A stretch of 64,000 bases of DNA. Source: Streptosporangiaceae bacterium NEAU-GS5 (GTDB lineage: Bacteria > Actinomycetota > Actinomycetes > Streptosporangiales > Streptosporangiaceae). This document shows, one piece after another, positions 1 through 64,000 of this stretch. Where the stretch lies: NCBI GenBank assembly GCA_017592665.1, contig JAGFNW010000009.1, positions 1-64,000 of the forward strand. The letters are read 5' to 3'. Under the pieces are notes generated by a model. The model did no database searches. It was not told the origin of the DNA and worked only from the letters and a program-made list of their open reading frames with translations. Both the position numbers and the translations under genes were made by a program. How positions within the stretch are numbered: the stretch's first letter is position 1; each line of letters begins with the position of its first letter.

Positions 1-127
1 TCGGGTAGGGCTTGCGCTCGCTCACCGGGCTATCTCAGCAGGCTCTGGTTCACCAATCGGCCGTAACGCTACAGAGTCGTGGGATCACAACCTGACAGCA
101 CGGGCATCAACTCGCGAACCGTCCTCT

Positions 128-246
128 AAAAACGCCGCGATCGAACACGGGGCCACCCTCGGAATCGACGTCGAAGTCGTCCCCAGAAACACCCAGGTCC
201 AGGGATTCCACGTCGTCAAACGCCGCTGGGTCGTCGAACGCACGCT
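128..246 (+). pseudogene. IS5-like transposase, 5' exon fragment
   Basis: The reading frame from about 128 to 246 encodes a stretch typical of the C-terminal half of IS5-family DDE transposases, ending in RRWVVERT just before the intron. It continues after the intron at 2667 with WLMLHRRLARDYE, so the two pieces belong to one gene. The upstream two thirds of the transposase is not in the window: positions 1-127 do not read as transposase, so the gene is truncated on the left as well as split. The family assignment rests on these well-known motifs; the exact IS is not identified. Confidence 0.72.
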
Positions 247-778
247 GTGCGCCGCGAGGCGCTCTGTTGTATCCCCGGTTGAGCCGGGAGGGACTCGAAG
301 GGAGGTTCCTGGGTCGGCTGGCTGACCTGGATCCGAAAGGTGAAGGGGACAACAGCATGCCAGATTGCCCGATGGCCGGGTCCAGACGTCAGGGACGGCG
401 CGTTGGGAGGACCCGCGTGATATGGCGAAAGCTTGATTGCCTGAATCCCAATCTCCAGTCGATGCAAGTTCCCATCCATCGGAAAGACGTCTGAAACCGG
501 TGCCGTGCTCTGCGTCGGAGTCGAGGGTGGCCGACGCACCCTCGGAGCACGGGGCGACGCCCAGCGAGGGTGTTGAAGGAGATGAGTGGGGCGCCTACGT
601 CACGCTGCTACGTACGACAGAGACGAACGCGGGATCGCCTGTCGGGCGCGAGCCCTATGGCGACGGAGGCCTCGTAGTAGTCGCCGGAGTCACGACCGGC
701 CGGGGAGGGCGGGAAAGCCGCCTACATGGGCGAAGGGGGCCAGGTGATCGGACACCACAAGATCGTGAGGTATGCGTA

Positions 779-2560
779 ATGCAGAGCGCCGCAACGGTGC
801 TGGGTGTCCTGCGTGAGCGCGGCAGGCGCGGCCTGCCGGTGAACGAACTGTATCGGCAGCTGTTCAATTCGCAGCTGTATCTGCTGGGCTATGGGCGCAT
901 CTACGCTAACCACGGCGCGATGACACCGGGGGTCACGCAGGAAACCGTGGACGGCATGTCCCAGGAGAAGATCGGCCGCATCGTTGATGCGATGCGCCAT
1001 GAGCGCTACCGGTTCGCTCCCGCCCGGCGGGTCAACATCCCGAAGAAGAACGGGAAGACCCGCCCGTTGGGGCTGCCGACCTGGTCGGACAAGCTCGTCG
1101 GCGAGGTGGTGCGCCTGCTGTTGGAGGCGTACTACGAGCCGACGTTCTCCGATCGGTCCCATGGGTTTCGTCCCGGTCGAGGCTGTCACACCGCGCTGCG
1201 GGAGATTGCCAACACCTGGACTGGAACAGCCTGGTTCGTCGAGGCGGACATCGCCGACTGTTTCGGGTCGCTTGACCACGACCTGATGATCGAAATCCTG
1301 TCGGAGAAGATCCATGACAACCGGTTCCTGCGGCTGGTGCGTAACATGCTCACAGCCGGATACCTGGAGGACTGGAAGTGGGGCGCCACTTTGTCCGGTG
1401 CACCTCAAGGCGGAGTCGCGTCTCCGATCCTGTCCTCGATCTACCTGCATAAGCTGGACGAGTTCGTCGAGAAAGTTCTGATCCCGGAGTACACCCGAGG
1501 GGGTCGCAGGGCACGGAATCCTGCCTACCTCGAACTACAGAACGAGCTGGCGAAAGCCCGCCGACGCGGCGACCGGCCACAGGCCCGGCAGCTACGGCGG
1601 CGGATGGTCAGCCTGCCCAGCGCCGACCCGGATGATCCGGACTATCGGCGGCTACGGTATTGCAGATACGCAGATGACCACCTGCTCGGGTTCACAGGGC
1701 CGAAGGCCGAAGCCGAGGAGATCAAAAAGCGGCTGGCGAGGTTCCTACGCGACGAACTCAAGCTGGAACTTTCCCACACCAAGACGCTGATCACCCACGC
1801 CCGCACCAAGGCGGCGCGGTTTCTCGGCTACGAGATCACTATCCAGCACAACAACCGCAAGGCCACCCGGCGCCGGCGCACGGTCAACGGGCAGGTCGCA
1901 CTGCGGGTACCGCTGGATGTGATCAAGGCCAAGTGTGTCCCTTACCTGCGCCGCGGCAAACCCGCCAAGCAGAAGGCCCTCACCAACGGCGACGACTACA
2001 CCATCGTGGCCACCTTCGGGGCCATCTACCGGGGCATCGTCCAGTACTACCTGCCCGCCGGTGACGTCTACCGGCTTCACCGGTTGCGCTGGGTCATGGA
2101 GACCTCCATGCTCAAGACCCTGGCAGGCAAGCACCGCTCGTCGATGTCGAAAATGGCCGCCAAGCACAAGGCCAAGATCCCGACACCGCAGGGGGTGCGC
2201 ACCTGCTTCGAGGCACGTATCGAACGCGACGGCAGGCAGCCACTGGTCGCACGGTTCGGAGGTATTCCTCTTCACCGGCAAAGAACGGCGACGGTCCTCG
2301 ATCGGCAGCCGATCCGGGTCGACTATCCGCACAAGGAGATCGTCCAACGTCTCCTCGCGGACACTTGCGAGATCTGCCAGCGCGAGGGTGAGGTCCAAGT
2401 TCACCACGTCCGAAAGCTGGCCGACCTCGGCGCACCCGGGCCACTTCAACCCCTGTGGGCCAAGGCGATGGCGAACCGGAGGCGCAAGACTCTCGTGGTC
2501 TGCTCTCCCTGCCACGACCTCATCCACACCGGGCGGCCTGATCCACCGCACACGCAGTAG
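779..2560 (+). CDS. ltrA: Group II intron reverse transcriptase/maturase with HNH endonuclease
   Basis: Intron-encoded protein of about 593 aa that helps the intron splice and copies it into DNA targets. The RT domain spans roughly residues 60-330: catalytic Asp near residue 158 (EADIADCF), PQGG at 209-212 and the active-site box YADD at 297-300. A maturase/X domain follows. The C-terminus has an HNH endonuclease with CEIC, a central HH and a CSPCHDLIH segment, used for second-strand cleavage. The frame is open further upstream to 437, but that part is intron RNA structure and reads as low-quality protein. The ATG at 779 gives the normal family N-terminus. The stop lies 8 nt before domain V, as usual. 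All catalytic motifs are present, so the element may be active. Confidence 0.93.
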   Translation: MQSAATVLGVLRERGRRGLPVNELYRQLFNSQLYLLGYGRIYANHGAMTPGVTQETVDGMSQEKIGRIVDAMRHERYRFAPARRVNIPKKNGKTRPLGLPTWSDKLVGEVVRLLLEAYYEPTFSDRSHGFRPGRGCHTALREIANTWTGTAWFVEADIADCFGSLDHDLMIEILSEKIHDNRFLRLVRNMLTAGYLEDWKWGATLSGAPQGGVASPILSSIYLHKLDEFVEKVLIPEYTRGGRRARNPAYLELQNELAKARRRGDRPQARQLRRRMVSLPSADPDDPDYRRLRYCRYADDHLLGFTGPKAEAEEIKKRLARFLRDELKLELSHTKTLITHARTKAARFLGYEITIQHNNRKATRRRRTVNGQVALRVPLDVIKAKCVPYLRRGKPAKQKALTNGDDYTIVATFGAIYRGIVQYYLPAGDVYRLHRLRWVMETSMLKTLAGKHRSSMSKMAAKHKAKIPTPQGVRTCFEARIERDGRQPLVARFGGIPLHRQRTATVLDRQPIRVDYPHKEIVQRLLADTCEICQREGEVQVHHVRKLADLGAPGPLQPLWAKAMANRRRKTLVVCSPCHDLIHTGRPDPPHTQ

Positions 2561-2568
2561 TCACTGGA

Positions 2569-2603
2569 GAGCCGGATGATCGGGAAACCATCAAGTCCGG
2601 TTC
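2569..2603 (+). ncRNA. Group II intron domain V
   Basis: A 35-nt hairpin starting GAGCCGG and ending CCGGTTC, with a GAAA-type tip and a two-base bulge on the 3' strand. This is the most conserved part of group II introns and includes the catalytic AGC triad (2570-2572). Every position of the terminal stem pairs. Confidence 0.92.
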
Positions 2604-2606
2604 GGC

Positions 2607-2663
2607 GGGAGGCCGTGCGGAAAAGGATCAGCCCAAGCTGACACCTCGCCGCGCGGCCGACCC
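2607..2663 (+). ncRNA. Group II intron domain VI (branch-point domain)
   Basis: A long stem pairs 2607-2620 with 2649-2663 (GGG, then GGCCGTGCGG against CCGCGCGGCC, then CCC). The unpaired A at 2660 is the expected 2'-5' branch nucleotide. An inner hairpin (CAGC/GCTG) sits in the loop. Pairing read by eye. Confidence 0.75.
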
Positions 2664-2666
2664 ATC

Positions 2667-2814
2667 CGGGTGGCTCATGCTCCACCGCCGGCTGGCCCGC
2701 GACTATGAGACACGCTCCGCAAGTTCCGAAGCCATGATCCACATCGCCGTCATCGACAACATCAGCAGACGCATAACGGACGAAGCAACCCCAACCTGGC
2801 GAGGCACCTACTAA
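2667..2814 (+). pseudogene. IS5-like transposase, 3' exon fragment
   Basis: Continuation of the interrupted transposase: 47 codons from the W of WLMLHRRLARDYE to a TAA stop, ending in PTWRGTY, the usual C-terminus of this actinobacterial IS5 subgroup. Together with 128-246 this is only the last third of the protein. The segment itself has no internal stop. Confidence 0.75.
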
Positions 2815-2836
2815 GACACAAGCCGCATACAGGACA

Positions 2837-2850
2837 AATCAAACACCCTC
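2837..2850 (+). repeat. Probable right terminal inverted repeat of the IS
   Basis: The sequence AATCAAACACCCTC, 23 nt after the transposase stop, is the reverse complement of a GAGGGTGTTTG-type end common in actinobacterial IS5 elements, and is followed by TTA. The matching left end is not in the window, so the assignment rests on position and known consensus. Confidence 0.45.
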
Positions 2851-3120
2851 TTAGGCCGAGCGCCAGTTCCGCCTCGGGGGCGGGGCAATGCCTTGATCAT
2901 TTGCATGGTGATCAGGCGTGTGCCGGGAGTTGGTCCAGTAGGAATCGCCTGCTCAGAGAGGTGCGACCGCTGTTCCCTTGTTCTGGGTGTCTCGCAGGGG
3001 GTTCGAACCTGTGCATAGCAGGCCCGCTACGTTCTGTGTCATAGCACTACGCCTATGAGGGCCGCGAAGCTCGGCGAGAGTTTCGCGGCCCCGTCATGGG
3101 CGCAGTTGTGGAGCGTGCTC
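2851..3120. other. Intergenic region without recognised gene
   Basis: Between the IS end and the stop of the DUF2637 gene no supported coding region was seen. A plus-strand open frame starting at 3055 runs antisense through the DUF2637 gene and has no family features. Confidence 0.5.
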
Positions 3121-3750
3121 CTATCGAGTGGTGCGCTCTGGGTCAGGTTGCGCCACAGTGGCGATGATCTGTTTTACCTTGCGCCGATCGACGCCGTGCT
3201 TGATGGCGAGGAAGCGTTGGGACATAGGTCGTCCAGGCCCGTTCAGGCTCGCCGTGTAGTCGATGAGGATTGCCTCTTCGGGCGTCTGCGCCACAGGGAG
3301 GGGTTCGGCTTCGGCTGGTACCGAAGTGGTTGGATCTGACATTTCCGCAGGCTGGTCGGTTGCGGATGCTGCTGCGTTTCGGGTCAGCAGCATGAGCAGT
3401 TCGAAGGCCGCGACCAGGGCAACAGCAGGCCAGGCGCTCACCACCGCACCTATAGTGCCGTGGTTCATGCCGTGTGCCACGTTGGCGCCGACCGTTGCCA
3501 TGATGCCCAGGCCGAGGCTCCATTTGGCCAGCGTTGGTACTGGGTGTCGGCGGCGACTGGCGTCCAGGAGTACCATCGACGCGGCCCAGATCAGACCGTC
3601 CACCGTGAATGGCACCAATCTGGCGGTGAGGCCGGCCTCACCATGCGAGCTGACCAGTTCATAGGCGTGCTGGTAGGAGATCACCGCGGCGACGGCGGCG
3701 ACCGTCAGTACGGCGAGGGCCGTGGTCATGCGTGTGAGGCGGTCAGCCAT
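3121..3750 (-). CDS. DUF2637 membrane protein of an integrative conjugative element
   Basis: A 209-aa protein whose first about 125 residues form four hydrophobic helices with the conserved pattern of DUF2637 (SYQHAYELV after the first helix, VDGLIWAASM, AKWSLGLGIMATVGANV). An acidic linker is followed by a helix-turn-helix-like tail (residues about 160-205: GRPMSQRFLAIKHGVDRRKV) that could bind DNA. DUF2637 proteins are typical of actinomycete integrative and conjugative elements of the pSAM2 type, where they are linked to mycelial spread and replication genes; their biochemical role is not known. The start overlaps the stop of the upstream small gene by 8 nt, so the two are probably translationally coupled. 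Confidence 0.85.
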   Translation of the reverse strand: MADRLTRMTTALAVLTVAAVAAVISYQHAYELVSSHGEAGLTARLVPFTVDGLIWAASMVLLDASRRRHPVPTLAKWSLGLGIMATVGANVAHGMNHGTIGAVVSAWPAVALVAAFELLMLLTRNAAASATDQPAEMSDPTTSVPAEAEPLPVAQTPEEAILIDYTASLNGPGRPMSQRFLAIKHGVDRRKVKQIIATVAQPDPERTTR

Positions 3751-4066
3751 GCGTCAACTCCTCGCGCACGTGCCACCACTCGCCGCTGCTGACCGACGGG
3801 AGCTCCGCGGCATCGCCGAAGCACGCGGGGTATAGGAGATTGTCGGGGTGTCGCCGTCTGAGATGCCGGGGTAAGGTTCGGCGAACACGCGCACCTCGAC
3901 CACCACAGACCATTCGTCGGCCGCACCAGCCCACGATCGAAGCGGGTAACCATTGCCGGCCGTTGCGATCGGCTGAGTCGGTCAGTGGGAATTTGACGAG
4001 GACGGGGGCGCCGTCGGGGAATAGGTTCTGATCACTTAAAGAAGTGTTGTTGATCTCGTTGGCCAT
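3743..4066 (-). CDS. Small conjugative-element protein with two compensating frameshifts
   Basis: A 107-aa frame starting MANEINNTS with a good AGAGGAG ribosome site. The start (FPDGAPVLVKFPLTD...WLPASIVGWCG) and end (DNLLYPACFGDAAEL) match a family of small proteins encoded by actinomycete integrative elements. The middle, read in this frame, is arginine-rich nonsense. Shifting by one base after GWCG gives DEWSVVVEVRVFAEP and then GISDGDTP, which is the expected family sequence, and a second one-base change near 3840-3850 returns to the original frame. So two compensating indels lie in the gene, or two assembly errors. The open frame survives, but the middle third is scrambled. Function unknown. 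It precedes the DUF2637 gene in one transcript. Confidence 0.65.
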   Translation of the reverse strand: MANEINNTSLSDQNLFPDGAPVLVKFPLTDSADRNGRQWLPASIVGWCGRRMVCGGRGARVRRTLPRHLRRRHPDNLLYPACFGDAAELPSVSSGEWWHVREELTHG

Positions 4067-4224
4067 ACGGCTCCTCTCCCGCCACGAGGGAGCCGCGGGA
4101 GCCAATTTCGGGAGCCAATGCCTTCAGACTCCCTCAGACTCGCCGCGACCCCCTCAGGGCGTTTATGCAGATGAGGAGCACCCGATTCGACTCAACACGA
4201 CCCAGATCGACTGGCCAGATTTGC

Positions 4225-4267
4225 TTCACACCGAAGAGGTCACTGGTTCGATCCCAGTATCGCCCAC
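4225..4267 (+). other. Attachment-site remnant: 3' part of a tRNA-Val(CAC) gene
   Basis: These 43 nt read as the anticodon loop (TTCACAC, anticodon CAC), the 3' anticodon strand CGAAG, variable loop AGGTC, a T arm with TTCGATC loop and ACTGG/CCAGT stem, and the acceptor strand ATCGCCC. The 5' half of a tRNA is absent: the bases before 4225 do not pair with CGAAG. Integrative elements recombine into tRNA 3' ends and leave such a partial copy at one junction. The neighbouring DUF2637 pair supports this as the att site of an integrative conjugative element. No integrase is visible in the window. Confidence 0.82.
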
Positions 4268-4285
4268 ACGGGTTTCAGCAGTTCA

Positions 4286-4319
4286 GAGGGGCTTTCGGAG
4301 GTCATCCGGAGGCCCTTTT
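4286..4319 (+). terminator. Rho-independent terminator after the tRNA remnant
   Basis: An inverted repeat (AGGGGCTTTCGGA with TCCGGAGGCCCT, G-T pairs included) with a five-base loop is followed by a T-run. It lies about 20 nt behind the tRNA 3' end, as expected for the original tRNA terminator. Confidence 0.75.
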
Positions 4320-4686
4320 CCGATTTTCGAGGTAGTGGGGAGGTGCCCGCGTGCCCCACGAGATCGGCGCTCCTCCGTACAGAAATTGAGCGGGCGTTCA
4401 GCTACGGAGAGTGAGAATCCTCCCAGGCTCGCCAGCGCCCTCGGCTAACCTGCCGAACGCGGCCGTACGCTTCGAACTGAGCCAGACGTCGATAGATCGG
4501 CGGACGGGCTCATGACATTGGCGTTCAGCGGATCGCTGCCCCTCCTCGGCGCGTCGCGCAGGACGTCCCACAGTGCCTGTTCGGCTCTGCTCTGTGCAGC
4601 TTGGGGAGCGTGCCTGCCGGTTGGCTCGCAGTTCAGCCGTGCCAGGAACGTCTCTTACACCCTCGGTAACCTGACCGACTCGGGAC
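4320..4686. other. Intergenic region without recognised gene
   Basis: About 370 nt between the tRNA terminator and the end of the AfsR-like gene. No family-like coding region, RNA or clear repeat was seen. Confidence 0.5.
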
Positions 4687-7671
4687 TCAATCGCGATATT
4701 GCACGCCGAGTTCGGCGTACAAGACCGCGGCCTGGGTGTGGTGCTCGCCGGCCTGGGGGAGTTGGCCGAGCGCGCGGTGGGCGCGCGCGAGGCCGGCGTG
4801 GGCGCGGGCGTGCTGGTCGGGGACGGCGAGCTCCTCGGCCAGGGCGAGCGCCTGCGCGTGGTGCGCTAGCGCGTCGGCCGCCTGGCCGGTGGCGTACGCG
4901 GCCTCGCCGAGGCCATTGAGGGCCCAGGCTTCGCCGTCACGCGCGCCGATCTCACGGAAGATGGACAGGGCCGCCGCGTAGTGCTCGGCCGCCTGCCGCG
5001 GATCGCCGAGGCGGAGGTGGAGGGTGCCGAGATTGTCCAGCGCCGCGGCCTCGCTCAGTCTGTCGCCGACCTGCCGGGACAGTTCCAGTCCCCGCTGCAG
5101 GTGTTCGGTGGCCGCCTCGGAACGGCCCAGCCGTTCCTCCACCAGGCTGATGAAGTTCAGCACCTGCGCCTCGCCGCCTTGGTCGCCGGCCTTCACGAAC
5201 AGGGCCAGCGCCCGCGTGTAGTGCTCGGCCGCGGCCTGGTCGCGGCCGAGCCCAACCTCGACGGTGGCGAGGCTGGTCAGTACGCGGGCCTCGCCGACCT
5301 CGTCGCCGGAGCTCCGAAACAGGGCCAGCGCCTGCCGCAGGTGGCCGGCGGCGGCCTGGTAGCGGCCCAGCCGCTCTTCGGCGACCCCGAGATTGGCCAC
5401 GGCCCGCGCCTCGCCGGGCAGGTCGCCGGCCTGCCGGAACAGGTCCAAGGCCCGCTTGTGGTGCTCGGCGGCCAGCCCGTAGTCGCCGAGCAGGGCGTGC
5501 ACGGCGCCGAGGTCGAGGGTCGCGCGGCCCTGGGCGGCCCGGTCGCCGATCTTGGCGGCGGCGTCGCGCGCCCGGCCGTGGATGATCAGCGCGTCGGTGA
5601 AGTGGCCGTTGTCGAGGTGGCGCAGCAGAGTGGTGGAGAGCCGTATCGCATGGTCGTACCAGCCGTGCTCGGCGGTGTGGCCTGCCATGGCCACCAGACA
5701 GGGGCGTTCGGCGCCCAGCCAGTCGCGGGCGGCGGCCGGGTCGGTCATGTCCGGGACGGCGCCGGGGGGCGCCGGGACGTTGGGCCGGGTGCGCGCGTCG
5801 GCCGGATAAAGGGTGTCCGTCGCGGCGGCGGCGACGGCCAGGTAGTAGTCGAACAGGCGGCCCAGCGCCGCGCGCGTGTCGTCGGTCCTTTCGGCGGTGC
5901 TGGCCAGGCTGGCGGCGTAGGCGCGCAGCAGGTCGTGCATGCCGTAGCGGCCGTTCGCGGTGGGCTGGACCAGATGGGCGCGGGCGAGTTCGGCGAGCGC
6001 GCGTCCGGTCCGCGCCGGGTTGTCACCGGCCAGCGCCGCCGCGGCGAATACGTCGATGTCGGGGCCGGGATGCAGGCCGAGCAGGCCGAACGTCCGTACG
6101 GCTGCCGGCGGCAGGTGGCGGATCGACCAGGAGAACACGGCCTGTACGGCGGCGCGCGGGTCACCCCCGGCGTCCAGCAGCTCCAGCCGCCGCTGATGAT
6201 CGGCCAGTTCGGCGACCAGGTCGGCCAGGGGAGTCGTCGGACGCGCGGCGGCCAGTTCGGCGGCGATCCGCAGCGCCAGCGGCAGCCGCGCGCATTGCTC
6301 GGCCAGGGCGGCGGCCGGCCCCGGCTCAGCGTCCAGGCGGGGGCCGATGAGCCGGCCCAGCAGGGCGAGCGCGTCGGGCAGCGGCAGCAGGCCGAGCTCC
6401 AGGCGCCGCGCGCCGTGCACCGCCACCAGCCCGGCCAGCGAGTCCCTGCTGGTCACCAGTACCGCGCTCCGCGGGCTGCCGGGCAACAGCGGGCGCACCT
6501 GTTCGACGGACGCGGCGTTGTCGAGCAGGATCAGCATCCGCCGGTCGGCGACCTGCGTCCGCCACAGCGCGGCACGGTCGTCGGTGTCCAGCGGGATCTC
6601 GTGCCCGGCCACGCCGAGCGCGGCGAGGAATCGGGCCAACGCCTGGCCCGCGGACAGCGGGCGCTCGGGGTCGTAGCCGCGAAGGTTCACGTGCAGCTGT
6701 CCGTCCGGGAACCGGGAACGCTCGCGGTGCGCCCAGCGCACCGCGAGGGCCGATTTGCCGACGCCTGCGGTGCCGGACAGGACCGCGATCATGGTCGGCG
6801 CGGGCTCGCCGTACGCGACCGACTCGGCGAGGAACCCGTCGAGCCCGTCGAGTTCGGCCTGGCGGCCGGTGAAAGCGGACACCTCGGCGGGCAACTGCGC
6901 TGGGCCGGTGGTGGCGGGCGGGGGCGCGGACGGGGCCGGCTCCACCTCGCCGCGGAGGATGGCCTGATGCAGGTCGCGCAGCTCGGCCCCCGGATCCGCG
7001 CCGAGCTCGTCGGCCAGTCTGTGCCGTACGCTCTCGAAAAACTTCAGCGCCTCGCCTACCCGCCCCGCGGCGGCCAATGTACGCATCAGGGCCGCAGCCA
7101 GCGGCTCGACCAGCGGATATGCCTGTGTCAGCTCAGTGAGCGGCCCCGCCATCGCTGGATTGCCGACCCGCAGCTCCGCCCGAGCCCAGGCCACCAAGGC
7201 GTCCACATAGTCCTGCCGCCACGATTGGCGCATCTGGGCTGGCCATTCGCCCGGAAGGCCGGTCAGCGCGTCGCCCCGCCACAGCTCGCGGACCTGGCGC
7301 AGCAACTCGACGCGTGCCTGGTCGCCGAGGCCGGTTTCACGCGCCCGCGCGGCCAGGTCGCGGAACCGGTGTAAATCCACCTGCTCCGGGTCGATGTCCA
7401 GCGCGTATCCGCCCGAGCGATGCACGATCGGCACCAGCGCCCGGTCGCCCTCACGCAGGACGCGGCGCAGCCGGGTGATGAGCACATGCAGCGTACGGCG
7501 GGCGCCCGGGGGCGCCTCATCCCAAACCCGGTCGATGAGTGTCTCCACCGTGACGGTCCTGTGGGCGTCGGCGGCCAGCGCGGCCAACACTCGCCGTTGC
7601 TGAGGCGGCCCCACCGGTAATAGCCGGGTCCCGGTGTGTACTTCGACCGGGCCCAGCAAGCGGATTTCCAT
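4687..7671 (-). CDS. AfsR/SARP-type regulator with BTAD, NB-ARC and TPR domains
   Basis: A 994-aa transcription regulator. An N-terminal OmpR-type winged helix (MEIRLLGPVEV, RVLAALAADA, RLRRVLREG) and BTAD run to about residue 245. An NB-ARC ATPase domain follows (about 260-620) with P-loop SGTAGVGKSALA and a Walker B-like RMLILLDNA. The C-terminus (about 690-990) has some eight tetratricopeptide repeats (GDYGLAAEHHKRAL type). AfsR-like proteins of this size act as activators of secondary metabolism or development through ATP-dependent assembly; the ligand is unknown. The start is the ATG at 7671 after GGGGG; a second in-frame ATG lies 7 codons upstream. It is divergent from a secreted protease-inhibitor gene and shares an 81-nt promoter region with it. 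Confidence 0.92.
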   Translation of the reverse strand: MEIRLLGPVEVHTGTRLLPVGPPQQRRVLAALAADAHRTVTVETLIDRVWDEAPPGARRTLHVLITRLRRVLREGDRALVPIVHRSGGYALDIDPEQVDLHRFRDLAARARETGLGDQARVELLRQVRELWRGDALTGLPGEWPAQMRQSWRQDYVDALVAWARAELRVGNPAMAGPLTELTQAYPLVEPLAAALMRTLAAAGRVGEALKFFESVRHRLADELGADPGAELRDLHQAILRGEVEPAPSAPPPATTGPAQLPAEVSAFTGRQAELDGLDGFLAESVAYGEPAPTMIAVLSGTAGVGKSALAVRWAHRERSRFPDGQLHVNLRGYDPERPLSAGQALARFLAALGVAGHEIPLDTDDRAALWRTQVADRRMLILLDNAASVEQVRPLLPGSPRSAVLVTSRDSLAGLVAVHGARRLELGLLPLPDALALLGRLIGPRLDAEPGPAAALAEQCARLPLALRIAAELAAARPTTPLADLVAELADHQRRLELLDAGGDPRAAVQAVFSWSIRHLPPAAVRTFGLLGLHPGPDIDVFAAAALAGDNPARTGRALAELARAHLVQPTANGRYGMHDLLRAYAASLASTAERTDDTRAALGRLFDYYLAVAAAATDTLYPADARTRPNVPAPPGAVPDMTDPAAARDWLGAERPCLVAMAGHTAEHGWYDHAIRLSTTLLRHLDNGHFTDALIIHGRARDAAAKIGDRAAQGRATLDLGAVHALLGDYGLAAEHHKRALDLFRQAGDLPGEARAVANLGVAEERLGRYQAAAGHLRQALALFRSSGDEVGEARVLTSLATVEVGLGRDQAAAEHYTRALALFVKAGDQGGEAQVLNFISLVEERLGRSEAATEHLQRGLELSRQVGDRLSEAAALDNLGTLHLRLGDPRQAAEHYAAALSIFREIGARDGEAWALNGLGEAAYATGQAADALAHHAQALALAEELAVPDQHARAHAGLARAHRALGQLPQAGEHHTQAAVLYAELGVQYRD

Positions 7672-7685
7672 CGAGCCCCCGTCCA

Positions 7686-7700
7686 TTAACAATCCGTTAA
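7686..7700. promoter_or_regulatory. Palindrome TTAAC-N5-GTTAA between divergent genes
   Basis: A perfect 5-bp inverted repeat with a 5-bp spacer, 15 nt upstream of the regulator start and 53 nt upstream of the inhibitor start. Position and symmetry suggest an operator or promoter element serving one or both genes. Confidence 0.4.
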
Positions 7701-7752
7701 GTCGACGACCTTCCCTCGCGTCACATGCTCGATGAGGACAAGGAGGTCGTCG

Positions 7753-8175
7753 ATGAACATCAAATCGATCCTGGCTCTGCTGCCCGTCGCCGTGGTGGTG
7801 GCACTGTCACTCGGCGTGCCCGCGGCCAACGCCGAGAACTTCAACGGGAGGTGCGAGAACAACGAAATATGCTTCTACAAGGATAAGAACTTCGTGGCCG
7901 GCATCATGGATTTCAGCGCTGGGCGCAACATCGGGTTCCTCGGGAACTTCAACTACCAGTTCTGCGGATCCAGCTGCAACGGACACGACAGCGCCTCGTC
8001 GCTTCGGGTCAACGGCACTCGCGATGTCGTCCTCTACAAGGACATCAACTGCGCGGGAAACAGCAAGCGACTCAGCCAGGACGGTCCCGGCTCACGTGCC
8101 AACCTCGCCATCGACGCATGGGATGACGGAAGCGGCGGCGTGAACGACGAGATCGATTCGCTCTGCTGGCGATAA
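7753..8175 (+). CDS. Secreted peptidase inhibitor, family I36-like
   Basis: A 140-aa preprotein with a signal peptide (residues 1-27, cleavage after PAANA). The mature domain of about 110 residues has six cysteines, an N-terminal CENNEICFYKDKNF and two crystallin-like halves (the second contains DVVLYKDINCAGNSKRL). This matches the peptidase-inhibitor I36 family, known from the Streptomyces metalloproteinase inhibitor SMPI, which blocks thermolysin-type proteases outside the cell. The start is fixed by a perfect AAGGAGGT six bases before the ATG at 7753. A strong terminator follows the stop. Family assignment is by fold pattern and cysteine layout; the target protease is unknown. Confidence 0.85.
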   Translation: MNIKSILALLPVAVVVALSLGVPAANAENFNGRCENNEICFYKDKNFVAGIMDFSAGRNIGFLGNFNYQFCGSSCNGHDSASSLRVNGTRDVVLYKDINCAGNSKRLSQDGPGSRANLAIDAWDDGSGGVNDEIDSLCWR

Positions 8176-8184
8176 ACCATTCCG

Positions 8185-8222
8185 AAACGTGTGGTGAGAC
8201 CCGGGGGCCTCACCACACGTTT
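8185..8222 (+). terminator. Terminator hairpin after the inhibitor gene
   Basis: A perfect 14-bp stem (AAACGTGTGGTGAG with CTCACCACACGTTT) around a 10-nt loop, starting 9 nt after the stop. Confidence 0.88.
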
Positions 8223-8247
8223 CCCATCGCATTCACGTGGAGGCACC

Positions 8248-9135
8248 ATGCGAGCACGGTGGTTCGGGGTGGCGCTGGTCATAGGACTGATCGCTTACGG
8301 GTGCGCCGCCCACGCGGAAATGCACCCGGCGATCTCGTCACCGAGTCAGATCCGCTTGCCATTGGACGCGTTCAAGATGACGGACGAGGAATATCTGGCC
8401 CGCAAACGGGCCATCGCGATCGTCGGCAGGGCGTGCATGAGCCGGTTCAGCCTGGACTGGCCGGTGCCGCGCCGCACTCACCCCCGGCTGCGCACGACCG
8501 AGCGCCGCTACGGAGTGGTCGGCATCGAGACCGCCGAACGCTGGGGCTATCACCCGCCCATCGACGAGGTGGCGGACCGTCAGGCCCGCCTGGATGAACA
8601 GGCCGAAGACAGCCAACCAGCCGCCGCGCAGGCGGTATGGATCGGCGCGCGCAGGATGTACGGCCACGTGGCCGTCCCGCTGGGAGGCTGTTTCGGTGAA
8701 GCGGAGCACCTGCTCGAACAGCGACTCCCCGCCGCGGACCTTCAGTTGGCCGAGCGCCTGGACGCCGCGGCATCCGCGACGGCCGAGCGCGATCCACGTG
8801 TCCACGCCGCCTTCGACGCGTGGCGCGACTGCATGCGGCAAGCCGGCCTGTCCTACGCCGACCCGTGGGCAGCGAACAACGATCCCGCCTGGGCGGCCAA
8901 CCCTGGCCCGGACGGCGTCGTCGCGGGACCCACTCCACGCGAGAGAGAGGTGGCGCGCGCCGACGCCGCTTGCCGGAGCAGGGTAGACCTGGTCGGCATC
9001 TGGGTCGCGACGGAGGCGGACCACCAGCGGCGTCTCATCGACGCCCACCGGGCCGAACTGGCAACCGTACGGCGATGGCTCGACGCCGAACGAAGCCTGA
9101 TCAACGCCACGCTGGCCACGGCGGCATCGCGTTGA
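8248..9135 (+). CDS. Putative lipoprotein of unknown function
   Basis: A 295-aa protein starting at 8248 behind GGAGG. Its N-terminus (MRARWFGVALVIGLIAYGC) looks like a lipoprotein signal with a weak lipobox AYGC. The rest is soluble and mainly helical, with conserved-looking RACMSRF, ERRYGVVGIETAERWGY, AWRDCMRQAGLSYADPW and ADAACRSRVDLVGIW segments and a helical C-terminus. Actinomycetes carry many uncharacterised lipoproteins with such paired-cysteine segments, often next to transporters. No catalytic motif is visible, and there is no operon partner on the same strand. Function not assigned. Confidence 0.75.
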   Translation: MRARWFGVALVIGLIAYGCAAHAEMHPAISSPSQIRLPLDAFKMTDEEYLARKRAIAIVGRACMSRFSLDWPVPRRTHPRLRTTERRYGVVGIETAERWGYHPPIDEVADRQARLDEQAEDSQPAAAQAVWIGARRMYGHVAVPLGGCFGEAEHLLEQRLPAADLQLAERLDAAASATAERDPRVHAAFDAWRDCMRQAGLSYADPWAANNDPAWAANPGPDGVVAGPTPREREVARADAACRSRVDLVGIWVATEADHQRRLIDAHRAELATVRRWLDAERSLINATLATAASR

Positions 9136-9171
9136 CCTAATCGGATCCCTTGTGCGCGTTCGTCACCATAC

Positions 9172-9214
9172 GGGAACTTGACCAGAACGGGGTGCTGTCG
9201 GCGAATCGGTCCTG
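9172..9214 (-). pseudogene. Degenerate fragment of the small conjugative-element gene
   Basis: Read on the minus strand this segment encodes FADSTP and VLVKFPYGDER, like FPDGAP-VLVKFPLTD of the gene at 3743-4066. By eye about 35 of 43 bases match the corresponding stretch at 3985-4030, with one base missing in a G-run that breaks the frame. Nothing else of the gene remains. Confidence 0.5.
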
Positions 9215-9215
9215 G

Positions 9216-9781
9216 GGCTGTGCGGCCCCGCGGATCCAGGTCCATGAGATCGGTGCGGCTGACCTGATCTGGGACGACGGGGTGCGGTACACGGAAGATA
9301 GGGATGCGGCGCATCTGACGCCGGTCCACCTCGGTTTGCAGGGCATCACCCAGATCGGCGCCGGTTTCATCGCCAGCGCGGCGGTCGATGGCGACGGCCG
9401 CTTGTGGTACTGGGGCTTCAACGGTGAACAGGAAAGCGGCACCGGCCGGACCGAGGAAGAGCTCGATCAGCCGACCCAGGTCCCCGCGCTATCCGGGGTG
9501 GTCAGGGTGGATATCGGCTACGACACGGTATTCGCCATGGCCGATCCTGGTGGGCTCCGGCTGGTGCCCAATGTGGTCGGTGGTCTCAGGTCGGCGGCCC
9601 TGGTCGACATCCCCGCCGCCGGGTTGACCGTGGGAACTCAGAGCAAGTTCCCGACATCAGCAAGCTGTGCCCCAACACCGGCAACGTTGTCGCCCAGAGT
9701 CCGGCCGCCGACACGTTCGCGCCGCCCGGATCCAAGGTCAACTTCACCTACGTCGTTCCACCGGCAGGCGGATGCGCCTGA
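9216..9781 (+). pseudogene. RCC1-repeat / PASTA-domain protein remnant
   Basis: From about 9216 the frame encodes RCC1-type repeats (GLWYWGFNGEQ-like RLWYWGFNGEQESGTG and GVVRVDIGYDTVFAM). A PASTA-like segment follows (RLVPNVVGGLRSAALVD, IPAAGLTVG). At about 9650 one base is missing; the PASTA domain continues in the next frame (DISKLCPNTGNVVAQSP, then APPGSKVNFTYVVPPAGGC) to a TGA at 9779. The N-terminus is also missing. Such proteins are normally secreted and several hundred residues long, so this is a decayed gene. The first frame runs on by chance into the following dioxygenase gene. Confidence 0.78.
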
Positions 9782-9783
9782 TC

Positions 9784-9818
9784 GAAGGACCGTTCCGGAT
9801 CATCCGGAGCGGTCCTTC
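9784..9818 (+). terminator. Terminator hairpin after the RCC1-PASTA remnant
   Basis: A long stem with GAAGGACCG at one end, CGGTCCTTC at the other, and an inner TCCGGAT/ATCCGGA, starting directly after the stop codon. Confidence 0.85.
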
Positions 9819-9825
9819 TCCGCGA

Positions 9826-9839
9826 GTGACGTACATCAC
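9826..9839. promoter_or_regulatory. CRP-like palindrome GTGA-N6-TCAC
   Basis: GTGACGTACATCAC has the GTGA-N6-TCAC symmetry of Crp/Fnr-family sites. It lies 330 nt before the dioxygenase start. The rest of 9840-10169 holds no recognised gene. Confidence 0.25.
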
Positions 9840-10169
9840 CAGACGGGTCGCGGGGTAGGCGGGCGCGCCACACCTGGAGCTGCCTCGGGCGGACTCTGCT
9901 CGTCGCGGCACAACCGCGTCGGCCGTCCCGTTCCGCGTGGCCTGGTTCAACGGTGGCGGGGCATGCTTGCCGGTCTCTTCCCATCCGTCCTGGTGGTCCG
10001 CGGCCCCATCGGGCTCGGGCGCGCCCGATGGAGAGACCGCGGGTCGGCGGCGAGACCTTGGTCAGCAATCGAGCGGATGCCGTCGGCGCGGCCGGACGCC
10101 AGTGTGAGGAGCACTGCGAACAGCCGGGGGAGCAATTGCGCCCACACTCCACGCCGAAGGAGTTTCACC

Positions 10170-11231
10170 GTGCCGACATCCGCTCAGTACCTCCATCGCG
10201 CATCGTGCGATATCCCCTATTCCAGCGCTGACGGCGCTACGTACAGCGCCGAGACCCCGTTGCGCGGCCTCGTCAAGTCTCTGCCGCTACGGGTGCTCAG
10301 CCCCGAGGACTTCGAGTTCTGGCAGACCTACGGTTACGTCGTGGTGCCGCGCGCGATCGCGCCTGAGGCGGCGGCGGCGCTGCTCGACTTCCTCTGGGAC
10401 TTCCAGGGCATGGACCCGCTCGACCCCGAGTCCTGGTACGCCGAGCGCCCCTACCGCTCCGATCTGGATCGGGAGCTGCACATCTACGGGTTCGTCGAGG
10501 CCTACCACCACCAGCTGATCTGGGACAGCCGGCAGGCGCCCCGGGTCTACGACGCCTTCGCCGACGTCTGGGACTGCGAGCAACTGTGGGTCAGCCTCGA
10601 CCGGCTCAACCTCAACCCGCCGAACGTGCGCAACCGCGACCGGAAGCTGATCGCGCCGACCGACTCCGGCTTCGACATCAATCTGCACTGGGACGTCGAC
10701 TCCACGCAGAGCGTGCAGCCCCAGCGGGTGCAGGGGATCATTGCGCTTACCGACACCGAGGAGGCGCTCGGCGGCTTCCAGTGCTGCCCCGAGCTCTTCC
10801 GGAACTTCGACCGGTGGAAGGTCGGCCAGCCCGCGGACCGCGATCCCGTGCGCCCGGCCATCTCCCGGGACGAGTATCCCGTCGTCCGGCCGCGCCTGCA
10901 CGCCGGAGACCTGTTGATCTGGAACGGAATGCTGGCCCACGGCGTCGCGGCCAACACCTCGGAACGGGGCGTGCGCGCGGCCCAATATCTGTCGATGATG
11001 CCGGCCCTCGAGACCCACCACGAGCTCAGGCGTTCGCGGGTCGACTCGTGGCGCACGCTGAGCACCCCGGATTGGGACCCGACGCTGGTCGGCGACGGGA
11101 TCCTGCACGAGTCCCAGCGCTATGGTCCCGCCGCGCTGACCGAACTCGGTGAGAAGCTGCTCGGCCTGCGCTCATGGCACGGCGGCGCCGGCGGCGGGGC
11201 GGTCGAGCCGCTCGAGGAGGTGCAGGCGTGA
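10170..11231 (+). CDS. Phytanoyl-CoA dioxygenase (PhyH) family Fe(II)/2-oxoglutarate oxygenase
   Basis: A 353-aa oxygenase that should hydroxylate or otherwise oxidise a small-molecule substrate using Fe(II), O2 and 2-oxoglutarate. The iron triad is visible: H173 and D175 in INLHWDVDS, and H257 in NGMLAHGVA, with R269 (GVRAAQY) placed to hold 2-oxoglutarate. The N-terminal region DFEFWQTYGYVVVPRAI is the standard PhyH opening. The start is taken as the GTG at 10170 behind GAAGGAG. It is the first of four overlapping genes; its stop overlaps the next start (GTGA). In this context it is probably a tailoring enzyme; the substrate is unknown. Confidence 0.9.
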   Translation: MPTSAQYLHRASCDIPYSSADGATYSAETPLRGLVKSLPLRVLSPEDFEFWQTYGYVVVPRAIAPEAAAALLDFLWDFQGMDPLDPESWYAERPYRSDLDRELHIYGFVEAYHHQLIWDSRQAPRVYDAFADVWDCEQLWVSLDRLNLNPPNVRNRDRKLIAPTDSGFDINLHWDVDSTQSVQPQRVQGIIALTDTEEALGGFQCCPELFRNFDRWKVGQPADRDPVRPAISRDEYPVVRPRLHAGDLLIWNGMLAHGVAANTSERGVRAAQYLSMMPALETHHELRRSRVDSWRTLSTPDWDPTLVGDGILHESQRYGPAALTELGEKLLGLRSWHGGAGGGAVEPLEEVQA

Positions 11232-12607
11232 CCGCGGGCCGGCGCAGGGTCTGCCTCGCCCTGCCGACGAATCGGGCCTGCGGGGGGATGATCGCCGCGC
11301 TCTACGCCGAAGCCGCGTACGCCGCGGACACCGCCGACATCGAGGTACATGTACTGATTCTCGATTCGTCGGACAAGAGCACCCACGCCGCCCATCGGGG
11401 CGTCGTCGACGCGCTACCCCCGGCGGCGAACGTCACTGTTCACCTGCTCGACGAAGACGACCAGCGTCCGTTTCTCGAGTCGGCCATCCGCGCGTCAGGG
11501 CTCGAACGACCCGAACATCTGCTCTCGTTGATGCTGCCGGACGGCCTGTCGTACGGCGCCTGCACCAACCGCGTGTTCCTGATCGCCGCCGCGCTCGGCT
11601 GCGAGTCGGTGCACCGCCGCGACTCCGACACCGACTACCAGTGCGTGAACGGCGTGCCGCTCTATCCGATCCACCACGAGCTCGCGGTCGGCCTGCGCGC
11701 GGGCGACATCGTCGAGACGGTCACCGAGTCGCGGCTCGCTCCCGCCGACGCGGATCGCACCGTGGCGATCGCCGGGGCCTCGATGATCGGCGAGATGTCG
11801 GTGGACATCAGCGAGATGGAACGGCTCGACCCCGAGGTCTACCGCGAGGTCGTCGCGCTGTGGGCGCCGACCGACTGGAGCGACGCCCGCAAGAGCGATC
11901 TGGTGGCCGAGTCCTTCCGCGGGGCCGGGCCCGAGCGGTTCGTCCGCGATCACTCCGTGCTCGGGCGCGTCGACCCCATGCGGATCGACATGAGCAACAT
12001 CGCCTTCCACCGGGACACTTACGAGCGCATCCCGCTGCTGCCGGCACTCGACACGATCGGCAGCGACTACTTCCTGATGCACGCGATCTATGACGCGGGT
12101 CTGCCCGGCGTGCTGCACAACCGGCATATCCGCAACTACTACACCGGATATCGGCGCACGGACGCCGGATTCGCCTCCTACCAGCTGCGCTTCGTGAAGT
12201 TCTTCCTCTCCATGTTGTATCTGAACCACATCTACACGCGCATGGGCGAAATAGGCGCCGCCGGGTTGCTCGATTCCGATCACATTCTGCGTCCGGAAGC
12301 CATCGCCGCGCTGGCGCGCGAGAGCGCCCTGCTGGACACCGCGGAGAACCGGTGGCGCCTGGACGTCATCGACCGCTGCTACCGCAAGCTCGGCGGCAGG
12401 TACGCGACGTTCGCCGAGTCGATCGAGCGGCGCCGCCCGGAGTTGATCGAGCAGGCACGCGTCGACATCCAGGAGTTCGCCTACCTGACCGAGTCGTGGC
12501 CGGCGCTCGTACACGGGGCTCGCGCCGCGGCGGCAGGACTACAGCCTCGCGGCGCGGCGGCGGGACTGCGGCCCGGCGTGCTCGCACCCGATGACGGCGC
12601 GTCATGA
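11228..12607 (+). CDS. DUF6271 family protein, possible glycosyltransferase-like enzyme
   Basis: A 459-aa protein beginning at a GTG that overlaps the previous stop. The N-terminus (RRVCLALPTNRACGGMIAAL, then HVLILDSSD) and the segment MLPDGLSYGACTNRVFLIA with ESVHRRDSDTDYQ match DUF6271 proteins of actinomycetes. The Rossmann-like start and the acidic DSDTD segment resemble GT-A glycosyltransferases with a DxD metal site; this is inference, as no activity is known to me for the family. It lies between an oxygenase and a decarboxylase-acetyltransferase gene, which suggests a role in building the same product. The last about 25 residues are a low-complexity Ala/Gly/Arg tail. Confidence 0.78.
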   Translation: MTAGRRRVCLALPTNRACGGMIAALYAEAAYAADTADIEVHVLILDSSDKSTHAAHRGVVDALPPAANVTVHLLDEDDQRPFLESAIRASGLERPEHLLSLMLPDGLSYGACTNRVFLIAAALGCESVHRRDSDTDYQCVNGVPLYPIHHELAVGLRAGDIVETVTESRLAPADADRTVAIAGASMIGEMSVDISEMERLDPEVYREVVALWAPTDWSDARKSDLVAESFRGAGPERFVRDHSVLGRVDPMRIDMSNIAFHRDTYERIPLLPALDTIGSDYFLMHAIYDAGLPGVLHNRHIRNYYTGYRRTDAGFASYQLRFVKFFLSMLYLNHIYTRMGEIGAAGLLDSDHILRPEAIAALARESALLDTAENRWRLDVIDRCYRKLGGRYATFAESIERRRPELIEQARVDIQEFAYLTESWPALVHGARAAAAGLQPRGAAAGLRPGVLAPDDGAS

Positions 12608-14313
12608 CGCCGAGCCACTGGCTGCGCGAGGCGCTCGCCGCCGCCGACAGCGACCGGATCATCTACGACCTGTCCGGGATCGAGGGGCGGTACGACCGGC
12701 TGGTCGAGCGACTACCGGGAGTGGAGGTGCGCTTCGCCGTCAAGGCGTGCCCGATGGACGAGGTGATCGCCGCGCTCGCCGCGCGGGGCGCCGGATGCGA
12801 TGCGGCGAGTCCCAACGAGATCGCCCAGGCCCTGCGCGCGGGCGTGCCGGTGCACAAGATCCACTATGGCAACACCAGCAAGTCGGACCAGAACATCGCG
12901 GACGCGTACGCCGCGGGCGTACGCGACTTCGCGACCGACAGCGTGCAGGATGTGGCCGCCATCAGCGTTCACGCCCCCGGCTCGCGGGTGTTCTGCCGGA
13001 TCGTGACGGCCGGAGAGGGTGCCCTGTGGGGGCTGAGCCACAAGTTCGGCTGCTCGGTCTCCGACGCCGTCGCGGTGCTCGAAACCGCGGGCGAACTCGG
13101 TCTCGTCCCGGCCGGGCTGTCGGCGCACGTCGGCTCGCAGCAGATGCGGCCGGGGGCCTGGCGGGCCGTGTTCGACGACTTCGCCCACGTGATCGGCGTC
13201 CTTCGCGCGCGCGGCCTGCACCTCCAATACGTCAATCTCGGCGGCGGGCTCCCGGCGCTCGGCTACCTCGACCGGCGCGGCAACGCGCTCGAACCGCCGC
13301 TGGACAAGATCTTCGCCACCATCCGCGACGGCATGCAGCACCTGTCGGCGCAGAGCGCGACGCCACTGCGCTTCATCGCGGAGCCGGGACGCCACCTCGT
13401 CGCCGACCACGGCGCGATCCGCGCTCATGTGCATCGCCTCTCGGAACGCCAACTGATCGACGGGCGGCGCCAGCACTGGCTCTATCTCAGTGTCGGCAAG
13501 CACAACGGGCTCTACGAGATGGACGAACTCCAGTATCGGCTGATCTTCCCAACCCATCGGAGCCCCGCCGCCGACCGCGTGCCCGGGCCGCGCGTTTCCG
13601 CGGTCGTGGCCGGTCCGACCTGCGACAGCGACGACGCGTTCGGCCACGATGAGAGCCTGATCCAGGTGCCGGCGGACCTCAGGTCGGGCGACCCCGTGTG
13701 GATCCTGTCCTGCGGCGCTTACGCCGCCAGCTACACGACGCAGGGCTTCAACGGCATCGATCCGCTGCCGCACCAGTGGGTGCGCAGCGCGAGCCCGATC
13801 ATGCGGCCGATCCGCGCGGGCGACTGGGCCCGGATCGCGGAGATCGAACACGAGGCGTACGCGCCGCTGGGTCTGGCCGAGGGGATCGAGGCGCTGCGCG
13901 GGTGGGGGAGCGCGTCCCCCGAGACGTGCTTCGTGGTGGAGGTCGACGGAGGCGTCGCGGGCTACGTGCTCGCCGTGCCGCATCCGGCGGGCTCCGTGCC
14001 CGAGCTCGGCCGGCCGCCTGCAGCGACCGCCTCGGACGCCCGGACCGCGAACCTCCACCTGCACGACCTGACCCTGGCCCGCGCGTTCCACGGCAACGGC
14101 CTTGCCAAGCTCGCGCTGCGGCGGCTCGAGCGCGAGGCGGCGGCACGTGGGTTCGCGTCCATCGGCCTTGTCGCGGTCGGCGGGAGCGCGGGTTTCTGGG
14201 CGGCGTCCGGATTCGCGCCGAGAGCCGACGTCGACGTGCCCGAGGGGTACGGAACGCAGTCCACGTACATGTCCAAAGCTACGGAGGTCGATCGGCTTGC
14301 CGCACATCCGTGA
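12604..14313 (+). CDS. PLP-dependent amino-acid decarboxylase (type III) fused to a GNAT acetyltransferase
   Basis: A 569-aa two-domain enzyme. Residues 1-395 are an alanine-racemase-fold decarboxylase of the ornithine/lysine/diaminopimelate group: PLP lysine K47 in FAVKACP, H175 in HVGSQ, glycine loop 213-215, EPGR at 260-263, and C340-D341 in GPTCDSDD, the residues expected from the partner subunit. Residues about 399-569 form a GNAT N-acetyltransferase (MRPIRAGDWARIAEIEHEAY, then LARAFHGNGLAKLALRRLE as the acetyl-CoA loop). Separately these activities would turn a basic amino acid into a diamine and acylate an amine. The fusion suggests a decarboxylation-acylation sequence on one chain. 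ATGA overlap with the previous gene. Substrate specificity cannot be read from the sequence. Confidence 0.88.
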   Translation: MTPSHWLREALAAADSDRIIYDLSGIEGRYDRLVERLPGVEVRFAVKACPMDEVIAALAARGAGCDAASPNEIAQALRAGVPVHKIHYGNTSKSDQNIADAYAAGVRDFATDSVQDVAAISVHAPGSRVFCRIVTAGEGALWGLSHKFGCSVSDAVAVLETAGELGLVPAGLSAHVGSQQMRPGAWRAVFDDFAHVIGVLRARGLHLQYVNLGGGLPALGYLDRRGNALEPPLDKIFATIRDGMQHLSAQSATPLRFIAEPGRHLVADHGAIRAHVHRLSERQLIDGRRQHWLYLSVGKHNGLYEMDELQYRLIFPTHRSPAADRVPGPRVSAVVAGPTCDSDDAFGHDESLIQVPADLRSGDPVWILSCGAYAASYTTQGFNGIDPLPHQWVRSASPIMRPIRAGDWARIAEIEHEAYAPLGLAEGIEALRGWGSASPETCFVVEVDGGVAGYVLAVPHPAGSVPELGRPPAATASDARTANLHLHDLTLARAFHGNGLAKLALRRLEREAAARGFASIGLVAVGGSAGFWAASGFAPRADVDVPEGYGTQSTYMSKATEVDRLAAHP

Positions 14314-15544
14314 CGAGTTCCGGCGCGCGCAGGCGGCTGTCGGAGCCCTGTTCCTGCTGCTCGGCTTCCAGTACGCCACCTGGGCCTCGCGGCTGCCCGC
14401 GATCAAGGCGCGGCTCGCCCTCACCGATGGCGAGCTCGGCGTGCTGCTGATGACCTGCGGCATCGGCGCGGCCGCGTCGTTCCCGCTGGTCGCGGCGTTG
14501 ATCAAGCGGTACGGCTCGGCGAGGGTGTGCGCGGGATCGGCCGCGCTGCTGGCGTTCGTGCCGCTCGCCCTGGGTGTGGCGCCCGGCTTCCCGGTCGCCC
14601 TGCTCATCATGTGCGTGGACGGGGTGGGCATCGCCTGCCTGGACGTCGCCATGAACGCGCAGGGCGCACAGGTCGAGGAACGCTTCGCCCGCAAGACCAT
14701 GGGCAAACTGCACGCCACGTTCAGCGGGGGCGCGCTGCTCGGCGCCCTGCTCGCCTCGGCCGCGAGCGCGGCGACGCGGAACCTTGAAGCGCATTTCGCG
14801 ATCGCGGCGGCGGTGACCCTGCTGATCGTCGCCTACGCGCGCCGTGACCTGCTGACGGACCCCAAGCCGGCCCCGGCCCCGACTTCGGCCACTGCCAAGG
14901 CTCCGGCCAAGCGCCGGCGCCGAATCCATCTCAAGATCACAATGCCGGCCCGCGTCACCTTGTGGGCCGGCGCGGCGATGGCGTTCGCGACGATCGTCGA
15001 GGGCGCCATGAACGACTGGACCGCGCTTTACCTGGGGAGCGTGGCGAAGGCGGCGGTGGGACTGACCCCGCTCGGCATCGCCGTGTTCTCCATCGCGATG
15101 GTGGTCGCGCGGATCTGCTCCGACTCGTGGCGCAAGCGGTGGGGCGACGCGCGCGTCGTCGTCCTGGGCGCCCTGCTGGCCTGCGTGAGCCTCACGGCCG
15201 CGGTGCTGCTGCACGCGGTCGTCCCGGCTCTCGTGGGCTTCGCGCTCGTCGGGCTCGGCATCGCCTCCGTCGCTCCATGCGTCTACGTCGCCGCCGCCGG
15301 GAGCGGCACCGACGCGCTCGCCCTGGTCTCGGCCATGGGCACGGTCGGCCTGCTCATCGGCCCCGGCGCGATCGGCCTGATCGCCGGGGCCGCCGGACTC
15401 GCCTGGGCCATGGGCGGCGTCGCCCTCGCCGCCGCCGTCGTGGCCATCTGCTCCTCCCGCATCACCTGGCGTGACGCGCCCGGACATGCCGAGGCAGGCG
15501 CAGGCGACGAACCGGCGGTCGGCGCGAACCCCGTCGTGGCGTAG
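14297..15544 (+). CDS. MFS transporter
   Basis: A 415-aa membrane protein with about 12 hydrophobic helices and a basic central loop (AKAPAKRRRRIHLK) between the two halves. The first helices (FLLLGFQYATWASRLPAIKARL, partly quoted) are typical of the fucose-permease-like branch of the major facilitator superfamily. The start is taken as TTG at 14297 behind GGAGG, overlapping the previous gene by 17 nt. As the last gene of the PhyH-DUF6271-decarboxylase operon it most likely exports the product or imports a precursor. Confidence 0.86.
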   Translation: MPHIRDEFRRAQAAVGALFLLLGFQYATWASRLPAIKARLALTDGELGVLLMTCGIGAAASFPLVAALIKRYGSARVCAGSAALLAFVPLALGVAPGFPVALLIMCVDGVGIACLDVAMNAQGAQVEERFARKTMGKLHATFSGGALLGALLASAASAATRNLEAHFAIAAAVTLLIVAYARRDLLTDPKPAPAPTSATAKAPAKRRRRIHLKITMPARVTLWAGAAMAFATIVEGAMNDWTALYLGSVAKAAVGLTPLGIAVFSIAMVVARICSDSWRKRWGDARVVVLGALLACVSLTAAVLLHAVVPALVGFALVGLGIASVAPCVYVAAAGSGTDALALVSAMGTVGLLIGPGAIGLIAGAAGLAWAMGGVALAAAVVAICSSRITWRDAPGHAEAGAGDEPAVGANPVVA

Positions 15545-15631
15545 GGGCGCCTGAGGCGCCGTTCGCGCCGCGTGGAACGTCGCGGAACGCCTCCCGTTCG
15601 CACGCAGAAATTCGGGGAGGACAAACTCGCT

Positions 15632-16123
15632 ATGAAACTCTTGATCGTCGTGGGCGCCGCGGCGGCCGTCGTCTTCGGCTCCGCCACATTCTCCGCCGCC
15701 GCGGCCGCCGACCCACAGGACGTCGTCACGACCTGGAAGTACAAGTCGGACAACAACCGCGCCGTCTTCAAGGCGACGAGCACATCCGGCTCCCGTGTGT
15801 CGGGCGACACCACGTACACGTTCCTCGACGTCGAGGGCAGCCTGTACAACAGGGACACCCGCCCGGCGTCCAGAGGCGGCTTGTGCGCCTACGTCGAATG
15901 GCGCACGCGGGCGCTGTACCGCGGCAGCTATGTCGACGGAGCGCACAATCTCACCCAGTGCGACACCAAGAGCCCCGCGACGTTCTCTTCGCCCATCACC
16001 AACCCCACCTATTTCGACCTCCGGGTCTGTCAGATCGCCAAGGGCGGCACGGAGCCGGTCCACTGCGGCGACTGGCAGCGTGCCTTCCAGGCGCGCATCT
16101 ACCGGCCTCTGCAGACCCACTGA
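15632..16123 (+). CDS. Secreted protein of unknown function
   Basis: A 163-aa preprotein with a signal peptide (MKLLIVVGAAAAVVFGSATF, cleavage near residue 26 before DPQDVV). The mature part of about 137 residues has four cysteines (GLCAYVEW, TQCDTKS, RVCQIA, HCGDW), enough for two disulfides. It is rich in Thr/Ser/Tyr with alternating hydrophobics, suggesting a beta-sandwich. I do not recognise the family. GGGGAGG stands 11 nt before the ATG. A terminator hairpin follows. Confidence 0.78.
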   Translation: MKLLIVVGAAAAVVFGSATFSAAAAADPQDVVTTWKYKSDNNRAVFKATSTSGSRVSGDTTYTFLDVEGSLYNRDTRPASRGGLCAYVEWRTRALYRGSYVDGAHNLTQCDTKSPATFSSPITNPTYFDLRVCQIAKGGTEPVHCGDWQRAFQARIYRPLQTH

Positions 16124-16129
16124 AGCCCC

Positions 16130-16176
16130 TGACGACCGGCCGGGCCGTCGGCGCGTTACAGCCGGGCCGGTCGTCA
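16130..16176 (+). terminator. Terminator-like hairpin
   Basis: TGACGACCGGCC at 16130 pairs with GGCCGGTCGTCA ending at 16176, a perfect 12-bp stem 6 nt after the stop of the secreted-protein gene. Confidence 0.8.
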
Positions 16177-16186
16177 GGCAGCAGCC

Positions 16187-16354
16187 ACGAAGGTCTGGAC
16201 GGTCGTGCCCGACGTGCTCGGCCTGTCGTGCGACGCGGCCTCCAGCCAGATCACCGCCGCGCGGCACCGGCCTCGCCTGTCACGAGCGCAGAAGGACGTC
16301 GATCGCGCCCACGCGCGCATCGCCTACTGGCTGTTGTGGCTGAATCAGATCTAA
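16187..16354 (+). pseudogene. Possible transposase fragment
   Basis: A 55-codon open stretch ending at TAA contains SRAQKDVDRAHARI, which resembles a motif (LTRAQKDVNRA) of HARBI1/IS5-like DDE transposases. There is no start codon context and no further similarity. A short decayed IS piece is the best reading; chance similarity is possible. Confidence 0.35.
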
Positions 16355-16893
16355 GAATGGAGGTACGTCTGCGCCCCGTTGTTGAGATCGTCGAAGCAGT
16401 GGAAGCCCCACAGCGGCGCGTTGTCCGCCGTTGAGCCCCACTGAACGTCCATGCAGCTGCCGCTGCGGGCGTTCACCAGCTTGAAGACGCCCGAGAGGGG
16501 GTTGAATGGTTGGAATTTCCACTTCATGTTCGGATTGTCCACACAATCCCATTGCTGGATCGGAGTCTGGTCGGCGCTGCTGCCGTTGTTGAGGTCTATA
16601 CATTTAAGGGTGAACTTGTTCTGGATCTCGAACATTTCGTTCCGTCCGGCATCGAAGAAGCTCCAGGCTTGCACGGCTGAGCCGTCGCATGTCGCCTGAA
16701 TGATGCGCAGGCCGTTGTCGCCGTAGCCGTTACCGTTCGGTTGCACGGTGAGGCACTTCTGGCTGCCGTTGTTGAAGAGCGGCGAGAACAGGCCGATCCG
16801 GACCGCGTGGGCTGCCTGTCCCGTGACGGCGACAAGTGCGCCCGACATCAGAGCGCCCACGCCGAAGGAGACGAGAATCCGTCGTATTTTCAT
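16351..16893 (-). CDS. Secreted ricin-type beta-trefoil lectin
   Basis: A 180-aa preprotein with a signal peptide (MKIRRILVSFGVGALMSGAL, cleavage after AAHA near residue 30) and one RICIN domain of about 145 residues. Three trefoil units are visible with C-L/I/M-D and Q-x-W-type signatures: KCLTVQPNGN, then KCIDLNNGSSADQTPIQQWDC, then SCMDVQWGS. Such domains bind carbohydrates, usually on polysaccharides. No catalytic domain is attached, so this is a free-standing secreted lectin. The start is the ATG at 16893. It lies 94 nt downstream of a similar gene on the same strand. Confidence 0.85.
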   Translation of the reverse strand: MKIRRILVSFGVGALMSGALVAVTGQAAHAVRIGLFSPLFNNGSQKCLTVQPNGNGYGDNGLRIIQATCDGSAVQAWSFFDAGRNEMFEIQNKFTLKCIDLNNGSSADQTPIQQWDCVDNPNMKWKFQPFNPLSGVFKLVNARSGSCMDVQWGSTADNAPLWGFHCFDDLNNGAQTYLHS

Positions 16894-16987
16894 ACCCATC
16901 CAATTCGAGCTTAAAATTCGGTAGACCTGGCTCGGCACACTGGCCGCACAGATACGCAGGGTCCGCGCGGAGATCATTGAGCTCGGA

Positions 16988-17635
16988 TCACAGCCATCCG
17001 CCGTTGACCTGCCCGGCCCGCACCCAGAGGGTGAAGAAATTGTCCGACCAGAATGCCTGGGCTCTGGTGTTGTTGCAATTCCACTGCTGGAGCAGCGCCC
17101 CGTTCTCGTCCGAGGCCTCGACGATGTCGAGGCATTGCTGCGTATTATTCAGTAGCGAGCTGTAAGGATATATCGTGAAAAATCCTTGCTTGGGATTTCC
17201 GATACCGGTTGGGATTTCCTGGACGGACCACAGCTCTCCGGCCCGATAAGGGTTGTGCGTCGCACAGACCTGCTGGACCACGAGCGCATGCGGGGCGGTG
17301 CTGCCGTCCTTCATGTTCAGGCACATGCCGCTCACCTCGCTGATGATCTGGTAGAAGTTGTGCCCGCCGTGCCCGAGCACGTCCCTGCCGACCAGCCGCA
17401 GCTTGAACTCCTGCTGCGGCTGCCTGCTGCAGTCCCACTGCTGGATGCGCGCCCCCGGATTGTTCCAGCCGTCTTCTCTGATCACATCGAGGCAGGGCTG
17501 GGCCGCGCCGCGGGTGCTGCTCTGAATCACCGCATAGACGGTGTCCGCTTTGGCGGCGCCGCCCGCGGTCGTGGTCAGCGCGATGGTCGCGCCGACCGTG
17601 CAGAATATTCCAGCCACCCTGCGCGTGATCTTCAT
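16988..17635 (-). CDS. Secreted ricin-type lectin-like protein
   Basis: A 215-aa preprotein: signal peptide (MKITRRVAGIFCTVGATIAL, cleavage after GGAAKA) and a beta-trefoil lectin region with PCLDVIREDGW, IQQWDCSRQPQQEF, MCLNMKDGS and CLDIVEASDENGALLQQWNC. These are the C-L-D and Q-x-W hallmarks of ricin-type domains. The purine-rich GGGAGAGG lies just before the ATG at 17635. It is about 35 residues longer than its neighbour and only moderately similar, so it is an old duplicate at best. It is divergent from the leuA-like operon. Confidence 0.8.
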   Translation of the reverse strand: MKITRRVAGIFCTVGATIALTTTAGGAAKADTVYAVIQSSTRGAAQPCLDVIREDGWNNPGARIQQWDCSRQPQQEFKLRLVGRDVLGHGGHNFYQIISEVSGMCLNMKDGSTAPHALVVQQVCATHNPYRAGELWSVQEIPTGIGNPKQGFFTIYPYSSLLNNTQQCLDIVEASDENGALLQQWNCNNTRAQAFWSDNFFTLWVRAGQVNGGWL

Positions 17636-17781
17636 ATTCCTCTCCCACGTGATCTCGGGTCCCAATTCATTGGTGTTCCATCACGTTCCGGCCGCCGCCT
17701 GAATGGTGAACATCGTGTGACTGGAACTGGATGGAACGCCTACCGGTTGGTGCCACCAGATCGGTCGGGGGGATCTTCCGC

Positions 17782-18996
17782 ATGCTGTACGACTGGAGCC
17801 GTGCCGGCCAACGGGAGGCCGAGCGGCCGCCGGGCGGTGTGTTCTTCGACGAGACGCTGCGTGACGGCGTGCAGGCGCCGCGGATCGCCAACCCGACGGT
17901 CGAGGAGCGATTCCTGCTGATCGACCACATGGTGCGGTGCGGCATCGGCTGCGCCGACCTCGGGTTCCCCGGTTCGGGATCGGCCGCGGCCAAGGACTGC
18001 CTGGCCGTCGCCCAGTACGTCGCCCGGCAGGGCTATCCGCTGGTGCCGGGTTTCGCGGGCCGGACGCATCCGACGGACACCAGGGCCATCTGCGAGATCG
18101 CGCAGCGGGCCGGGCTGGGAGTCGACGCGTACGTCTTCATCGGGGTCAGCCCCATCCGGCAGTACATCGAGGACTGGTCGGTTTCGTCGATCGCCGGTCA
18201 GATCCGGGCCGCCGCGCGCGAGTGCCGCCGCGACGGAGTGGACTTCGTGCTGGTGCTGGAGGACTCGGCCCGGTGCCCGCCCGACATTCTGGCCAGGATC
18301 TACGACCTGGCGGTGGACCTCGGCATCACGCGGATCACGTTGTGCGACACGGCGGGCGCCGCCCTGCCGGCCGGCACGGAGGCGCTGGTCCGCTGGTCGA
18401 TGCGGTACGTCGCGGAACGGGGCCATCCGGTGGCGTTCGAGTGGCACGGCCACAACGATCGAGGGCTGGCGCTGGTCAACTCGCTCACGGCGCTGGCGGC
18501 GGGCTGCGCTCGCGTCCATGGAACGATCCTGGGCATCGGCGAACGCGCCGGGAACGCCTCCATCGACCAGCTCATCGTGCACACCCGGCTGGAGGACGCC
18601 GGCGATCACGACCTGCGTGCGCTCCGGGCGTACTGCGAGTTCGCCTCCCGCGTGCTGGGCTTCGCCATTCCACCGAACTATCCGGCGATGGGCAGCGACG
18701 TCTTCAAGACGAGCGCCGGAGTGCACGCGGCGGCCATCCTCAAGGCGTACCAGAAAGGCGATGTCGCGGTCATGGACCAGGTGTACTCCGGCGTGCCGGC
18801 CAGCCTGCTCGGCCGGGAGCAGGAGGTGCTCATCGACGGCTCGTCGGGCGCGAGCAACGTGCACTACTGGCTGAAGGTCAACGGCGTGGAGACGGCCGAC
18901 GACGACCTCGTCGACGAGGTGCTGCACCTGGCGAAGCTGGCGGACCGGCCGTTGACCGACGAGGAGATAAGGCGGGCCGTTGACACGCGAAGGTGA
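17782..18996 (+). CDS. 2-isopropylmalate/homocitrate synthase-like enzyme
   Basis: A 404-aa HMGL-domain (TIM barrel) enzyme of the family that condenses acetyl-CoA with a 2-oxo acid. The metal and catalytic motifs DETLRDG (23-29) and HGHND (222-226) and the glycine-rich GIGERAGNASID are present. It is shorter than true LeuA: the C-terminal LeuA regulatory domain is missing, which fits a specialised rather than leucine-pathway enzyme. The start is the ATG at 17782 behind GGGGG; an in-frame ATG at 17731 is an alternative. It heads a five-gene operon with aconitase-type and dehydrogenase genes that together form a one-carbon chain-elongation pathway. The oxo-acid substrate cannot be told from sequence. 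Confidence 0.86.
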   Translation: MLYDWSRAGQREAERPPGGVFFDETLRDGVQAPRIANPTVEERFLLIDHMVRCGIGCADLGFPGSGSAAAKDCLAVAQYVARQGYPLVPGFAGRTHPTDTRAICEIAQRAGLGVDAYVFIGVSPIRQYIEDWSVSSIAGQIRAAARECRRDGVDFVLVLEDSARCPPDILARIYDLAVDLGITRITLCDTAGAALPAGTEALVRWSMRYVAERGHPVAFEWHGHNDRGLALVNSLTALAAGCARVHGTILGIGERAGNASIDQLIVHTRLEDAGDHDLRALRAYCEFASRVLGFAIPPNYPAMGSDVFKTSAGVHAAAILKAYQKGDVAVMDQVYSGVPASLLGREQEVLIDGSSGASNVHYWLKVNGVETADDDLVDEVLHLAKLADRPLTDEEIRRAVDTRR

Positions 18997-20941
18997 GCGG
19001 ATCCGGCTGCGCGGCCCGATCCTCGCCCTCACGGAGGATCCCGGCCTCATCGCCGCCCAGTTGACCGGCGACAAGGCGGGCACGCCGCCGCCGTCGGCGC
19101 TGGTCCGGCAGCCGCTGCTGGACAACGTCTCCACCGACGAGATCATCCCGGCCTGGTGCTGCTACTGGTACGACGATCGGCTCGGCGACTACGCCTACCT
19201 CGGGCTGCGGCACGGCACGCCGGCCGAGGGCGCGGTGCGGGCGCTGGCCCCCGAGGTGATCGTCAGCGGGCACGCGAAGGGCTGCGGCTCGTCGCGGGAA
19301 CACGCCGTGTACGCGGAGAAGTACGCCGGAGTGCGGATCGTGTTCGCCCGCTCCTTCGAGCGGATCTACCAGCAGAACTGCCGCAACGTTGGCATCCTCA
19401 CCAGCGACGACTTCGACCTGCTCGACGCGTTGCTGGCCGGTGAGGAGCTCGGGCTGGACGCGTTCACCCGGCGTGCCGGCGGCATCGAGCGGTCCGTCAT
19501 CGCGGCCGGCGGTCTGTTCGCCTATCACCGCGCCGGCGGGGCCACCCGGACGACCTTCGACGCCGCCCGCCCGCTCAACTACGTCGAGAAGATCATCCAG
19601 TCCCGGCTCGCGGCCGGCAACCAATGCGCCGGCACGTCGGCCGTGCGTGTCGGCGAGTCCTACTTCATCGAAGCGGACGTGCGGTTCTCGCACGAGTACG
19701 TGACCCCGATGGCCGCGGAGATGTTCACGCGGCAGTTCGGCGCGGACGCCGAGCTCGCCGACCCCGGCTCGTGCTGGTTCTTCCAGGACCACCTCTCACT
19801 GGCCCCGTCGGTGCTCGCGCGGCGCCGCGGCGGAGCCGAGCTGATCGCGCGGGTCGAGGATCTGAACGCGCGGCAGCGCGATTTCGTCTCGCGGGGCGGC
19901 GGCCACTTCATCGGGCCGGGCCCCTCGGGTGGGAGCCGTGCGATCTGCCACAACTATCTGGTGGAGACCGTGGCGCGCCCGGGTGAGGTCGTCATCGGGA
20001 CCGACAGCCACACCTGCACCAGCGGCGCGGTCGGCGCGTTCGCCTTCGGCGTGGGCGCGACGGACATCGCGGCCGCCTGGTACAACCGGCAGATCCTGGT
20101 GAAGGTGCCCGAGGTGCTGAAGATCAACCTCATGGGCCGGCTCCGGCCGGGCGTCTGCGCCAAGGACGTGATGCTCACCCTGCTGACCCATCCCGGCCTC
20201 GCCGGCGGCCGTGCGATCGGCCGGGTCTTCCTGTACGCCGGTCCGGGATGCGCCGAGCTGGACATGGACGAGCGCGCCACGCTGTGCAACATGGCGGTGG
20301 AGGCGGGCGCGACCACTGCCGTGGTCGAGCCCGATGCCGTGACGTGGGAGTTCCTGGCCCGCCGCGGCGAAGGGGCCGTCCGTGGCGAAGGGCTTACGGC
20401 GCCGGTCGCGGACGAGGGGGCCACGTACGCCAGTGTCGTCGACGTCGACCTCGCCGCCGTGCGGCCGATGGTGTCGCTGCCCGGAGACCCGCGCAACGCC
20501 GTGCCCCTGGCCTCGCTCGGCGAGAGCGTGCCCGTGGATCGCGCGTACGGCGGCTCGTGCACCGGGGGCAAGGCGCGCGACATGGACATGTACGCGAGCG
20601 TGTTCGCGCTGGCGCGCGAGCGCGGCGTCCGGGTGCCGGCCGGCGTGCGGGCGTACGTGCAGCTGGGCAGCGAGGCGGTGCTGGCCTACGCGACCGAGCG
20701 CGGCTATGTCCAGCTGTTCGAGGACGTGGGCGTGACGGTGCTGCCGCCCTCCTGCGGCGCGTGCATCAACGCCGGGCCCGGCGTGTCGGAGAATCCCGGC
20801 GACGTGACGGTGAGCGCCCAAAATCGCAACTTTCCCGGGCGGTCAGGGCCGGGCCGGGTGTATCTGGCCTCGCCGTACGTGGTCGCGGCGAGCGCGATCG
20901 CCGGTCGGCTCAGCTCCGTAGAGGACATGTTCGAATGGTGA
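18980..20941 (+). CDS. Single-chain isopropylmalate dehydratase/aconitase-like enzyme, swivel domain first
   Basis: A 653-aa [4Fe-4S] hydro-lyase that should move the hydroxyl group of the LeuA-type product. Residues about 40-215 are the LeuD-like swivel domain (DNVSTDEIIPA, GCGSSREH at 101-108). Residues about 220-650 are the LeuC-like catalytic part (GTDSHTCTSGAVGAFAFGVG). The three cluster cysteines are C527 (GGSCTGGKARDM), C592 and C595 (PPSCGACIN). Bacterial LeuC and LeuD are separate chains, and aconitase A has the swivel at the C-terminus, so swivel-first in one chain is unusual. It starts at a TTG overlapping the previous gene by 17 nt, which implies coupling. Confidence 0.87.
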   Translation: MTREGERIRLRGPILALTEDPGLIAAQLTGDKAGTPPPSALVRQPLLDNVSTDEIIPAWCCYWYDDRLGDYAYLGLRHGTPAEGAVRALAPEVIVSGHAKGCGSSREHAVYAEKYAGVRIVFARSFERIYQQNCRNVGILTSDDFDLLDALLAGEELGLDAFTRRAGGIERSVIAAGGLFAYHRAGGATRTTFDAARPLNYVEKIIQSRLAAGNQCAGTSAVRVGESYFIEADVRFSHEYVTPMAAEMFTRQFGADAELADPGSCWFFQDHLSLAPSVLARRRGGAELIARVEDLNARQRDFVSRGGGHFIGPGPSGGSRAICHNYLVETVARPGEVVIGTDSHTCTSGAVGAFAFGVGATDIAAAWYNRQILVKVPEVLKINLMGRLRPGVCAKDVMLTLLTHPGLAGGRAIGRVFLYAGPGCAELDMDERATLCNMAVEAGATTAVVEPDAVTWEFLARRGEGAVRGEGLTAPVADEGATYASVVDVDLAAVRPMVSLPGDPRNAVPLASLGESVPVDRAYGGSCTGGKARDMDMYASVFALARERGVRVPAGVRAYVQLGSEAVLAYATERGYVQLFEDVGVTVLPPSCGACINAGPGVSENPGDVTVSAQNRNFPGRSGPGRVYLASPYVVAASAIAGRLSSVEDMFEW

Positions 20942-21969
20942 GCGTCGCCGTGATCCCGGGCGACGGGATCGGCGCCGAGGTGATACCGGCGGCGCTCCGC
21001 GTGCTGACCCTGCTGACCCGGGAGCGCCGCCTCGACCTCGACTTCGAGGTCTTCGACTGGGGCGCGCGGCGGTGGCTGTCCGAAGGGGTCGGCATCCCCG
21101 ACGGAGGGGTCGAGATGCTGGCCCGGCAGTACGGCGCGGTCCTGTTCGGCGCGCTCGGCGACCCCCGGATCCCGGACATGGCGCACGGCCGGGCCATCCT
21201 GCTGGGCCTTCGCCGCGGCCTCGGCCTGTACGTCAGCCACCGCCCCATCGAGTTGCCCGGCGTGACCGTGGACCTCTACCGGGAGAACACGCAGGGCCTG
21301 TACGCCGGAGTGGGCGGCACCACAGGCGGACCGGCCGGAATCGAGGTCGCGGTGGACGAGTGCGTCTACACGCGGCCGGCCGTCGAGCGATTCGTCCGAT
21401 ACTGCCTGCGGGACCTGCGCCGTAAGGGCCGGCGCACGGTGACGCTCGTGCACAAGGCCAACGCCGTGCCGCACACCGGCGCGCTCTGGCAGGACGTCTT
21501 CCGCGCCGAACTCGCCGCCGTCCCCGAGCTGACCGGGACCGAGGAGTACGTCGACGCGTTCTGCTACCACCTGATCCGGGACGCGTCCCGCTACGAGGGC
21601 GTGCTGACCGAGAACCTTTTCGGCGACATCGCCAGTGACGTGGGCGCCGCCATGATGGGCGGGCTCGGCGTGGCGGCGAGCGCGAGCGTGTGCCCGGAGA
21701 CCGGTTTCGGGCTGTTCGAACCCGTGCATGGCAGCGCGCCCGACATCGCCGGCACCGGCACCGCCAACCCGTACGCGGCCATGGCGGCCTCTGCCATGCT
21801 CCTGCGCCACCTCGGACACGACGAGGAGGCCACCTGCCTGCGCGAATGCCTGCGCGCGGCCGCGCAAGGCGGCACCGCGACCCGCGACCTGGGCGGATCG
21901 GCGACCACCGAGGCTTTCACCGCGACCGTGCTGGATCTGCTCGAGCGGAGACTGAGGAAAGATGACTGA
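20935..21969 (+). CDS. Isopropylmalate/isocitrate dehydrogenase-like enzyme
   Basis: A 344-aa beta-decarboxylating dehydrogenase that should oxidise and decarboxylate the isomerised hydroxy acid to give a 2-oxo acid one carbon longer. Family motifs: IPGDGIGAEVIP at the N-terminus, YRENTQGLYAG, VHKANAV, metal-binding LTENLFGDIASD, and FEPVHGSAPDIAGTG, TANP. Its start overlaps the previous stop by 7 nt. Length and motifs are normal for the family, so it is probably active. It completes the LeuA-CD-B-like set of this operon. Confidence 0.9.
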   Translation: MVSVAVIPGDGIGAEVIPAALRVLTLLTRERRLDLDFEVFDWGARRWLSEGVGIPDGGVEMLARQYGAVLFGALGDPRIPDMAHGRAILLGLRRGLGLYVSHRPIELPGVTVDLYRENTQGLYAGVGGTTGGPAGIEVAVDECVYTRPAVERFVRYCLRDLRRKGRRTVTLVHKANAVPHTGALWQDVFRAELAAVPELTGTEEYVDAFCYHLIRDASRYEGVLTENLFGDIASDVGAAMMGGLGVAASASVCPETGFGLFEPVHGSAPDIAGTGTANPYAAMAASAMLLRHLGHDEEATCLRECLRAAAQGGTATRDLGGSATTEAFTATVLDLLERRLRKDD

Positions 21970-23626
21970 GACGACGTTCGCGGTCGCCTTCGCGCAAGTC
22001 CTGGAGGATCTCGGGGTACGGCACGCGTTCGGCGTGTCCGGCGGCGCCATCTCCTTCTTCTGGTCGGCGCTCGGCGGCACCGGCATCGAGGTGACCCACT
22101 TCCGGCACGAGAGCGGCGCCGCCTTCGCCGCCTGCGAGGCCTCGGTCGCGTCGGATGCGCCGGTGGTCGTCTTCGTGACCACCGGGCCCGGCCTGACCAA
22201 CGTGCTCACCGGCGTCTACGCGGCCCGGCACGAGCCGGCGCGGGTGATCCTGGTCAGCGCCTTCACCGACAGTGGAATGCACGGCCGCGGGCCGATCCAG
22301 GAGACCGGGCCGCGCACGCTCCCGCACGAGGGCGTGTTCACCCCGGGGCCGCTCTTCGACATCGCCACCGTCGTCACCTCCTCGGACGAACTGCCGGCTC
22401 TGGCCGGCGTCCTGGCCGAGGCCGTGGCCTCCCGGCCGCGATTCGTGGCGCACATCAGCCTGACCCTGCCCGCGCAGCGTGGTCCGGTCCGCCGCGCCGG
22501 CGTACCGCCCCTTACGCGAGGCATCCCGGCCACCCCCGGCACCGCGGTGAAAGACACCTATGAACTGCTGCGCGACCAGCGGTGGGTGCTCTGGGCCGGC
22601 AGTGGCACGCGGCGGGCGGCAGGCCCGGTCCGCAGGCTGGCCGACGCCGCGGGCGTACCGGTCATGGCGACCCCGCGGGCGAAAGGCGTCATCGCCGAGG
22701 ATCACCCCCGCTATCTCGGGGTGACCGGCTTCGGCGGGCACCCGGCGGTCCTGGCCTATCTGGAGCGCGAACGGCCGGAATACACGCTCGTGCTCGGCAC
22801 GGCGCTGGGCGACGCCGCCTGCGGCTACCACCCCGGATACACGCCGGGCACCGCGTTCATCCACGTCGACACGGATCCGTCGGTGCCGGGCAAGGGCTAC
22901 CCCGAGGTCAAGACCGTAGCCGTGACGGCCGACGCGGGCGCGTTCGCCGACGAGCTGGCAGCGCTCTTCGAGAAGCGGCCCGCCACTGGTGAAGCGACCC
23001 CCGCCGTCGTCGGCAGCCCCTTCGCCGCGGCCGGCCCGGTGGCGCACGGTGGGCGCGTCCACCCCGGCCACCTGATGGAGGTCGTGCAGGCCGTCTTCGT
23101 CGAGAACGGGCATCTGGTCATGGCGGAGACCGGCAACGCGATGGCCTGGGCCATCAACCGGCTGCGGTTCACCGATCCCCTGCACTGGCGCACCCCGTCG
23201 GGGCTCGTCGGTTCCATGGGGCACTGCGCCGCCGGCGTCGTGGGGGCCGCCCTGGCCACCTCGCGCAAGACGGTCGCCCTGGTGGGGGACGGCAGCATGC
23301 TGATGCTCAACGAGGTGAGCACGGCCGTGGCGACCGGCGCTCCGGCGGTCTGGGTGGTGCTCAACGACTCCCGCTACAACATGTGCGCCCAGGGGGCGGA
23401 GATGCTCGGCCTGACCAATGTGGACGCCTCGCTCCCCGCCACCGACTTCGCCGGATACGCGCGGGCGCTGGGCGCAGGCGGCATCTCGGTGCGGCGCCCC
23501 GAGGAACTGCCCGGCGCGCTACTGGCCGCCCTCGACCACCCAGGGCCGGTCGTCGTCGACGTACCCATCGCCCCGGCGATCGGCGCCCCGACGGAGGGCC
23601 GCAACGCCGGACTGCTGCGCCAATGA
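21962..23626 (+). CDS. Thiamine-diphosphate-dependent enzyme, acetolactate synthase/decarboxylase-like
   Basis: A 554-aa ThDP enzyme with the usual three domains. The PYR domain has the cofactor-activating Glu at E50 (THFRHESGAAFAA) and TTGPGLTN. The central domain lies near 200-340. The PP domain has the GDG motif at about 442-444 (VGDGSMLMLNEV) followed by NDSRYNM. Such enzymes decarboxylate 2-oxo acids and either release an aldehyde or add the activated unit to another carbonyl. Placed after a chain-elongation set, it would act on the elongated oxo acid. It overlaps the previous gene by 8 nt. Decarboxylase versus carboligase cannot be decided here. Confidence 0.88.
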   Translation: MTETTFAVAFAQVLEDLGVRHAFGVSGGAISFFWSALGGTGIEVTHFRHESGAAFAACEASVASDAPVVVFVTTGPGLTNVLTGVYAARHEPARVILVSAFTDSGMHGRGPIQETGPRTLPHEGVFTPGPLFDIATVVTSSDELPALAGVLAEAVASRPRFVAHISLTLPAQRGPVRRAGVPPLTRGIPATPGTAVKDTYELLRDQRWVLWAGSGTRRAAGPVRRLADAAGVPVMATPRAKGVIAEDHPRYLGVTGFGGHPAVLAYLERERPEYTLVLGTALGDAACGYHPGYTPGTAFIHVDTDPSVPGKGYPEVKTVAVTADAGAFADELAALFEKRPATGEATPAVVGSPFAAAGPVAHGGRVHPGHLMEVVQAVFVENGHLVMAETGNAMAWAINRLRFTDPLHWRTPSGLVGSMGHCAAGVVGAALATSRKTVALVGDGSMLMLNEVSTAVATGAPAVWVVLNDSRYNMCAQGAEMLGLTNVDASLPATDFAGYARALGAGGISVRRPEELPGALLAALDHPGPVVVDVPIAPAIGAPTEGRNAGLLRQ

Positions 23627-23642
23627 ATCCGGAAGGTGATCT

Positions 23643-24590
23643 ATGGAAGCGAACACGTTTGCCACCTCGGCGTACATCGCCGCGCCCTATCAGCGGATCG
23701 TCGATTACCTCGCCGACCTGCAGAACCTCAACGAGTGGACGCTGTTCAGCCGCATGCGGAGCCAGGTCGACGAGTCGACGTGGCTCGGGACGGCGTCGGG
23801 CTATCAGCGGCCGCTCTACTACCACGTCAGGCGCGGCGGGCACGACGCATTCCAGTGGATCGAGTGGCATTGCGGGTTCGAGGAGGGTGTCTACCACCAG
23901 GTTTATCCGGTGCTCATCCTGCCGCCCGAGTATGTGGCGCCGGCGGAGCGGGAGCCGGGCGCCTACGTGCACTGGGTCAGCTTCGCCGATCCCGCGCGGC
24001 GCACGCCGATGATCGCCGAGGGCATGCCCGCCGTACACAGGGCCGAGTGCCGCGCGCTGAAGGCGGCGCTCGAGCGCGGCGCGGGGATGCGGCGCGCCGC
24101 CCGGGGGCGCCATGTCGTGCGGTCGGAGACCATATACGTCGACGCGCCCATCGGCAGCGGCGTCGAATACCTCCGCGACCTGCGATCCATGAAGGAGTAC
24201 GCGTTCCTCCTCCGCCCGGACGGCGAGATCCTGGCGGACGAGGGCACGTTCCTCGACGAATACGGCAGGCGCGTCGTGCTGCGTTCGCGTTCGCACGCCA
24301 TGGGTGAGGCGTCGATCGTGGAGCACGAGGCCTGCTATCCCGACGACGGCGGATTCGCGCAGCGCTCGCTCACGCTCCTCGTCCCCTGCTCGTACGCGTT
24401 CGGGCAATCCGAGGCGCGCGGCTTCATCAAGCACCGCGTCACGTTCTGGCCGGCCGACGAGTCGCAGGAGCTCGGACGCACGAGCATCGACGAGCTCCGC
24501 GCCGAGAGCGTCAACGTGAAACGCCTGCTGGAGGCCAAGGAGGGCAACCTGGAGTCGTTCGCCCGCGGTTTCAGCTACCAGCCGGTTTGA
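23643..24590 (+). CDS. Tandem SRPBCC (START-like) domain protein, possible cyclase
   Basis: A 315-aa protein with two START/SRPBCC-like halves. The first begins ATSAYIAAPYQRIVDYLADL; the second (about residue 160) begins VRSETIYVDAPIGSGVEYLR. Each start resembles the helix-strand opening of polyketide cyclase/aromatase domains. Two-domain SRPBCC proteins in actinomycete biosynthetic operons often act as cyclases, but no active-site residues can be identified here. It has GAAGGTGATCT before the ATG and lies 16 nt behind the ThDP gene. Its last 20 nt overlap the end of the convergent membrane GTPase gene. Confidence 0.7.
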   Translation: MEANTFATSAYIAAPYQRIVDYLADLQNLNEWTLFSRMRSQVDESTWLGTASGYQRPLYYHVRRGGHDAFQWIEWHCGFEEGVYHQVYPVLILPPEYVAPAEREPGAYVHWVSFADPARRTPMIAEGMPAVHRAECRALKAALERGAGMRRAARGRHVVRSETIYVDAPIGSGVEYLRDLRSMKEYAFLLRPDGEILADEGTFLDEYGRRVVLRSRSHAMGEASIVEHEACYPDDGGFAQRSLTLLVPCSYAFGQSEARGFIKHRVTFWPADESQELGRTSIDELRAESVNVKRLLEAKEGNLESFARGFSYQPV

Positions 24591-26352
24591 CCACGGTGAT
24601 CGAGTACGTCGAGTAGCCGGCCGAGGACGACTGGCCCGGCGACACCCACATTCGAAGCAGAAGCCAGCCCAGCAGGACGATCATCACGGTGGACATGACG
24701 ATGGTCGCGCCGGCGAGCGTGCGCCGGAACAGCAGATAGCTCAGCGGGGGCCGGCCGGCGGGACGTGGCTTGGCGTCCCACGGCCGGCGCGCGTCGCCCG
24801 CGGCCGGTTCGGTGGCGGCCGGACCGGCCACGGCGGCGTGCCCGTTCATGCGCAGCCCGGCCAGCCAGGCGAGCAGCTCGGCGATCTGCGGTCCCTGGGG
24901 AGGCAGCCCCGACGCGAGGTAGCGCACCTCGGCGCCCTGCTGACCGAGCTCGCGGACGAGATTGCCGAGGCCCATCAGGGTGAGCCACTGCGGCAGGTTC
25001 TCCACGCCCCGGCCGGACGTGGTCGCACGCAGCAGGTCGGCCTTGGTGAGGACGACGGCGACGCGGCGCTGGCGGCCGCCGTCGGCCCGCCCGGCCAGTT
25101 CGTTGCGCAGGCGGGTGAAGGTGTCGGCCGGATCCTCGCGGGACAGGGTCAGACCCTTGGCCTGCAGCGCCACCTTTTCGGTCTCCAGCAGGTTGTCCTG
25201 CACGTCGGGCAGCGCGAAGGGGTCCACGACCAGGATCAGCGCCTCGCCGTGCGCGAGGTAGCGCATCTCCTCGACCTTGCTCGCGCCGGTGTAGTGCTCG
25301 CCCGACGGATCGAACAGGTAGAGGATCCGGTTGCCGCCCGTCTTGCCGGGCATCGCCACGTCCAGCATCACGGCTTTGGGCAGGTCGGGCAGCGTCTTGC
25401 TGATCTTGCCCGAGGACAGCTCCCGGCGCAGCTGCTGGAAGGCCAGCTCGTCGCTCTTGTCGAAGAACAGCGTCCGGCCGCCCGAGGCGCTCACCGCGCC
25501 GTGAATGGCGTCGACCGCGAGCGCCATGAGCGTGGTCTTGCCGGCGTCGGGGCCGCCGGCGAACGGCAGCGGCTCGATCCGCACCCGGCCGACGCGGGTC
25601 GGCAGCTGCCGGTCGCAGTTCGGGCAGTACGCCTGAAGGCGGTAGCGCCCGAGCATGATGGTCGTCGGCAGCCGGGTGCCGCACTGGCACACGTGCCGGG
25701 TGGCGCCGTTCTTGTTGGGGGTCAGGTCGGCGTGCTTGTTCCCGCAGTGGGAGCAGGCGTACACCGGCAGCGTGAACCGCGCGTAACAGCCCGGATAGGG
25801 ACACGTCTGGAGGATGCGGCGGGCGAGCATGAAGACCTGCTCCACGCCTCGAAGGACCGCCACGCAGACGAGCCAGACGAGCATCCCGGCCGCGACCGTC
25901 AGCGCGTACAGGGCCATGATCAGCACGAAGAGGGCGAAGACGGGAAGCGCGGCCGTCACGATCGCGCCGCAGATGCCGATCCAGAGGGGGAACAGGAACC
26001 AGCCCTGCTCGCCGCCGACGAGCGTGGAGGTGACCTTGCGCAAGGTGCGGGCGGCGCGTTCGTTGATCTCCGGGACGGTGGTGTTGACGACGACCTGCCA
26101 GTCCTTCCACACCTGCCCGCTCAGGTAGTGCGGGTAGGCGGGATCGCGTCCGGAGCCGCTCGCGGGGGTGGCGACCGGCGCCGGGCCGCCCGCCGCGTCC
26201 GGCAGCAGGATCCGCCATACCTGCCGCGAGTAGAGGCCGACCGCGAACAGCGTGCTGCCCAGCAGGACGAGCGGGAAGAGCACGAGGGCGGCGAAGATGC
26301 CCGCGCCCACCGCCACTACCCAGGCGATGAGTATGAACAGCAGGAACCACAT
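24571..26352 (-). CDS. Membrane-anchored double-GTPase-type (TRAFAC) protein with zinc ribbons
   Basis: A 593-aa protein starting MWFLLFILIAW with two N-terminal helices, a second helix pair (about 125-190), cysteine clusters (CPYPGC, CSHCG, CQCG, CPNCDRQ at about 200-270), then a P-loop GTPase domain: GGPDAGKTTLM as Walker A, LYLFDPSGEH as Walker B and VLTKADLL as the base-specificity motif. A C-terminal helix (ATIVMSTVMIVLLGWLLL) ends in a short tail. GTPases of this type, called DO-GTPase in published predictions of NTP-dependent conflict systems, occur next to GAP1 proteins as here. It is the last gene of the operon; ATG overlaps the GAP1 stop (TGATG). Role inferred, not known. Confidence 0.8.
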   Translation of the reverse strand: MWFLLFILIAWVVAVGAGIFAALVLFPLVLLGSTLFAVGLYSRQVWRILLPDAAGGPAPVATPASGSGRDPAYPHYLSGQVWKDWQVVVNTTVPEINERAARTLRKVTSTLVGGEQGWFLFPLWIGICGAIVTAALPVFALFVLIMALYALTVAAGMLVWLVCVAVLRGVEQVFMLARRILQTCPYPGCYARFTLPVYACSHCGNKHADLTPNKNGATRHVCQCGTRLPTTIMLGRYRLQAYCPNCDRQLPTRVGRVRIEPLPFAGGPDAGKTTLMALAVDAIHGAVSASGGRTLFFDKSDELAFQQLRRELSSGKISKTLPDLPKAVMLDVAMPGKTGGNRILYLFDPSGEHYTGASKVEEMRYLAHGEALILVVDPFALPDVQDNLLETEKVALQAKGLTLSREDPADTFTRLRNELAGRADGGRQRRVAVVLTKADLLRATTSGRGVENLPQWLTLMGLGNLVRELGQQGAEVRYLASGLPPQGPQIAELLAWLAGLRMNGHAAVAGPAATEPAAGDARRPWDAKPRPAGRPPLSYLLFRRTLAGATIVMSTVMIVLLGWLLLRMWVSPGQSSSAGYSTYSITVVKPAGS

Positions 26353-28592
26353 CAGCGGCCTCCCCAGCGCCGGATTCCGCGGCGCCTGGACTTCATGAGC
26401 TCCTGCAGCCCCGCCATCAGCTCCCGGTCGTTCTTGAACCGGCTCTCCATGGACCCGAACGGCGACCAGCTGTTGACGAAGTCCTCGGCCCACTGATCCA
26501 GGCGGGGGATCTGCACGTCGGCCCGGCGGAGCCGGATCGCGATCTCCAGCAGGGCGGCCTGCTCGTCGCGGCCGGCCCGCGCCGTGAGCCAGCCGTCGAG
26601 CAGCCAGCGGCGGGCCGGCTCGGACAGCCGGCGAAGCAGCTCCATGCGGAACCGCGTGTCCTGCTTGGCGAGCGACTTGGCCGCCCAGGCACAGACCAGC
26701 GGCTGAAGCTCGCGATCGATGTGCGGGCTGAGTACCGTCAGGCGCTCCATCTGGGACACGGCCTGCCCGGGGGTGTGGATGTCGGCCATCTGGACCGCGC
26801 CCAGCACGGCCTCCGCGTCATCGGCGACGAACCCCTCCAGCCGGGCCTGCTGCACGTGGGTGGCGACCTTGGCGGCGTCCTGGCCTTTCAGGCCGGCCGC
26901 GACGTACAGGCGCGCCGGCAGGCTGCTCAGCGTGTGAGAGCTCTGCAGCCGGTCACCGGCGTGCTCGATGAGCCGATGGCACTCGTCGGCCGTGGGCTCG
27001 GCGCGCCAGATGGCGGCCAGCGCCTTCTCGCGTTCGTCCTGTCCCTGAGGCGGATGGTCCAAGGAGAGCAGCCGGACGGTCCCGTCGACGCGCCCCACGC
27101 GGCTCGTCTCGACCTGCCAGGCGATCACCATGGTGCCCGTGGCGGGCGCGGACCGCAGATCCCAATCGGCCAGCAGTCGGCATATATCCGGCTTTAGTAC
27201 GGCGGAGCGCGTGCGCGGCGACGACCGTTCCAGACCGGACACCAGCCCCGCCAAGAGCGGCTCGCGCCAGCCGAGCGGAGTGCGGCCGACCTGCTCGACG
27301 ACGCCGGTGAGCGCTGGACCGACCAGCGCCGCGGCGGCGTGCTCCACGTCGGCGGCCGGCAGCTCCAGGCAGCTCCTGTCGGCCACCCGCAGGATGCCGA
27401 CCAGGCGCGTCAGCTCACCGGCCGAGACCAGTTCGGTCCGCGCCGCGTCGGTCACCTCGCGCCGGTGCGCCTCGGGCAGCGGTCCGTGCGGCGGCGTCAG
27501 CGCGGGATCGAGCAGCGCCAGCAGGGCGCAGCGGGCGGCGAACGGGCCGGCGAACTCGGCCGGACCGTGCACGGCGACCGCCGCGGCGAGCGCGAAGCCG
27601 AGCAGACCGGCGTGCTCGCTGAGCGGTGGCCACACCCAGTCGGGCAGTCCGCCCTCGACGAGGACCGCGACCGCCGCCTGCTCGGCCGCGGACAGCTCGG
27701 CGCCGGTCAGGCAGAGCGCCACCAGGGCCGCCGCCGTATCGGGATCGGCCGCGTTGAACGCCGCGAGCTCGTCGATGCCGCCGAGATCCATGGAACGCCA
27801 CAGGTCCCGGACGGTGTCGGAGAACCGGCCGGTCTCGATCGGCTGCGGCTCCTCGGCGAGGGTGACCACGGTGGCGTCCACGTCGGTGGGAATCCACACG
27901 TCAGGCGTGGTCCCCACGATGACCTGCGTGGTGGAGGCCGGGTCTCCGCTGTAGGTGATGAACGACAGCCGCGTCACCGTCTCCCACGACAGCGAATAGG
28001 AGATCACCGCGATCCACCGGACGATCTCGTCGCTGTCCGGGCTCACCAGGACGAGCCTGCCCTGACCCGTCGCGAGGCTGCGGCGCGCGAGCTCGAGCAG
28101 GATGCCGAGACGCCGGTAGGCGACCGGGCCGCCCGCCTTGAGCCACTGCCCGAGGGATTCGGGGTCGAGTTCGGCGCCCGGCATCAGGTCGGTCAGCTCG
28201 GGCAACGGCGAGCCCGGCCCGGCCGGGACGTCGGCCCACAGCGCCGCCCGCCAGAACTCGATCGGCCGCAATCCGACCAGGTCGCCGTCGGTCAGCACCA
28301 ATGCGTGCCCGAGGAAGTTGCCGTAGCGGCCCGAATAGTCCTGCCCCAGGTAGACGCAGCGGGTCAGGGCGAACCTGTCGCCGGCGGGCCCGTACGACAG
28401 CGCCACCGGCATGGCGCGGATCTCGTCCGGAGCCGGCGCCGTCGGCAGGCTCGGCGGCGGCCGATAGGTGAGATAGGGCGTGACGTGCGCGGCCAGCCCG
28501 GCGGGCAGCCCCGGGGTCTCGGCCACGATCTGAAAGCCCGACCGGCCCGAGGGTCCCGACTCGGCGGACGTGTAGTGCAGCTGCCAAGCCAC
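26352..28592 (-). CDS. GTPase-associated protein 1 (GAP1-like)
   Basis: A 746-aa protein whose N-terminal about 180 residues (AWQLHYTSAESG, GRSGFQIVAETPGLP, YGNFLGHALVL) match the GAP1-N2 domain. The remainder is helical and Leu/Ala-rich, like the GAP1 middle and C-terminal regions. These proteins were defined by genomic association with TRAFAC-type GTPases, and their biochemical function is unknown. The start is GTG at 28592 with GGAGGT seven bases upstream. It is packed between two GTPase genes with 4 nt and overlapping spacing. I see no catalytic motif. Confidence 0.8.
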   Translation of the reverse strand: MAWQLHYTSAESGPSGRSGFQIVAETPGLPAGLAAHVTPYLTYRPPPSLPTAPAPDEIRAMPVALSYGPAGDRFALTRCVYLGQDYSGRYGNFLGHALVLTDGDLVGLRPIEFWRAALWADVPAGPGSPLPELTDLMPGAELDPESLGQWLKAGGPVAYRRLGILLELARRSLATGQGRLVLVSPDSDEIVRWIAVISYSLSWETVTRLSFITYSGDPASTTQVIVGTTPDVWIPTDVDATVVTLAEEPQPIETGRFSDTVRDLWRSMDLGGIDELAAFNAADPDTAAALVALCLTGAELSAAEQAAVAVLVEGGLPDWVWPPLSEHAGLLGFALAAAVAVHGPAEFAGPFAARCALLALLDPALTPPHGPLPEAHRREVTDAARTELVSAGELTRLVGILRVADRSCLELPAADVEHAAAALVGPALTGVVEQVGRTPLGWREPLLAGLVSGLERSSPRTRSAVLKPDICRLLADWDLRSAPATGTMVIAWQVETSRVGRVDGTVRLLSLDHPPQGQDEREKALAAIWRAEPTADECHRLIEHAGDRLQSSHTLSSLPARLYVAAGLKGQDAAKVATHVQQARLEGFVADDAEAVLGAVQMADIHTPGQAVSQMERLTVLSPHIDRELQPLVCAWAAKSLAKQDTRFRMELLRRLSEPARRWLLDGWLTARAGRDEQAALLEIAIRLRRADVQIPRLDQWAEDFVNSWSPFGSMESRFKNDRELMAGLQELMKSRRRGIRRWGGR

Positions 28593-28596
28593 GAGG

Positions 28597-29763
28597 CTAC
28601 CTCCGTACGCCGTTGAGCATCTTGAACCGATACAGCAGCCACAGCAGTGGGTCTTCGATCCGATAAGGGCGGATTCCGCTGCGCGCGACCGTCTCCCCCT
28701 CGGGGACGGCGCCGAGCGCGGACAGGCCGAACAGGGCGTAGTCGTTGTACTGCTGGCCGAGATAGCGGTCGATCTGGCCGGCCTGCCACTGGTGCAGCAG
28801 CGCGCGCACCTGCTCGTCGACGGCCTCTCTGTCGTCCAGGTCGAGCGCGCCGATCGGGTCGCGGGCGCGATGTAGCGCCGACTGCCGCTCCATCGACTCC
28901 CGCAGCTCGTCGATCTTGCTGAGCGCCACCGCCGCCGGAATCGCGAGCCGCCCTCCGTCCCGTTTGCGCAGCAGCTCGGTGACCCGTACGACGACGTCCA
29001 TCTGGTCGCTCAGCAGGTCGTTGGCGAGCGTCCCGCCGCGCTCTCGCGCCCCGCCGCTCAGCGCCGCCTGCGCGCCGGGCAGCTCCAGCGGATCGAGCAG
29101 GAAGATGACGGCGTCGGCGGCGTCGAGGTAGCGCAGGTGCAGTTCGCTCATCTCCCGCTGGCGCAGATCCTCGCCCGCCGTGTCGAACAGCACCAGGGTC
29201 AGCGAGGCCGTACGGCTGCGCAGCCGGCCGGGAATGGTCCGGGTGAACAGGTAGACCAGGGGATCGCGCGGCGTCGTCCCCGCCGACTGGGTGGCGACAA
29301 GGAGCTTGCGCTCGCCGTACAAGGGACGGGCGAAGTCCTGCTTGTAGCGTTCGATGGTCCGGTCGTCGCACGCCACGAGCGAGGCGTTCAGCTCCTCGCC
29401 GACGCGGTTCATCAGCTCGTGGATGAGCACCGCGATGAAGGTGCTCTTTCCCGCGTGCTTGGCCCCGACCAGTGCGACGATCTTGCCGGGATTCGCGCAG
29501 TATTCGGCGGGCAGACGGCTGTGGCACGACGGGCAGACCCGCACCCCGCTCTCGCGCGAGCAGGTGGGGCAGGTGGCGCGCCGGCCGGGTTTTCGTACCG
29601 AGAACACGGGCGGGAGGGCGGGCGGGGGAGCCACGCCTCGGAAGTCGCCGAGCTCCTGATCGGGTTTGGCCTCGCAGCCCTTTGTCTTGCCACTGGTCCC
29701 GAGGCAGCGGAAGGCGATCCGGTTGGGGGCCAGCTTCGTGAAGCAGTACGGACACGTGATCAT
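28597..29763 (-). CDS. Zinc-ribbon TRAFAC-class GTPase
   Basis: A 388-aa protein. The N-terminal about 90 residues contain cysteine pairs (CPYCFTKL, CPTCSRESG, CPSCHSRL) of zinc ribbons. A GTPase domain follows with Walker A ALVGAKHAGKSTF, Walker B LVLFDTAGED and ALSKIDEL in place of NKxD. No membrane helix is present, unlike the second GTPase of the operon. It belongs with the double-GTPase systems that carry GAP1. ATG at 29763; 4 nt separate it from the FN3-like gene. Confidence 0.84.
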   Translation of the reverse strand: MITCPYCFTKLAPNRIAFRCLGTSGKTKGCEAKPDQELGDFRGVAPPPALPPVFSVRKPGRRATCPTCSRESGVRVCPSCHSRLPAEYCANPGKIVALVGAKHAGKSTFIAVLIHELMNRVGEELNASLVACDDRTIERYKQDFARPLYGERKLLVATQSAGTTPRDPLVYLFTRTIPGRLRSRTASLTLVLFDTAGEDLRQREMSELHLRYLDAADAVIFLLDPLELPGAQAALSGGARERGGTLANDLLSDQMDVVVRVTELLRKRDGGRLAIPAAVALSKIDELRESMERQSALHRARDPIGALDLDDREAVDEQVRALLHQWQAGQIDRYLGQQYNDYALFGLSALGAVPEGETVARSGIRPYRIEDPLLWLLYRFKMLNGVRR

Positions 29764-29767
29764 GACC

Positions 29768-32284
29768 TCACCCGGCCCTCAGGACGCGCACCGGTGGGTC
29801 GATCAGTTCGACGCCGTCGGCGAAGCAACGCAGCCAGTAGGGCTTGGACTGCTTGGGCATGGGCGCGGTCAGCCGCGCCGGCGTGCTGACCGCCGTCCAT
29901 TCCGCGACCACGCGCCCTTCCTCGGCCGAGCTGGGCTGGATCCGGCCTGCCTTGATCACCAGGACCAGCCGGGCGATCTCCGCGGGCCGCTCGGAGGTCA
30001 CCTCGACGACCAGCGTCTTGCGGCCGAACGAGCCTTCGTGGCGAAGGTCGTACTGGATGGGGGTGAGAGCGGCCAGAGGCGCCCGCACCGCGGGACCGCG
30101 GATCCGCGCGCCCTTCATCACCGCGGTCGCGGCCACCTCGATGGTGGGCGCCTCGCTTTCAGGGATGTCGAGCCGGATGCCGCCCTGGCTCCGATATGCC
30201 GCCGACGTGATCACCTGATGCCTGCCATTCCAACGGACCTCGATCTCGGGCACGTCCTTCGGCCATTCGAGGCCGACGAAGACCACTCCACCGCGGCGCA
30301 CCGCGGTCACCTGACTCGGCGCGGGCAGGTTGACGTGCTCACGATGTGCGCCGAGGGTGGCGCTGTCCCCGACCACCGTGACCGCCACCAGCACGCCTGA
30401 CACGTTCGCGGCGCGGAGCACGTATCCGTCGCGGGTCTGCGTCGCCGCGAGCACCCGTCCCGCCGCGCGGACCTCCCGCAGCGGCAACGTGGTCCCGTAC
30501 GGCCAGCGCGGCTCGGCCGCGAACACCAGGAACTCGGCCACACCCGACGGGGGCTCGGCGCAGCGGATCAGCAAAGCGCCCGGGTCCGCCGCGGCCTGTT
30601 CGACCGTGAACTCGGCGATCGGCTCGGGCCGCGCCTCCGGCGTCACCGCCCGCCGCAGTCCGGGTGTGACGACCTCGCCCCTTCCGTCCGGATAAACGGC
30701 GGCGACGAGGTAGTGGTACGTGGTCCCGTTGCGCACATCGCGATCGCGGAACCCGGATCCCTCCACTGGGATCGGGCGGCCGTCGCGGGTGACGACCACG
30801 CGCAGCGCCTCCGGAGGCGTACGCCACTGACCGGTGACGATGCCGTCCACGGCGGTCAGCCGCAGCTCGTCGGGCTCCGGGCGGAAGGTCAGGGGAGCGG
30901 CGGCGATCGGGGCCGACGCCGCCTGCTTGCGCCGGGCCACCACCGAGTAGGTCACCGGCTTGTTGATCGGCGGTCGCTCGTCCCGCACGCCCGGGCGGGG
31001 AACCTCCGCGAAGACGACCCCGTCCCGCAGCACCTCGTAAGCGATCTCCCCGGCCCGGGACGGCGACGCGGACCAGGAAAGGACCACCCCATCGCCCTGC
31101 AGCGCGGCCCGCACGTCGCCGGGCGGGCGCGGGCCCAGCCCGGCCAGCAGATCCCCGATTCCGGGCAGGTCGGGTGCCCGGCTCAGCGCGTCCTCCAGCA
31201 TGATCCACGCCCGGTCGGGGTCGGTCTCCGCCCGCGCCTGGTCGCGTAATTGGACCGCCTTCGCCAGCCGGGAACGCACCTCCGCGGCCAGCTCGCCGGC
31301 TTCGGCGCCCAGCGCACCGTCCGGAAGCGCCTCCACGAAGTCGGCGGCCGCCTGAATCTCCCCGGCCTCGACAAGCTCGCGCAGCCGCCCCGCGGGGCCG
31401 CCGGACATCCCGGTCTCCTGCCGGATCGCGAAGATCAGCCGTTTCGCCTCGCCGGCGTCGAGACCCAGGTCGTCGATGGCGTGGCGCATCAGCGTGTCGT
31501 CGTACGGATGCTCGCGGACCCGTTCGCGCAACCGCGCGGCCATGTCGTACCGCAGCAGCGCGGCCGGATCCGGAGTGTTGCGCAGGCTGATGAACACCGT
31601 GTCGGCGCCCACCGTCCACGGGCCGCGCGTCTTGCGCTGGGCGTCCCGCTCTAGCATGGCGACCTGATCCAGGATCCCGGTGATGGGCCCGAGGACTTTG
31701 ATCCCCGTCTTCCTGGCCGTGAAGACGAAACCGGCGAGATGCCGCTCGCCCATGGTGTCGAGCGCCGCGCGCACCTTCGGATAGGCCGCGTACGGCGGGG
31801 TCTGCGGAAGCGGGTCGGGGTCGCGCACCTCGATGCCGAGCTCCTGCGCCACCCGGGTGGCGTCCTCGGCGCCCACACCACTCGACTTGGCGATGCCGGC
31901 CACGACGTCGGGCGGCAACATGCGCAGCTTGCCGGCCGCGTCGTCGAGCCGCCGCCGCAGGTCCGCCCGGCGTTTGGCGTCGCGCTCGGCGGACTGTCTG
32001 ATCTCCTCCTGCAGTGGGCCCGGCTGACCGGCGGCCGCGGCGTCGAACAGCGGGCTGTAGCGGGCGTGCTCCGTCTCCAGCGTGTCGATCAGCTTGCGGA
32101 ACTTCAGCATCTGCCGCGAACGGCGCCAGCACTGCCGCACCTGCCGCACGGTCTCGACCATCTCGGCCGCGCTCATGCCGTCGCGTAGCTGATAGCGCTG
32201 CCGGAGGTCGGCCGGGGGAGCGCCACCCGCCTGCCGGGCCGGCTCGAGCACGTCCCGGGTGTATCGGGCCTCGTCGAACGGCAT
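29768..32284 (-). CDS. Large helical plus fibronectin-type-III-like protein
   Basis: An 838-aa protein with no signal peptide. Residues 1-390 are charged and helical, including coiled-coil-like stretches (QMLKFRKLIDTLETEHARYS; ERDAKRRADLRRRLDDAAG). Residues about 395-840 read as repeated beta-sandwich units with FN3-type features (VVLSWSASPSRAGEIAYEVL; TYHYLVAAVYPDGRGEV; GLEWPKDVPEIEVRW). It sits 3 nt behind the Hsp70 gene and 4 nt before the GTPase gene, so it is an integral part of the module, perhaps a scaffold or client adaptor. I do not recognise the N-terminal part as a J-domain. Confidence 0.72.
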   Translation of the reverse strand: MPFDEARYTRDVLEPARQAGGAPPADLRQRYQLRDGMSAAEMVETVRQVRQCWRRSRQMLKFRKLIDTLETEHARYSPLFDAAAAGQPGPLQEEIRQSAERDAKRRADLRRRLDDAAGKLRMLPPDVVAGIAKSSGVGAEDATRVAQELGIEVRDPDPLPQTPPYAAYPKVRAALDTMGERHLAGFVFTARKTGIKVLGPITGILDQVAMLERDAQRKTRGPWTVGADTVFISLRNTPDPAALLRYDMAARLRERVREHPYDDTLMRHAIDDLGLDAGEAKRLIFAIRQETGMSGGPAGRLRELVEAGEIQAAADFVEALPDGALGAEAGELAAEVRSRLAKAVQLRDQARAETDPDRAWIMLEDALSRAPDLPGIGDLLAGLGPRPPGDVRAALQGDGVVLSWSASPSRAGEIAYEVLRDGVVFAEVPRPGVRDERPPINKPVTYSVVARRKQAASAPIAAAPLTFRPEPDELRLTAVDGIVTGQWRTPPEALRVVVTRDGRPIPVEGSGFRDRDVRNGTTYHYLVAAVYPDGRGEVVTPGLRRAVTPEARPEPIAEFTVEQAAADPGALLIRCAEPPSGVAEFLVFAAEPRWPYGTTLPLREVRAAGRVLAATQTRDGYVLRAANVSGVLVAVTVVGDSATLGAHREHVNLPAPSQVTAVRRGGVVFVGLEWPKDVPEIEVRWNGRHQVITSAAYRSQGGIRLDIPESEAPTIEVAATAVMKGARIRGPAVRAPLAALTPIQYDLRHEGSFGRKTLVVEVTSERPAEIARLVLVIKAGRIQPSSAEEGRVVAEWTAVSTPARLTAPMPKQSKPYWLRCFADGVELIDPPVRVLRAG

Positions 32285-32287
32285 CGG

Positions 32288-33874
<1,587 letters not shown>

Positions 33875-34438
33875 TTATCCGTCCTTCCGCCCCTCGTCTT
33901 CCTGCTTGCCGATCACTACGTCCGCCTTGCGCAGGACGCGCTCCTCCCGCTGGAATCCGGCCGCGACCACCGCCGTCACCTGTCCGTCGGGGCCCGGGGC
34001 CGTGCCGACCGCGCGGTGCCTTCCGGAGTCGTACGGGTCGCCCGGCGCGACCTCGAGCAACTCGGCCCCGGTCCGGGCCAGGACCTCGGCGACCTCGGCC
34101 GCGATCGCCTCCAGCAGGGCGCGGAAGTGGCGGTCGTCCTCCGGCGCGGCGGCGAGCCGGGCCGCCTCCCGCGCGGCCAGGTCGTAGAGGCGATAGAGGC
34201 CGGCCCGGACGGGTGTCAGGGCCTCTTCGAGCAAGCCGTGGCGGAGTTTCTGGTTTTCCGCATAAAGCCGGTCGATGATCTCTTCGCGATGCGCGGCGCG
34301 ATCGTGGTCGCGTTTGAACTCGGCCTTGATCTCCTCGGTCAGTCGATCCAGAGCGGTTGCTACAGGGTCAGTTTCCGACATAGCGGCTATTTCGGGAGAA
34401 TCCGGCGGAGTATCGCCATCGATGGGAGGAAGTGTCAT
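33875..34438 (-). CDS. GrpE-like nucleotide exchange factor
   Basis: A 187-aa protein with an acidic N-terminus, a long helical region (TEEIKAEFKRDHDRAAHREE, IIDRLYAENQKLRHGLL) and a C-terminal domain with GRHRAVGTAPGPDGQVTAVV and RVLRKADVVIGK, the GrpE pattern that binds the Hsp70 nucleotide domain. GrpE would speed ADP release from the adjacent Hsp70. It is the first gene of the operon. The start is uncertain: ATG at 34438 chosen; TTG at 34450 and ATG at 34381 are alternatives. No CIRCE or HAIR heat-shock operator was seen upstream. Confidence 0.82.
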   Translation of the reverse strand: MTLPPIDGDTPPDSPEIAAMSETDPVATALDRLTEEIKAEFKRDHDRAAHREEIIDRLYAENQKLRHGLLEEALTPVRAGLYRLYDLAAREAARLAAAPEDDRHFRALLEAIAAEVAEVLARTGAELLEVAPGDPYDSGRHRAVGTAPGPDGQVTAVVAAGFQREERVLRKADVVIGKQEDEGRKDG

Positions 34439-34837
34439 TCGAGTTCCCAATTTTGCGAGGACTGTTCACGACGGGGACTGCACAATACGCGAGCGCGAGT
34501 CTATCTAGAATTATGGTGAAATGAAGACGGAGTCCCAAAAGGAGAGCAGTCGTCGAACGACTAGCGGCCTGGTTGAAATCAACGATTCGGTCGGTCCGCA
34601 GTCGGCCCCACACTGCGGATCTCCCCCTCTGGACCGGCGTGCCTGCGCTCAAGTGGCCTTGACGGGGATAATTGCCGCCAATCTTCCGCGCGGGGAACAT
34701 CGTCCGGTGAACGAAGAGGTCCATGGGGATTTCTCGGTCGTTCCATGAACCCGTTCCGGCCACTACTGTGACCACCGCTCCACATGCGCATGATGCGACC
34801 ATTCGCTCCCGCGGCCAGCCTCACTAGGCTGCCGGGT
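34439..34837. other. Intergenic region between divergent genes
   Basis: About 400 nt containing the promoters of the GrpE operon (minus) and the HAD gene (plus). The part near 34500-34540 is AT-rich for this genome (TCTAGAATTATGGTGAAATG), a likely promoter area. No gene or clear operator was recognised. Confidence 0.45.
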
Positions 34838-35317
34838 ATGCGCGATTTTTCCCGGCGCCCCGTGCTGTTCCTCGACGTGGACGGTCCGCTCATTCCATTC
34901 GGCGCGCCCCAGATCCGCTCCGGCATGCGCCTACCAGAAGGAACCAATCCACTGCTCGACCGAATCGATACGCGAGTCGGCGGGTGGTTATCGGCCCTGC
35001 CATGCGACCTCGTGTGGGCGACAAGCTGGATGGACGATGCGAACGAAGTGATCAGCCCGATCCTCGGCCTGCCCGAGTTGCCGGTGGTCGAGTGGCCGGA
35101 CACAGACGAAGAAGGCCCGTTGCACTGGAAGACCCGCGCTCTGGTCGACTGGGCCGCAGGCCGCTCGTTCGTCTGGGTCGACGACGAGATCACCGAGCAT
35201 GATCGCGCATGGGTCTCCGCAAGCCACCGCGGAAACGCGCTGCTTCACCGCGTCGATCCCACCCTTGGTCTCGGCTCATCCGACTTCACCACGATCGCCG
35301 CCTGGCTGGCCGGGTGA
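34838..35317 (+). CDS. HAD-like hydrolase domain protein
   Basis: A 159-aa protein of the haloacid-dehalogenase fold. Motif I is FLDVDGPL with the nucleophile Asp, motif II lies in WATSW, and motif IV in VWVDDEI. This short form resembles the HAD domain found in Swiss-Army-knife RNA repair proteins; here it is stand-alone, without a cap domain. Start taken at MRDFSRRPVLF (34838); ATG 34784 is possible. Its stop overlaps the next start (GTGA). Phosphatase activity is likely; the substrate is unknown. Confidence 0.78.
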   Translation: MRDFSRRPVLFLDVDGPLIPFGAPQIRSGMRLPEGTNPLLDRIDTRVGGWLSALPCDLVWATSWMDDANEVISPILGLPELPVVEWPDTDEEGPLHWKTRALVDWAAGRSFVWVDDEITEHDRAWVSASHRGNALLHRVDPTLGLGSSDFTTIAAWLAG

Positions 35318-35673
35318 CGATCGCCGTCAGCATCATTGAGGGCATGGCCGCACCTGTCGTCGAGCTTCATGTCCCGCTGCATCCAACGCCCGGCCGCGCC
35401 GAAACCGATTATCCGTTCCCGTGGATCGACGAGATCGAGGTGTTCTTGTTCGAGTTGGAGCAGGAAGGCGAGGTCGCGATTTTCGACGACGGAGAAGAGT
35501 TCGAAGGGGCCTACGTCTTCTTCCTCACGGGGGCCGACGAAACCGGCCTCCTCGCCGTCGCGTCCCGCGCGTCGTGTCTGGACGGAGTTCCCATGGGCGC
35601 CTTCGCCATGGTCACCGACGACGAGGCGGCCGAGTTCGGACGCGGACGTCGCGTAGACCTGCCCCTGCCCTGA
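35314..35673 (+). CDS. Small acidic protein of unknown function
   Basis: A 119-aa protein from a GTG that overlaps the HAD stop by 4 nt; an ATG at 35344 (MAAPVVELHV) would give 109 aa. It is acidic with a beta-rich look (VFLFELEQEGEVAIFDDGEE; GAYVFFLTG). No recognised family. The coupling suggests it works with the HAD protein. Confidence 0.65.
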   Translation: MTIAVSIIEGMAAPVVELHVPLHPTPGRAETDYPFPWIDEIEVFLFELEQEGEVAIFDDGEEFEGAYVFFLTGADETGLLAVASRASCLDGVPMGAFAMVTDDEAAEFGRGRRVDLPLP

Positions 35674-35742
35674 TCATCCCTGCGCCGGCTCGCGACAGTG
35701 GCCGAGTGCTCATGCTCAGCCATGTCTGGGCGACCGACCACG

Positions 35743-36258
35743 TCATGGCCGTAGCGGCGGCTCCATGTCGACCGGGACGCGGGCGTCGATTCCGGTTCCA
35801 AGGGTCGGATGGCTCCCGCGAATGTGGACGGCAATGCCGCTGGCGGCGGCCCGATAGAGACGAAGCGGGGCCTCCCCGGACAGTTCCTCCGGCTTGAAGC
35901 CCTTCGCTCCAACTCCCACCACTTGGAACGCGACGGCGCACTCGGTGGCCAGTTCGCCGTCCGGCACCTGCTCGGCGACGGCGGTCACGTAGACGGCCTC
36001 GGACTTACCGGGCAGGACGCTGGAGTCGAAGATGGCCATGCTGACGCCAGGCTGTCGCGCCACATTGCCCGAGTGCCGGGCCTTTGGCGACGACACCCAA
36101 TAGAAGACCCGGTAGCCGCTGTGGGTGAAATACACCGGAGACACCCGCGGGAGACCGTCTTCTTCGACCGTGCCGAGCGCCATGTAGTGATTGCCGTCGA
36201 CCACCCGTTGCACCATCGCGCGCAACTCCACCATTTGCTCTGTCACGGCCTCAATCAT
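35743..36258 (-). CDS. Pyridoxamine 5'-phosphate oxidase-like FMN-binding protein
   Basis: A 171-aa split-barrel protein. Residues 20-75 show the family pattern (YMALGTVEEDGLPRVSPVYF; FYWVSSPKARHSGNVARQPG), in which the S-P-K-A-R-H segment contacts the flavin phosphate. Such single-domain proteins use FMN or F420 for small redox reactions. The frame is open upstream, but the family start lies at the ATG at 36258. Isolated between convergent and tandem neighbours; physiological substrate unknown. Confidence 0.82.
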   Translation of the reverse strand: MIEAVTEQMVELRAMVQRVVDGNHYMALGTVEEDGLPRVSPVYFTHSGYRVFYWVSSPKARHSGNVARQPGVSMAIFDSSVLPGKSEAVYVTAVAEQVPDGELATECAVAFQVVGVGAKGFKPEELSGEAPLRLYRAAASGIAVHIRGSHPTLGTGIDARVPVDMEPPLRP

Positions 36259-36314
36259 GGGCCGCCCGTGCCGCAGACGCTCGAGTATGGCGGAACCCTG
36301 CTTCAGAACAGCTC

Positions 36315-36950
36315 TTAGGTGCTGATGGGGTGGCGGGCTTGGAAGGCGAGCCGCTGGTCGGCGCCCTCGGCGAGGAAGGTGAGAAGAGAGTCGAGGGCCA
36401 TGAACGCTTCCCAGGGCTCCTGGACGGCCGCGTGGGCAAGTCGGTCGACGACCAACTGCTCGAGGTCGGGAACGCGTTTGGCCTTCCAGACCTTGTCGGC
36501 CAGGCTCACCAACAGGTCTTCGGTCGTGATGTCGGGCCGAGTCCACTCGGCGTGGGTGCGGGCGAATCGCGCTCTCGGCTCGGTCACGCCGTAATCGAGC
36601 AGGAGCCGGTAGCCGGCCTCCTCATGTGCGGATCCGGGACCGGACAGTTCGGCGGGGTGGATGGTCTTGCCGATGTCGTGGGTGGCCGCGCCGTACAGGA
36701 TGGCCTCTCGGTCGATGACCAGGGTCGGGTAGTCGCGGGTGAGCCGGTCGGTGAGTTCGCAGGCGACGTCGTGAACGGCCCGCAGATGCGCCGCAAGCCG
36801 CGGCGGCGCGCCGAGATCGCGCAGCAGGCGGGCGACCTGGTCAGGGAGCGGCCGTAAAGCCGGCTCCGCAGGGACGCTCAACGCCCGCTCCAGTGCCGTG
36901 GAAGTCACCCCGGAAACGTATCCGACAACGGATCGCTTCATGCCGGACAT
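36315..36950 (-). CDS. HD domain phosphohydrolase
   Basis: About 211 aa with the metal-binding HD signature at about residues 91-92 (ATHDIGKTIHPAEL) and an upstream His (RAVHDVACEL, residue 60); HAEWTRPDITTEDLLVSLAD supplies the downstream conserved residues. HD proteins hydrolyse phosphate esters, often of nucleotides. The start is uncertain: ATG at 36950 or 36941, or an internal GTG; no strong ribosome site is visible. It lies 56 nt upstream of the FMN-binding protein gene on the same strand. Confidence 0.78.
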   Translation of the reverse strand: MSGMKRSVVGYVSGVTSTALERALSVPAEPALRPLPDQVARLLRDLGAPPRLAAHLRAVHDVACELTDRLTRDYPTLVIDREAILYGAATHDIGKTIHPAELSGPGSAHEEAGYRLLLDYGVTEPRARFARTHAEWTRPDITTEDLLVSLADKVWKAKRVPDLEQLVVDRLAHAAVQEPWEAFMALDSLLTFLAEGADQRLAFQARHPIST

Positions 36951-37092
36951 GGGCGGGGGCGGGCGGCGTGGATCGCTGAGGACGACGTCAGGCGGGTGGT
37001 TCAGCGGAGCGCTGCCGGCCCGGCGAACAGCGCTCCCGCGAACGCGCACGCCTTACACCTCGTTCGACCGCCCGGCCGCCCCCCGGCGCGGG

Positions 37093-37707
37093 TCAGTTGG
37101 CGACGGTGAATCGGCAGCGATGGTGGGCCGACCTGTCGATCTCGTCGAGGAGCGCGACGGCGTAGTCCTCGGCGGAGATCGACTCGCCGACCGGAGAGTC
37201 GTCTCCGATGATGTAGACGCCCGTGCGCTCGCCGGGCTGGATCACGGGCGGCGGCGAGAGGTACGTCCAGTCGATCCCTTCACCAAGGCCGCGCAGGTAG
37301 TCGAGCGCCTCGGCGCCGATGAGCGCCTCGTCCCGGTAGATCTCGGGGAAGCCGGGGAGGTCGAGGAGCCGCGTGCCGTCCACGAGGAGGGAGCCCGCGC
37401 CGCCGACGACGAGCAGCCGCGCGTCGCCCAGCGTCTCGGCCAGGTTGCGCAGTCGCGCCAGGTATTCGCGCCGGTCGCCGCCGGTGCGGCTCGGCCCGAT
37501 GGCCGACACCACGACGTCGGACTCGGCCGCGATCCGCTTGGCGAGGCCGGGGTCGCCCGCGTCGCCCTGGATCTCCTGGCCGCCGGCCGGCGACTGCCCG
37601 CCCGTACGGGTGATGCCCGTCACCTCATGACCTCGCGACAACGCCTCGGCCACCACCCTGCCGCCGATCATGCCCGTCGCTCCGTAGACCGCGATCCTCA
37701 TCGTCAT
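37093..37707 (-). CDS. NAD(P)-binding oxidoreductase, NmrA/SDR-like
   Basis: A 204-aa Rossmann protein: the dinucleotide-binding GATGMIGGRVV at the N-terminus, SDVVVSAIGPSRTGG, and DWTYLSPPPVIQPGERTG near the C-terminus, the pattern of atypical short-chain dehydrogenases often annotated as NAD(P)H-binding or NmrA-like. Start at 37707 behind GAGGGCGGT (alternative 37701). It is divergent from an HxlR-type regulator and probably regulated by it, as is usual for such redox-enzyme/HxlR pairs. Confidence 0.85.
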   Translation of the reverse strand: MTMRIAVYGATGMIGGRVVAEALSRGHEVTGITRTGGQSPAGGQEIQGDAGDPGLAKRIAAESDVVVSAIGPSRTGGDRREYLARLRNLAETLGDARLLVVGGAGSLLVDGTRLLDLPGFPEIYRDEALIGAEALDYLRGLGEGIDWTYLSPPPVIQPGERTGVYIIGDDSPVGESISAEDYAVALLDEIDRSAHHRCRFTVAN

Positions 37708-37767
37708 ACCGCCCTCAGCTGCTCGTATACGTACGCCCGGCCATGATTCGACCGTACCGAGGGAAAG

Positions 37768-37782
37768 GTAACCATTGGTTAC
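37768..37782. promoter_or_regulatory. HxlR-type operator GTAACC-ATT-GGTTAC
   Basis: A perfect 15-bp palindrome between the divergent oxidoreductase and regulator genes. It overlaps the proposed -35 of the regulator. A second imperfect copy (AGTACC-N4-GGTTACT, 37804-37820) covers the regulator start codon. GTAAC-N3-GTTAC sites are typical of HxlR/QorR-like redox-sensing repressors. Confidence 0.7.
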
Positions 37783-37805
37783 TGAGCACTTCAACGTGCT
37801 ATAAG
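37776..37805 (+). promoter_or_regulatory. Putative promoter of the HxlR gene, leaderless
   Basis: TTGGTT (37776) and TATAAG (37800) are 18 bp apart. The expected transcription start falls at about 37812, on the GTG start codon itself, so the mRNA would be leaderless; no ribosome site precedes the GTG. Confidence 0.5.
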
Positions 37806-37811
37806 TACCTT

Positions 37812-38231
37812 GTGGTTACTAATGCCCCTCAGCTACTCGATCGCCTTCGGGCCAAGCGGGCGCAGGCATACCAGGGTGATCTGTTCGATCCGGAGTGTCC
37901 GACACGGCTCGTCCTCGACCGGATCAGCGACAAGTGGACGGCGCTCGTCGTCCTGCTGCTGAGCGACGGCCCGATGCGGTTCTCGGAGCTGCGCGGTCAC
38001 ATCGGCCGGGTCGCGCCCAAAGTGCTCACCCAGACGCTGCGCCGGATGGAGCGCGACGGGCTGATCACGCGCGAGATCTTCGCCGAGGTCCCGCCCCGCG
38101 TCGAGTATGCGCTCACCGGCCTCGGTCATTCCCTCATCGAGCCGATCGCCCTTATCGGCGACTGGGCCGAGATCCACGTCGATCAGATCACCAAGGCGCA
38201 GGCGGCCTACGACGCCGCCAGACAGCTGTAG
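37812..38231 (+). CDS. HxlR-family transcriptional regulator
   Basis: A 139-aa winged-helix protein (CPTRLVLDRISDKWTALVVL, LRGHIGRVAPKVLTQTLRRM, partly VEYALTGLGHSL) with the typical HxlR order. One N-terminal-side cysteine (C in DPECPTR) sits where many redox-sensing HxlR proteins have their sensor Cys. It probably represses itself and the divergent oxidoreductase gene by binding the palindromes between them. Start chosen at GTG 37812 on the evidence of the promoter and family length; the frame is open to 37743. Confidence 0.86.
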   Translation: MVTNAPQLLDRLRAKRAQAYQGDLFDPECPTRLVLDRISDKWTALVVLLLSDGPMRFSELRGHIGRVAPKVLTQTLRRMERDGLITREIFAEVPPRVEYALTGLGHSLIEPIALIGDWAEIHVDQITKAQAAYDAARQL

Positions 38232-38261
38232 CCGCCAGACGGCGACAGCGGCCACGGTTGC

Positions 38262-38813
38262 TCAGGGGCGTGCCGGCGGCGCCTGGTAGGAGAGCAGCGC
38301 GATGCCGGATTTGAGGACCTGGGCGCCGGTCAGTTCGAGCCGGGTGGCGTTGCCCTGGTTGAGCAGGAGGTCGCCGGGGCCGCCCACGCCGGCGAAATGA
38401 GGGTGCACCCACAGGTGCAGGACGTCGAGCAGCCCGTTGGTCATCAGGGTGTTCGCCACCGGCCCGAAACCGTGCATCATGATGTCGCCGCCCTGCTGCT
38501 TCAGCTTGGCCACCTCGGTCACCAGGTCGCCCCTGATCACCGTCGTGTTGTTCCAGCCGGCCTTGTCGAGGGTGGTCGAGGCCACGTACTTCGGCATGGC
38601 GTTGATCATGTCCGCGTACGCGTTGCCGCGTCCGGGCCAGGCGGATGCGTAGATCTCGTACGTGTGACGGCCCATCAGCATGGATTCGCATGATCGCAGC
38701 TGTTCCAGGGTGATCTGGTCGGACTCGTCGTCGACGTAGGCGAAGTGCCACACGTCCATGTGGTTGATGACCCCGTCGACGCTGACGAACGTGGAGTTGA
38801 TGATCTTTCCCAT
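38262..38813 (-). CDS. Dihydrofolate reductase family protein (RibD C-terminal-like)
   Basis: A 183-aa protein with the DHFR/RibD-C fold pattern: GKIINSTFVSVDGVI, MLMGRHTYEIYASAWPG, PKYVASTTL, GDIMMHGFGPVANTLM and ELTGAQVLKSGIALLSY. Such stand-alone proteins reduce unidentified substrates with NADPH. GGAGG stands six bases before the ATG. It is divergent from an AfsR-like regulator and convergent with the HxlR gene (30 nt gap). Confidence 0.85.
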   Translation of the reverse strand: MGKIINSTFVSVDGVINHMDVWHFAYVDDESDQITLEQLRSCESMLMGRHTYEIYASAWPGRGNAYADMINAMPKYVASTTLDKAGWNNTTVIRGDLVTEVAKLKQQGGDIMMHGFGPVANTLMTNGLLDVLHLWVHPHFAGVGGPGDLLLNQGNATRLELTGAQVLKSGIALLSYQAPPARP

Positions 38814-38859
38814 GGCCTGCCTCCGGCTCTGCGCTTATCGATCGTTCGCTGTGCCCGTC

Positions 38860-38894
38860 CACCGTCTCGGACGGTGTCGACGGTTTGTCGACGG
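38860..38894. promoter_or_regulatory. Operator region with palindrome and 11-bp direct repeats
   Basis: CACCGT-CTCGG-ACGGTG (38860-38876) is a perfect palindrome. It runs into two direct copies of TGTCGACGG at 38875 and 38886, spaced 11 bp. SARP regulators bind heptamer direct repeats with an 11-bp period, so this may be an autoregulatory site of the following gene. TATCGT at 38912 is a possible -10 with a leaderless start. Confidence 0.4.
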
Positions 38895-38923
38895 GCGGTC
38901 GGCGGCCCCGTTATCGTGCCTGC

Positions 38924-41900
38924 ATGTTCTTCGGGGTCCTGGGCCCGATCGCGGTGTGGACGGCCGATGGCGAACCGATCCCCGTGCCAGGCCGCAAGGT
39001 CCGCACCCTGCTCGCCGTACTGCTCGCGCATGAGGGACGCGCCGTCCCGGCCGCCCGCCTCATCGACGCCCTGTGGGGCGAGCGCCTGCCCGGCGACCCG
39101 GCCGGCACGTTGTCCGGCAAGGTCACGGAGCTGCGCCGGGCGCTCGACCGCGCCGAGCCGGGCGGCAGGCGGCTTGTGGTCTCGCCACCACCGGGTTATC
39201 GCCTGCGGGTCGACGCGGACGCGGTGGACGCCGGCCGATTCCGCGCGCTCGTGGCGCGTGCCCGTGGGACGGCCGATCCGCGGGTCCGGGCCGGACTGTT
39301 GTCCGGCGCGCTGGCGCTGTGGCGGGGTCCGGCCTTCGCCGACGTCGCCGACGAACCCTTCGCCCGGGCCGCGGCGTTAGGGCTGACGGAGGATCGGCTC
39401 GCGGTGCTGGAGGATCACGCCGAGGTGCGGCTCGCCCTCGGCGAGCACACGGCGCTGGTCGCCGAACTCGCCGAGCTGCTGGCCGCGTATCCCCTGCGCG
39501 AACGGCTGCGAGCCGTGCAGATGCAGGCCCTCTATCGGTCCGGACGGCCGTCCGAAGCGCTGGCCTCGTTCGAGGAGTTGCGCGGGCGCCTCGCCAACGA
39601 GCTCGGCCTCGACCCCGGCCCCGATCTGGTTGCGCTGCATCGTGCCGTCCTCGCGCGCGATCCCCGGCTCGACGCCGCCGTCCAGGTGTCCGCTGTACGG
39701 CCACGCACCAACCTGCCTGCTTCTGTCTCCGAGCTGATCGGCCGGGACGAGGCCGTGGCCGCAGTCCGGGCTCGGCTGGCGTCCGACCGGCTGCTCACGC
39801 TCACCGGCCCGGGCGGCGTGGGTAAGACGCGCCTGGCGCTGGAGGCGACGCGTGGGCTGGTCGACGACGCCGCCGAATTCCCGGACGGCGTGTGGCTGGC
39901 CGAGCTGGGCGCGCTGGAGCGGGGTTCGGCCGGACGTCCGGGAGACGTGGTGATGGCGGTGCTCGACATTCGCGATATGCCGGGTGCCGCGGATCGGTTG
40001 GTCGACGTCCTGCGCGCACGGCGGCTGCTGCTGGTGCTCGACAACTGCGAGCACGTCGTCGAGCAGGCCGCCGAACTGGCCGGGCGCCTGCTCCGCGGCT
40101 GTCCGGATGTGCGCGTTCTCGCCACCAGCCGGGAGCCGCTGGGCCTTCCTGGTGAGGCGGTCTGGCCCGTCCCGCCGCTCGAGGTGCCCGATCCCGCCGC
40201 CGAGCCGGATCCCGCCGGCCTCGCCGAGGCGTCCGCCGTACGGCTGTTCGCGGCCAGGGCGGCCGCCGCCGCGCCGGGGTTCGCGCTCGACGCGGACAAC
40301 GCGCCGGTGGTGGCGATGTTGTGCCGGCGGCTCGACGGTCTGCCGCTGGCGTTGGAGCTGGCCGCCACGAGGGTCAGGGCGCTTGGCGTGCACGAGCTCG
40401 TGGCCCGGCTGGATGACCGATTCCGGCTGCTGGACGTCGGCCGGCGGGACGTCCCCGCCCGCCAGCGGACCCTCACGGCGGTGATCGACTGGAGCTGGGA
40501 CCTGCTCACCGATCCCGAACGCGCCGTCCTCCGGCGGCTGGCCGCACACGCCGACGGCAGCACCCTGGAAGCCGCCGAGCACGTGTGCTCCACCCCCAGC
40601 CAGACCGAGCCATCCAGCCGAGGCCGCACCCGCAGCGAGTCCGAGCCACCTGGCGGGGCCGGGATTCCCGGCAGGGTCGGGCCATCTGGCGCCAGGGACC
40701 TGTCCGGCGAGGTTGGGCCACCTGGCGGGACGAGCCTGTTAGGCGCGGTCGGGTCTTCTGGCGAGCCCGGGCCACCTGGCCGGGTCGGGCCTTCCGGCGG
40801 GGCCGGGATTCCTGGCCGGGTCGGGCCATCTGGCGCCAGGGACCTGTCCGGCGAGGTCGGGCCTACTGGCGCCACAGGCTCGTCTGGCGCGGTCGCGTCG
40901 GGTGATGTGGCGGGTCTGCTGGCCCGGTTGGTCGACCGCTCGCTTGTCGCGGTCGCCGACGGGATCGGCGGTCCTCGATACCGGTTGCTGGAGTCGGTGG
41001 CCGCCTACTGCGCCGTACGGCTGTCCGAAGCCGGCGAGTCCGATTCCGTACGGGAATCGCACGGGCGGTATTACACGGAGCTGGCCGCGCGGGCCGAGGA
41101 GGGGCTCTACGGGCATGACCAGCGCCACTGGCTGCGGCGGCTCGACGCCGAGAGCGCCAATATGCGCGGCGCGCTGGACACCGCGGTGCGGGAGGGGAGC
41201 GTCGAACGGGCGCTGCGGCTGGTCTGCGCGCTGACCTGGTACTGGTTCCTGCGCGGACGGTTGTCCGAAGCGCGGCGCTCGCTCCACGCGGCGCTGGCGA
41301 TGGAGGGAGAGGCCCCGGCGGGACTGCGCGCGCAGGCCGCCGCCTGGAAGTCGGGGATAGAAGTCCTGCTGGGAGAGCCTGATCCGGCAGCCGGACAGGT
41401 CTGCGAGGCGGTCCTCGACCCGGCCGCGCGGGCCAGGGCCGAGTGGTTCCTGGCGTACGCGGAGACTGATTTCGGCGATGTGTCCGCCGTCGACGGACGG
41501 CTCGGACGGGCTCTGGCGACCTTCCACGAGCTCGACGACACGTGGGGGATCGCCGCCGTCCTGGGCACTCGCGCCAAGCTCGGATACCTGCGCGCCGATC
41601 AGAAGGCGATCGAACGCGACGGAGAGCAGAGCGCCGAGCTGTTCCGCGAGCTCGGCGACCGATGGGGGCTGCTGCAGGCCACGTCGTGGCTGGGCGGGCT
41701 CGCCGAGATGGTCGGCGACCACGTCAAAGCGCGGCGGCTGCACCGCGAGGGGCTGCGCATGGCCGAGGAGCTCGGCTTGTGGAGCGAGGTCTCCGTACGG
41801 CTGGCATGGCTGGGCTGGATCGCCGTACAGCAGACCGATTATGCCGAAGCCAGGGACCTGTGCGGGCAGGCGCTGCGGCTGGCCGGTGCGCAGGGATATC

Positions 41901-42412
41901 GGGTAGGGGAGACCTTCGCCGAGGTCGGAGCCGGGTTCGCCGCTCGCAGGCAACGCGATTTCGACGCGGCCGAGCGGCACTTGACCAACCTGCTGGCCAC
42001 CGCCGGACCGGAGGACGGCCAGGCGCCGCCGCTGTATCTGTCGATGGTCCTCACCGAGCTCGGCTTCCTGGCCGAGCAGCACGGACAGGCCGCCGAAGCG
42101 CGGCGGCTGCACCTGCGGGCATTGAGGATCTCTCGCAGGCTGGGTCAGCCCCGCGGTATCGCGATGGCGCTGGAAGGACTCGCCGGGGCGGCCGGTCTCG
42201 CCGCCGACCACATGACGTCGGGCCGGCTCCTGGGCGCCGCGGACTCGGCGCGGCGGGCCATCTCCGTGCCGGCGGCTCCGTCGGAGCAGGCGGAGATCGA
42301 CCGCATCACGTCGGCCACTCGCGCGGCCCTGGGCGAGGCCGCCTTCACGGCCGCCTATCAGGAGGGCGCGGGACGTACTGCCGACGAGGTCACCGCCGAC
42401 CTCGGCGACTGA
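38924..42412 (+). CDS. Large AfsR/SARP-type regulator with a collagen-like insertion
   Basis: A 1162-aa regulator. Winged helix plus BTAD lie at about 1-245 (FFGVLGPIAVW, GPAFADVADEPFARAAAL). The NB-ARC ATPase starts near 260 with P-loop TGPGGVGKTRLALEA (about 292-306) and LLLVLDNCEHVVEQAA, RLDGLPLALELAATR. TPR-like repeats occupy about 700-1140. At about residues 555-660, within the winged-helix part after the ATPase, is a block of Gly-X-Y triplets (GIPGRVGPSGARDL, GEPGPPGRVGPSG), not expected in this family. Coding resumes with DVAGLLARLVDRSLVAVADG, so the frame is intact and the insert probably loops out. Start at ATG 38924; no clear ribosome site, possibly leaderless. Confidence 0.9.
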   Translation: MFFGVLGPIAVWTADGEPIPVPGRKVRTLLAVLLAHEGRAVPAARLIDALWGERLPGDPAGTLSGKVTELRRALDRAEPGGRRLVVSPPPGYRLRVDADAVDAGRFRALVARARGTADPRVRAGLLSGALALWRGPAFADVADEPFARAAALGLTEDRLAVLEDHAEVRLALGEHTALVAELAELLAAYPLRERLRAVQMQALYRSGRPSEALASFEELRGRLANELGLDPGPDLVALHRAVLARDPRLDAAVQVSAVRPRTNLPASVSELIGRDEAVAAVRARLASDRLLTLTGPGGVGKTRLALEATRGLVDDAAEFPDGVWLAELGALERGSAGRPGDVVMAVLDIRDMPGAADRLVDVLRARRLLLVLDNCEHVVEQAAELAGRLLRGCPDVRVLATSREPLGLPGEAVWPVPPLEVPDPAAEPDPAGLAEASAVRLFAARAAAAAPGFALDADNAPVVAMLCRRLDGLPLALELAATRVRALGVHELVARLDDRFRLLDVGRRDVPARQRTLTAVIDWSWDLLTDPERAVLRRLAAHADGSTLEAAEHVCSTPSQTEPSSRGRTRSESEPPGGAGIPGRVGPSGARDLSGEVGPPGGTSLLGAVGSSGEPGPPGRVGPSGGAGIPGRVGPSGARDLSGEVGPTGATGSSGAVASGDVAGLLARLVDRSLVAVADGIGGPRYRLLESVAAYCAVRLSEAGESDSVRESHGRYYTELAARAEEGLYGHDQRHWLRRLDAESANMRGALDTAVREGSVERALRLVCALTWYWFLRGRLSEARRSLHAALAMEGEAPAGLRAQAAAWKSGIEVLLGEPDPAAGQVCEAVLDPAARARAEWFLAYAETDFGDVSAVDGRLGRALATFHELDDTWGIAAVLGTRAKLGYLRADQKAIERDGEQSAELFRELGDRWGLLQATSWLGGLAEMVGDHVKARRLHREGLRMAEELGLWSEVSVRLAWLGWIAVQQTDYAEARDLCGQALRLAGAQGYRVGETFAEVGAGFAARRQRDFDAAERHLTNLLATAGPEDGQAPPLYLSMVLTELGFLAEQHGQAAEARRLHLRALRISRRLGQPRGIAMALEGLAGAAGLAADHMTSGRLLGAADSARRAISVPAAPSEQAEIDRITSATRAALGEAAFTAAYQEGAGRTADEVTADLGD
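40620..40905 (+). repeat. Collagen-like Gly-X-Y coding repeat
   Basis: About 95 codons, mostly GGN-X-Y triplets, inside the regulator gene. A unit encoding GGAGIPGRVGPSGARDLSGE occurs twice, starting at about 40654 and 40798 (144 bp apart). Recent duplication by slippage or recombination is the likely origin. Confidence 0.85.
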
Positions 42413-42632
42413 GCCCGCGGGGAAGTTCCAGGATGGATGGATCGGCGGTCAGCCCGGGGAGGTTCCAGGTTGGATGGATCGGCGGGCGGCCCGGGGGAGC
42501 TTCGAGGATGGATCGGCGGGCGGCCCGGGGGAGGGTTCCAGGATGGATCGGCGACTGAGCCGCGGGGGGTCCAGGACGGGATCGGCGGGCGGCCCAGCGG
42601 AGGTTCCAGGGTGGATCGGCGGCCGGCCGCAT
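42413..42632. repeat. Minisatellite of six 33-39 bp units
   Basis: Directly after the regulator stop, six imperfect tandem copies of a unit of the form GCCCGGGGGAGGTTCCAGGA followed by TGGATCGGCGGGCG. Units differ by small indels, so no common reading frame is kept. No cas-like neighbours and no unique spacers exist, so it is not a CRISPR array. 42633-42746 holds no gene. Confidence 0.85.
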
Positions 42633-42752
42633 AACTCGGGCTGAAATTTTCAACACCGTGGCCGAAACCTTGACGCAACATAGGGCGTCGTTCATAGTTG
42701 GCCCGTCAACCCCATCAGGTCCATCTCTCGGAGGCCGTATAGCAGGCAGAAA

Positions 42753-42766
42753 TGTTAGCGCTAACA
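42753..42766. promoter_or_regulatory. LacI-family operator TGTTAGCGCTAACA
   Basis: A perfect 14-bp palindrome with the central CG of LacI-type operators, 181 nt upstream of the arabinofuranosidase start. Sites of this form control sugar-utilisation genes in actinomycetes; the repressor gene is not in the window. 42767-42946 holds no gene. Confidence 0.65.
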
Positions 42767-42946
42767 AATTAGCTCTTCTTTCCGTTTCCGCCGCGATCTG
42801 GCAGGTCAGTGGGCATTGTCGCCGTGCGCGCAGCTGATACGGTGAAACGTTTTGCGCCCTTTCGGCGGACGACGCATGCCTGAATGGCCCGCATTCGCGG
42901 CAAGCCCTGAGAAGGCGACCTCCCGAAGAAAAGGCTGAGGTTAATC

Positions 42947-44506
42947 ATGACTGTCCGGTCCCGATTTTGGCATTTCAAAAAAACGTTGCTGTCCGCGGGC
43001 GCGGCCATCGGACTCACCGGCGCTCTGCTGACCGGCATCGCCACGCCGTCCCAGGCCGCGACAGGGCCCTGTGACATTTACGCGTCGGGTGGCACGCCCT
43101 GCGTGGCGGCGCACAGCACGACCCGGGCCCTGTTCGCCTCCTACAACGGCCCGCTGTACCAAGTCAGGCGCTCGTCCGACAACACCACCCGGGACATCGG
43201 GCTGATAAGCGCGGGCGGGGTCGTCAACGCCGCGACACAGGACTCGTTCTGCGCGAACACGACCTGCCTCATCACCATCATTTACGACCAGACGGGCCGC
43301 AATAACCGGCTCACGCAGGCGCCTCCCGGCGGATTCTCCGGTCCGGCCGCCGGCGGGTTCGACAACCTCGCGATCGCGACCGCGGCGCCGCTGTCGATCG
43401 GCGGCAACAAGGCGTACGGCGTCTTCGTCGCGCCGGGCACCGGCTACCGCAACAACAGCACCAACGGAATCGCGCGCGGGGATGCCGCGGAAGGCATGTA
43501 CGCGATCTTCGACGGCACGCACTCCAACGGCGGTTGCTGCTTCGACTACGGCAACGCCGAGACCAACAGCCGTGACAACGGCAACGGCACGATGGAGGCC
43601 ATTTACTTCGGCAGCATCAAGGTCTGGGGCTTCGGCACCGGCAACGGCCCATGGGTCATGGCCGACCTGGAGAACGGTCTGTTCTCCGGGGTCAACGCGG
43701 GCTTCAACTCCAACGACCCGACCGTCAACTTCCGATTCCTCACCGCCATCGTGAAGGGCGAGCCGAATCACTGGTCCATCCGGGCCGCCAACGCCCAGTC
43801 GGGCGGCCTTTCGACCTTCTACAACGGGGCGCGCCCGAACGTCGCGGGCTACAACCCGATGAAGAAGGAAGGCGCCATCATCCTCGGCATCGGCGGCGAC
43901 AACAGCATCGGCGCCGCCGGCACCTTCTACGAGGGCGCGATGACCTCCGGCTATCCGTCCGATGCCACGGAGAACGCGGTCCAGGCCAACATCGCCGCCG
44001 CGGGTTACGCCACGTTCAACGGTGGCGGGGGCGGTCTGCTGACGCCGGGCACGGCCGTTTCGCTGCGCGCCACCACCGCCTGCTGCACCACCCGCTACAT
44101 TTCCCACTCGGGCGCCACCGTGACCACCCAGGTGGTGACGTCGACCAGTTCGGCCACCGCGAAGTCCAACGCGTCCTGGACCGTAAGGGCCGGCCTCGCC
44201 AACAACTCCTGCGTGTCGTTCGAATCGCGCGACACGCCGGGGAGTTTCCTGCGGCACCAGAATTTCCAGGTGTCCATGCAGGCCAACAACGGCACATCGC
44301 TGTTCGCCTCGGACGCCACGTTCTGCCCGCAGAGCGGCATGAACGGCCAGGGCAACTCGTTCCAGTCGACCAATTTCCCGACCCGATACATCCGCCACTT
44401 CAGCAACAACGTCTACATCGCCAGCAACGGCGGCTCCAACGCCTTCGACTCCGCCAACCTGTGGAGTGACGACGTCAGCTGGGCCGTCACCGGCGCGTGG
44501 GCATAG
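42947..44506 (+). CDS. Secreted alpha-L-arabinofuranosidase, GH54, with AbfB domain
   Basis: A 519-aa preprotein that releases arabinose from hemicellulose outside the cell. Signal peptide about 1-37 (cleaved after PSQA). The GH54 catalytic domain (about 40-365) begins GPCDIYASGGTPCVAAHSTT and contains GGCCFDYGNAETN, TMEAIYFG with the probable nucleophile Glu, and GIGGDNS with the probable acid/base Asp. The C-terminal AbfB beta-trefoil (about 370-519) binds arabinose side chains (VSLRATTACCTTRYISH; SFLRHQNFQVSM; TRYIRHFSNNVYIAS). ATG at 42947 behind GAGG. The upstream LacI-type palindrome suggests induction by pentose sugars. Confidence 0.93.
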   Translation: MTVRSRFWHFKKTLLSAGAAIGLTGALLTGIATPSQAATGPCDIYASGGTPCVAAHSTTRALFASYNGPLYQVRRSSDNTTRDIGLISAGGVVNAATQDSFCANTTCLITIIYDQTGRNNRLTQAPPGGFSGPAAGGFDNLAIATAAPLSIGGNKAYGVFVAPGTGYRNNSTNGIARGDAAEGMYAIFDGTHSNGGCCFDYGNAETNSRDNGNGTMEAIYFGSIKVWGFGTGNGPWVMADLENGLFSGVNAGFNSNDPTVNFRFLTAIVKGEPNHWSIRAANAQSGGLSTFYNGARPNVAGYNPMKKEGAIILGIGGDNSIGAAGTFYEGAMTSGYPSDATENAVQANIAAAGYATFNGGGGGLLTPGTAVSLRATTACCTTRYISHSGATVTTQVVTSTSSATAKSNASWTVRAGLANNSCVSFESRDTPGSFLRHQNFQVSMQANNGTSLFASDATFCPQSGMNGQGNSFQSTNFPTRYIRHFSNNVYIASNGGSNAFDSANLWSDDVSWAVTGAWA

Positions 44507-44539
44507 CGTTCCCAGGCATAGCGCCGTCGTGATGACCGA

Positions 44540-44567
44540 GTCGCCCCGGGCCGCCGCCCGGGGCGAC
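44540..44567. terminator. Bidirectional terminator hairpin
   Basis: GTCGCCCCGGGC and GCCCGGGGCGAC form a 12-bp GC stem between the convergent arabinofuranosidase and the following minus-strand gene. Confidence 0.8.
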
Positions 44568-44572
44568 CCCCG

Positions 44573-45298
44573 TCAGGATTCATCTGGGACCACCCTGACG
44601 AGAACGCTCGCCGAAACAGAGGCGTCGGCACTGCGGTCGCCGGCGAAGGACGCGTGATACGCGCCGCTTGTGGCCGCCGTCGTGTGAGCGACGAATGCGC
44701 CCTGCCCGTTCGTGGTGACACTGGCCACCGTCGAACCGTCCTCGAAAACGATGTCCACGCTTTTGTGCGCCAGACCGCGCATCCTGCCTTTGACGAGAGC
44801 CTTCAGCCTGCCTGAGAAGTGGACCGGACGTCCCTCGAGCGTCGACTGCGGGCTGATCTGGAAGTCCGAGAACCGGGTGTCGGCTTTGACGGCCGCCGCA
44901 CTAACGGCGGAGAGCAGCACGGTTCGGCCGTCGGTCATGGACCCGTCAGCGGCGACGGCGAACGGCGTGACATTCCACTGCGCCGGAACTTCGAACTGCC
45001 GGATAGTGAAGCGGAACGTCCATAAATCGCCTCGGCGGGTGCCCGCCAGCACGCCCGGAAGCGTGCCGCGCGCCGGAGAGTGGAGGCCGACTTTGACGTC
45101 CTTGCCATCGCTGGTGACCTTTATCGTGACCGTGACGGGCTGATCGCCCACCATGGCAGGGTTAGGGCTGATGCCGTCGAGGCGCACGGTCGCGGCCGCC
45201 TTCTTAGCGGTTGTCCCATCGGGCTCGACGGCCAATAGCACGGCGCCGGCAAAAACCTCTGCCGGCATGACCGCGGCGGTACGTTTCATCGAAATCAC
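44573..45298 (-). CDS. Probable exported Ig-like domain protein
   Basis: A 241-aa protein beginning GTG-Ile-Ser-ATG behind GAGGAG; the first Met of the hydrophobic segment (MKRTAAVMPAEVFAGAVLLA) is at 45289. The N-terminus resembles a weak signal peptide. Two beta-sandwich regions follow: VRLDGISPNPAMVGDQPVTV with VTVTIKVTSDG, and FSDFQISPQSTLEGRPVHFS with GQGAFVAHTTAATSGAYHASF. The latter resembles bacterial Ig-like/carbohydrate-surface modules in which a filled-in scaffold (FAGDRSADASVSA) closes the domain. No catalytic domain; function unknown. Confidence 0.68.
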   Translation of the reverse strand: MISMKRTAAVMPAEVFAGAVLLAVEPDGTTAKKAAATVRLDGISPNPAMVGDQPVTVTIKVTSDGKDVKVGLHSPARGTLPGVLAGTRRGDLWTFRFTIRQFEVPAQWNVTPFAVAADGSMTDGRTVLLSAVSAAAVKADTRFSDFQISPQSTLEGRPVHFSGRLKALVKGRMRGLAHKSVDIVFEDGSTVASVTTNGQGAFVAHTTAATSGAYHASFAGDRSADASVSASVLVRVVPDES

Positions 45299-45429
45299 TC
45301 ATCTCCTCGCGGGGAGCTCATGCGCGAAACTCGTCGCTCCTCCCCGGGAGGGCGTGCCGCGTCGTTCCATCACAAGGTCCCAAGCGGGGACAATCGCAGC
45401 GTGCTGAGCGACGACGAGGCGACGCGGGT

Positions 45430-45928
45430 GTGTCGGCGCGGTTCGAGGAGGAACTCGCGGCGGGCACGGTTGTCGTCCACACGGCCGCGTACGGCGTCTA
45501 TCAGATGGCGACGCCGATGATGTCCGGGCCGGTGTTGGCCGATGGGACGCTGACGGCAGAACGGATCACGGGAATGCGGTTCGACGGGGCGCTGGTCGCG
45601 TTGTGCGCGTGTCAGAGCGGGGCCGCCATGCCGTACGCGGGGAAGAGCGGCTCGGCATCGCGCGCGCGTGCCTGCACGCGGGCGCGCGATGTCGTGGTGG
45701 GCTACTGGTCCATCGACGATCTGTCCATGAGCCTGCTCACGCGCCATTTACACGACGCGCTCCAAGCCGGGGATGGGCGCGGCCGCGGCCGTGCGGCTTC
45801 AGTCCAAGGGGTCGCGGCGTGTACGGGACGCCGCTGTGCGGACGGCTTTGCCGCACCAGGCAGGGGCCGAGCCGGATCTGAACGTCAAGTTGTTCGCTGA
45901 GCCCTATTTTGGGCCTCGTACGCGGTGA
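45430..45928 (+). pseudogene. CHAT-domain protease remnant
   Basis: Three reading frames together give the C-terminal part of a CHAT (caspase-like) domain: VVVHTAAYGVYQM and LVALCACQSGAA in frame one, GEERLGIARACLHAGAR in another, VVVGYWSIDDLSMSLLTRHL back in the first, then AAAVRLQSKGSRRVRDAA and LFAEPYFGPRTR in the second to TGA at 45926. The caspase-type histidine (VHTA) and cysteine (CACQSG) regions are recognisable. With three frame breaks and no N-terminal part the gene is dead. The next two genes may be its former partners. Confidence 0.78.
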
Positions 45929-45953
45929 TCGGTGACTGGAGCTGAGCGGGACG

Positions 45954-46484
45954 ATGAATCAGAGCGATGCCGTACATGAGACGGTGCGCGACAGGATGGC
46001 ACCGCTGGCCCGACTACCAGAGCACGAGGAGCCCGCGCTCGAGGTGGCCGACCTGGCGGCGCAGGGCACGGAGATGGCCGCCGTCGTGGGAGCCGACGGC
46101 AGGTATCGCTGGCTCGTCGGCCCGGAAGGCAGGCGGAGCGCGCCGCTCGTCCCCGAGTCCATGCCGCTCACCGGCCTGCAGGAGGCGACGGAGTTGCTGG
46201 AGAGCCTCGGGGCGGGCGCGTCGGGCGCCGTGGTGGTGGACGAGGCCGGGGCGCCGACCGGATTCCTGCCGCTGAGCAGCGTGCTCACGGTTCTCAGCGA
46301 GTCGTACGTCCTGCGGACCGGCGTCATGGGCGACGAGACCCTGGAAGGCGAGACCGTGTTACCGCCGCTGGTCATCGTCTGTGAGGCGTGCGGGACGCGG
46401 AACACGCTGCATTCGTTCGACGACGGCGTGACGATGTGCGCGAACCCGGTCAACCCGCACCTGCTCGCCGTCAGCTGGGCCTGA
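45954..46484 (+). CDS. CBS-like protein with a C-terminal cysteine motif
   Basis: A 176-aa cytosolic protein. Residues about 40-135 resemble a CBS-type regulatory module (GAVVVDEAGAPTGFLPLSSV). The C-terminus has VCEACGTRNTLHSFDDGVTM and CANP, a C-x2-C...C arrangement like half a zinc ribbon. One base separates its stop from the next start, so the two are co-expressed. Function unknown; it lies 26 nt behind a CHAT remnant. Confidence 0.62.
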   Translation: MNQSDAVHETVRDRMAPLARLPEHEEPALEVADLAAQGTEMAAVVGADGRYRWLVGPEGRRSAPLVPESMPLTGLQEATELLESLGAGASGAVVVDEAGAPTGFLPLSSVLTVLSESYVLRTGVMGDETLEGETVLPPLVIVCEACGTRNTLHSFDDGVTMCANPVNPHLLAVSWA

Positions 46485-46485
46485 C

Positions 46486-47424
46486 GTGTTCCCCGCCATC
46501 GGCGATGTGTTCGGTACTTTGGACAAGCGGTTCGTGTCCACCGTGTGGCTGCCCGTCCAGGCCTTTTTCGGATGTCTGCTGGTCATCGTGTTCAGCGCGT
46601 ACGGGTGGACACGCGCCCGGACGACGTGGACGGCGCTGCCGGCAGGCGGACAAGTGGCCGCCGCCGTGGGCTATCTCGTCGCCGGCACGCTCGTCGCGTA
46701 CGTGGTGGCGGCGCAGATCAGCTCCCTGATCCGCCTCTATGAGGGCTACTGGCCGGACATCCGTCCGCTCGGTGGCCGCGTGAAGCGGGTCACTGAGGCG
46801 CTTACGCAGCGGCAGCGTGACCGGCGTGACCGCCTGGTGGCGGACGAACAGCACGCCCGCGTCGCCCTCGCCTACCCCGCGGGAGACGATCGCGTCCTGC
46901 CGACCCGGTTCGGCAACATCATGCGTTCCGCGGAGACGCATCCCTGGCAGCGGTATCGGCTCGACGGGGTCCTGTTCTGGCCACGGCTGTACGCCTGCCT
47001 GCCCGAGGCGGTGGTGACGCAGATCGGCGCGGCGCGGTCGAACATGGAGTTCATGCTGGTCGTCAGCGTCTGCGGATACGCGTTCGCCGGCGTGGGCACC
47101 GTGACGGCCCTCGTGCTTGGGCTGTGGTGGGGCGCCGCGATCGCGCTCGCGGGCGGTCTGCTTGTGGGGTGGGGCGGTTATGTGTCGTCGCTCAGCCGCT
47201 GCCTGGCCTTCGGCACGGTCGTCCGCGCGGTCTTCGACGTGCACCGCTTCGCTCTGCTCGACACTCTGAAGTGGCGCCGCCCCGAGTCGTGGCAGCAAGA
47301 GCGTGCGCAGTGGCAGGCCATCGGCCACCTGTGGCTGCACGGCGGGCCCGGTTCCGCGGAGGAGGCGCGGCGTCTGGGCTATCAGCCGTCCAAGCCTCCC
47401 GAAAACAAGCCTCCCGAGGATTAG
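46486..47424 (+). CDS. Membrane protein of unknown function
   Basis: A 312-aa protein starting at GTG 46486. Two N-terminal helices (FFGCLLVIVFSAYGW; VGYLVAGTLVAYVVAAQISS) and two near 190-240 (MLVVSVCGYAFAGVGTVTAL; LALAGGLLVGWGGY-like) flank a cytosolic region with YEGYWPDIRPL and RFGNIMRSAETHPWQRYRLD, characteristic of a conserved actinobacterial family without known function. The tail carries Pro-rich PSKPPENKPPED. Coupled to the CBS-like gene; convergent with the redoxin gene. Confidence 0.7.
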   Translation: MFPAIGDVFGTLDKRFVSTVWLPVQAFFGCLLVIVFSAYGWTRARTTWTALPAGGQVAAAVGYLVAGTLVAYVVAAQISSLIRLYEGYWPDIRPLGGRVKRVTEALTQRQRDRRDRLVADEQHARVALAYPAGDDRVLPTRFGNIMRSAETHPWQRYRLDGVLFWPRLYACLPEAVVTQIGAARSNMEFMLVVSVCGYAFAGVGTVTALVLGLWWGAAIALAGGLLVGWGGYVSSLSRCLAFGTVVRAVFDVHRFALLDTLKWRRPESWQQERAQWQAIGHLWLHGGPGSAEEARRLGYQPSKPPENKPPED

Positions 47425-47465
47425 CCTCCCGCGAGGCCCAGTCTCCCGAAGTCCAGTCTCGATGG

Positions 47466-48482
47466 TCAGCCGAACGTGAACGCGTAGGCCTCGACGCCCG
47501 GGTCGAGGAACGTGATCTCGAAGGTCCGATCGGCGACCCGTCCGTTTTGGCGGATGAGCTGGTGGAGCCGTTGCTCGGTGACCGTGCCGAAGCCCTCGGC
47601 GTCGAGGTCGCCGCCGTGGTCGTCTCCGGGCGGTTGTCCGTCGACAAGCGCCTGGAACCGTACGGACGTCCCGGCGGCCGCCGGGCCCATGACCATGTGC
47701 AGGTCGCGGGCATGGAAGCGGTAGACGATCCGTCCGCCGGCCGTGTTCGAGACAGCGGCTTGCTGGTCGATCGTCCAGCCGCCCGACAGGGCCCAATGGT
47801 TGAGCCGCAGGGTGTCCGGGGCGGCGTAGGTGGTGGGCGTGTCAGGGACGATGCCTCCGGGCGAGGCGAAGTCGCCTGTGCGGCCGTAGCCCGTGTAGTT
47901 CTCCGCCGAGCGAAGGCCGGCCCAGTCGGCCTGGACTTCGAGGCCGGTCGGGTCGATCGTGACGAGGTCGTGGCCGGGGTCGGATCCGGCGTCGGTCAGC
48001 AGCTGCTGGATGACCATCTCCGACTTCGCGTATTCGCCTTCGCCGTAGTGGTGATGGCGGATCCGGCCCTGAGCGTCGGCGAAATACAGGGCGGGCCAGT
48101 AGTGGTTGGCGAAGGCGCTCCATATCGCGTAGTCGCTGTCGATCGCCACCGGATAGCCGATCCGCATGTCGGCTACCGCCCGGCGCACGTTCCCCTCGTC
48201 CTGCTCGAACGGGAACTCGGGCGTGTGCACGCCGACGACGACCAGCCCTTCGCCGGTGTATTTCTCGGCCCAGGCCCGTAGATAAGGCAGTTGCCGCAGC
48301 CAGTTGATGCACGTGTACGTCCAGAAGCCGACCAGCACCACCTTTCCGAGGAGATCCTCCTTCGCGAGCGGCGGCGAATTGAGCCACCCGGTCGCACCGT
48401 CGAAGTAGGGGAGGCGGCTCTCGAAGGGCAGCTGGGCCGAGGCCCTGTGCACTCCAGGCGGCATGGGCCGGTGTCCCGTCAT
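47466..48482 (-). CDS. Thioredoxin-like (redoxin) protein with a single active-site cysteine
   Basis: A 338-aa protein. The redoxin domain (about 25-165) has VVLVGFWTYTCINWLRQLPY: the active-site motif is C58-I-N-W61 where thiol reductases have C-x-x-C, so only one cysteine remains. The C-terminal half (about 170-338) is a beta-rich domain like that following the thioredoxin domain in DipZ-like proteins (LSGGWTIDQQAAVSN; GRIVYRFHARDLHMVMGP). No signal peptide is evident. A one-cysteine form suggests peroxidase, chaperone or sensor use rather than dithiol exchange. Confidence 0.82.
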   Translation of the reverse strand: MTGHRPMPPGVHRASAQLPFESRLPYFDGATGWLNSPPLAKEDLLGKVVLVGFWTYTCINWLRQLPYLRAWAEKYTGEGLVVVGVHTPEFPFEQDEGNVRRAVADMRIGYPVAIDSDYAIWSAFANHYWPALYFADAQGRIRHHHYGEGEYAKSEMVIQQLLTDAGSDPGHDLVTIDPTGLEVQADWAGLRSAENYTGYGRTGDFASPGGIVPDTPTTYAAPDTLRLNHWALSGGWTIDQQAAVSNTAGGRIVYRFHARDLHMVMGPAAAGTSVRFQALVDGQPPGDDHGGDLDAEGFGTVTEQRLHQLIRQNGRVADRTFEITFLDPGVEAYAFTFG

Positions 48483-48578
48483 GACATGCCTTTCCTGACC
48501 AGGGCCGAGATGTGGACTCTGGCAGCATGCCCGTTCGAGCGGGACTGGGAACGCGGCGCGGCCAGGAATGCGGCCCAG

Positions 48579-49082
48579 TCAGGAATGCGGCGAGTGCATC
48601 TTCACCAGCGCGCCGCCCCCTGTAGCGATCATCCCAAGGACCGGCATCCAGAATCCGGCGCCCAGGGAAGTCGAGACCTGCATCTGCGCCGCCATGCCGC
48701 CGAGGTCGTGGGCGATAGCCGACAGGCGGATCAGTGCGGCGAGATAAGCGACGACCACCGCGAACGCCGCCGCGATGATCCACGCCGCAACCTGGCGGCG
48801 GGTCGCGGGATGGACGGTCGATCCCGACCAGATCCAGATTCCGAGTCCCGCCGCGATCGCCGCGGAAAGCGGAATCAGCCATAGGAGGGCCAGTTCCGGG
48901 TATCGCGAAGCCGCCTCGCCGACGAGGTCCAGACCCGTGACCGCCCCCAAGAAGGGCATCGAGGTCACAGGGAACGCGAAGAAGGCCATGAACGCGGCGG
49001 ACGACGCCAAAAACGGAACGGTCGCCCCCCAAGCACCCCCGCCGCCAATGTCGCTGCCGCCCATCCCGCCCATGCCGCCCAT
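48579..49082 (-). CDS. Gly-rich four-helix membrane protein, probably the 3' half of a frameshifted gene
   Basis: A 167-aa frame from MGGMGGMGGSDIGGGGAWG to a TGA, with four hydrophobic segments (AAFMAFFAFPVTSMPF; LLWLIPLSAAIAAGLG; AAWIIAAAFAVVVAYLAAL; GFWMPVLGMIATGGGAL). No ribosome site precedes the first ATG, and the same frame stays open upstream as Gly-Thr-Gly-Ala repeats (GTGAVGTGAVGTGASGTGA). This suggests that it originally continued from the SHOCT gene, which now reads past it in another frame. Function unknown. Confidence 0.6.
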   Translation of the reverse strand: MGGMGGMGGSDIGGGGAWGATVPFLASSAAFMAFFAFPVTSMPFLGAVTGLDLVGEAASRYPELALLWLIPLSAAIAAGLGIWIWSGSTVHPATRRQVAAWIIAAAFAVVVAYLAALIRLSAIAHDLGGMAAQMQVSTSLGAGFWMPVLGMIATGGGALVKMHSPHS

Positions 49083-49858
49083 CTCGCCGGCGCCTGTCTC
49101 GACGGCGCCCGTCCCGCTTGCGCCCGTCCCGACGGCGCCCGTCCCGCTTGCGCCCGTCCCGACGGCGCCCGTCCCGACGGCGCCCGTCCCGACGGCGCAT
49201 GTGTCGGCCTCGCTCGTGCGGAGGTTGCTCGTGCGGGGATAGCTCGTGCGGGCGTCCCTACTGCCGTCGTGGTCCCGCCTGGCGTGGTCCCGGCCGTCGT
49301 GGTGCCGGCGGGCGTTGCTCGCGTGGGCATCGTCGGCGGTGCTGGTGGGGTCACGGTCGGTGTGGTCCGGGCTGGTGTGGTCCGGGCTGGTGTGGTCCGG
49401 GCCGGTGTGGTCCGGGCTGGTGTGGTCCGGGCTGGTGTGGTGCTGGCTGGTGTGGTCTCGGGAGGGGGGAAGGACGGCTGGTTTGGTGGCGGTATGGGGT
49501 GGGACGGCGTCGGATGGTGCGGGAGGCTACGCGCTGCGGGCGCATTGGGTGGGGCGGCGTTGGCTGGTGCGGGGAGGTTACCCGGTGTGGGCGTGTTGGT
49601 GGGTGTGGGCGTGTTGATCAGTGCGGGCGTGTTGGTCGGTCCGGAGGCGTTGGTGGGTGTGGGGGTGGTGGTGGGTGTGGGGGTGGTGGTGGGTGTGGCG
49701 GGGTTAGTTGGTGTCGCGATGGTGGGTGGGGTGGGCGGATTTTTGGCGGCGGCGGTGACGCGGTGTTTGGCCAGGGCTAATTCGTCGGCTGTCAGCCAGC
49801 CTTCCGCGTGTAATTCGGTGAGTTCTTCGATCAGGCCCATGAGGTTTGTGCCGTCCAT
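48965..49858 (-). CDS. SHOCT-domain, Pro/Thr/Ala-repeat protein, probably frameshifted
   Basis: A 297-aa frame from MDGTNLMGLIEELTELHAEG. The first 45 residues form a SHOCT-like helix pair (ELTELHAEGWLTADELALAK). A long low-complexity region follows: TTP/NTP repeats, then TTPARTTPARTTPARTT, then SGRAPSGRAPSGRAQAGRAP. The last about 35 residues (from RWAAWAGWAA) are the wrong-frame reading of the membrane protein at 48579-49082. The distance 49858 to 48579 is 1280 nt, not a multiple of three, in keeping with a one- or two-base indel inside the repeats. The intact protein would join SHOCT, linker and four helices. Confidence 0.6.
   Translation of the reverse strand: MDGTNLMGLIEELTELHAEGWLTADELALAKHRVTAAAKNPPTPPTIATPTNPATPTTTPTPTTTPTPTNASGPTNTPALINTPTPTNTPTPGNLPAPANAAPPNAPAARSLPHHPTPSHPIPPPNQPSFPPPETTPASTTPARTTPARTTPARTTPARTTPARTTPTVTPPAPPTMPTRATPAGTTTAGTTPGGTTTAVGTPARAIPARATSARARPTHAPSGRAPSGRAPSGRAQAGRAPSGRAQAGRAPSRQAPARWAAWAGWAAATLAAGVLGGRPFRFWRRPPRSWPSSRSL
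49095..49200. repeat. 15-bp tandem repeat (GACGGCGCCCGTCCC type)
   Basis: About seven copies of GACGGCGCCCGTCCC or GCTTGCGCCCGTCCC within the SHOCT gene. Unit length keeps the frame; loss of partial units or single bases would change it. Confidence 0.8.
49355..49455. repeat. 15-bp tandem repeat (TGTGGTCCGGGCTGG type)
   Basis: Six to seven near-identical copies, encoding repeated Thr-Thr-Pro-Ala-Arg on the minus strand within the SHOCT gene. Confidence 0.85.
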
Positions 49859-49967
49859 TGGAGCTCCCACGGAATTCGAGGTTTTCGCGAGCGTGCGCTG
49901 ATTTGAGACGCCTTCCGGCACGCGCGCGATTACCGCGATCGGGGGCTCCAGCGACATACTCGGCCGC

Positions 49968-51368
49968 ATGCGTATTGCGGGCAGGGCACTGCGTCGGTTA
50001 CCGACTCTGGCGGCGCTGGTCGCCGTGCTGGTCGCCGCACTGGTCAGCGTGGCGGCCGAGCCCAGTGGTCAGGCCGCCCTGCCCGGCCCTGTGCCGGTCG
50101 ACGCCCTCCCGCATACCGCCTTCTTCACCATGGTGAAGGCCCTGGGAAAAGACGTGGCGGCCGCCTGGCCCCGCACCACCGAGATCTGGCCGAGGGTCGA
50201 CTACCGGCCGATGGTGCTCGTGGTCACGAAAGGGGCCGAGGCGGCGGCCGTCACCGTCGACGGAATCGCGCCCATCACCCCGGCGGAGGTACGCCGGTGG
50301 AAGGTCGGCGCCGGCGGCACATTCCGGACGATGGACTGGAACGGTCATCCCACGATCAGCGTGGACGCCGCGACGGCCCACTACAAGAATGAACTCGAGA
50401 CGGCGCGGGCGCTGTTCTTCCTGGCCTCGCATGAACTGTTCCATGCCTACGTGCAGGGTGGCTCCCGAAACATCAAACCCTGGCCTGTGCTGGTCGGCGA
50501 CATCGTGGATCCGGGCAGTCGCGACACCGACTTCCCGCTGAAGGCCGAGCCTCGCTATTTCCGGGGCATGGCGTACAACGAACTGCTGAAGGCGTACCGC
50601 GGCACCTCCGGAGAACGGCGGGCCCACCTCGGCGCGGCCGCCTATTGGGCCGGGCGATGGGAGCGTGAGTACGGCGACGAGAAGCGCAGGCTGACCGTCG
50701 TCGACATCATCGAAGGCACCGCCGATTACTTCGCCCAAATGGCCACGACGCTTGCCGCCGGCCGATCCGATCGCAGCGCGGATATGACGTACGCCGATGG
50801 TTTGAGCATGGCCGCCGGCGAGGCTTATCCGCTCGGCAAGGCGGCCGGGCTGGTCGCCGACCAACGCGGCATCGACTGGAAGACGTCGATGGGGGATCAG
50901 GGTCGCACTCCGCTCTCATACGCGCTGACCGGAGTCGTGCCGAAACGCGGGCCCGATGATCCGGCCCTAAAGGATTCCATCGACATAGAAGTCGTCCTGG
51001 CCAACGAGGCGCTGGGGACGCGTATCTCCGACGCGGTGGCCGAGTTCGATCGGCCCGCACTTCTCGTGCTCCGCTCCAGCGATGCCGACGCGGCTTTCAC
51101 GACCACCGGGTTCTATCGGACCGCCTCCCTTCCCTACTCGATCGCCCTCAGAACGAGCACCGAATTCGGAACGCTGACCATCTCGAATCGTTCGGTTCTC
51201 ATCGCCCGGGTCGACGGCGAGCTCCGTTTCGTCATCCCCTTCGATCCGGAAAAGCTGCTGCACGGAAACGTCGTACGCTTCTCCGAGCCCGGGCTGGCCG
51301 GATGGGTGACCGTGGATCCCGGGCCGCCGCTGTCCGGCAAGAAGACCTACGTCATGCGGGACAAATAG
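49968..51368 (+). CDS. Secreted HExxH zinc metallopeptidase
   Basis: A 466-aa preprotein with an N-terminal signal (MRIAGRALRRLPTLAALVAV, cleavage near residue 30). The zinc motif is HELFH at 155-159 (LASHELFHAYVQGG). A likely third ligand or catalytic-zone Glu is E249 in IIEGTADYFAQMA, giving a gluzincin-type arrangement. The C-terminal about 120 residues are beta-rich (ALRTSTEFGTLTISN). I do not recognise a named peptidase family. It ends inside the convergent membrane-hydrolase gene by a 22-bp overlap. Confidence 0.78.
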   Translation: MRIAGRALRRLPTLAALVAVLVAALVSVAAEPSGQAALPGPVPVDALPHTAFFTMVKALGKDVAAAWPRTTEIWPRVDYRPMVLVVTKGAEAAAVTVDGIAPITPAEVRRWKVGAGGTFRTMDWNGHPTISVDAATAHYKNELETARALFFLASHELFHAYVQGGSRNIKPWPVLVGDIVDPGSRDTDFPLKAEPRYFRGMAYNELLKAYRGTSGERRAHLGAAAYWAGRWEREYGDEKRRLTVVDIIEGTADYFAQMATTLAAGRSDRSADMTYADGLSMAAGEAYPLGKAAGLVADQRGIDWKTSMGDQGRTPLSYALTGVVPKRGPDDPALKDSIDIEVVLANEALGTRISDAVAEFDRPALLVLRSSDADAAFTTTGFYRTASLPYSIALRTSTEFGTLTISNRSVLIARVDGELRFVIPFDPEKLLHGNVVRFSEPGLAGWVTVDPGPPLSGKKTYVMRDK

Positions 51369-53626
51369 GCGAACGCCAGGGCGTACGGCGGGTCGTACCA
51401 GTAGTCGAGATGCCCGAGCGCGGCGGCCAGCGGCTGGCCCGGCGACTCCGGCAGGGCCGGATCCCAGGAGAACCAGTCCACCCAGACCTGCCCGTCCGGC
51501 TTGACGGCCGCCGAGCCCCTGGCCTGCCTCGCGAGGTACGCCCGCAGGGCCTCGTCCCCGCCCAGCGGATCCACCCGCTCGAACACGGGCCAGCCGATCG
51601 GGTCGCTCAGCCGGTAGAGGTTGACCCACTTCGGCACGGTGTCCCGTACGGCCGCCAGGCTGCCCGCGCCGAAGTAGGCGGGGAAGTAGGTCGCGTAGAG
51701 GCGGCGCAGCGGCGAGCCGTGGGTGAGCAGCGTGACCCGCCTGGCCGGGTCGCCGTCGAGGTGGAGCACGGTGGCCGCGGCGATGACGCTGCCCTGGCTG
51801 TGCCCCGACAGCACGACGCGGTCGTCGTCGCCGGTGACGAGCACGGGGATCCGTCCCAGCAGATCCGGAATGACCCGCTCGGTGTAGCAGGGCGGGGCCA
51901 GCGGGTGGACGGCGCGCGGCCAGAAGGTGGCCACGTCCCACACGACGCCGACCATCCGCCGGAGCTTCGAATCGGAGTACGTCCTCCGGCCGAGCACGAA
52001 CAGGCCCACGACCAGCGTCGTGATGGCCCAGCTGCCCGCGGTGGCGAGCAGGCCCATCCACCCGGTCAGCGGCGAGTGATATCCGTAGTTCAGCACCGTG
52101 ATCACGGTCGTGCCGATCAGCCCGACCAGCGTGATGGGCACGAGCACGAGCCCGGCGCGGTCGGTGAGCGACGCGAGCGCCCAGACACCGGCCACGCCGC
52201 CGCGCTCCGGCCGCTCGTAGAAGTCGTCAAGCGGAGGCCGGTTGAGCTGGTCGAGCAGCCGGCGGCGCGCGCCGTTGCGTACCCGAAGCAAGACCACGAC
52301 CACGACGACCAGGCACAGGCCGAGCACGGGGATGAGCGTCGCGGTCCACCAGGCCGTGTCCTCCAGCTCGAGCGGCCGGCCGCCGCCGAAGAACGACGCG
52401 CACCAGAAGGTGGCGCCGAGCGCGAGCGCGTTGGCGGCCCCGGCCGCGCACATCATCACGAACCAGCTCACCAGTCCCCACATGGCGCGGCGCTCCAGAG
52501 GGTTCGCCGGTGGCGTACGCGGCCGGTCGAGAACGGCGAGGACGAGGATGGCCGCGAACAGTCCGACGGCCAGCGCCGCGAGCAGCGCGAACTCGGCCTG
52601 CCGGTCGCCGAACGCCGGAAGCAGCACCTGCTCGCGGTGCGATCCGCGGAGACCGGCGAAGGCGATGGCGATCGTGGTCACGACGATCGCGAGCGCGGCG
52701 GCCCGCAGGCCCGAGCAGAGCGGCTTCAGGTACCACTCGGCCGGATTGCGTTCGCCCGGATCGACCCGCCGCGCGATCCCAGGGTGAACGACGAGCAGCG
52801 CCGCCGCGCCCTGGACCGCCGCGTTGGCGACGGCGAGCGTCAGACCGGTCCGCTCGGGCGTGAACGGCGCGGCCACCGCGAGACCGACGGCGCCGAGGGC
52901 GAAGCCGATGTGCAGTTGCCGAAGGCGCCTGACCGGCTCGGCCCCGTGCCATAGCCGGGGGCGGGCCAGCAGCGGCCGGTCCTGTCCGCCCACGCCGCAC
53001 ATCGGCTGCCGCTCGTCCCGCTGCCAGGTCTTGCGCCCGAGCCACCACAGCAGGGCGATCACGGCGAGCGGCACGAGCGCGGTGAAGGCCAGGCGGCGTG
53101 AGACCACCGGCCCGGACAGGTCGCCGATCCAGCGGATCCACACCGGCGCCGCCGGCCCCGCGCAGGGCTTGCCGGGCGAGGTGCACTGCCAGCCGATGAG
53201 GTCGACGCTCGACCGGATCGCGGCGTTGACGAGGACGGCCGTCAGCAGCAGGGCGAACAGCCGCTGGCCCGCCTCGACCGCGTGCCGCAGCCGCCGCGCC
53301 CAGCCTCCCGCCGGCCGGGGCAGCATGAAGCACGCCAGGTTGGCCAGGGCGAAGGGCAGCAGCAGAAGCCAGAGCGCGTCCATCTTGCCGCCCGAGGTGA
53401 GCCCGCCCCACGCGTACGCCTCCCGGTGCCGGCGCCCTGGCACGTCCCCATCCGGTGAGCTCGGTGGCCCGCCCGGCCACCAGCGGCGATAGAAGCCCGT
53501 CGTACGGTCGCCGTGGACGAGCCGGACGGTGGGCGAGTTGAGCATGCCCTCCGGCGGCGTGCCGGAGACCCCGTGGATGCGGAGCTCGGTCAGGCCACCG
53601 GTGGTGTAGTCGAGGAAACCATCCAT
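51347..53626 (-). CDS. Multi-helix membrane protein with an alpha/beta-hydrolase (lipase-like) domain
   Basis: A 759-aa protein. An N-terminal cytosolic segment (TELRIHGVSGTPPEGML) precedes about ten hydrophobic helices between 85 and 580. The C-terminal domain has the nucleophile elbow VVLSGHSQGSVIAAATVL (Ser near residue 607) followed by LTHGSPLRRLYATYFPAYFG, as in lipases. The last residues end at LSRMT. HGVSGTPP at the N-terminus is a recurring mark of this actinobacterial family. It probably cleaves a lipid or ester at the membrane. Start taken at ATG 53626; ATG 53662 is possible. Confidence 0.75.
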   Translation of the reverse strand: MDGFLDYTTGGLTELRIHGVSGTPPEGMLNSPTVRLVHGDRTTGFYRRWWPGGPPSSPDGDVPGRRHREAYAWGGLTSGGKMDALWLLLLPFALANLACFMLPRPAGGWARRLRHAVEAGQRLFALLLTAVLVNAAIRSSVDLIGWQCTSPGKPCAGPAAPVWIRWIGDLSGPVVSRRLAFTALVPLAVIALLWWLGRKTWQRDERQPMCGVGGQDRPLLARPRLWHGAEPVRRLRQLHIGFALGAVGLAVAAPFTPERTGLTLAVANAAVQGAAALLVVHPGIARRVDPGERNPAEWYLKPLCSGLRAAALAIVVTTIAIAFAGLRGSHREQVLLPAFGDRQAEFALLAALAVGLFAAILVLAVLDRPRTPPANPLERRAMWGLVSWFVMMCAAGAANALALGATFWCASFFGGGRPLELEDTAWWTATLIPVLGLCLVVVVVVLLRVRNGARRRLLDQLNRPPLDDFYERPERGGVAGVWALASLTDRAGLVLVPITLVGLIGTTVITVLNYGYHSPLTGWMGLLATAGSWAITTLVVGLFVLGRRTYSDSKLRRMVGVVWDVATFWPRAVHPLAPPCYTERVIPDLLGRIPVLVTGDDDRVVLSGHSQGSVIAAATVLHLDGDPARRVTLLTHGSPLRRLYATYFPAYFGAGSLAAVRDTVPKWVNLYRLSDPIGWPVFERVDPLGGDEALRAYLARQARGSAAVKPDGQVWVDWFSWDPALPESPGQPLAAALGHLDYWYDPPYALAFAYLSRMT

Positions 53627-53727
53627 ATCGAGGAAGAGCCCCCCGCCCGCCCCCCGATACAAGACGTATCAAAGTGCTCACGCAAAGGTTACATCGGGTC
53701 CTTTCCGGTTGACTCTTTCGGCTGCGA

Positions 53728-53742
53728 ATTGTCGGGAACAAT
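53728..53742. promoter_or_regulatory. Palindrome ATTGT-CGGGA-ACAAT
   Basis: A perfect 5-bp inverted repeat with a 5-bp spacer in the 291-nt region between the divergent hydrolase and SARP genes. The region is AT-rich compared with its surroundings and holds no gene. Confidence 0.4.
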
Positions 53743-53846
53743 GGTCAGCGCATAAAGATTGCGTATGTTTTTCGACTGTCGTCGGTAGTCAAATGCGCAC
53801 ATAGCGCGAAGACGCCCGCTCTTTGCCGAATTTTCCGCTTCTACAC

Positions 53847-53859
53847 AAGATCGGATCTT
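53847..53859. promoter_or_regulatory. Palindrome AAGATC-G-GATCTT
   Basis: A perfect 6-bp inverted repeat with one central base, 58 nt before the SARP GTG start. A candidate operator for the SARP-transporter operon. Confidence 0.4.
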
Positions 53860-53917
53860 CAAATCCCGGAGGTCAAAGGCACATACTGACGGTGGTTTCT
53901 GGAAGGGAGGCCTTCGC

Positions 53918-55894
53918 GTGGAATTTTTCATGCTGGGGCCGCTGGCGGCGGAAGCCGACGGGGAGCGGTTGGAATTGGGGGGGCCGCGTCATCGTGTCGT
54001 GCTGGCCACGCTGCTGCTCGACGCGAACCGGATGGTGCCGGTCGGGCGGCTCATGGAGGCGGTCTATCACGGGAGACCGCCGGCCACATCACGGGGACAG
54101 ATTCAGTCGTGCGTGTCGGTGCTGCGCCGCTTGTTCGGCACGCGCGGTCATCCTGGGCTGATCTCCAGCACACCACAGGGGTACGCGATCCGGATCCCCC
54201 CTGAACGGATCGACGCCTATCGTTTCGAGGCCACGGTGAACAGGGCCCGGCGCTGCCCTCATCCGGCGGACGCGGTGGCCCTCTACCGGGAGGCGCGCGC
54301 CCTGTGGCAGGGGCACGCGCTCGAAGGCCTGCGCAGCCCGCTGCTCCAGGCCGCGGCGAGCCGGCTGACCGAGATGCGGATCACGGCCGCCGAGGAATGC
54401 ATGGAGCTGGAGCTCGAGCTCGGCGACCCGGGGCGGCTGGTCGGCGAGCTGTCCCGGCTGGTGCTCGAACACCCGCTCAGGGAGCGCTTCCGCGCCCAGC
54501 TGATGACGGCCCTGCACCGCGCCGGGCGGCGCGCCGAGGCGCTGGACGTCTACCAGCGCACGGAGCAGAGCTGGGCCGGCGATTTCGGCATCGAGCCGGG
54601 GGAGGAGCTGCGCCGGACCTACGAGGCCATCATCGCCGACCAGGAGCACGGCACGGCGCTGCCGCCCGCGGTCGCCGACTTCACCGGGCGCACCGGGCAG
54701 ATGACCCAGATCATGAGATTGCTGCAGGTCAGGGCGCTCGCCGTACCGATCATCGTGATCGTCGGGCGGCCCGGCGCGGGCAAGACGAGCCTCGCCGTAC
54801 AGGTGGCGCACCGGGCCCCGGCGGGCGGCCGCCTGTTCGCGGCCATGTGCGGCAGCGCCGCCCGCCCGGTGAGCCCGCATCATGTGCTGGGCCAGTTCCT
54901 CGGCGAGCTCGGCGTGCCGGGGCCGCCCGCCGACGTGGAGGAGCGGGCCGAGATCTTCCGCGATCTCGCCCGCCGGACGCTGGTCGTGCTGGACGACGCG
55001 GCCGACGAGGCGCAGGTCCGCCCGCTGCTGCCGGGCGATCCGGGCTCCGCCGTGCTCATCACCAGCCGGGGGCGGCTGCCGGGGCTGCCCGGCGCGGTCC
55101 ACGTCGACGTCCCGGTCTTCGAGCCCGACCAGTCCGTCGAGCTGCTGTCCCGGATCGCCGGCCCGCAGGCGCGCGAGGATCCCCAGCAGGCCGCCGAGCT
55201 GGCCGAACTGGCCGGACTGTGCGGGCATCTGCCGCTCGCGCTCCGCATCGCGGGAACGCGGCTGCCCGGGCGCGGGCTGCGCGACCTCGTCGCCCGGCTG
55301 CGGGACGAGACCCGGCGCCTGGACGAGCTGCGTTACGGCGACCTCGGTGTGCGGGCCGGCCTCACGGTCGCCTACGACCGCCTCGGGGACGACGCCCGGC
55401 GGCTGTTCCGGCGGCTGGCCATCCTCGACGTCCCGGCGCTCCCCGTCTGGACCGCGGCCGCCCTGCTCGGCGGCACCACGCGGGACGCCGAGGACCTGAT
55501 GGACGAGCTGGCCGACGTCCACCTGGTCGACGCGGTGGGTGCGGGCCGCTACCGCTTCCACGACCTGGTCAAGGTGTTCGCGCGCGAACGGCTGGCGCGG
55601 GAGGAGCCGCCCGCCGACCGGACGGAGGCGCTCAACCGGCTCATCGCCGGCGCGCTGACGCTGCTCACGCGCAAGCCGGAGGAGGCGCGCATGATGGCCG
55701 GCGCGGCCGTGCGCGCCCTCGAAATGGCAGGGGTCCAGCCGTCGCCCCACCCGGTGGTCCAGCTGTCGTCCCATCCGGGAGTTCAGCCGTCGTCCCACCC
55801 GGTGGACACCGGCGTCCGGGACGGCCCGGGTGGCGAACGCCGATCACCAGGGCCACAATTGTCAGTCTTTCTGTCGGGATGCTCCGGAGAGTAA
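53918..55894 (+). CDS. SARP regulator with NB-ARC domain, no TPR
   Basis: A 658-aa regulator at a GTG behind GGGAGG. Winged helix and BTAD lie at about 1-245 (EFFMLGPLAAEADGERLELG; RGQIQSCVSVLRRLFG; WQGHALEGLRSPLLQAAASR). NB-ARC spans about 250-600 with P-loop VGRPGAGKTSLAVQV (about 283), LVVLDDAADEAQVRPLLPG, and LPLALRIAGTRL. It stops soon after, without TPRs, and ends in a degenerate repeat (VQPSPHPVVQL, VQPSSHPV). It lies 4 nt before an oligopeptide importer operon, so it is co-transcribed with it and is the likely controller. Close in sequence to the second SARP at 61238. Confidence 0.9.
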   Translation: MEFFMLGPLAAEADGERLELGGPRHRVVLATLLLDANRMVPVGRLMEAVYHGRPPATSRGQIQSCVSVLRRLFGTRGHPGLISSTPQGYAIRIPPERIDAYRFEATVNRARRCPHPADAVALYREARALWQGHALEGLRSPLLQAAASRLTEMRITAAEECMELELELGDPGRLVGELSRLVLEHPLRERFRAQLMTALHRAGRRAEALDVYQRTEQSWAGDFGIEPGEELRRTYEAIIADQEHGTALPPAVADFTGRTGQMTQIMRLLQVRALAVPIIVIVGRPGAGKTSLAVQVAHRAPAGGRLFAAMCGSAARPVSPHHVLGQFLGELGVPGPPADVEERAEIFRDLARRTLVVLDDAADEAQVRPLLPGDPGSAVLITSRGRLPGLPGAVHVDVPVFEPDQSVELLSRIAGPQAREDPQQAAELAELAGLCGHLPLALRIAGTRLPGRGLRDLVARLRDETRRLDELRYGDLGVRAGLTVAYDRLGDDARRLFRRLAILDVPALPVWTAAALLGGTTRDAEDLMDELADVHLVDAVGAGRYRFHDLVKVFARERLAREEPPADRTEALNRLIAGALTLLTRKPEEARMMAGAAVRALEMAGVQPSPHPVVQLSSHPGVQPSSHPVDTGVRDGPGGERRSPGPQLSVFLSGCSGE

Positions 55895-55898
55895 AAAC

Positions 55899-57419
55899 GT
55901 GAAACAGCAGGGAACTGCGCTCACTGGCTTATGTCTCACCCGCTTGACAGTTGTTTTCTCGGCGCTCGCGCTGATTGCCGGCCTCGCCTCATGCGCCGCG
56001 CGCACGGCCGAGCCGCGGGGCGAAATCCCGCTCAATGTCGGGTCCCTGTATGAACCGCAGAACCTCGACAACGTGGGCGGGGGAGGGCAGGGCGCGACCG
56101 AGGCGCTCGCGGGCAACGTCTACGAAGGCCTGTTCAAGATCACCGACTCGGGGGCGGTCGAGAAATCCCTCGCGGAGAGCTACCTGACGGCTCCCGACGG
56201 CCTCACTTACACCTTCCACCTGCGTCCCGGGGTGCGCTTCCACTCCGGCGACCCGCTGACCGCGGCCGACGTCAAATACAGCCTGGAGCGGATCCTCGCG
56301 GCGAGTTCGAAGTCGTCGCGCAAGAGCTCGCTCGGCGTCATCAAGACCATCGCCGCGCCGGACGACACGACCGTCGTGGTGACCCTGTCCAGCAAGTCCA
56401 TCTCGTTCGTCTACAACCTCGGCTTCGTCTGGATCGTCAACGACAAGGACACCGATCCGGCCACACAGGAGGACGGCACCGGCCCCTACCGCCTGGCCGA
56501 ATGGCGGCGCGGGGCCACGCTGACCCTCACGCGGTCCGACCGCTACTGGGGCGCGCCCGCCAAGAGCGCGCGCGTCGTCTTCCACTACTTCACCGACGCG
56601 GCGGCGATGAACAACGCCCTGCTGACCGGCGCCGTGGACGTGGTCACCAGCGAGCAGAGCCCCGACGCGCTGGCCCAGTTCAACCAGGACCACAGCTTCA
56701 CGATCAGCGAGGGCCGCTCCACCACCAAGCTGCTGCTCGCGTTCAACGACCGCGTGCCGCCGTTCAACGACGCGCGGATCCGCCGCGCCGTCAGCTCGGC
56801 GATCGACGACCACAAGCTGCTGAACGCCATCTGGAACGGCCACGGCATGGTGATCGGCTCGATGGTCCCGCCGACCGACCCGTGGTACGAGGACCTCACC
56901 GGCGTCAACCCCTACGACGTGGCCCTGGCCAAGCGGCTGCTGACAGAGGCCGGCAAGCCGTCCGGATTCACCTTCACCCTGGACACGCCCACCTATGACC
57001 CGCACCCGACGATCGCCGCGTTCGTCGTCTCGGAGCTCGCCAAGGTCGGGATCACCGCGAAGATCAACTCGATCAGCGCCGACGAGTGGTACAGCAAGGT
57101 CTTCCAGAAGCACGACTTCACCGCCACGCTGCAGGAACACGTCAACGACCGGGACATCCGCTGGTACGCCGATCCCAACTTCTACTGGGGCTACGACAAC
57201 AAGAAGGTCTCCGACTGGGTGATCCGATCCGAGTCCGCGGGCTCGGCCGAGGAGCAGATCGAGCTGCTGCGCAAGGTCGCGCGGCAGATAGCCGAGGACG
57301 CGGCCAGCGACTGGCTCTATCTGAACCCGCAGATCGTGGTCAGCGCGTCGAAGGTCACCGGCTATCCGGTGAACGGCCTGAACGCCCAGTTCTTCGTGTA
57401 CGACATCGTCAAGCGCTGA
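55899..57419 (+). CDS. Oligopeptide ABC transporter substrate-binding lipoprotein
   Basis: A 506-aa SBP_bac_5 family protein (DppA/OppA type) that captures extracellular peptides or similar ligands. Lipoprotein signal with lipobox LASC (LIAGLASCAAR). The family core is clear: TYTFHLRPGVRFHSGDPLTA with DVKYSLERIL, then DDTTVVVTLSSKSISFVYNL, and NDARIRRAVSSAIDDHKLL. GTG start 4 nt behind the SARP gene with GGAGAG upstream. It forms a complete importer with the four following genes. Confidence 0.92.
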   Translation: MKQQGTALTGLCLTRLTVVFSALALIAGLASCAARTAEPRGEIPLNVGSLYEPQNLDNVGGGGQGATEALAGNVYEGLFKITDSGAVEKSLAESYLTAPDGLTYTFHLRPGVRFHSGDPLTAADVKYSLERILAASSKSSRKSSLGVIKTIAAPDDTTVVVTLSSKSISFVYNLGFVWIVNDKDTDPATQEDGTGPYRLAEWRRGATLTLTRSDRYWGAPAKSARVVFHYFTDAAAMNNALLTGAVDVVTSEQSPDALAQFNQDHSFTISEGRSTTKLLLAFNDRVPPFNDARIRRAVSSAIDDHKLLNAIWNGHGMVIGSMVPPTDPWYEDLTGVNPYDVALAKRLLTEAGKPSGFTFTLDTPTYDPHPTIAAFVVSELAKVGITAKINSISADEWYSKVFQKHDFTATLQEHVNDRDIRWYADPNFYWGYDNKKVSDWVIRSESAGSAEEQIELLRKVARQIAEDAASDWLYLNPQIVVSASKVTGYPVNGLNAQFFVYDIVKR

Positions 57420-58372
57420 TGCTGGCGTATCTGGCCCGCCGGACCCTGCTTCTCGCGGCGTCCTTGCTGGTCGCGAGCGCCGTGCTGTTCGTGCTGCTGC
57501 GGCTGCTGCCGGGCGACGCGGCGACCACGCTGCTCAGCCTGGACGCCGACGCCGGACAGGTCGCCGCCGTGCGGCGCGAGCTCGGCGTGGACCGGCCGAT
57601 TCCCGGCCAGTTCGCGATCTGGCTCGACCATCTGGCCCGGCTCGACTTCGGCCGGTCGTTCGTCAGCCGGGCCCCGGTGGGCGAGGAGATCGCGGCCCGG
57701 CTGGACGTCACGATCCCGCTCACGCTGATGGCGTTCGCGCTGGCCGTGGTCATCGCCATCCCGGCCGGGGTGCGGACGGCCGCCCGGGGCCGCTCCTGGG
57801 TGCTGGCCGCGCTGACCCAGCTCGGCCTGGCCGTGCCGGTGTTCTGGGTCGGCATGCTGCTGATGAACGTGTTCGCGCTGCGGCTGCGCTGGCTGCCGGC
57901 CGGCGGATTCCCACCGGACGGCTGGGCCGACCCGATGGCCGCCCTGGCCTGCCTCGCGCTGCCCGTGCTGACCGTGGCGCTGGTCATGTCCGCGGTGCTG
58001 GTCCGCTACGTGCACTCGGCCACCCTCGACGTCCTCGACAGCGGCTACCTGCGGACGGCGCGGGCGCTCGGCGCGAGCTTCCCGGCCGCCATGTGGCGGC
58101 ACGGGCTGCGCAACGCGGCCGCGCCCGTGGTGCCGATCCTCGGCATCGAGCTGGCCACGACGTTCGTCGGCGCCGTGGTCGTGGAGGACGTGTTCGCGCT
58201 GCCGGGGCTCGGCGGGCTTCTGGTGCGGGCGTTCGAGCGGCACGACTATCCGGTGATCCAGGGCGTCCTCGCGCTCAGCACGTTCGCCGTGCTGGCCGCG
58301 GGGTTCCTGGCCGATCTGCTGCAGCGGCTGCTCGATCCCCGGCTGCGCCGCTCGATCGCGGGCAGCCCATGA
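57419..58372 (+). CDS. Oligopeptide ABC transporter permease (DppB/OppB-like)
   Basis: A 317-aa permease with six helices and the inner-membrane coupling motif near the end (RTARALGASFPAAMWRHGLR). The N-terminal YLARRTLLLAASLLVASAVL and LLPGDAA are typical of DppB. The first base of its ATG is the last of the binding-protein stop (TGATG). Confidence 0.91.
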   Translation: MLAYLARRTLLLAASLLVASAVLFVLLRLLPGDAATTLLSLDADAGQVAAVRRELGVDRPIPGQFAIWLDHLARLDFGRSFVSRAPVGEEIAARLDVTIPLTLMAFALAVVIAIPAGVRTAARGRSWVLAALTQLGLAVPVFWVGMLLMNVFALRLRWLPAGGFPPDGWADPMAALACLALPVLTVALVMSAVLVRYVHSATLDVLDSGYLRTARALGASFPAAMWRHGLRNAAAPVVPILGIELATTFVGAVVVEDVFALPGLGGLLVRAFERHDYPVIQGVLALSTFAVLAAGFLADLLQRLLDPRLRRSIAGSP

Positions 58373-59175
58373 ACAGGACCCTCGTGATCGGATGCGCGCT
58401 GCTCGCGCCCATCGTCGCGCTGGCCGCCGTGTCGCTGGCATGGACCCCGTACGGCCCGGCCGACACGACGGGCGGGCGGCTGACGCCCCCGGGCGCCGCC
58501 CACCTGCTGGGCACCGACCGGCTGGGCCGCGACCTGCTCACGCTCGTGATGATCGGGGCGAGGACGGCGCTGACCACCGGCGTGCTCGCGGTCGCGATCA
58601 GCGCCCTGATCGGCGTGGCCGGCGGGCTGGCCGCGGGCTTCGCCGGACGGCTGGCCGACGACGTGCTGGCCGCCGCCCTCGACATCCTGATCGCCTTCCC
58701 GGCCCTCATCCTCGCGCTGCTCGTCGTGGCGGCCGTTCGCCCGTCGCTGTTCGCGACGGTCCTCGCGATCGGCCTCGCCATGTCGGCGGTGCTGGCGCGG
58801 CTCACCCGGGCGCTGGTCAAGGGCGTCCTCGCGCAGGATTACATCACCGCGTCGCGGGCGTCGGGCACGTCGTGGCCGCGGATCGTGACGGGGCACGTGC
58901 TGCCGAACATCTGGCCGGCGCTCTCGGTCAACCTCGCGCTCCAGCTCGGCCTCGCCGTACTGGCCGAGGCCAGCCTCGCCTACCTCGGGCTGGGCGCGCC
59001 GCAGCCGGACATCTCCTGGGGGCGCCTGCTGCGCGAGGCCCAGGCGACCGTGTTCACCTCGCCCATCAGCCTCATCGCACCGGGGCTGCTGCTGGCCATG
59101 CTGGTGGCCGGCGCCAACCTGGCCGCGCAGGGCCTGCGGCTGGCCGCCGACCCGGCCCTGCGGGTGACGCGATGA
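58369..59175 (+). CDS. Oligopeptide ABC transporter permease (DppC/OppC-like)
   Basis: A 268-aa permease with HLLGTDRLGRDLLTLVMIGA at the N-terminal side, the DppC/OppC signature, and the EAA-type loop DYITASRASGTSWPRIVTGH. ATGA overlap with the previous gene. Pairs with the DppB-like subunit. Confidence 0.91.
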   Translation: MNRTLVIGCALLAPIVALAAVSLAWTPYGPADTTGGRLTPPGAAHLLGTDRLGRDLLTLVMIGARTALTTGVLAVAISALIGVAGGLAAGFAGRLADDVLAAALDILIAFPALILALLVVAAVRPSLFATVLAIGLAMSAVLARLTRALVKGVLAQDYITASRASGTSWPRIVTGHVLPNIWPALSVNLALQLGLAVLAEASLAYLGLGAPQPDISWGRLLREAQATVFTSPISLIAPGLLLAMLVAGANLAAQGLRLAADPALRVTR

Positions 59176-59969
59176 CGTACCTGGAGGTCAGCGGGCTGAC
59201 CGTGCGCACGGCCGGCGATCGGACACTCGTCCGGGACGTGTCCTTCGCGCTGGACCGCGGCGACCGGCTCGGGCTGATCGGCGCGTCCGGCGCGGGCAAG
59301 ACGCTGATCGCGCTCTCGATCCTCGGCCTGCTGCCGCGCGGGCTGCGCGCTGAGGGCCGGATCCGGCTCGACGGCACGGACGTGCTGGGCGCGCCCGAGC
59401 GGCGGCTGAACCGGCTGCGCGGGCGCGCGGTGACGGCCGTCTTCCAGGAGTCGCTGGCCGCGCTGGACCCGCTCATGCGGCTCGGCGCGCAGGTCGCCCA
59501 GCCGCTCCGCCACCGGCAGGGACTGCGCGGCAAGGCCCTACGCGCCGCCGTCGTCGCGGCGCTCGAGAGCGTACGCCTGGCGGACCCGGAGCGGATGGCC
59601 CGCGCCTATCCGCACGAGGTGTCCGGCGGGCAGCGCCAGCGTGTGGCCATCGCCATGGCGCTCGCCTGCGAGCCGGCGCTGCTCATCGCCGACGAGCCCA
59701 CCTCGTCCCTGGACACCACCGTGCAGGCAGAGGTGCTCGGGCTGCTCGACAGGCTCATCGGCAGGACCGGGGCGGGGCTGCTGTTCATCGGCCACGACCT
59801 CGCCGTGGTCGCCGGCGTGGCGCGCCGCCTTCTGGTGCTCGACGCGGGACAGGCGGTCGAGTCGGGGCCGGTGGCCGGCGTCCTGTCCGCCCCGGCCCAC
59901 CCCCGCACCCAGGAGCTGGTCGGCACGGCCCGGCGGCTGCGCGGCGCGCTCGAACGGATGTCGCCGTGA
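59172..59969 (+). CDS. Oligopeptide ABC transporter ATP-binding protein (DppD/OppD-like)
   Basis: A 265-aa ATPase: Walker A GASGAGKTL, Q-loop FQESLAALDP, signature VSGGQRQRVAIAM, Walker B LLIADEPTSSLD, and H-loop FIGHDLAVV. It is shorter than many OppD proteins: the C-terminal Fe-S/oligopeptide extension is missing. ATGA overlap with the previous gene. Confidence 0.92.
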   Translation: MTYLEVSGLTVRTAGDRTLVRDVSFALDRGDRLGLIGASGAGKTLIALSILGLLPRGLRAEGRIRLDGTDVLGAPERRLNRLRGRAVTAVFQESLAALDPLMRLGAQVAQPLRHRQGLRGKALRAAVVAALESVRLADPERMARAYPHEVSGGQRQRVAIAMALACEPALLIADEPTSSLDTTVQAEVLGLLDRLIGRTGAGLLFIGHDLAVVAGVARRLLVLDAGQAVESGPVAGVLSAPAHPRTQELVGTARRLRGALERMSP

Positions 59970-60727
59970 CGCCGGTGCTGGAAACCCGCGCCATCACCGT
60001 CCGCTATCGCCGCGGACCGGACGTCCTGACCGACGTGTCCGTCACCGTGCCGGAAGGCCACGGCCTGGCCGTCGTAGGGGAGTCGGGGGCGGGCAAGACC
60101 ACGCTGACACGGATCCTGCTCGGCCTGCTGCGGCCGCTCAGCGGCGCGGTGCTGCTGGACGGCGCCGCGATAGACGGCCGGCTGAGCGCGCTGCGGCGCG
60201 CGGTCCAGCCGGTCTTCCAGGACTGCTATTCCTCGCTCGATCCACGGCAGCGGGTGGATCGGATCGTCGCCGAGCCGCTGCGCTCCCTCGGCCTGGTCAC
60301 CGGCCCGGATCGGCGGGCCGAGCTCGCGCGGCGCGTGGCCGAGGCGCTGAGCTGCGTGGGGCTGCCCGAGGACGCGGCGCGTCGCTATCCGCACGAGTTC
60401 TCCGGCGGTCAGCGGCAGCGGATCGCCATCGCGCGGGCGATAGCGGGCGGGCACCGGGTGCTCATCGCCGACGAGCCGTTCAGCGCCCTCGACGCCGTCA
60501 CCACGGCCCGCCTCGTCGATCTGCTGTCCGGCCTGCGCGAACGCCGTGGGCTGACGGTGATCCTGGTGACCCACGACCTGGCGGTGGCGGCGGCGCTCTG
60601 CGCCCGGACGGCCGTGCTCGAACGCGGCCGGATAGTGGAGCACGGGGAGACCGCCGCCGTCCTCGGCCGCCCACGCCATCCGCACACCAGAAAACTGGTC
60701 GCCAGCGTGCCCCGACTACCCTCCTGA
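59966..60727 (+). CDS. Oligopeptide ABC transporter ATP-binding protein (DppF/OppF-like)
   Basis: A 253-aa ATPase starting at a GTG that overlaps the previous stop (GTGA): Walker A GESGAGKTTLT, Q-loop FQDCYSSLDP, signature FSGGQRQRIAIAR, Walker B LIADEPFSALD, and H-loop VTHDLAVA. It completes a heteromeric peptide importer of two permeases and two ATPases. Confidence 0.92.
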   Translation: MTPVLETRAITVRYRRGPDVLTDVSVTVPEGHGLAVVGESGAGKTTLTRILLGLLRPLSGAVLLDGAAIDGRLSALRRAVQPVFQDCYSSLDPRQRVDRIVAEPLRSLGLVTGPDRRAELARRVAEALSCVGLPEDAARRYPHEFSGGQRQRIAIARAIAGGHRVLIADEPFSALDAVTTARLVDLLSGLRERRGLTVILVTHDLAVAAALCARTAVLERGRIVEHGETAAVLGRPRHPHTRKLVASVPRLPS

Positions 60728-60753
60728 GCTGCGATTATCGCCACCCGATGGGA

Positions 60754-60768
60754 CCGGTCGCGGACCGG
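60754..60768. promoter_or_regulatory. Palindrome CCGGTC-GCG-GACCGG
   Basis: A perfect 6-bp inverted repeat in the 124-nt gap between the transporter and the small peptide gene. It has no T-run, so an operator for the peptide gene is as likely as a terminator stem. Confidence 0.35.
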
Positions 60769-60851
60769 AAGCCATTCGATAAGGAACCAATGGCGGGCCT
60801 TCCTAACGTGATTGTCGAGCAAGAGATTCGCGAAGCAGGTGAGGGTCAGCC

Positions 60852-61007
60852 ATGAAGAAGCACATCCGCCGTCTCGTCGGTGCAATCGTCTTCGCCGTTC
60901 TCATCGTCGTTCCGATCACCGGAAGCCCCGCCTCGGCTTCCACGCTGATCGGCGTCAAACTGCCCGTGAGCGTCGTGCTGCCGCTCTGCTGCGGCAGCTG
61001 GCCGTGA
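60852..61007 (+). CDS. Small secreted peptide precursor (51 aa), candidate signal peptide hormone
   Basis: A 51-residue frame from ATG 60852 with GAGGG seven bases upstream. It has a basic N-terminus (MKKHIRRLVG), a hydrophobic core (AIVFAVLIVVPITG) and an AXA-type cleavage site (SPASA), which would leave a mature peptide of 22 residues ending VVLPLCCGSWP. The mature part is hydrophobic with a vicinal Cys-Cys and no charge besides one Lys. I do not know the family. It lies between an oligopeptide importer (124 nt upstream) and a SARP regulator (230 nt downstream), all on the same strand. That placement suggests an exported peptide that is sensed after re-import; this is inference. Confidence 0.72.
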   Translation: MKKHIRRLVGAIVFAVLIVVPITGSPASASTLIGVKLPVSVVLPLCCGSWP

Positions 61008-61085
61008 TCGTCTACATAGCGACGTCGACATAGCGCGACCACCCGGCGCCGGACCGTACGCCTCGAGCCCGTTCGAGGGGATGCG

Positions 61086-61125
61086 GACCGGCGCCGGTCT
61101 GTGTTTCCCGAAGAGCCGGTCTTTT
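61086..61125 (+). terminator. Terminator after the peptide gene
   Basis: GACCGGC at 61086 pairs with GCCGGTC ending at 61121, followed by TTTT. A second GC palindrome lies just before it. This separates the peptide gene from the following regulator. Confidence 0.6.
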
Positions 61126-61237
61126 GTTCCCTGAAGGTTGATCATTAAACGGTAGCTCAGGCAGGGCCTGGGCGGTAGCATCCACACAAGTAGGTGCAAA
61201 ACACGTGACGGTCGTGCTTGCTTCGATCGGAGAGCGG

Positions 61238-64000
61238 GTGGGATTCGGCATCCTGGGTCCCCTGGAAGTCACCTTTGACGGTCGAAGAGCAGACCTCGGG
61301 GGAACCAGGCAGCAGACCGCGCTGGCGCTTCTCCTGCTCGACGCCGGGCGGCCTGTCAGCATCGGCCGCCTCATGGAGGCCGTCTACGGGGACGATCCGC
61401 CCAGCACCTCGCGCGCCCAGATCCAGATCTGCATCTCCGGGCTGCGCCGCCTGTTCGCCTCGCGCGGCCGGCCGGACATCATCACCACCCGGGCGCAGGG
61501 CTACGCGGTCACGGTCGGCGACGAGGAGTTCGACCTGCGCCACTTCGAGCTGCTGCTGCGCCAGGCGCGCGGCGCGCGCAAGGACGGCCGGCTGGACGAG
61601 GCCGCCACCTTCTACCGCCAGGCGCTCGCCCTGTGGCGCGGGCCCGCGTTGGAAGGCATCCAGAGCCGCCTCGTGCAGTCGCTCGCCACCCGGCTGGACG
61701 AGGACCGGATCGCCGCCGCCGAGGACTGCATCGACCTGGAGCTCGACCTCGGCCGCCACCACGAGCTGGTCGGCGAGCTGAGCACGCTGGTGGAGGAGCA
61801 TCCGCTGCGCGAGCGGCTGCGCGGCCAGCTCATGCTGGCCCTTTATCGCTCGGGACGGCAGGCCGAGGCGTTGCAGGCCTACCGCCGCGCCCGGCAGACC
61901 ATCGTCGAGGAGCTCGGCATCGAGCCCAGCGAGCTGCTCCAGCATCTGGAGCACGCGATCCTCACCTCCGACCCCAGCCTCCGCGCCCCGGCCATCCCCG
62001 TCGTGCTCGCGCCCGAGGCGGCGCCGCCCGCGCCGTCCGCCCCCACCGTGCCGCGGCTGCTGCCCACCGACATCGCCGACTTCACGGGGCGCGCCAAGCA
62101 GGTCGACCAGATCCTGGAACACCTGGCCGCCGCCGAACGGCCCAGTCGCGCCGTGCCCATCGTGGCCCTGGTCGGAAAGCCCGGAATCGGGAAGAGCACC
62201 ATCGCCGTCCACGTCTCGCACAGCGTGGCCGAGCACTATCCGGACGGCCAGCTCTTCGCCGACCTCCACGGTGGATCGGCGCGGCCGGTCACGCCGTCCC
62301 AGGTCCTGGAGCGGTTCCTGCGCGCGCTCGGCGTCACCGGCGAGGCCGTGCCCGACGGTCTCGAGGAGCGGGCCGAGATGTACCGGGCGCTGCTCGCCGA
62401 CCGGCGCGTCCTGATCGTCCTCGACGACGTGGGGACCGAGAGCCACGTGCTGCCGCTGCTGCCCGGCGGCAAGCAGTCGGCCGTCATCGTCAGCAGCCGC
62501 ATCCGGCTCGCCGGGCTGCCCGGCGCCGTCCACGTCGACCTCGAGGTGTTCGACGTGGCGCAGTCGCTCGACCTGCTGTCCCGCGTCGCCGGCACGGAGC
62601 GGGTCCAATCCGAGCCGCAGGCGGCGATGGAGCTGGCCCAGCTGTGCGGGCATCTGCCGCTGGCCCTCCGCATCGCCGGCGCGCGGCTGTCGGCCCGGCC
62701 CCACTGGAGCGTCGAGCAGCTCGTCGTACGCCTCGAGGACGAGACCCGGCGGCTGGACGAGCTCAAGCACGGCGAGATGGGCATCCGCGCCAGCATCTCC
62801 CTGACGTACGAGAACGACGACAGCGACGACGCGCGGCGCCTGTTCCGGCGGCTGGCCATCCTCGAGGCCCCGATCTTCGCGGCGTGGACCAGCGCCGCGC
62901 TGCTCGACTGCCACCTCGACGAGGGCCAGGATCTGCTCGACCACCTCGCCGACGCGCAACTGGTCGAGATCGTCGGCAACGGGCGCGGCATCCACGTCCA
63001 ATACCGCTTCCACGACCTCATCCGGGTCTTCGCGCGCGAGCGGCTGGCCGCGGAAGAGGCGCCGGCCGAGCGCGGCGCGGCCCTGTTACGCGTGCTCAGC
63101 GGGCTGCTGGCGCTCGTCGACGCGGCCCGGAGCCGGGAGAACGCCGACTGGATCCCGCTCGGCGCGTCCCCGCTGTGGACCCTGCCGGGCAAGGTCGTCG
63201 ACCGGCTGATCGCCGATCCGCGCGCCTGGTTCGAGCGCGAGCGGGCCAACCTCGTCTCCGGGGTGCAGCAGGCGGCGCAGGCGGGCTTCACCGAGATCTG
63301 CTGGGGGCTCGCCTTCGGCGCGTCCTCCTTCTTCCAGCAGGGCGTCTACCTCGACGACTGGCGCGACACGGTCGGCATCGCGCTCGCCATGGCGCGCCAG
63401 AGCGGCGACCGGCGCGGCCAGGCGATCATGCTGTACGCCGCGGGCGCCCTCGCGGTCGCCGAACAGCGCTTCGACGACGCCCACACCTCCATCGACGCCG
63501 CCATCGCCCTGTTCACCCAGATCGGCGACGAGCGGGGCCTGGCCGCCGCGCTCGCCAGCCGCGGGCACGGCTATCTGCTGACCGGCCGGTTCCAGGAGGC
63601 CGCCGCCGACCTCGAAGGCGCCCTCGACCGCTCACGCCGCTTCGGCCCGCCCGGCGTCGCCGTCTACGTGCTGCACAATCTGTCGCAGGTGAGGCTGGAG
63701 TGCGGCGACCCGGTCGCGGCCGGGAAGCTGCTGGCCGAGGCGATGTCGCTGGCCGACGGGCCGGACGTGAGCCGCAGGCTGGCGGCCCAGGTGCTGTTCC
63801 GGCGCGGCCAGGTCCACCTGCAGGAAGGCGAGCTGGAGGTGGCCGTCGACGTGCTCGGCCGGGCCCTGGCCGCCGCGCAGGAGATCGGCGACCGGGTCGG
63901 CGAGGCGTACATCCTGCACGCCCAGGGCGCGGTCTGGCTGCGCCTCGGCGAGCTCGCCGAGGCGGGCGGCCGGTTCCGGCACGCGCTGCTGATCGCGGGC
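61238..64000 (+). CDS. SARP regulator with NB-ARC and TPR domains, cut by the window end
   Basis: 921 codons are present with no stop. Start GTG 61238 behind GGAG (GTG 61214 and 61205 are in frame too). Winged helix and BTAD lie at about 1-245 (GFGILGPLEVTFDG; RAQIQICISGLRRLFAS). NB-ARC spans about 270-620 with P-loop LVGKPGIGKSTIAVHV (about 310) and LIVLDDVGTESHVLPLLPG. TPR-like repeats run from about 720 to the edge (YAAGALAVAEQRFDDAHTSI; ASRGHGYLLTGRFQEAAADL). It resembles the SARP at 53918 through the whole BTAD-NB-ARC part but adds the TPR region. TPRs in such regulators can hold peptides, which fits the neighbouring small peptide and importer. Confidence 0.9.
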   Translation, partial: MGFGILGPLEVTFDGRRADLGGTRQQTALALLLLDAGRPVSIGRLMEAVYGDDPPSTSRAQIQICISGLRRLFASRGRPDIITTRAQGYAVTVGDEEFDLRHFELLLRQARGARKDGRLDEAATFYRQALALWRGPALEGIQSRLVQSLATRLDEDRIAAAEDCIDLELDLGRHHELVGELSTLVEEHPLRERLRGQLMLALYRSGRQAEALQAYRRARQTIVEELGIEPSELLQHLEHAILTSDPSLRAPAIPVVLAPEAAPPAPSAPTVPRLLPTDIADFTGRAKQVDQILEHLAAAERPSRAVPIVALVGKPGIGKSTIAVHVSHSVAEHYPDGQLFADLHGGSARPVTPSQVLERFLRALGVTGEAVPDGLEERAEMYRALLADRRVLIVLDDVGTESHVLPLLPGGKQSAVIVSSRIRLAGLPGAVHVDLEVFDVAQSLDLLSRVAGTERVQSEPQAAMELAQLCGHLPLALRIAGARLSARPHWSVEQLVVRLEDETRRLDELKHGEMGIRASISLTYENDDSDDARRLFRRLAILEAPIFAAWTSAALLDCHLDEGQDLLDHLADAQLVEIVGNGRGIHVQYRFHDLIRVFARERLAAEEAPAERGAALLRVLSGLLALVDAARSRENADWIPLGASPLWTLPGKVVDRLIADPRAWFERERANLVSGVQQAAQAGFTEICWGLAFGASSFFQQGVYLDDWRDTVGIALAMARQSGDRRGQAIMLYAAGALAVAEQRFDDAHTSIDAAIALFTQIGDERGLAAALASRGHGYLLTGRFQEAAADLEGALDRSRRFGPPGVAVYVLHNLSQVRLECGDPVAAGKLLAEAMSLADGPDVSRRLAAQVLFRRGQVHLQEGELEVAVDVLGRALAAAQEIGDRVGEAYILHAQGAVWLRLGELAEAGGRFRHALLIAG

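What the first reader, a model, noticed from the sequence alone, without database searches (positions are those of the whole stretch)
24571..34438. GrpE-Hsp70-FN3-GTPase-GAP1-GTPase module
Six genes are separated by 0 to 4 nt or overlap, so they work together. The Hsp70 is lid-less and comes with its own GrpE but no recognised J-protein; two different GTPases flank a GAP1 protein. GAP1 and double-GTPase proteins have been predicted as parts of NTP-dependent conflict or immunity systems in multicellular bacteria, but no mechanism is known. A private chaperone pair inside such a system is especially worth testing.
Basis: partly seen in the sequence, partly recalled or inferred. Interest (0 to 1): 0.68.

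Follow-up and report, generated by a model that had tools for sequence, protein, structure and literature searches.

The report
J-less Hsp70–GTPase operon, six genes
Six bacterial genes for a small private chaperone, two molecular switches and their scaffold proteins travel together as a unit of a predicted (untested) immune-type system, and the chaperone appears to have dropped its usual helper protein in favour of a new partner.

Summary
The six genes are real, tightly packed and in the order read. The kind is known: the HSP70/GrpE theme of GAP1-N2 DO-GTPase systems predicted by Kaur et al. 2020. It is not housekeeping: the genome has two full DnaKs, each with a nearby DnaJ gene, and GAP1-N2 is in 112 of 249 genomes of the order.

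New here: 'no J-protein' is mirrored inside the Hsp70. In 36 of 36 such Hsp70s the arginine that docks the HPD motif of J-domains (DnaK R167) is D, N or G and linker L392-D393 is lost, while D8, K70, E171 and T199 stay; 13 of 13 housekeeping DnaKs keep all. Of 59 lid-less Hsp70s without R167, 49 precede a protein with the N-terminal domain of the window's FN3 protein, 17 of them with no GAP1 or GTPase in view. The one lid-less Hsp70 seen beside a J-domain gene keeps R167.

Best reading: a J-independent Hsp70 driven by its own partner domain, feeding a GTPase switch at the membrane. Immunity is unproven; J-replacement is inferred.

The parts
33875..34438 (-). GrpE-type nucleotide exchange factor (187 aa from ATG; TTG at 34450 possible)
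   Evidence: PF01025 4.7e-11; PDB 3a6m GrpE 1.2e-5
32288..33874 (-). lid-less Hsp70, 528 aa; ATPase residues kept, J-docking residue and linker motif changed
   Evidence: PF00012 6.8e-104; residue counts
33446..33448 (-). codon of Asp143, at the place of DnaK Arg167 (HPD docking)
   Evidence: alignment with E. coli DnaK
32708..32722 (-). TIKTV (residues 385-389), in place of the DnaK interdomain linker LLLDV; preceded by an insertion of about 24 residues
   Evidence: 43-61 residues between DnaK 368 and 389 in 36 such Hsp70s, 21 in 13 housekeeping ones
29768..32284 (-). FN3-repeat protein, 838 aa
   Evidence: family profile hits FnIII chains
32015..32284 (-). N-terminal partner domain (residues 1-90) of the FN3 protein, all helical in the model; follows R167-less Hsp70s in several operon types
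31118..31402 (-). TPR-like helical stretch (residues 295-389)
   Evidence: weak structural matches, best Z 5.6
28597..29763 (-). DO-GTPase with N-terminal CxxC pairs (residues 4, 65, 77), taken as zinc ribbons
   Evidence: DO-GTPase2 1.1e-8; G1/G3/G4 core residues (GK, DxxG, K-x-D) kept in 37 of 37 rows
26352..28592 (-). GAP1 (N2 + M domains, then a long helical repeat in the model)
   Evidence: PF20013 4.1e-39, PF20014 1e-19; model pLDDT 89.7
24571..26352 (-). membrane DO-GTPase: two long N-terminal hydrophobic stretches (1-43, 114-178; room for four TMs) and one C-terminal (540-574)
   Evidence: DO-GTPase2 5e-29; hydropathy

Best explanation
The operon is a GAP1-N2 DO-GTPase system of the HSP70/GrpE theme. 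SHOWN by sequence: membership, conserved order, intact nucleotide sites of Hsp70 and both GTPases, loss of the canonical J-docking residues, and a recurrent pairing of this Hsp70 type with a downstream protein that carries the partner domain at its start. INFERRED: the Hsp70 is an ATP switch that no longer answers to HPD J-proteins. Its hydrolysis is instead triggered by, or its client delivered by, the N-terminal domain of the FN3 protein; GrpE resets it. The FN3-GAP1 scaffold passes the state to the soluble and the membrane GTPase, which act as a threshold switch at the envelope. The response may be immune or envelope stress; I favour a stress/conflict sensor without a separate toxin gene.
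For: Membership. Co-inheritance: tree distances of GrpE, Hsp70, FN3, GTP1 and GAP1 correlate at 0.93-0.98 over 30 loci that include both copies of two genomes (G063, G048); GTP2 0.77-0.82, where cross-hits of its profile on GTP1 add noise (no control for shared species history). J-docking loss: R167 is D 28, N 4, G 4 of 36; N170, L392 and D393 never kept; L391 is I or V; D8, K70, E171, T199 kept in 36 of 36; 13 of 13 housekeeping DnaKs keep R167/N170/L391/L392/D393. R167-D35 contact and non-functional DnaK R167A: passages of PMC13012618. Pairing: 49 of 59 lid-less non-R167 Hsp70s have the partner domain in the next gene (two more, L120 and L129, have it in an over-extended ORF); 17 of the 49 have no GAP1 or GTPase hit in view. 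Among Hsp70s whose loci were fetched because of the Hsp70 alone it is 20 of 24 (L008, L165, L166, L197-L216). Contrast: the R. pseudokoreensis plasmid Hsp70, lid-less, keeps R167 and N170 and its next gene has a Pfam J-domain plus TPRs. The window has no J-domain gene nearby: the genome's three J-domains lie on contigs C51 (two) and C45, the window on C117.
Against: These Hsp70s are a divergent sub-family: 42 of 170 positions fixed in the housekeeping set are never kept, so R167 is one of many changes. The 49 pairs fall in few lineages and are not independent; most GAP1 loci among them were fetched through FN3 or GAP1 hits and so are biased towards having the domain. The domain profile was built with L165 and L166 in it (the FN3 profile without them also finds them, 8.2e-25 and 6.3e-31). 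Exceptions: after L120 and L129 are allowed for, 8 of 59 lack a detectable partner domain: five GAP1 loci with G167 (L113, L115, L116, L204, L206), the CHAT-linked L008, the extra copy in L121 and the second copy in L206. One lid-less fragment at a stretch end, L122:17690, keeps R with no J-domain gene in view. The partner domain also persists in g3 loci without Hsp70. The R167/J contrast rests on a single locus, whose J loop reads HPN, not HPD. No experiment.
Confidence: 0.5

Rival explanations
1. The Hsp70 is still driven in trans by one of the genome's three housekeeping J-proteins through a shifted interface, and the operon is a plain GAP1-N2 HSP70 system as described, with HSP70 as the assembling effector.
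For: Three J-domain proteins are present; Kaur et al. propose HSP70 and tubulin as multimer-forming effectors; E217, another J contact named in PMC13012618, is kept in 21 of 31 operon rows, the window among them.
Against: R167, N170, L392 and D393 are absent from all 36 such Hsp70s and present in 13 of 13 housekeeping ones; DnaK R167A is described as non-functional unless DnaJ carries D35N (PMC13012618, passage).
Confidence: 0.25
2. The unit is a conserved envelope or developmental regulator, not a conflict system.
For: No separate variable effector gene in the window operon; proteins are conserved at 65-85% between the window and N. glycinis (L075), FN3 71%; flanking genes shared between some loci of the same genus; no match of GTPase-1 in 50,697 phage records and only 2 in 72,556 plasmid records.
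Against: Patchy: 18 of 57 genera of the order; second copies in some genomes; under the filters no gene next to the window operon is shared with the fetched relatives (one farther ORF, 38262-38813, with L121); loss and decay of the chaperone in some loci.
Confidence: 0.35
3. The FN3 N-terminal domain is a decayed J-domain; Hsp70 and J-domain lost the D35-R167 contact together.
For: Model order: short helix 27-31, long helix 39-56, tight turn, helix 60-84; nine relatives carry an invariant DHP[KR]YR at that turn by alignment; the Rhodococcus J-TPR protein has W..KQNHPN at a like distance.
Against: Profile comparisons with J-domains: P 0.11 to 0.58; 5 of 100 and 64 of 200 column shuffles score as high; no PF00226 among hits of 22 members at E<=1; Foldseek gave no match at E<=0.001 for the model of residues 1-392.
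Confidence: 0.3

Closest known systems
[quoted passage not shown] 2020 eLife e52696 (PMC7159879; abstract and passages seen)
   Same: GAP1-N2, DO-GTPase pair with one membrane member, FNIII protein, HSP70, GrpE; actinobacteria
   Different: There the FNIII protein is said to be typically fused to DnaJ or TPR; here no J-domain is found and a TPR-like stretch is only weakly seen, and the Hsp70 has lost the J-docking arginine, which the passages seen do not mention
Canonical DnaK-DnaJ-GrpE
   Same: Hsp70 NBD and beta-SBD, GrpE, ATPase residues
   Different: No lid, no adjacent J-protein, R167/N170/L392/D393 lost, insertion before the linker; far below NCBIfam's DnaK and GrpE equivalog cut-offs
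Hsp70-(J-TPR)-GrpE-FtsK locus on a Rhodococcus pseudokoreensis plasmid (L164)
   Same: lid-less Hsp70 with own GrpE and a TPR partner
   Different: J-domain present and R167 kept; no GAP1 or GTPase hit in the stretch

Membership tests
GAP1-N2 DO-GTPase system (Kaur 2020) | GAP1 with N2 and M domains | tested here: met
   PF20013 4.1e-39, PF20014 1e-19
GAP1-N2 DO-GTPase system (Kaur 2020) | GAP1-C domain | tested here: inconclusive
   no Pfam hit; modelled as helical repeat
GAP1-N2 DO-GTPase system (Kaur 2020) | DO-GTPases with a conserved Glu in Walker B | tested here: met
   E after DxxG in 37 of 37 GTP1 and 33 of 33 GTP2 rows, taken as that Glu
GAP1-N2 DO-GTPase system (Kaur 2020) | zinc ribbons; second GTPase with 4 N-terminal and 1 C-terminal TM helices | tested here: inconclusive
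   consistent, but by motif and hydropathy only: CxxC at 4/65/77 and 200/243; hydrophobic stretches 1-43, 114-178, 540-574
GAP1-N2 DO-GTPase system (Kaur 2020) | FNIII-repeat protein | tested here: met
   relatives
GAP1-N2 HSP70 theme | HSP70 and GrpE genes | tested here: met
GAP1-N2 HSP70 theme | FNIII protein fused to DnaJ or to TPR (said to be typical, not required) | tested here: inconclusive
   no PF00226 hit in P0003 or nine relatives nor in 22 N-termini; TPR alternative weakly seen, best Z 5.6
canonical J-dependent Hsp70 | R167 and the L392-D393 linker residues | tested here: not met
   0 of 36
J-domain (for the FN3 N-terminus) | HPD loop | tested here: not met
   no HPD in the window copy or in the rows
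J-domain (for the FN3 N-terminus) | J-domain profile or fold | tested here: inconclusive
   profile P 0.11-0.58; fold search says residues 1-90 were barely tested
anti-phage defence system | protects against phage | not testable with these tools
   only weak PADLOC matches, best E 0.002

The most novel reading that the evidence does not exclude
A portable two-gene cassette exists in actinobacteria: a lid-less Hsp70 that has abandoned J-proteins, plus a dedicated ~90-residue partner domain that replaces the J-domain as ATPase trigger. It is plugged into at least three operon types, one of them the GAP1/DO-GTPase system, as an ATP-driven threshold switch.
Probability: 0.35. Interest if true: 0.82.

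Novelty: new variant of a known kind. Interest (0 to 1): 0.6.

Why it matters
Textbook Hsp70s need a J-domain to fire. A whole Hsp70 sub-family that kept its ATPase residues but lost the J-docking arginine, and that travels with one new partner domain, would show that the J-domain can be replaced and names the two proteins to mix in a test tube. It would also give the GAP1/DO-GTPase systems, which as far as I saw rest on prediction, a first biochemical handle.

Tried and rejected
Housekeeping chaperone: rejected (two other DnaKs; 112 of 249 genomes). Heat-shock control: no HAIR- or CIRCE-like site in the window with up to 3 mismatches (motifs recalled). J-domain hidden in the FN3 N-terminus: not supported; the structural second look tested residues 100-150 and 295-389 best, so the fold of 1-90 remains open. 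Weak Pfam hits of the N-terminal domain, not followed: ANAPC16 in 4 of 22 members (best 2e-4), EAD7 in 1 of 22 (0.011). First idea that the N-terminal domain occurs only with Hsp70: false; g3 loci L112 (= L143), L125, L127, L128, L131, L132 and L133 have it without Hsp70, and in their seven genomes only one DnaK of about 318-322 bits was found at E<=1e-40 (G085, searched too, gave no match at all). Hsp70 without a detected GrpE: L087, L094, L117, L124. GAP1 fold: Foldseek gave no match at E<=0.001 (best 7.1e-3, adaptor and HEAT-type solenoids), read only as a helical repeat. Genus search held only the own genome. FN3 profile over the phylum: 7 of 296 genomes at 1e-10, own genome included, five of them only over a single FN3-repeat stretch. 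GTPase-1 on plasmids: two Rhodococcus megaplasmids; GAP1: none. One search's list of 30 complete loci overstates: L085 and L090 lack a separate GTPase-2 in view because the GTP2 profile cross-hits GTP1; I therefore count distinct ORFs. labels housekeeping DnaKs 'op_' by a wrong score cut; one search redoes the count. In one search, L197 and L210 are cut by contig ends just behind the partner-domain gene, so 'no GAP1' says little for those two of the 17. The grouping of non-GAP1 loci into types is by eye. One search lists a paper that holds 'DO-GTPase' once (PMC11237479) and one search lists PMC4595643; I opened neither. Bacillota systems with a true FNIII-DnaJ fusion, the best test of R167 against J, were not reached.
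Full report
WHAT IS THERE. The six genes are confirmed at the stated place and spacing. The genome (9.96 Mb, 127 contigs) carries GAP1-N2 once and two DO-GTPases over the cut-off, both in this operon. It has two full-size DnaKs on contig C51 and further Hsp70-like proteins, among them two on C36. Three J-domains were found: two on C51, one near each DnaK, and one on C45. The flanking genes look unrelated: a polyketide-cyclase-like gene (hit below cut-off) convergent downstream and a HAD gene divergent upstream.

WHAT IT IS. Kaur et al. 2020 (PMC7159879; abstract and passages seen) describe this set as the second theme, about 14%, of GAP1-N2 neighbourhoods: HSP70 and GrpE, with an FNIII-repeat protein typically fused to DnaJ or TPR; [quoted passage not shown] The window fits, with ribbons and TMs judged by motif and hydropathy only. 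The listings of four literature searches show no experiment on such a system; the library holds only open-licence papers and I did not open the other listed papers.

DISTRIBUTION. GAP1-N2 occurs in 112 of 249 genomes of the order, own genome included (18 of 57 genera), but in 8 of 396 of a phylum-wide sample, own genome included. The FN3 protein of the window is matched in 113 of 249 (some only over FN3 stretches). Nonomuraea glycinis is the only named holder returned (65% GAP1 identity). Six distinct genes in the same order were seen in the window plus 27 of 60 fetched neighbourhoods and 4 of 20 later ones. Other GAP1-N2 loci show no Hsp70 or GrpE in the stretch fetched (for example L103-L106, L108-L110, L119). 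GrpE without Hsp70 was not seen; Hsp70 without a detected GrpE was (L087, L094, L117, L124). In g3 genomes the pair seems lost: L112, L125, L127, L128, L131 and L133 keep the other four genes, and searches of their genomes show only the housekeeping DnaK; L134 and L139 hold short Hsp70 remnants in front of FN3.

THE HSP70 LACKS THE J SITE. In 36 Hsp70s that stand before an FN3 gene, against 13 housekeeping DnaKs (11 from g3 genomes, two own), numbered by E. coli DnaK: D8, K70, P143, E171, T199 and D201 are kept in all. R167 is D (28), N (4) or G (4) in the first set and R in 13 of 13 controls. N170, L392 and D393 are never kept, L391 is I or V. The lid is gone in all 36, and 43-61 residues instead of 21 separate DnaK positions 368 and 389. 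PMC13012618 (passages) reports that D35 of the HPD motif contacts R167, H33 contacts L391, and DnaK R167A is non-functional unless DnaJ carries D35N. That N170 and D393 also belong to the J interface is recalled. A fair caution: 42 of 170 housekeeping-fixed positions are never kept in this sub-family, so R167 is one of many changes; and another named J contact, E217, is kept in 21 of 31 rows.

THE PARTNER DOMAIN. The FN3 protein begins with a ~90-residue helical domain (model pLDDT 88.6 for residues 1-392) without a convincing Pfam match. Searching the fetched loci with its profile: of 62 Hsp70s over 300 bits, 59 are lid-less without R167. 49 of the 59 have the domain at or near the start of the next gene, and L120 and L129 have it in an ORF that my caller over-extended. 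17 of the 49 lie in stretches with no GAP1 or GTPase hit: one type with zinc ribbons in the two members scanned (L197-L202, L213; Pfam on L199 and L200), a second type (L203, L205, L207, L208, L214), a Nocardia/Tsukamurella type that may be related to the second (L165, L166, L209, L210), and L117, whose FN3 is of the GAP1 kind. L197 and L210 are cut just behind the partner gene. The 16 other than L117 were fetched for their Hsp70 alone, from a class-wide scan (43 of 345 genomes) or a plasmid search (4 of its 47 records fetched). In all loci fetched for the Hsp70 alone the domain follows 20 of 24 R167-less Hsp70s. The GAP1 loci were mostly fetched through FN3 or GAP1 and are biased. The exceptions are listed under evidence against. 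The only lid-less Hsp70 next to a J-domain gene (L164) keeps R167, N170 and an EVLDV linker, and that J-domain reads HPN; a second R-keeping lid-less entry is a fragment at a stretch end (L122).

HOW IT MAY WORK. From this I infer a J-independent Hsp70 whose cycle is started by the FN3 N-terminal domain and reset by GrpE, with FN3 and the GAP1 helical repeat (model pLDDT 89.7) as scaffold between it and two GTPases with intact motifs, one in the membrane. The five proteins other than GTPase-2 share one history (distance correlations 0.93-0.98; species history not controlled), which fits a physical complex. What the complex answers to is unknown. For a conflict role speak the family context, patchiness, second copies, and a sister Hsp70 in this genome that lies 10 nt behind a CHAT-domain protein gene. 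Against it speak conserved sequence (65-85% to N. glycinis), no variable effector gene, and near absence from phage and plasmid records.

VERDICT. Known kind, real and intact; the new element is the J-less Hsp70 with its recurrent partner domain.

Noticed in passing
L008 (own genome contig C36), 7697-13439, minus strand: A CHAT-domain protein (1381 aa, PF12770 1.9e-34) lies 10 nt upstream of an Hsp70 of the same R167-less type (D at 167; 595 bits to the operon profile).
   Followed up: partly
L009 (own genome contig C36), 3903-10737: An 882-aa Hsp70-like protein (V at the R167 place) is encoded convergently with two dynamin-like GTPase genes.
   Followed up: no
L164 (Rhodococcus pseudokoreensis plasmid), 1-14588: Hsp70, J-TPR protein, GrpE and FtsK-type ATPase genes sit beside TniB/TniQ and recombinase genes: another Hsp70-based unit next to a transposon.
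   Followed up: partly
L134:7388-7897 and L139:10569-11012: Hsp70 remnants directly before the FN3 gene: the chaperone decayed while the rest stayed.
   Followed up: partly
L105:9375-12047: An FN3 protein of a GAP1 locus without a separate Hsp70 carries an Hsp70-like stretch (PF00012 1.3e-11, residues 284-392).
   Followed up: no
L206:3954-5519: A second lid-less Hsp70 (E at the R167 place) stands at the downstream end of a GAP1 operon that already has one.
   Followed up: no
control genomes: Corynebacterium glutamicum is the only one of 14 control genomes with a GAP1-N2 protein: a tractable laboratory host for this family.
   Followed up: no
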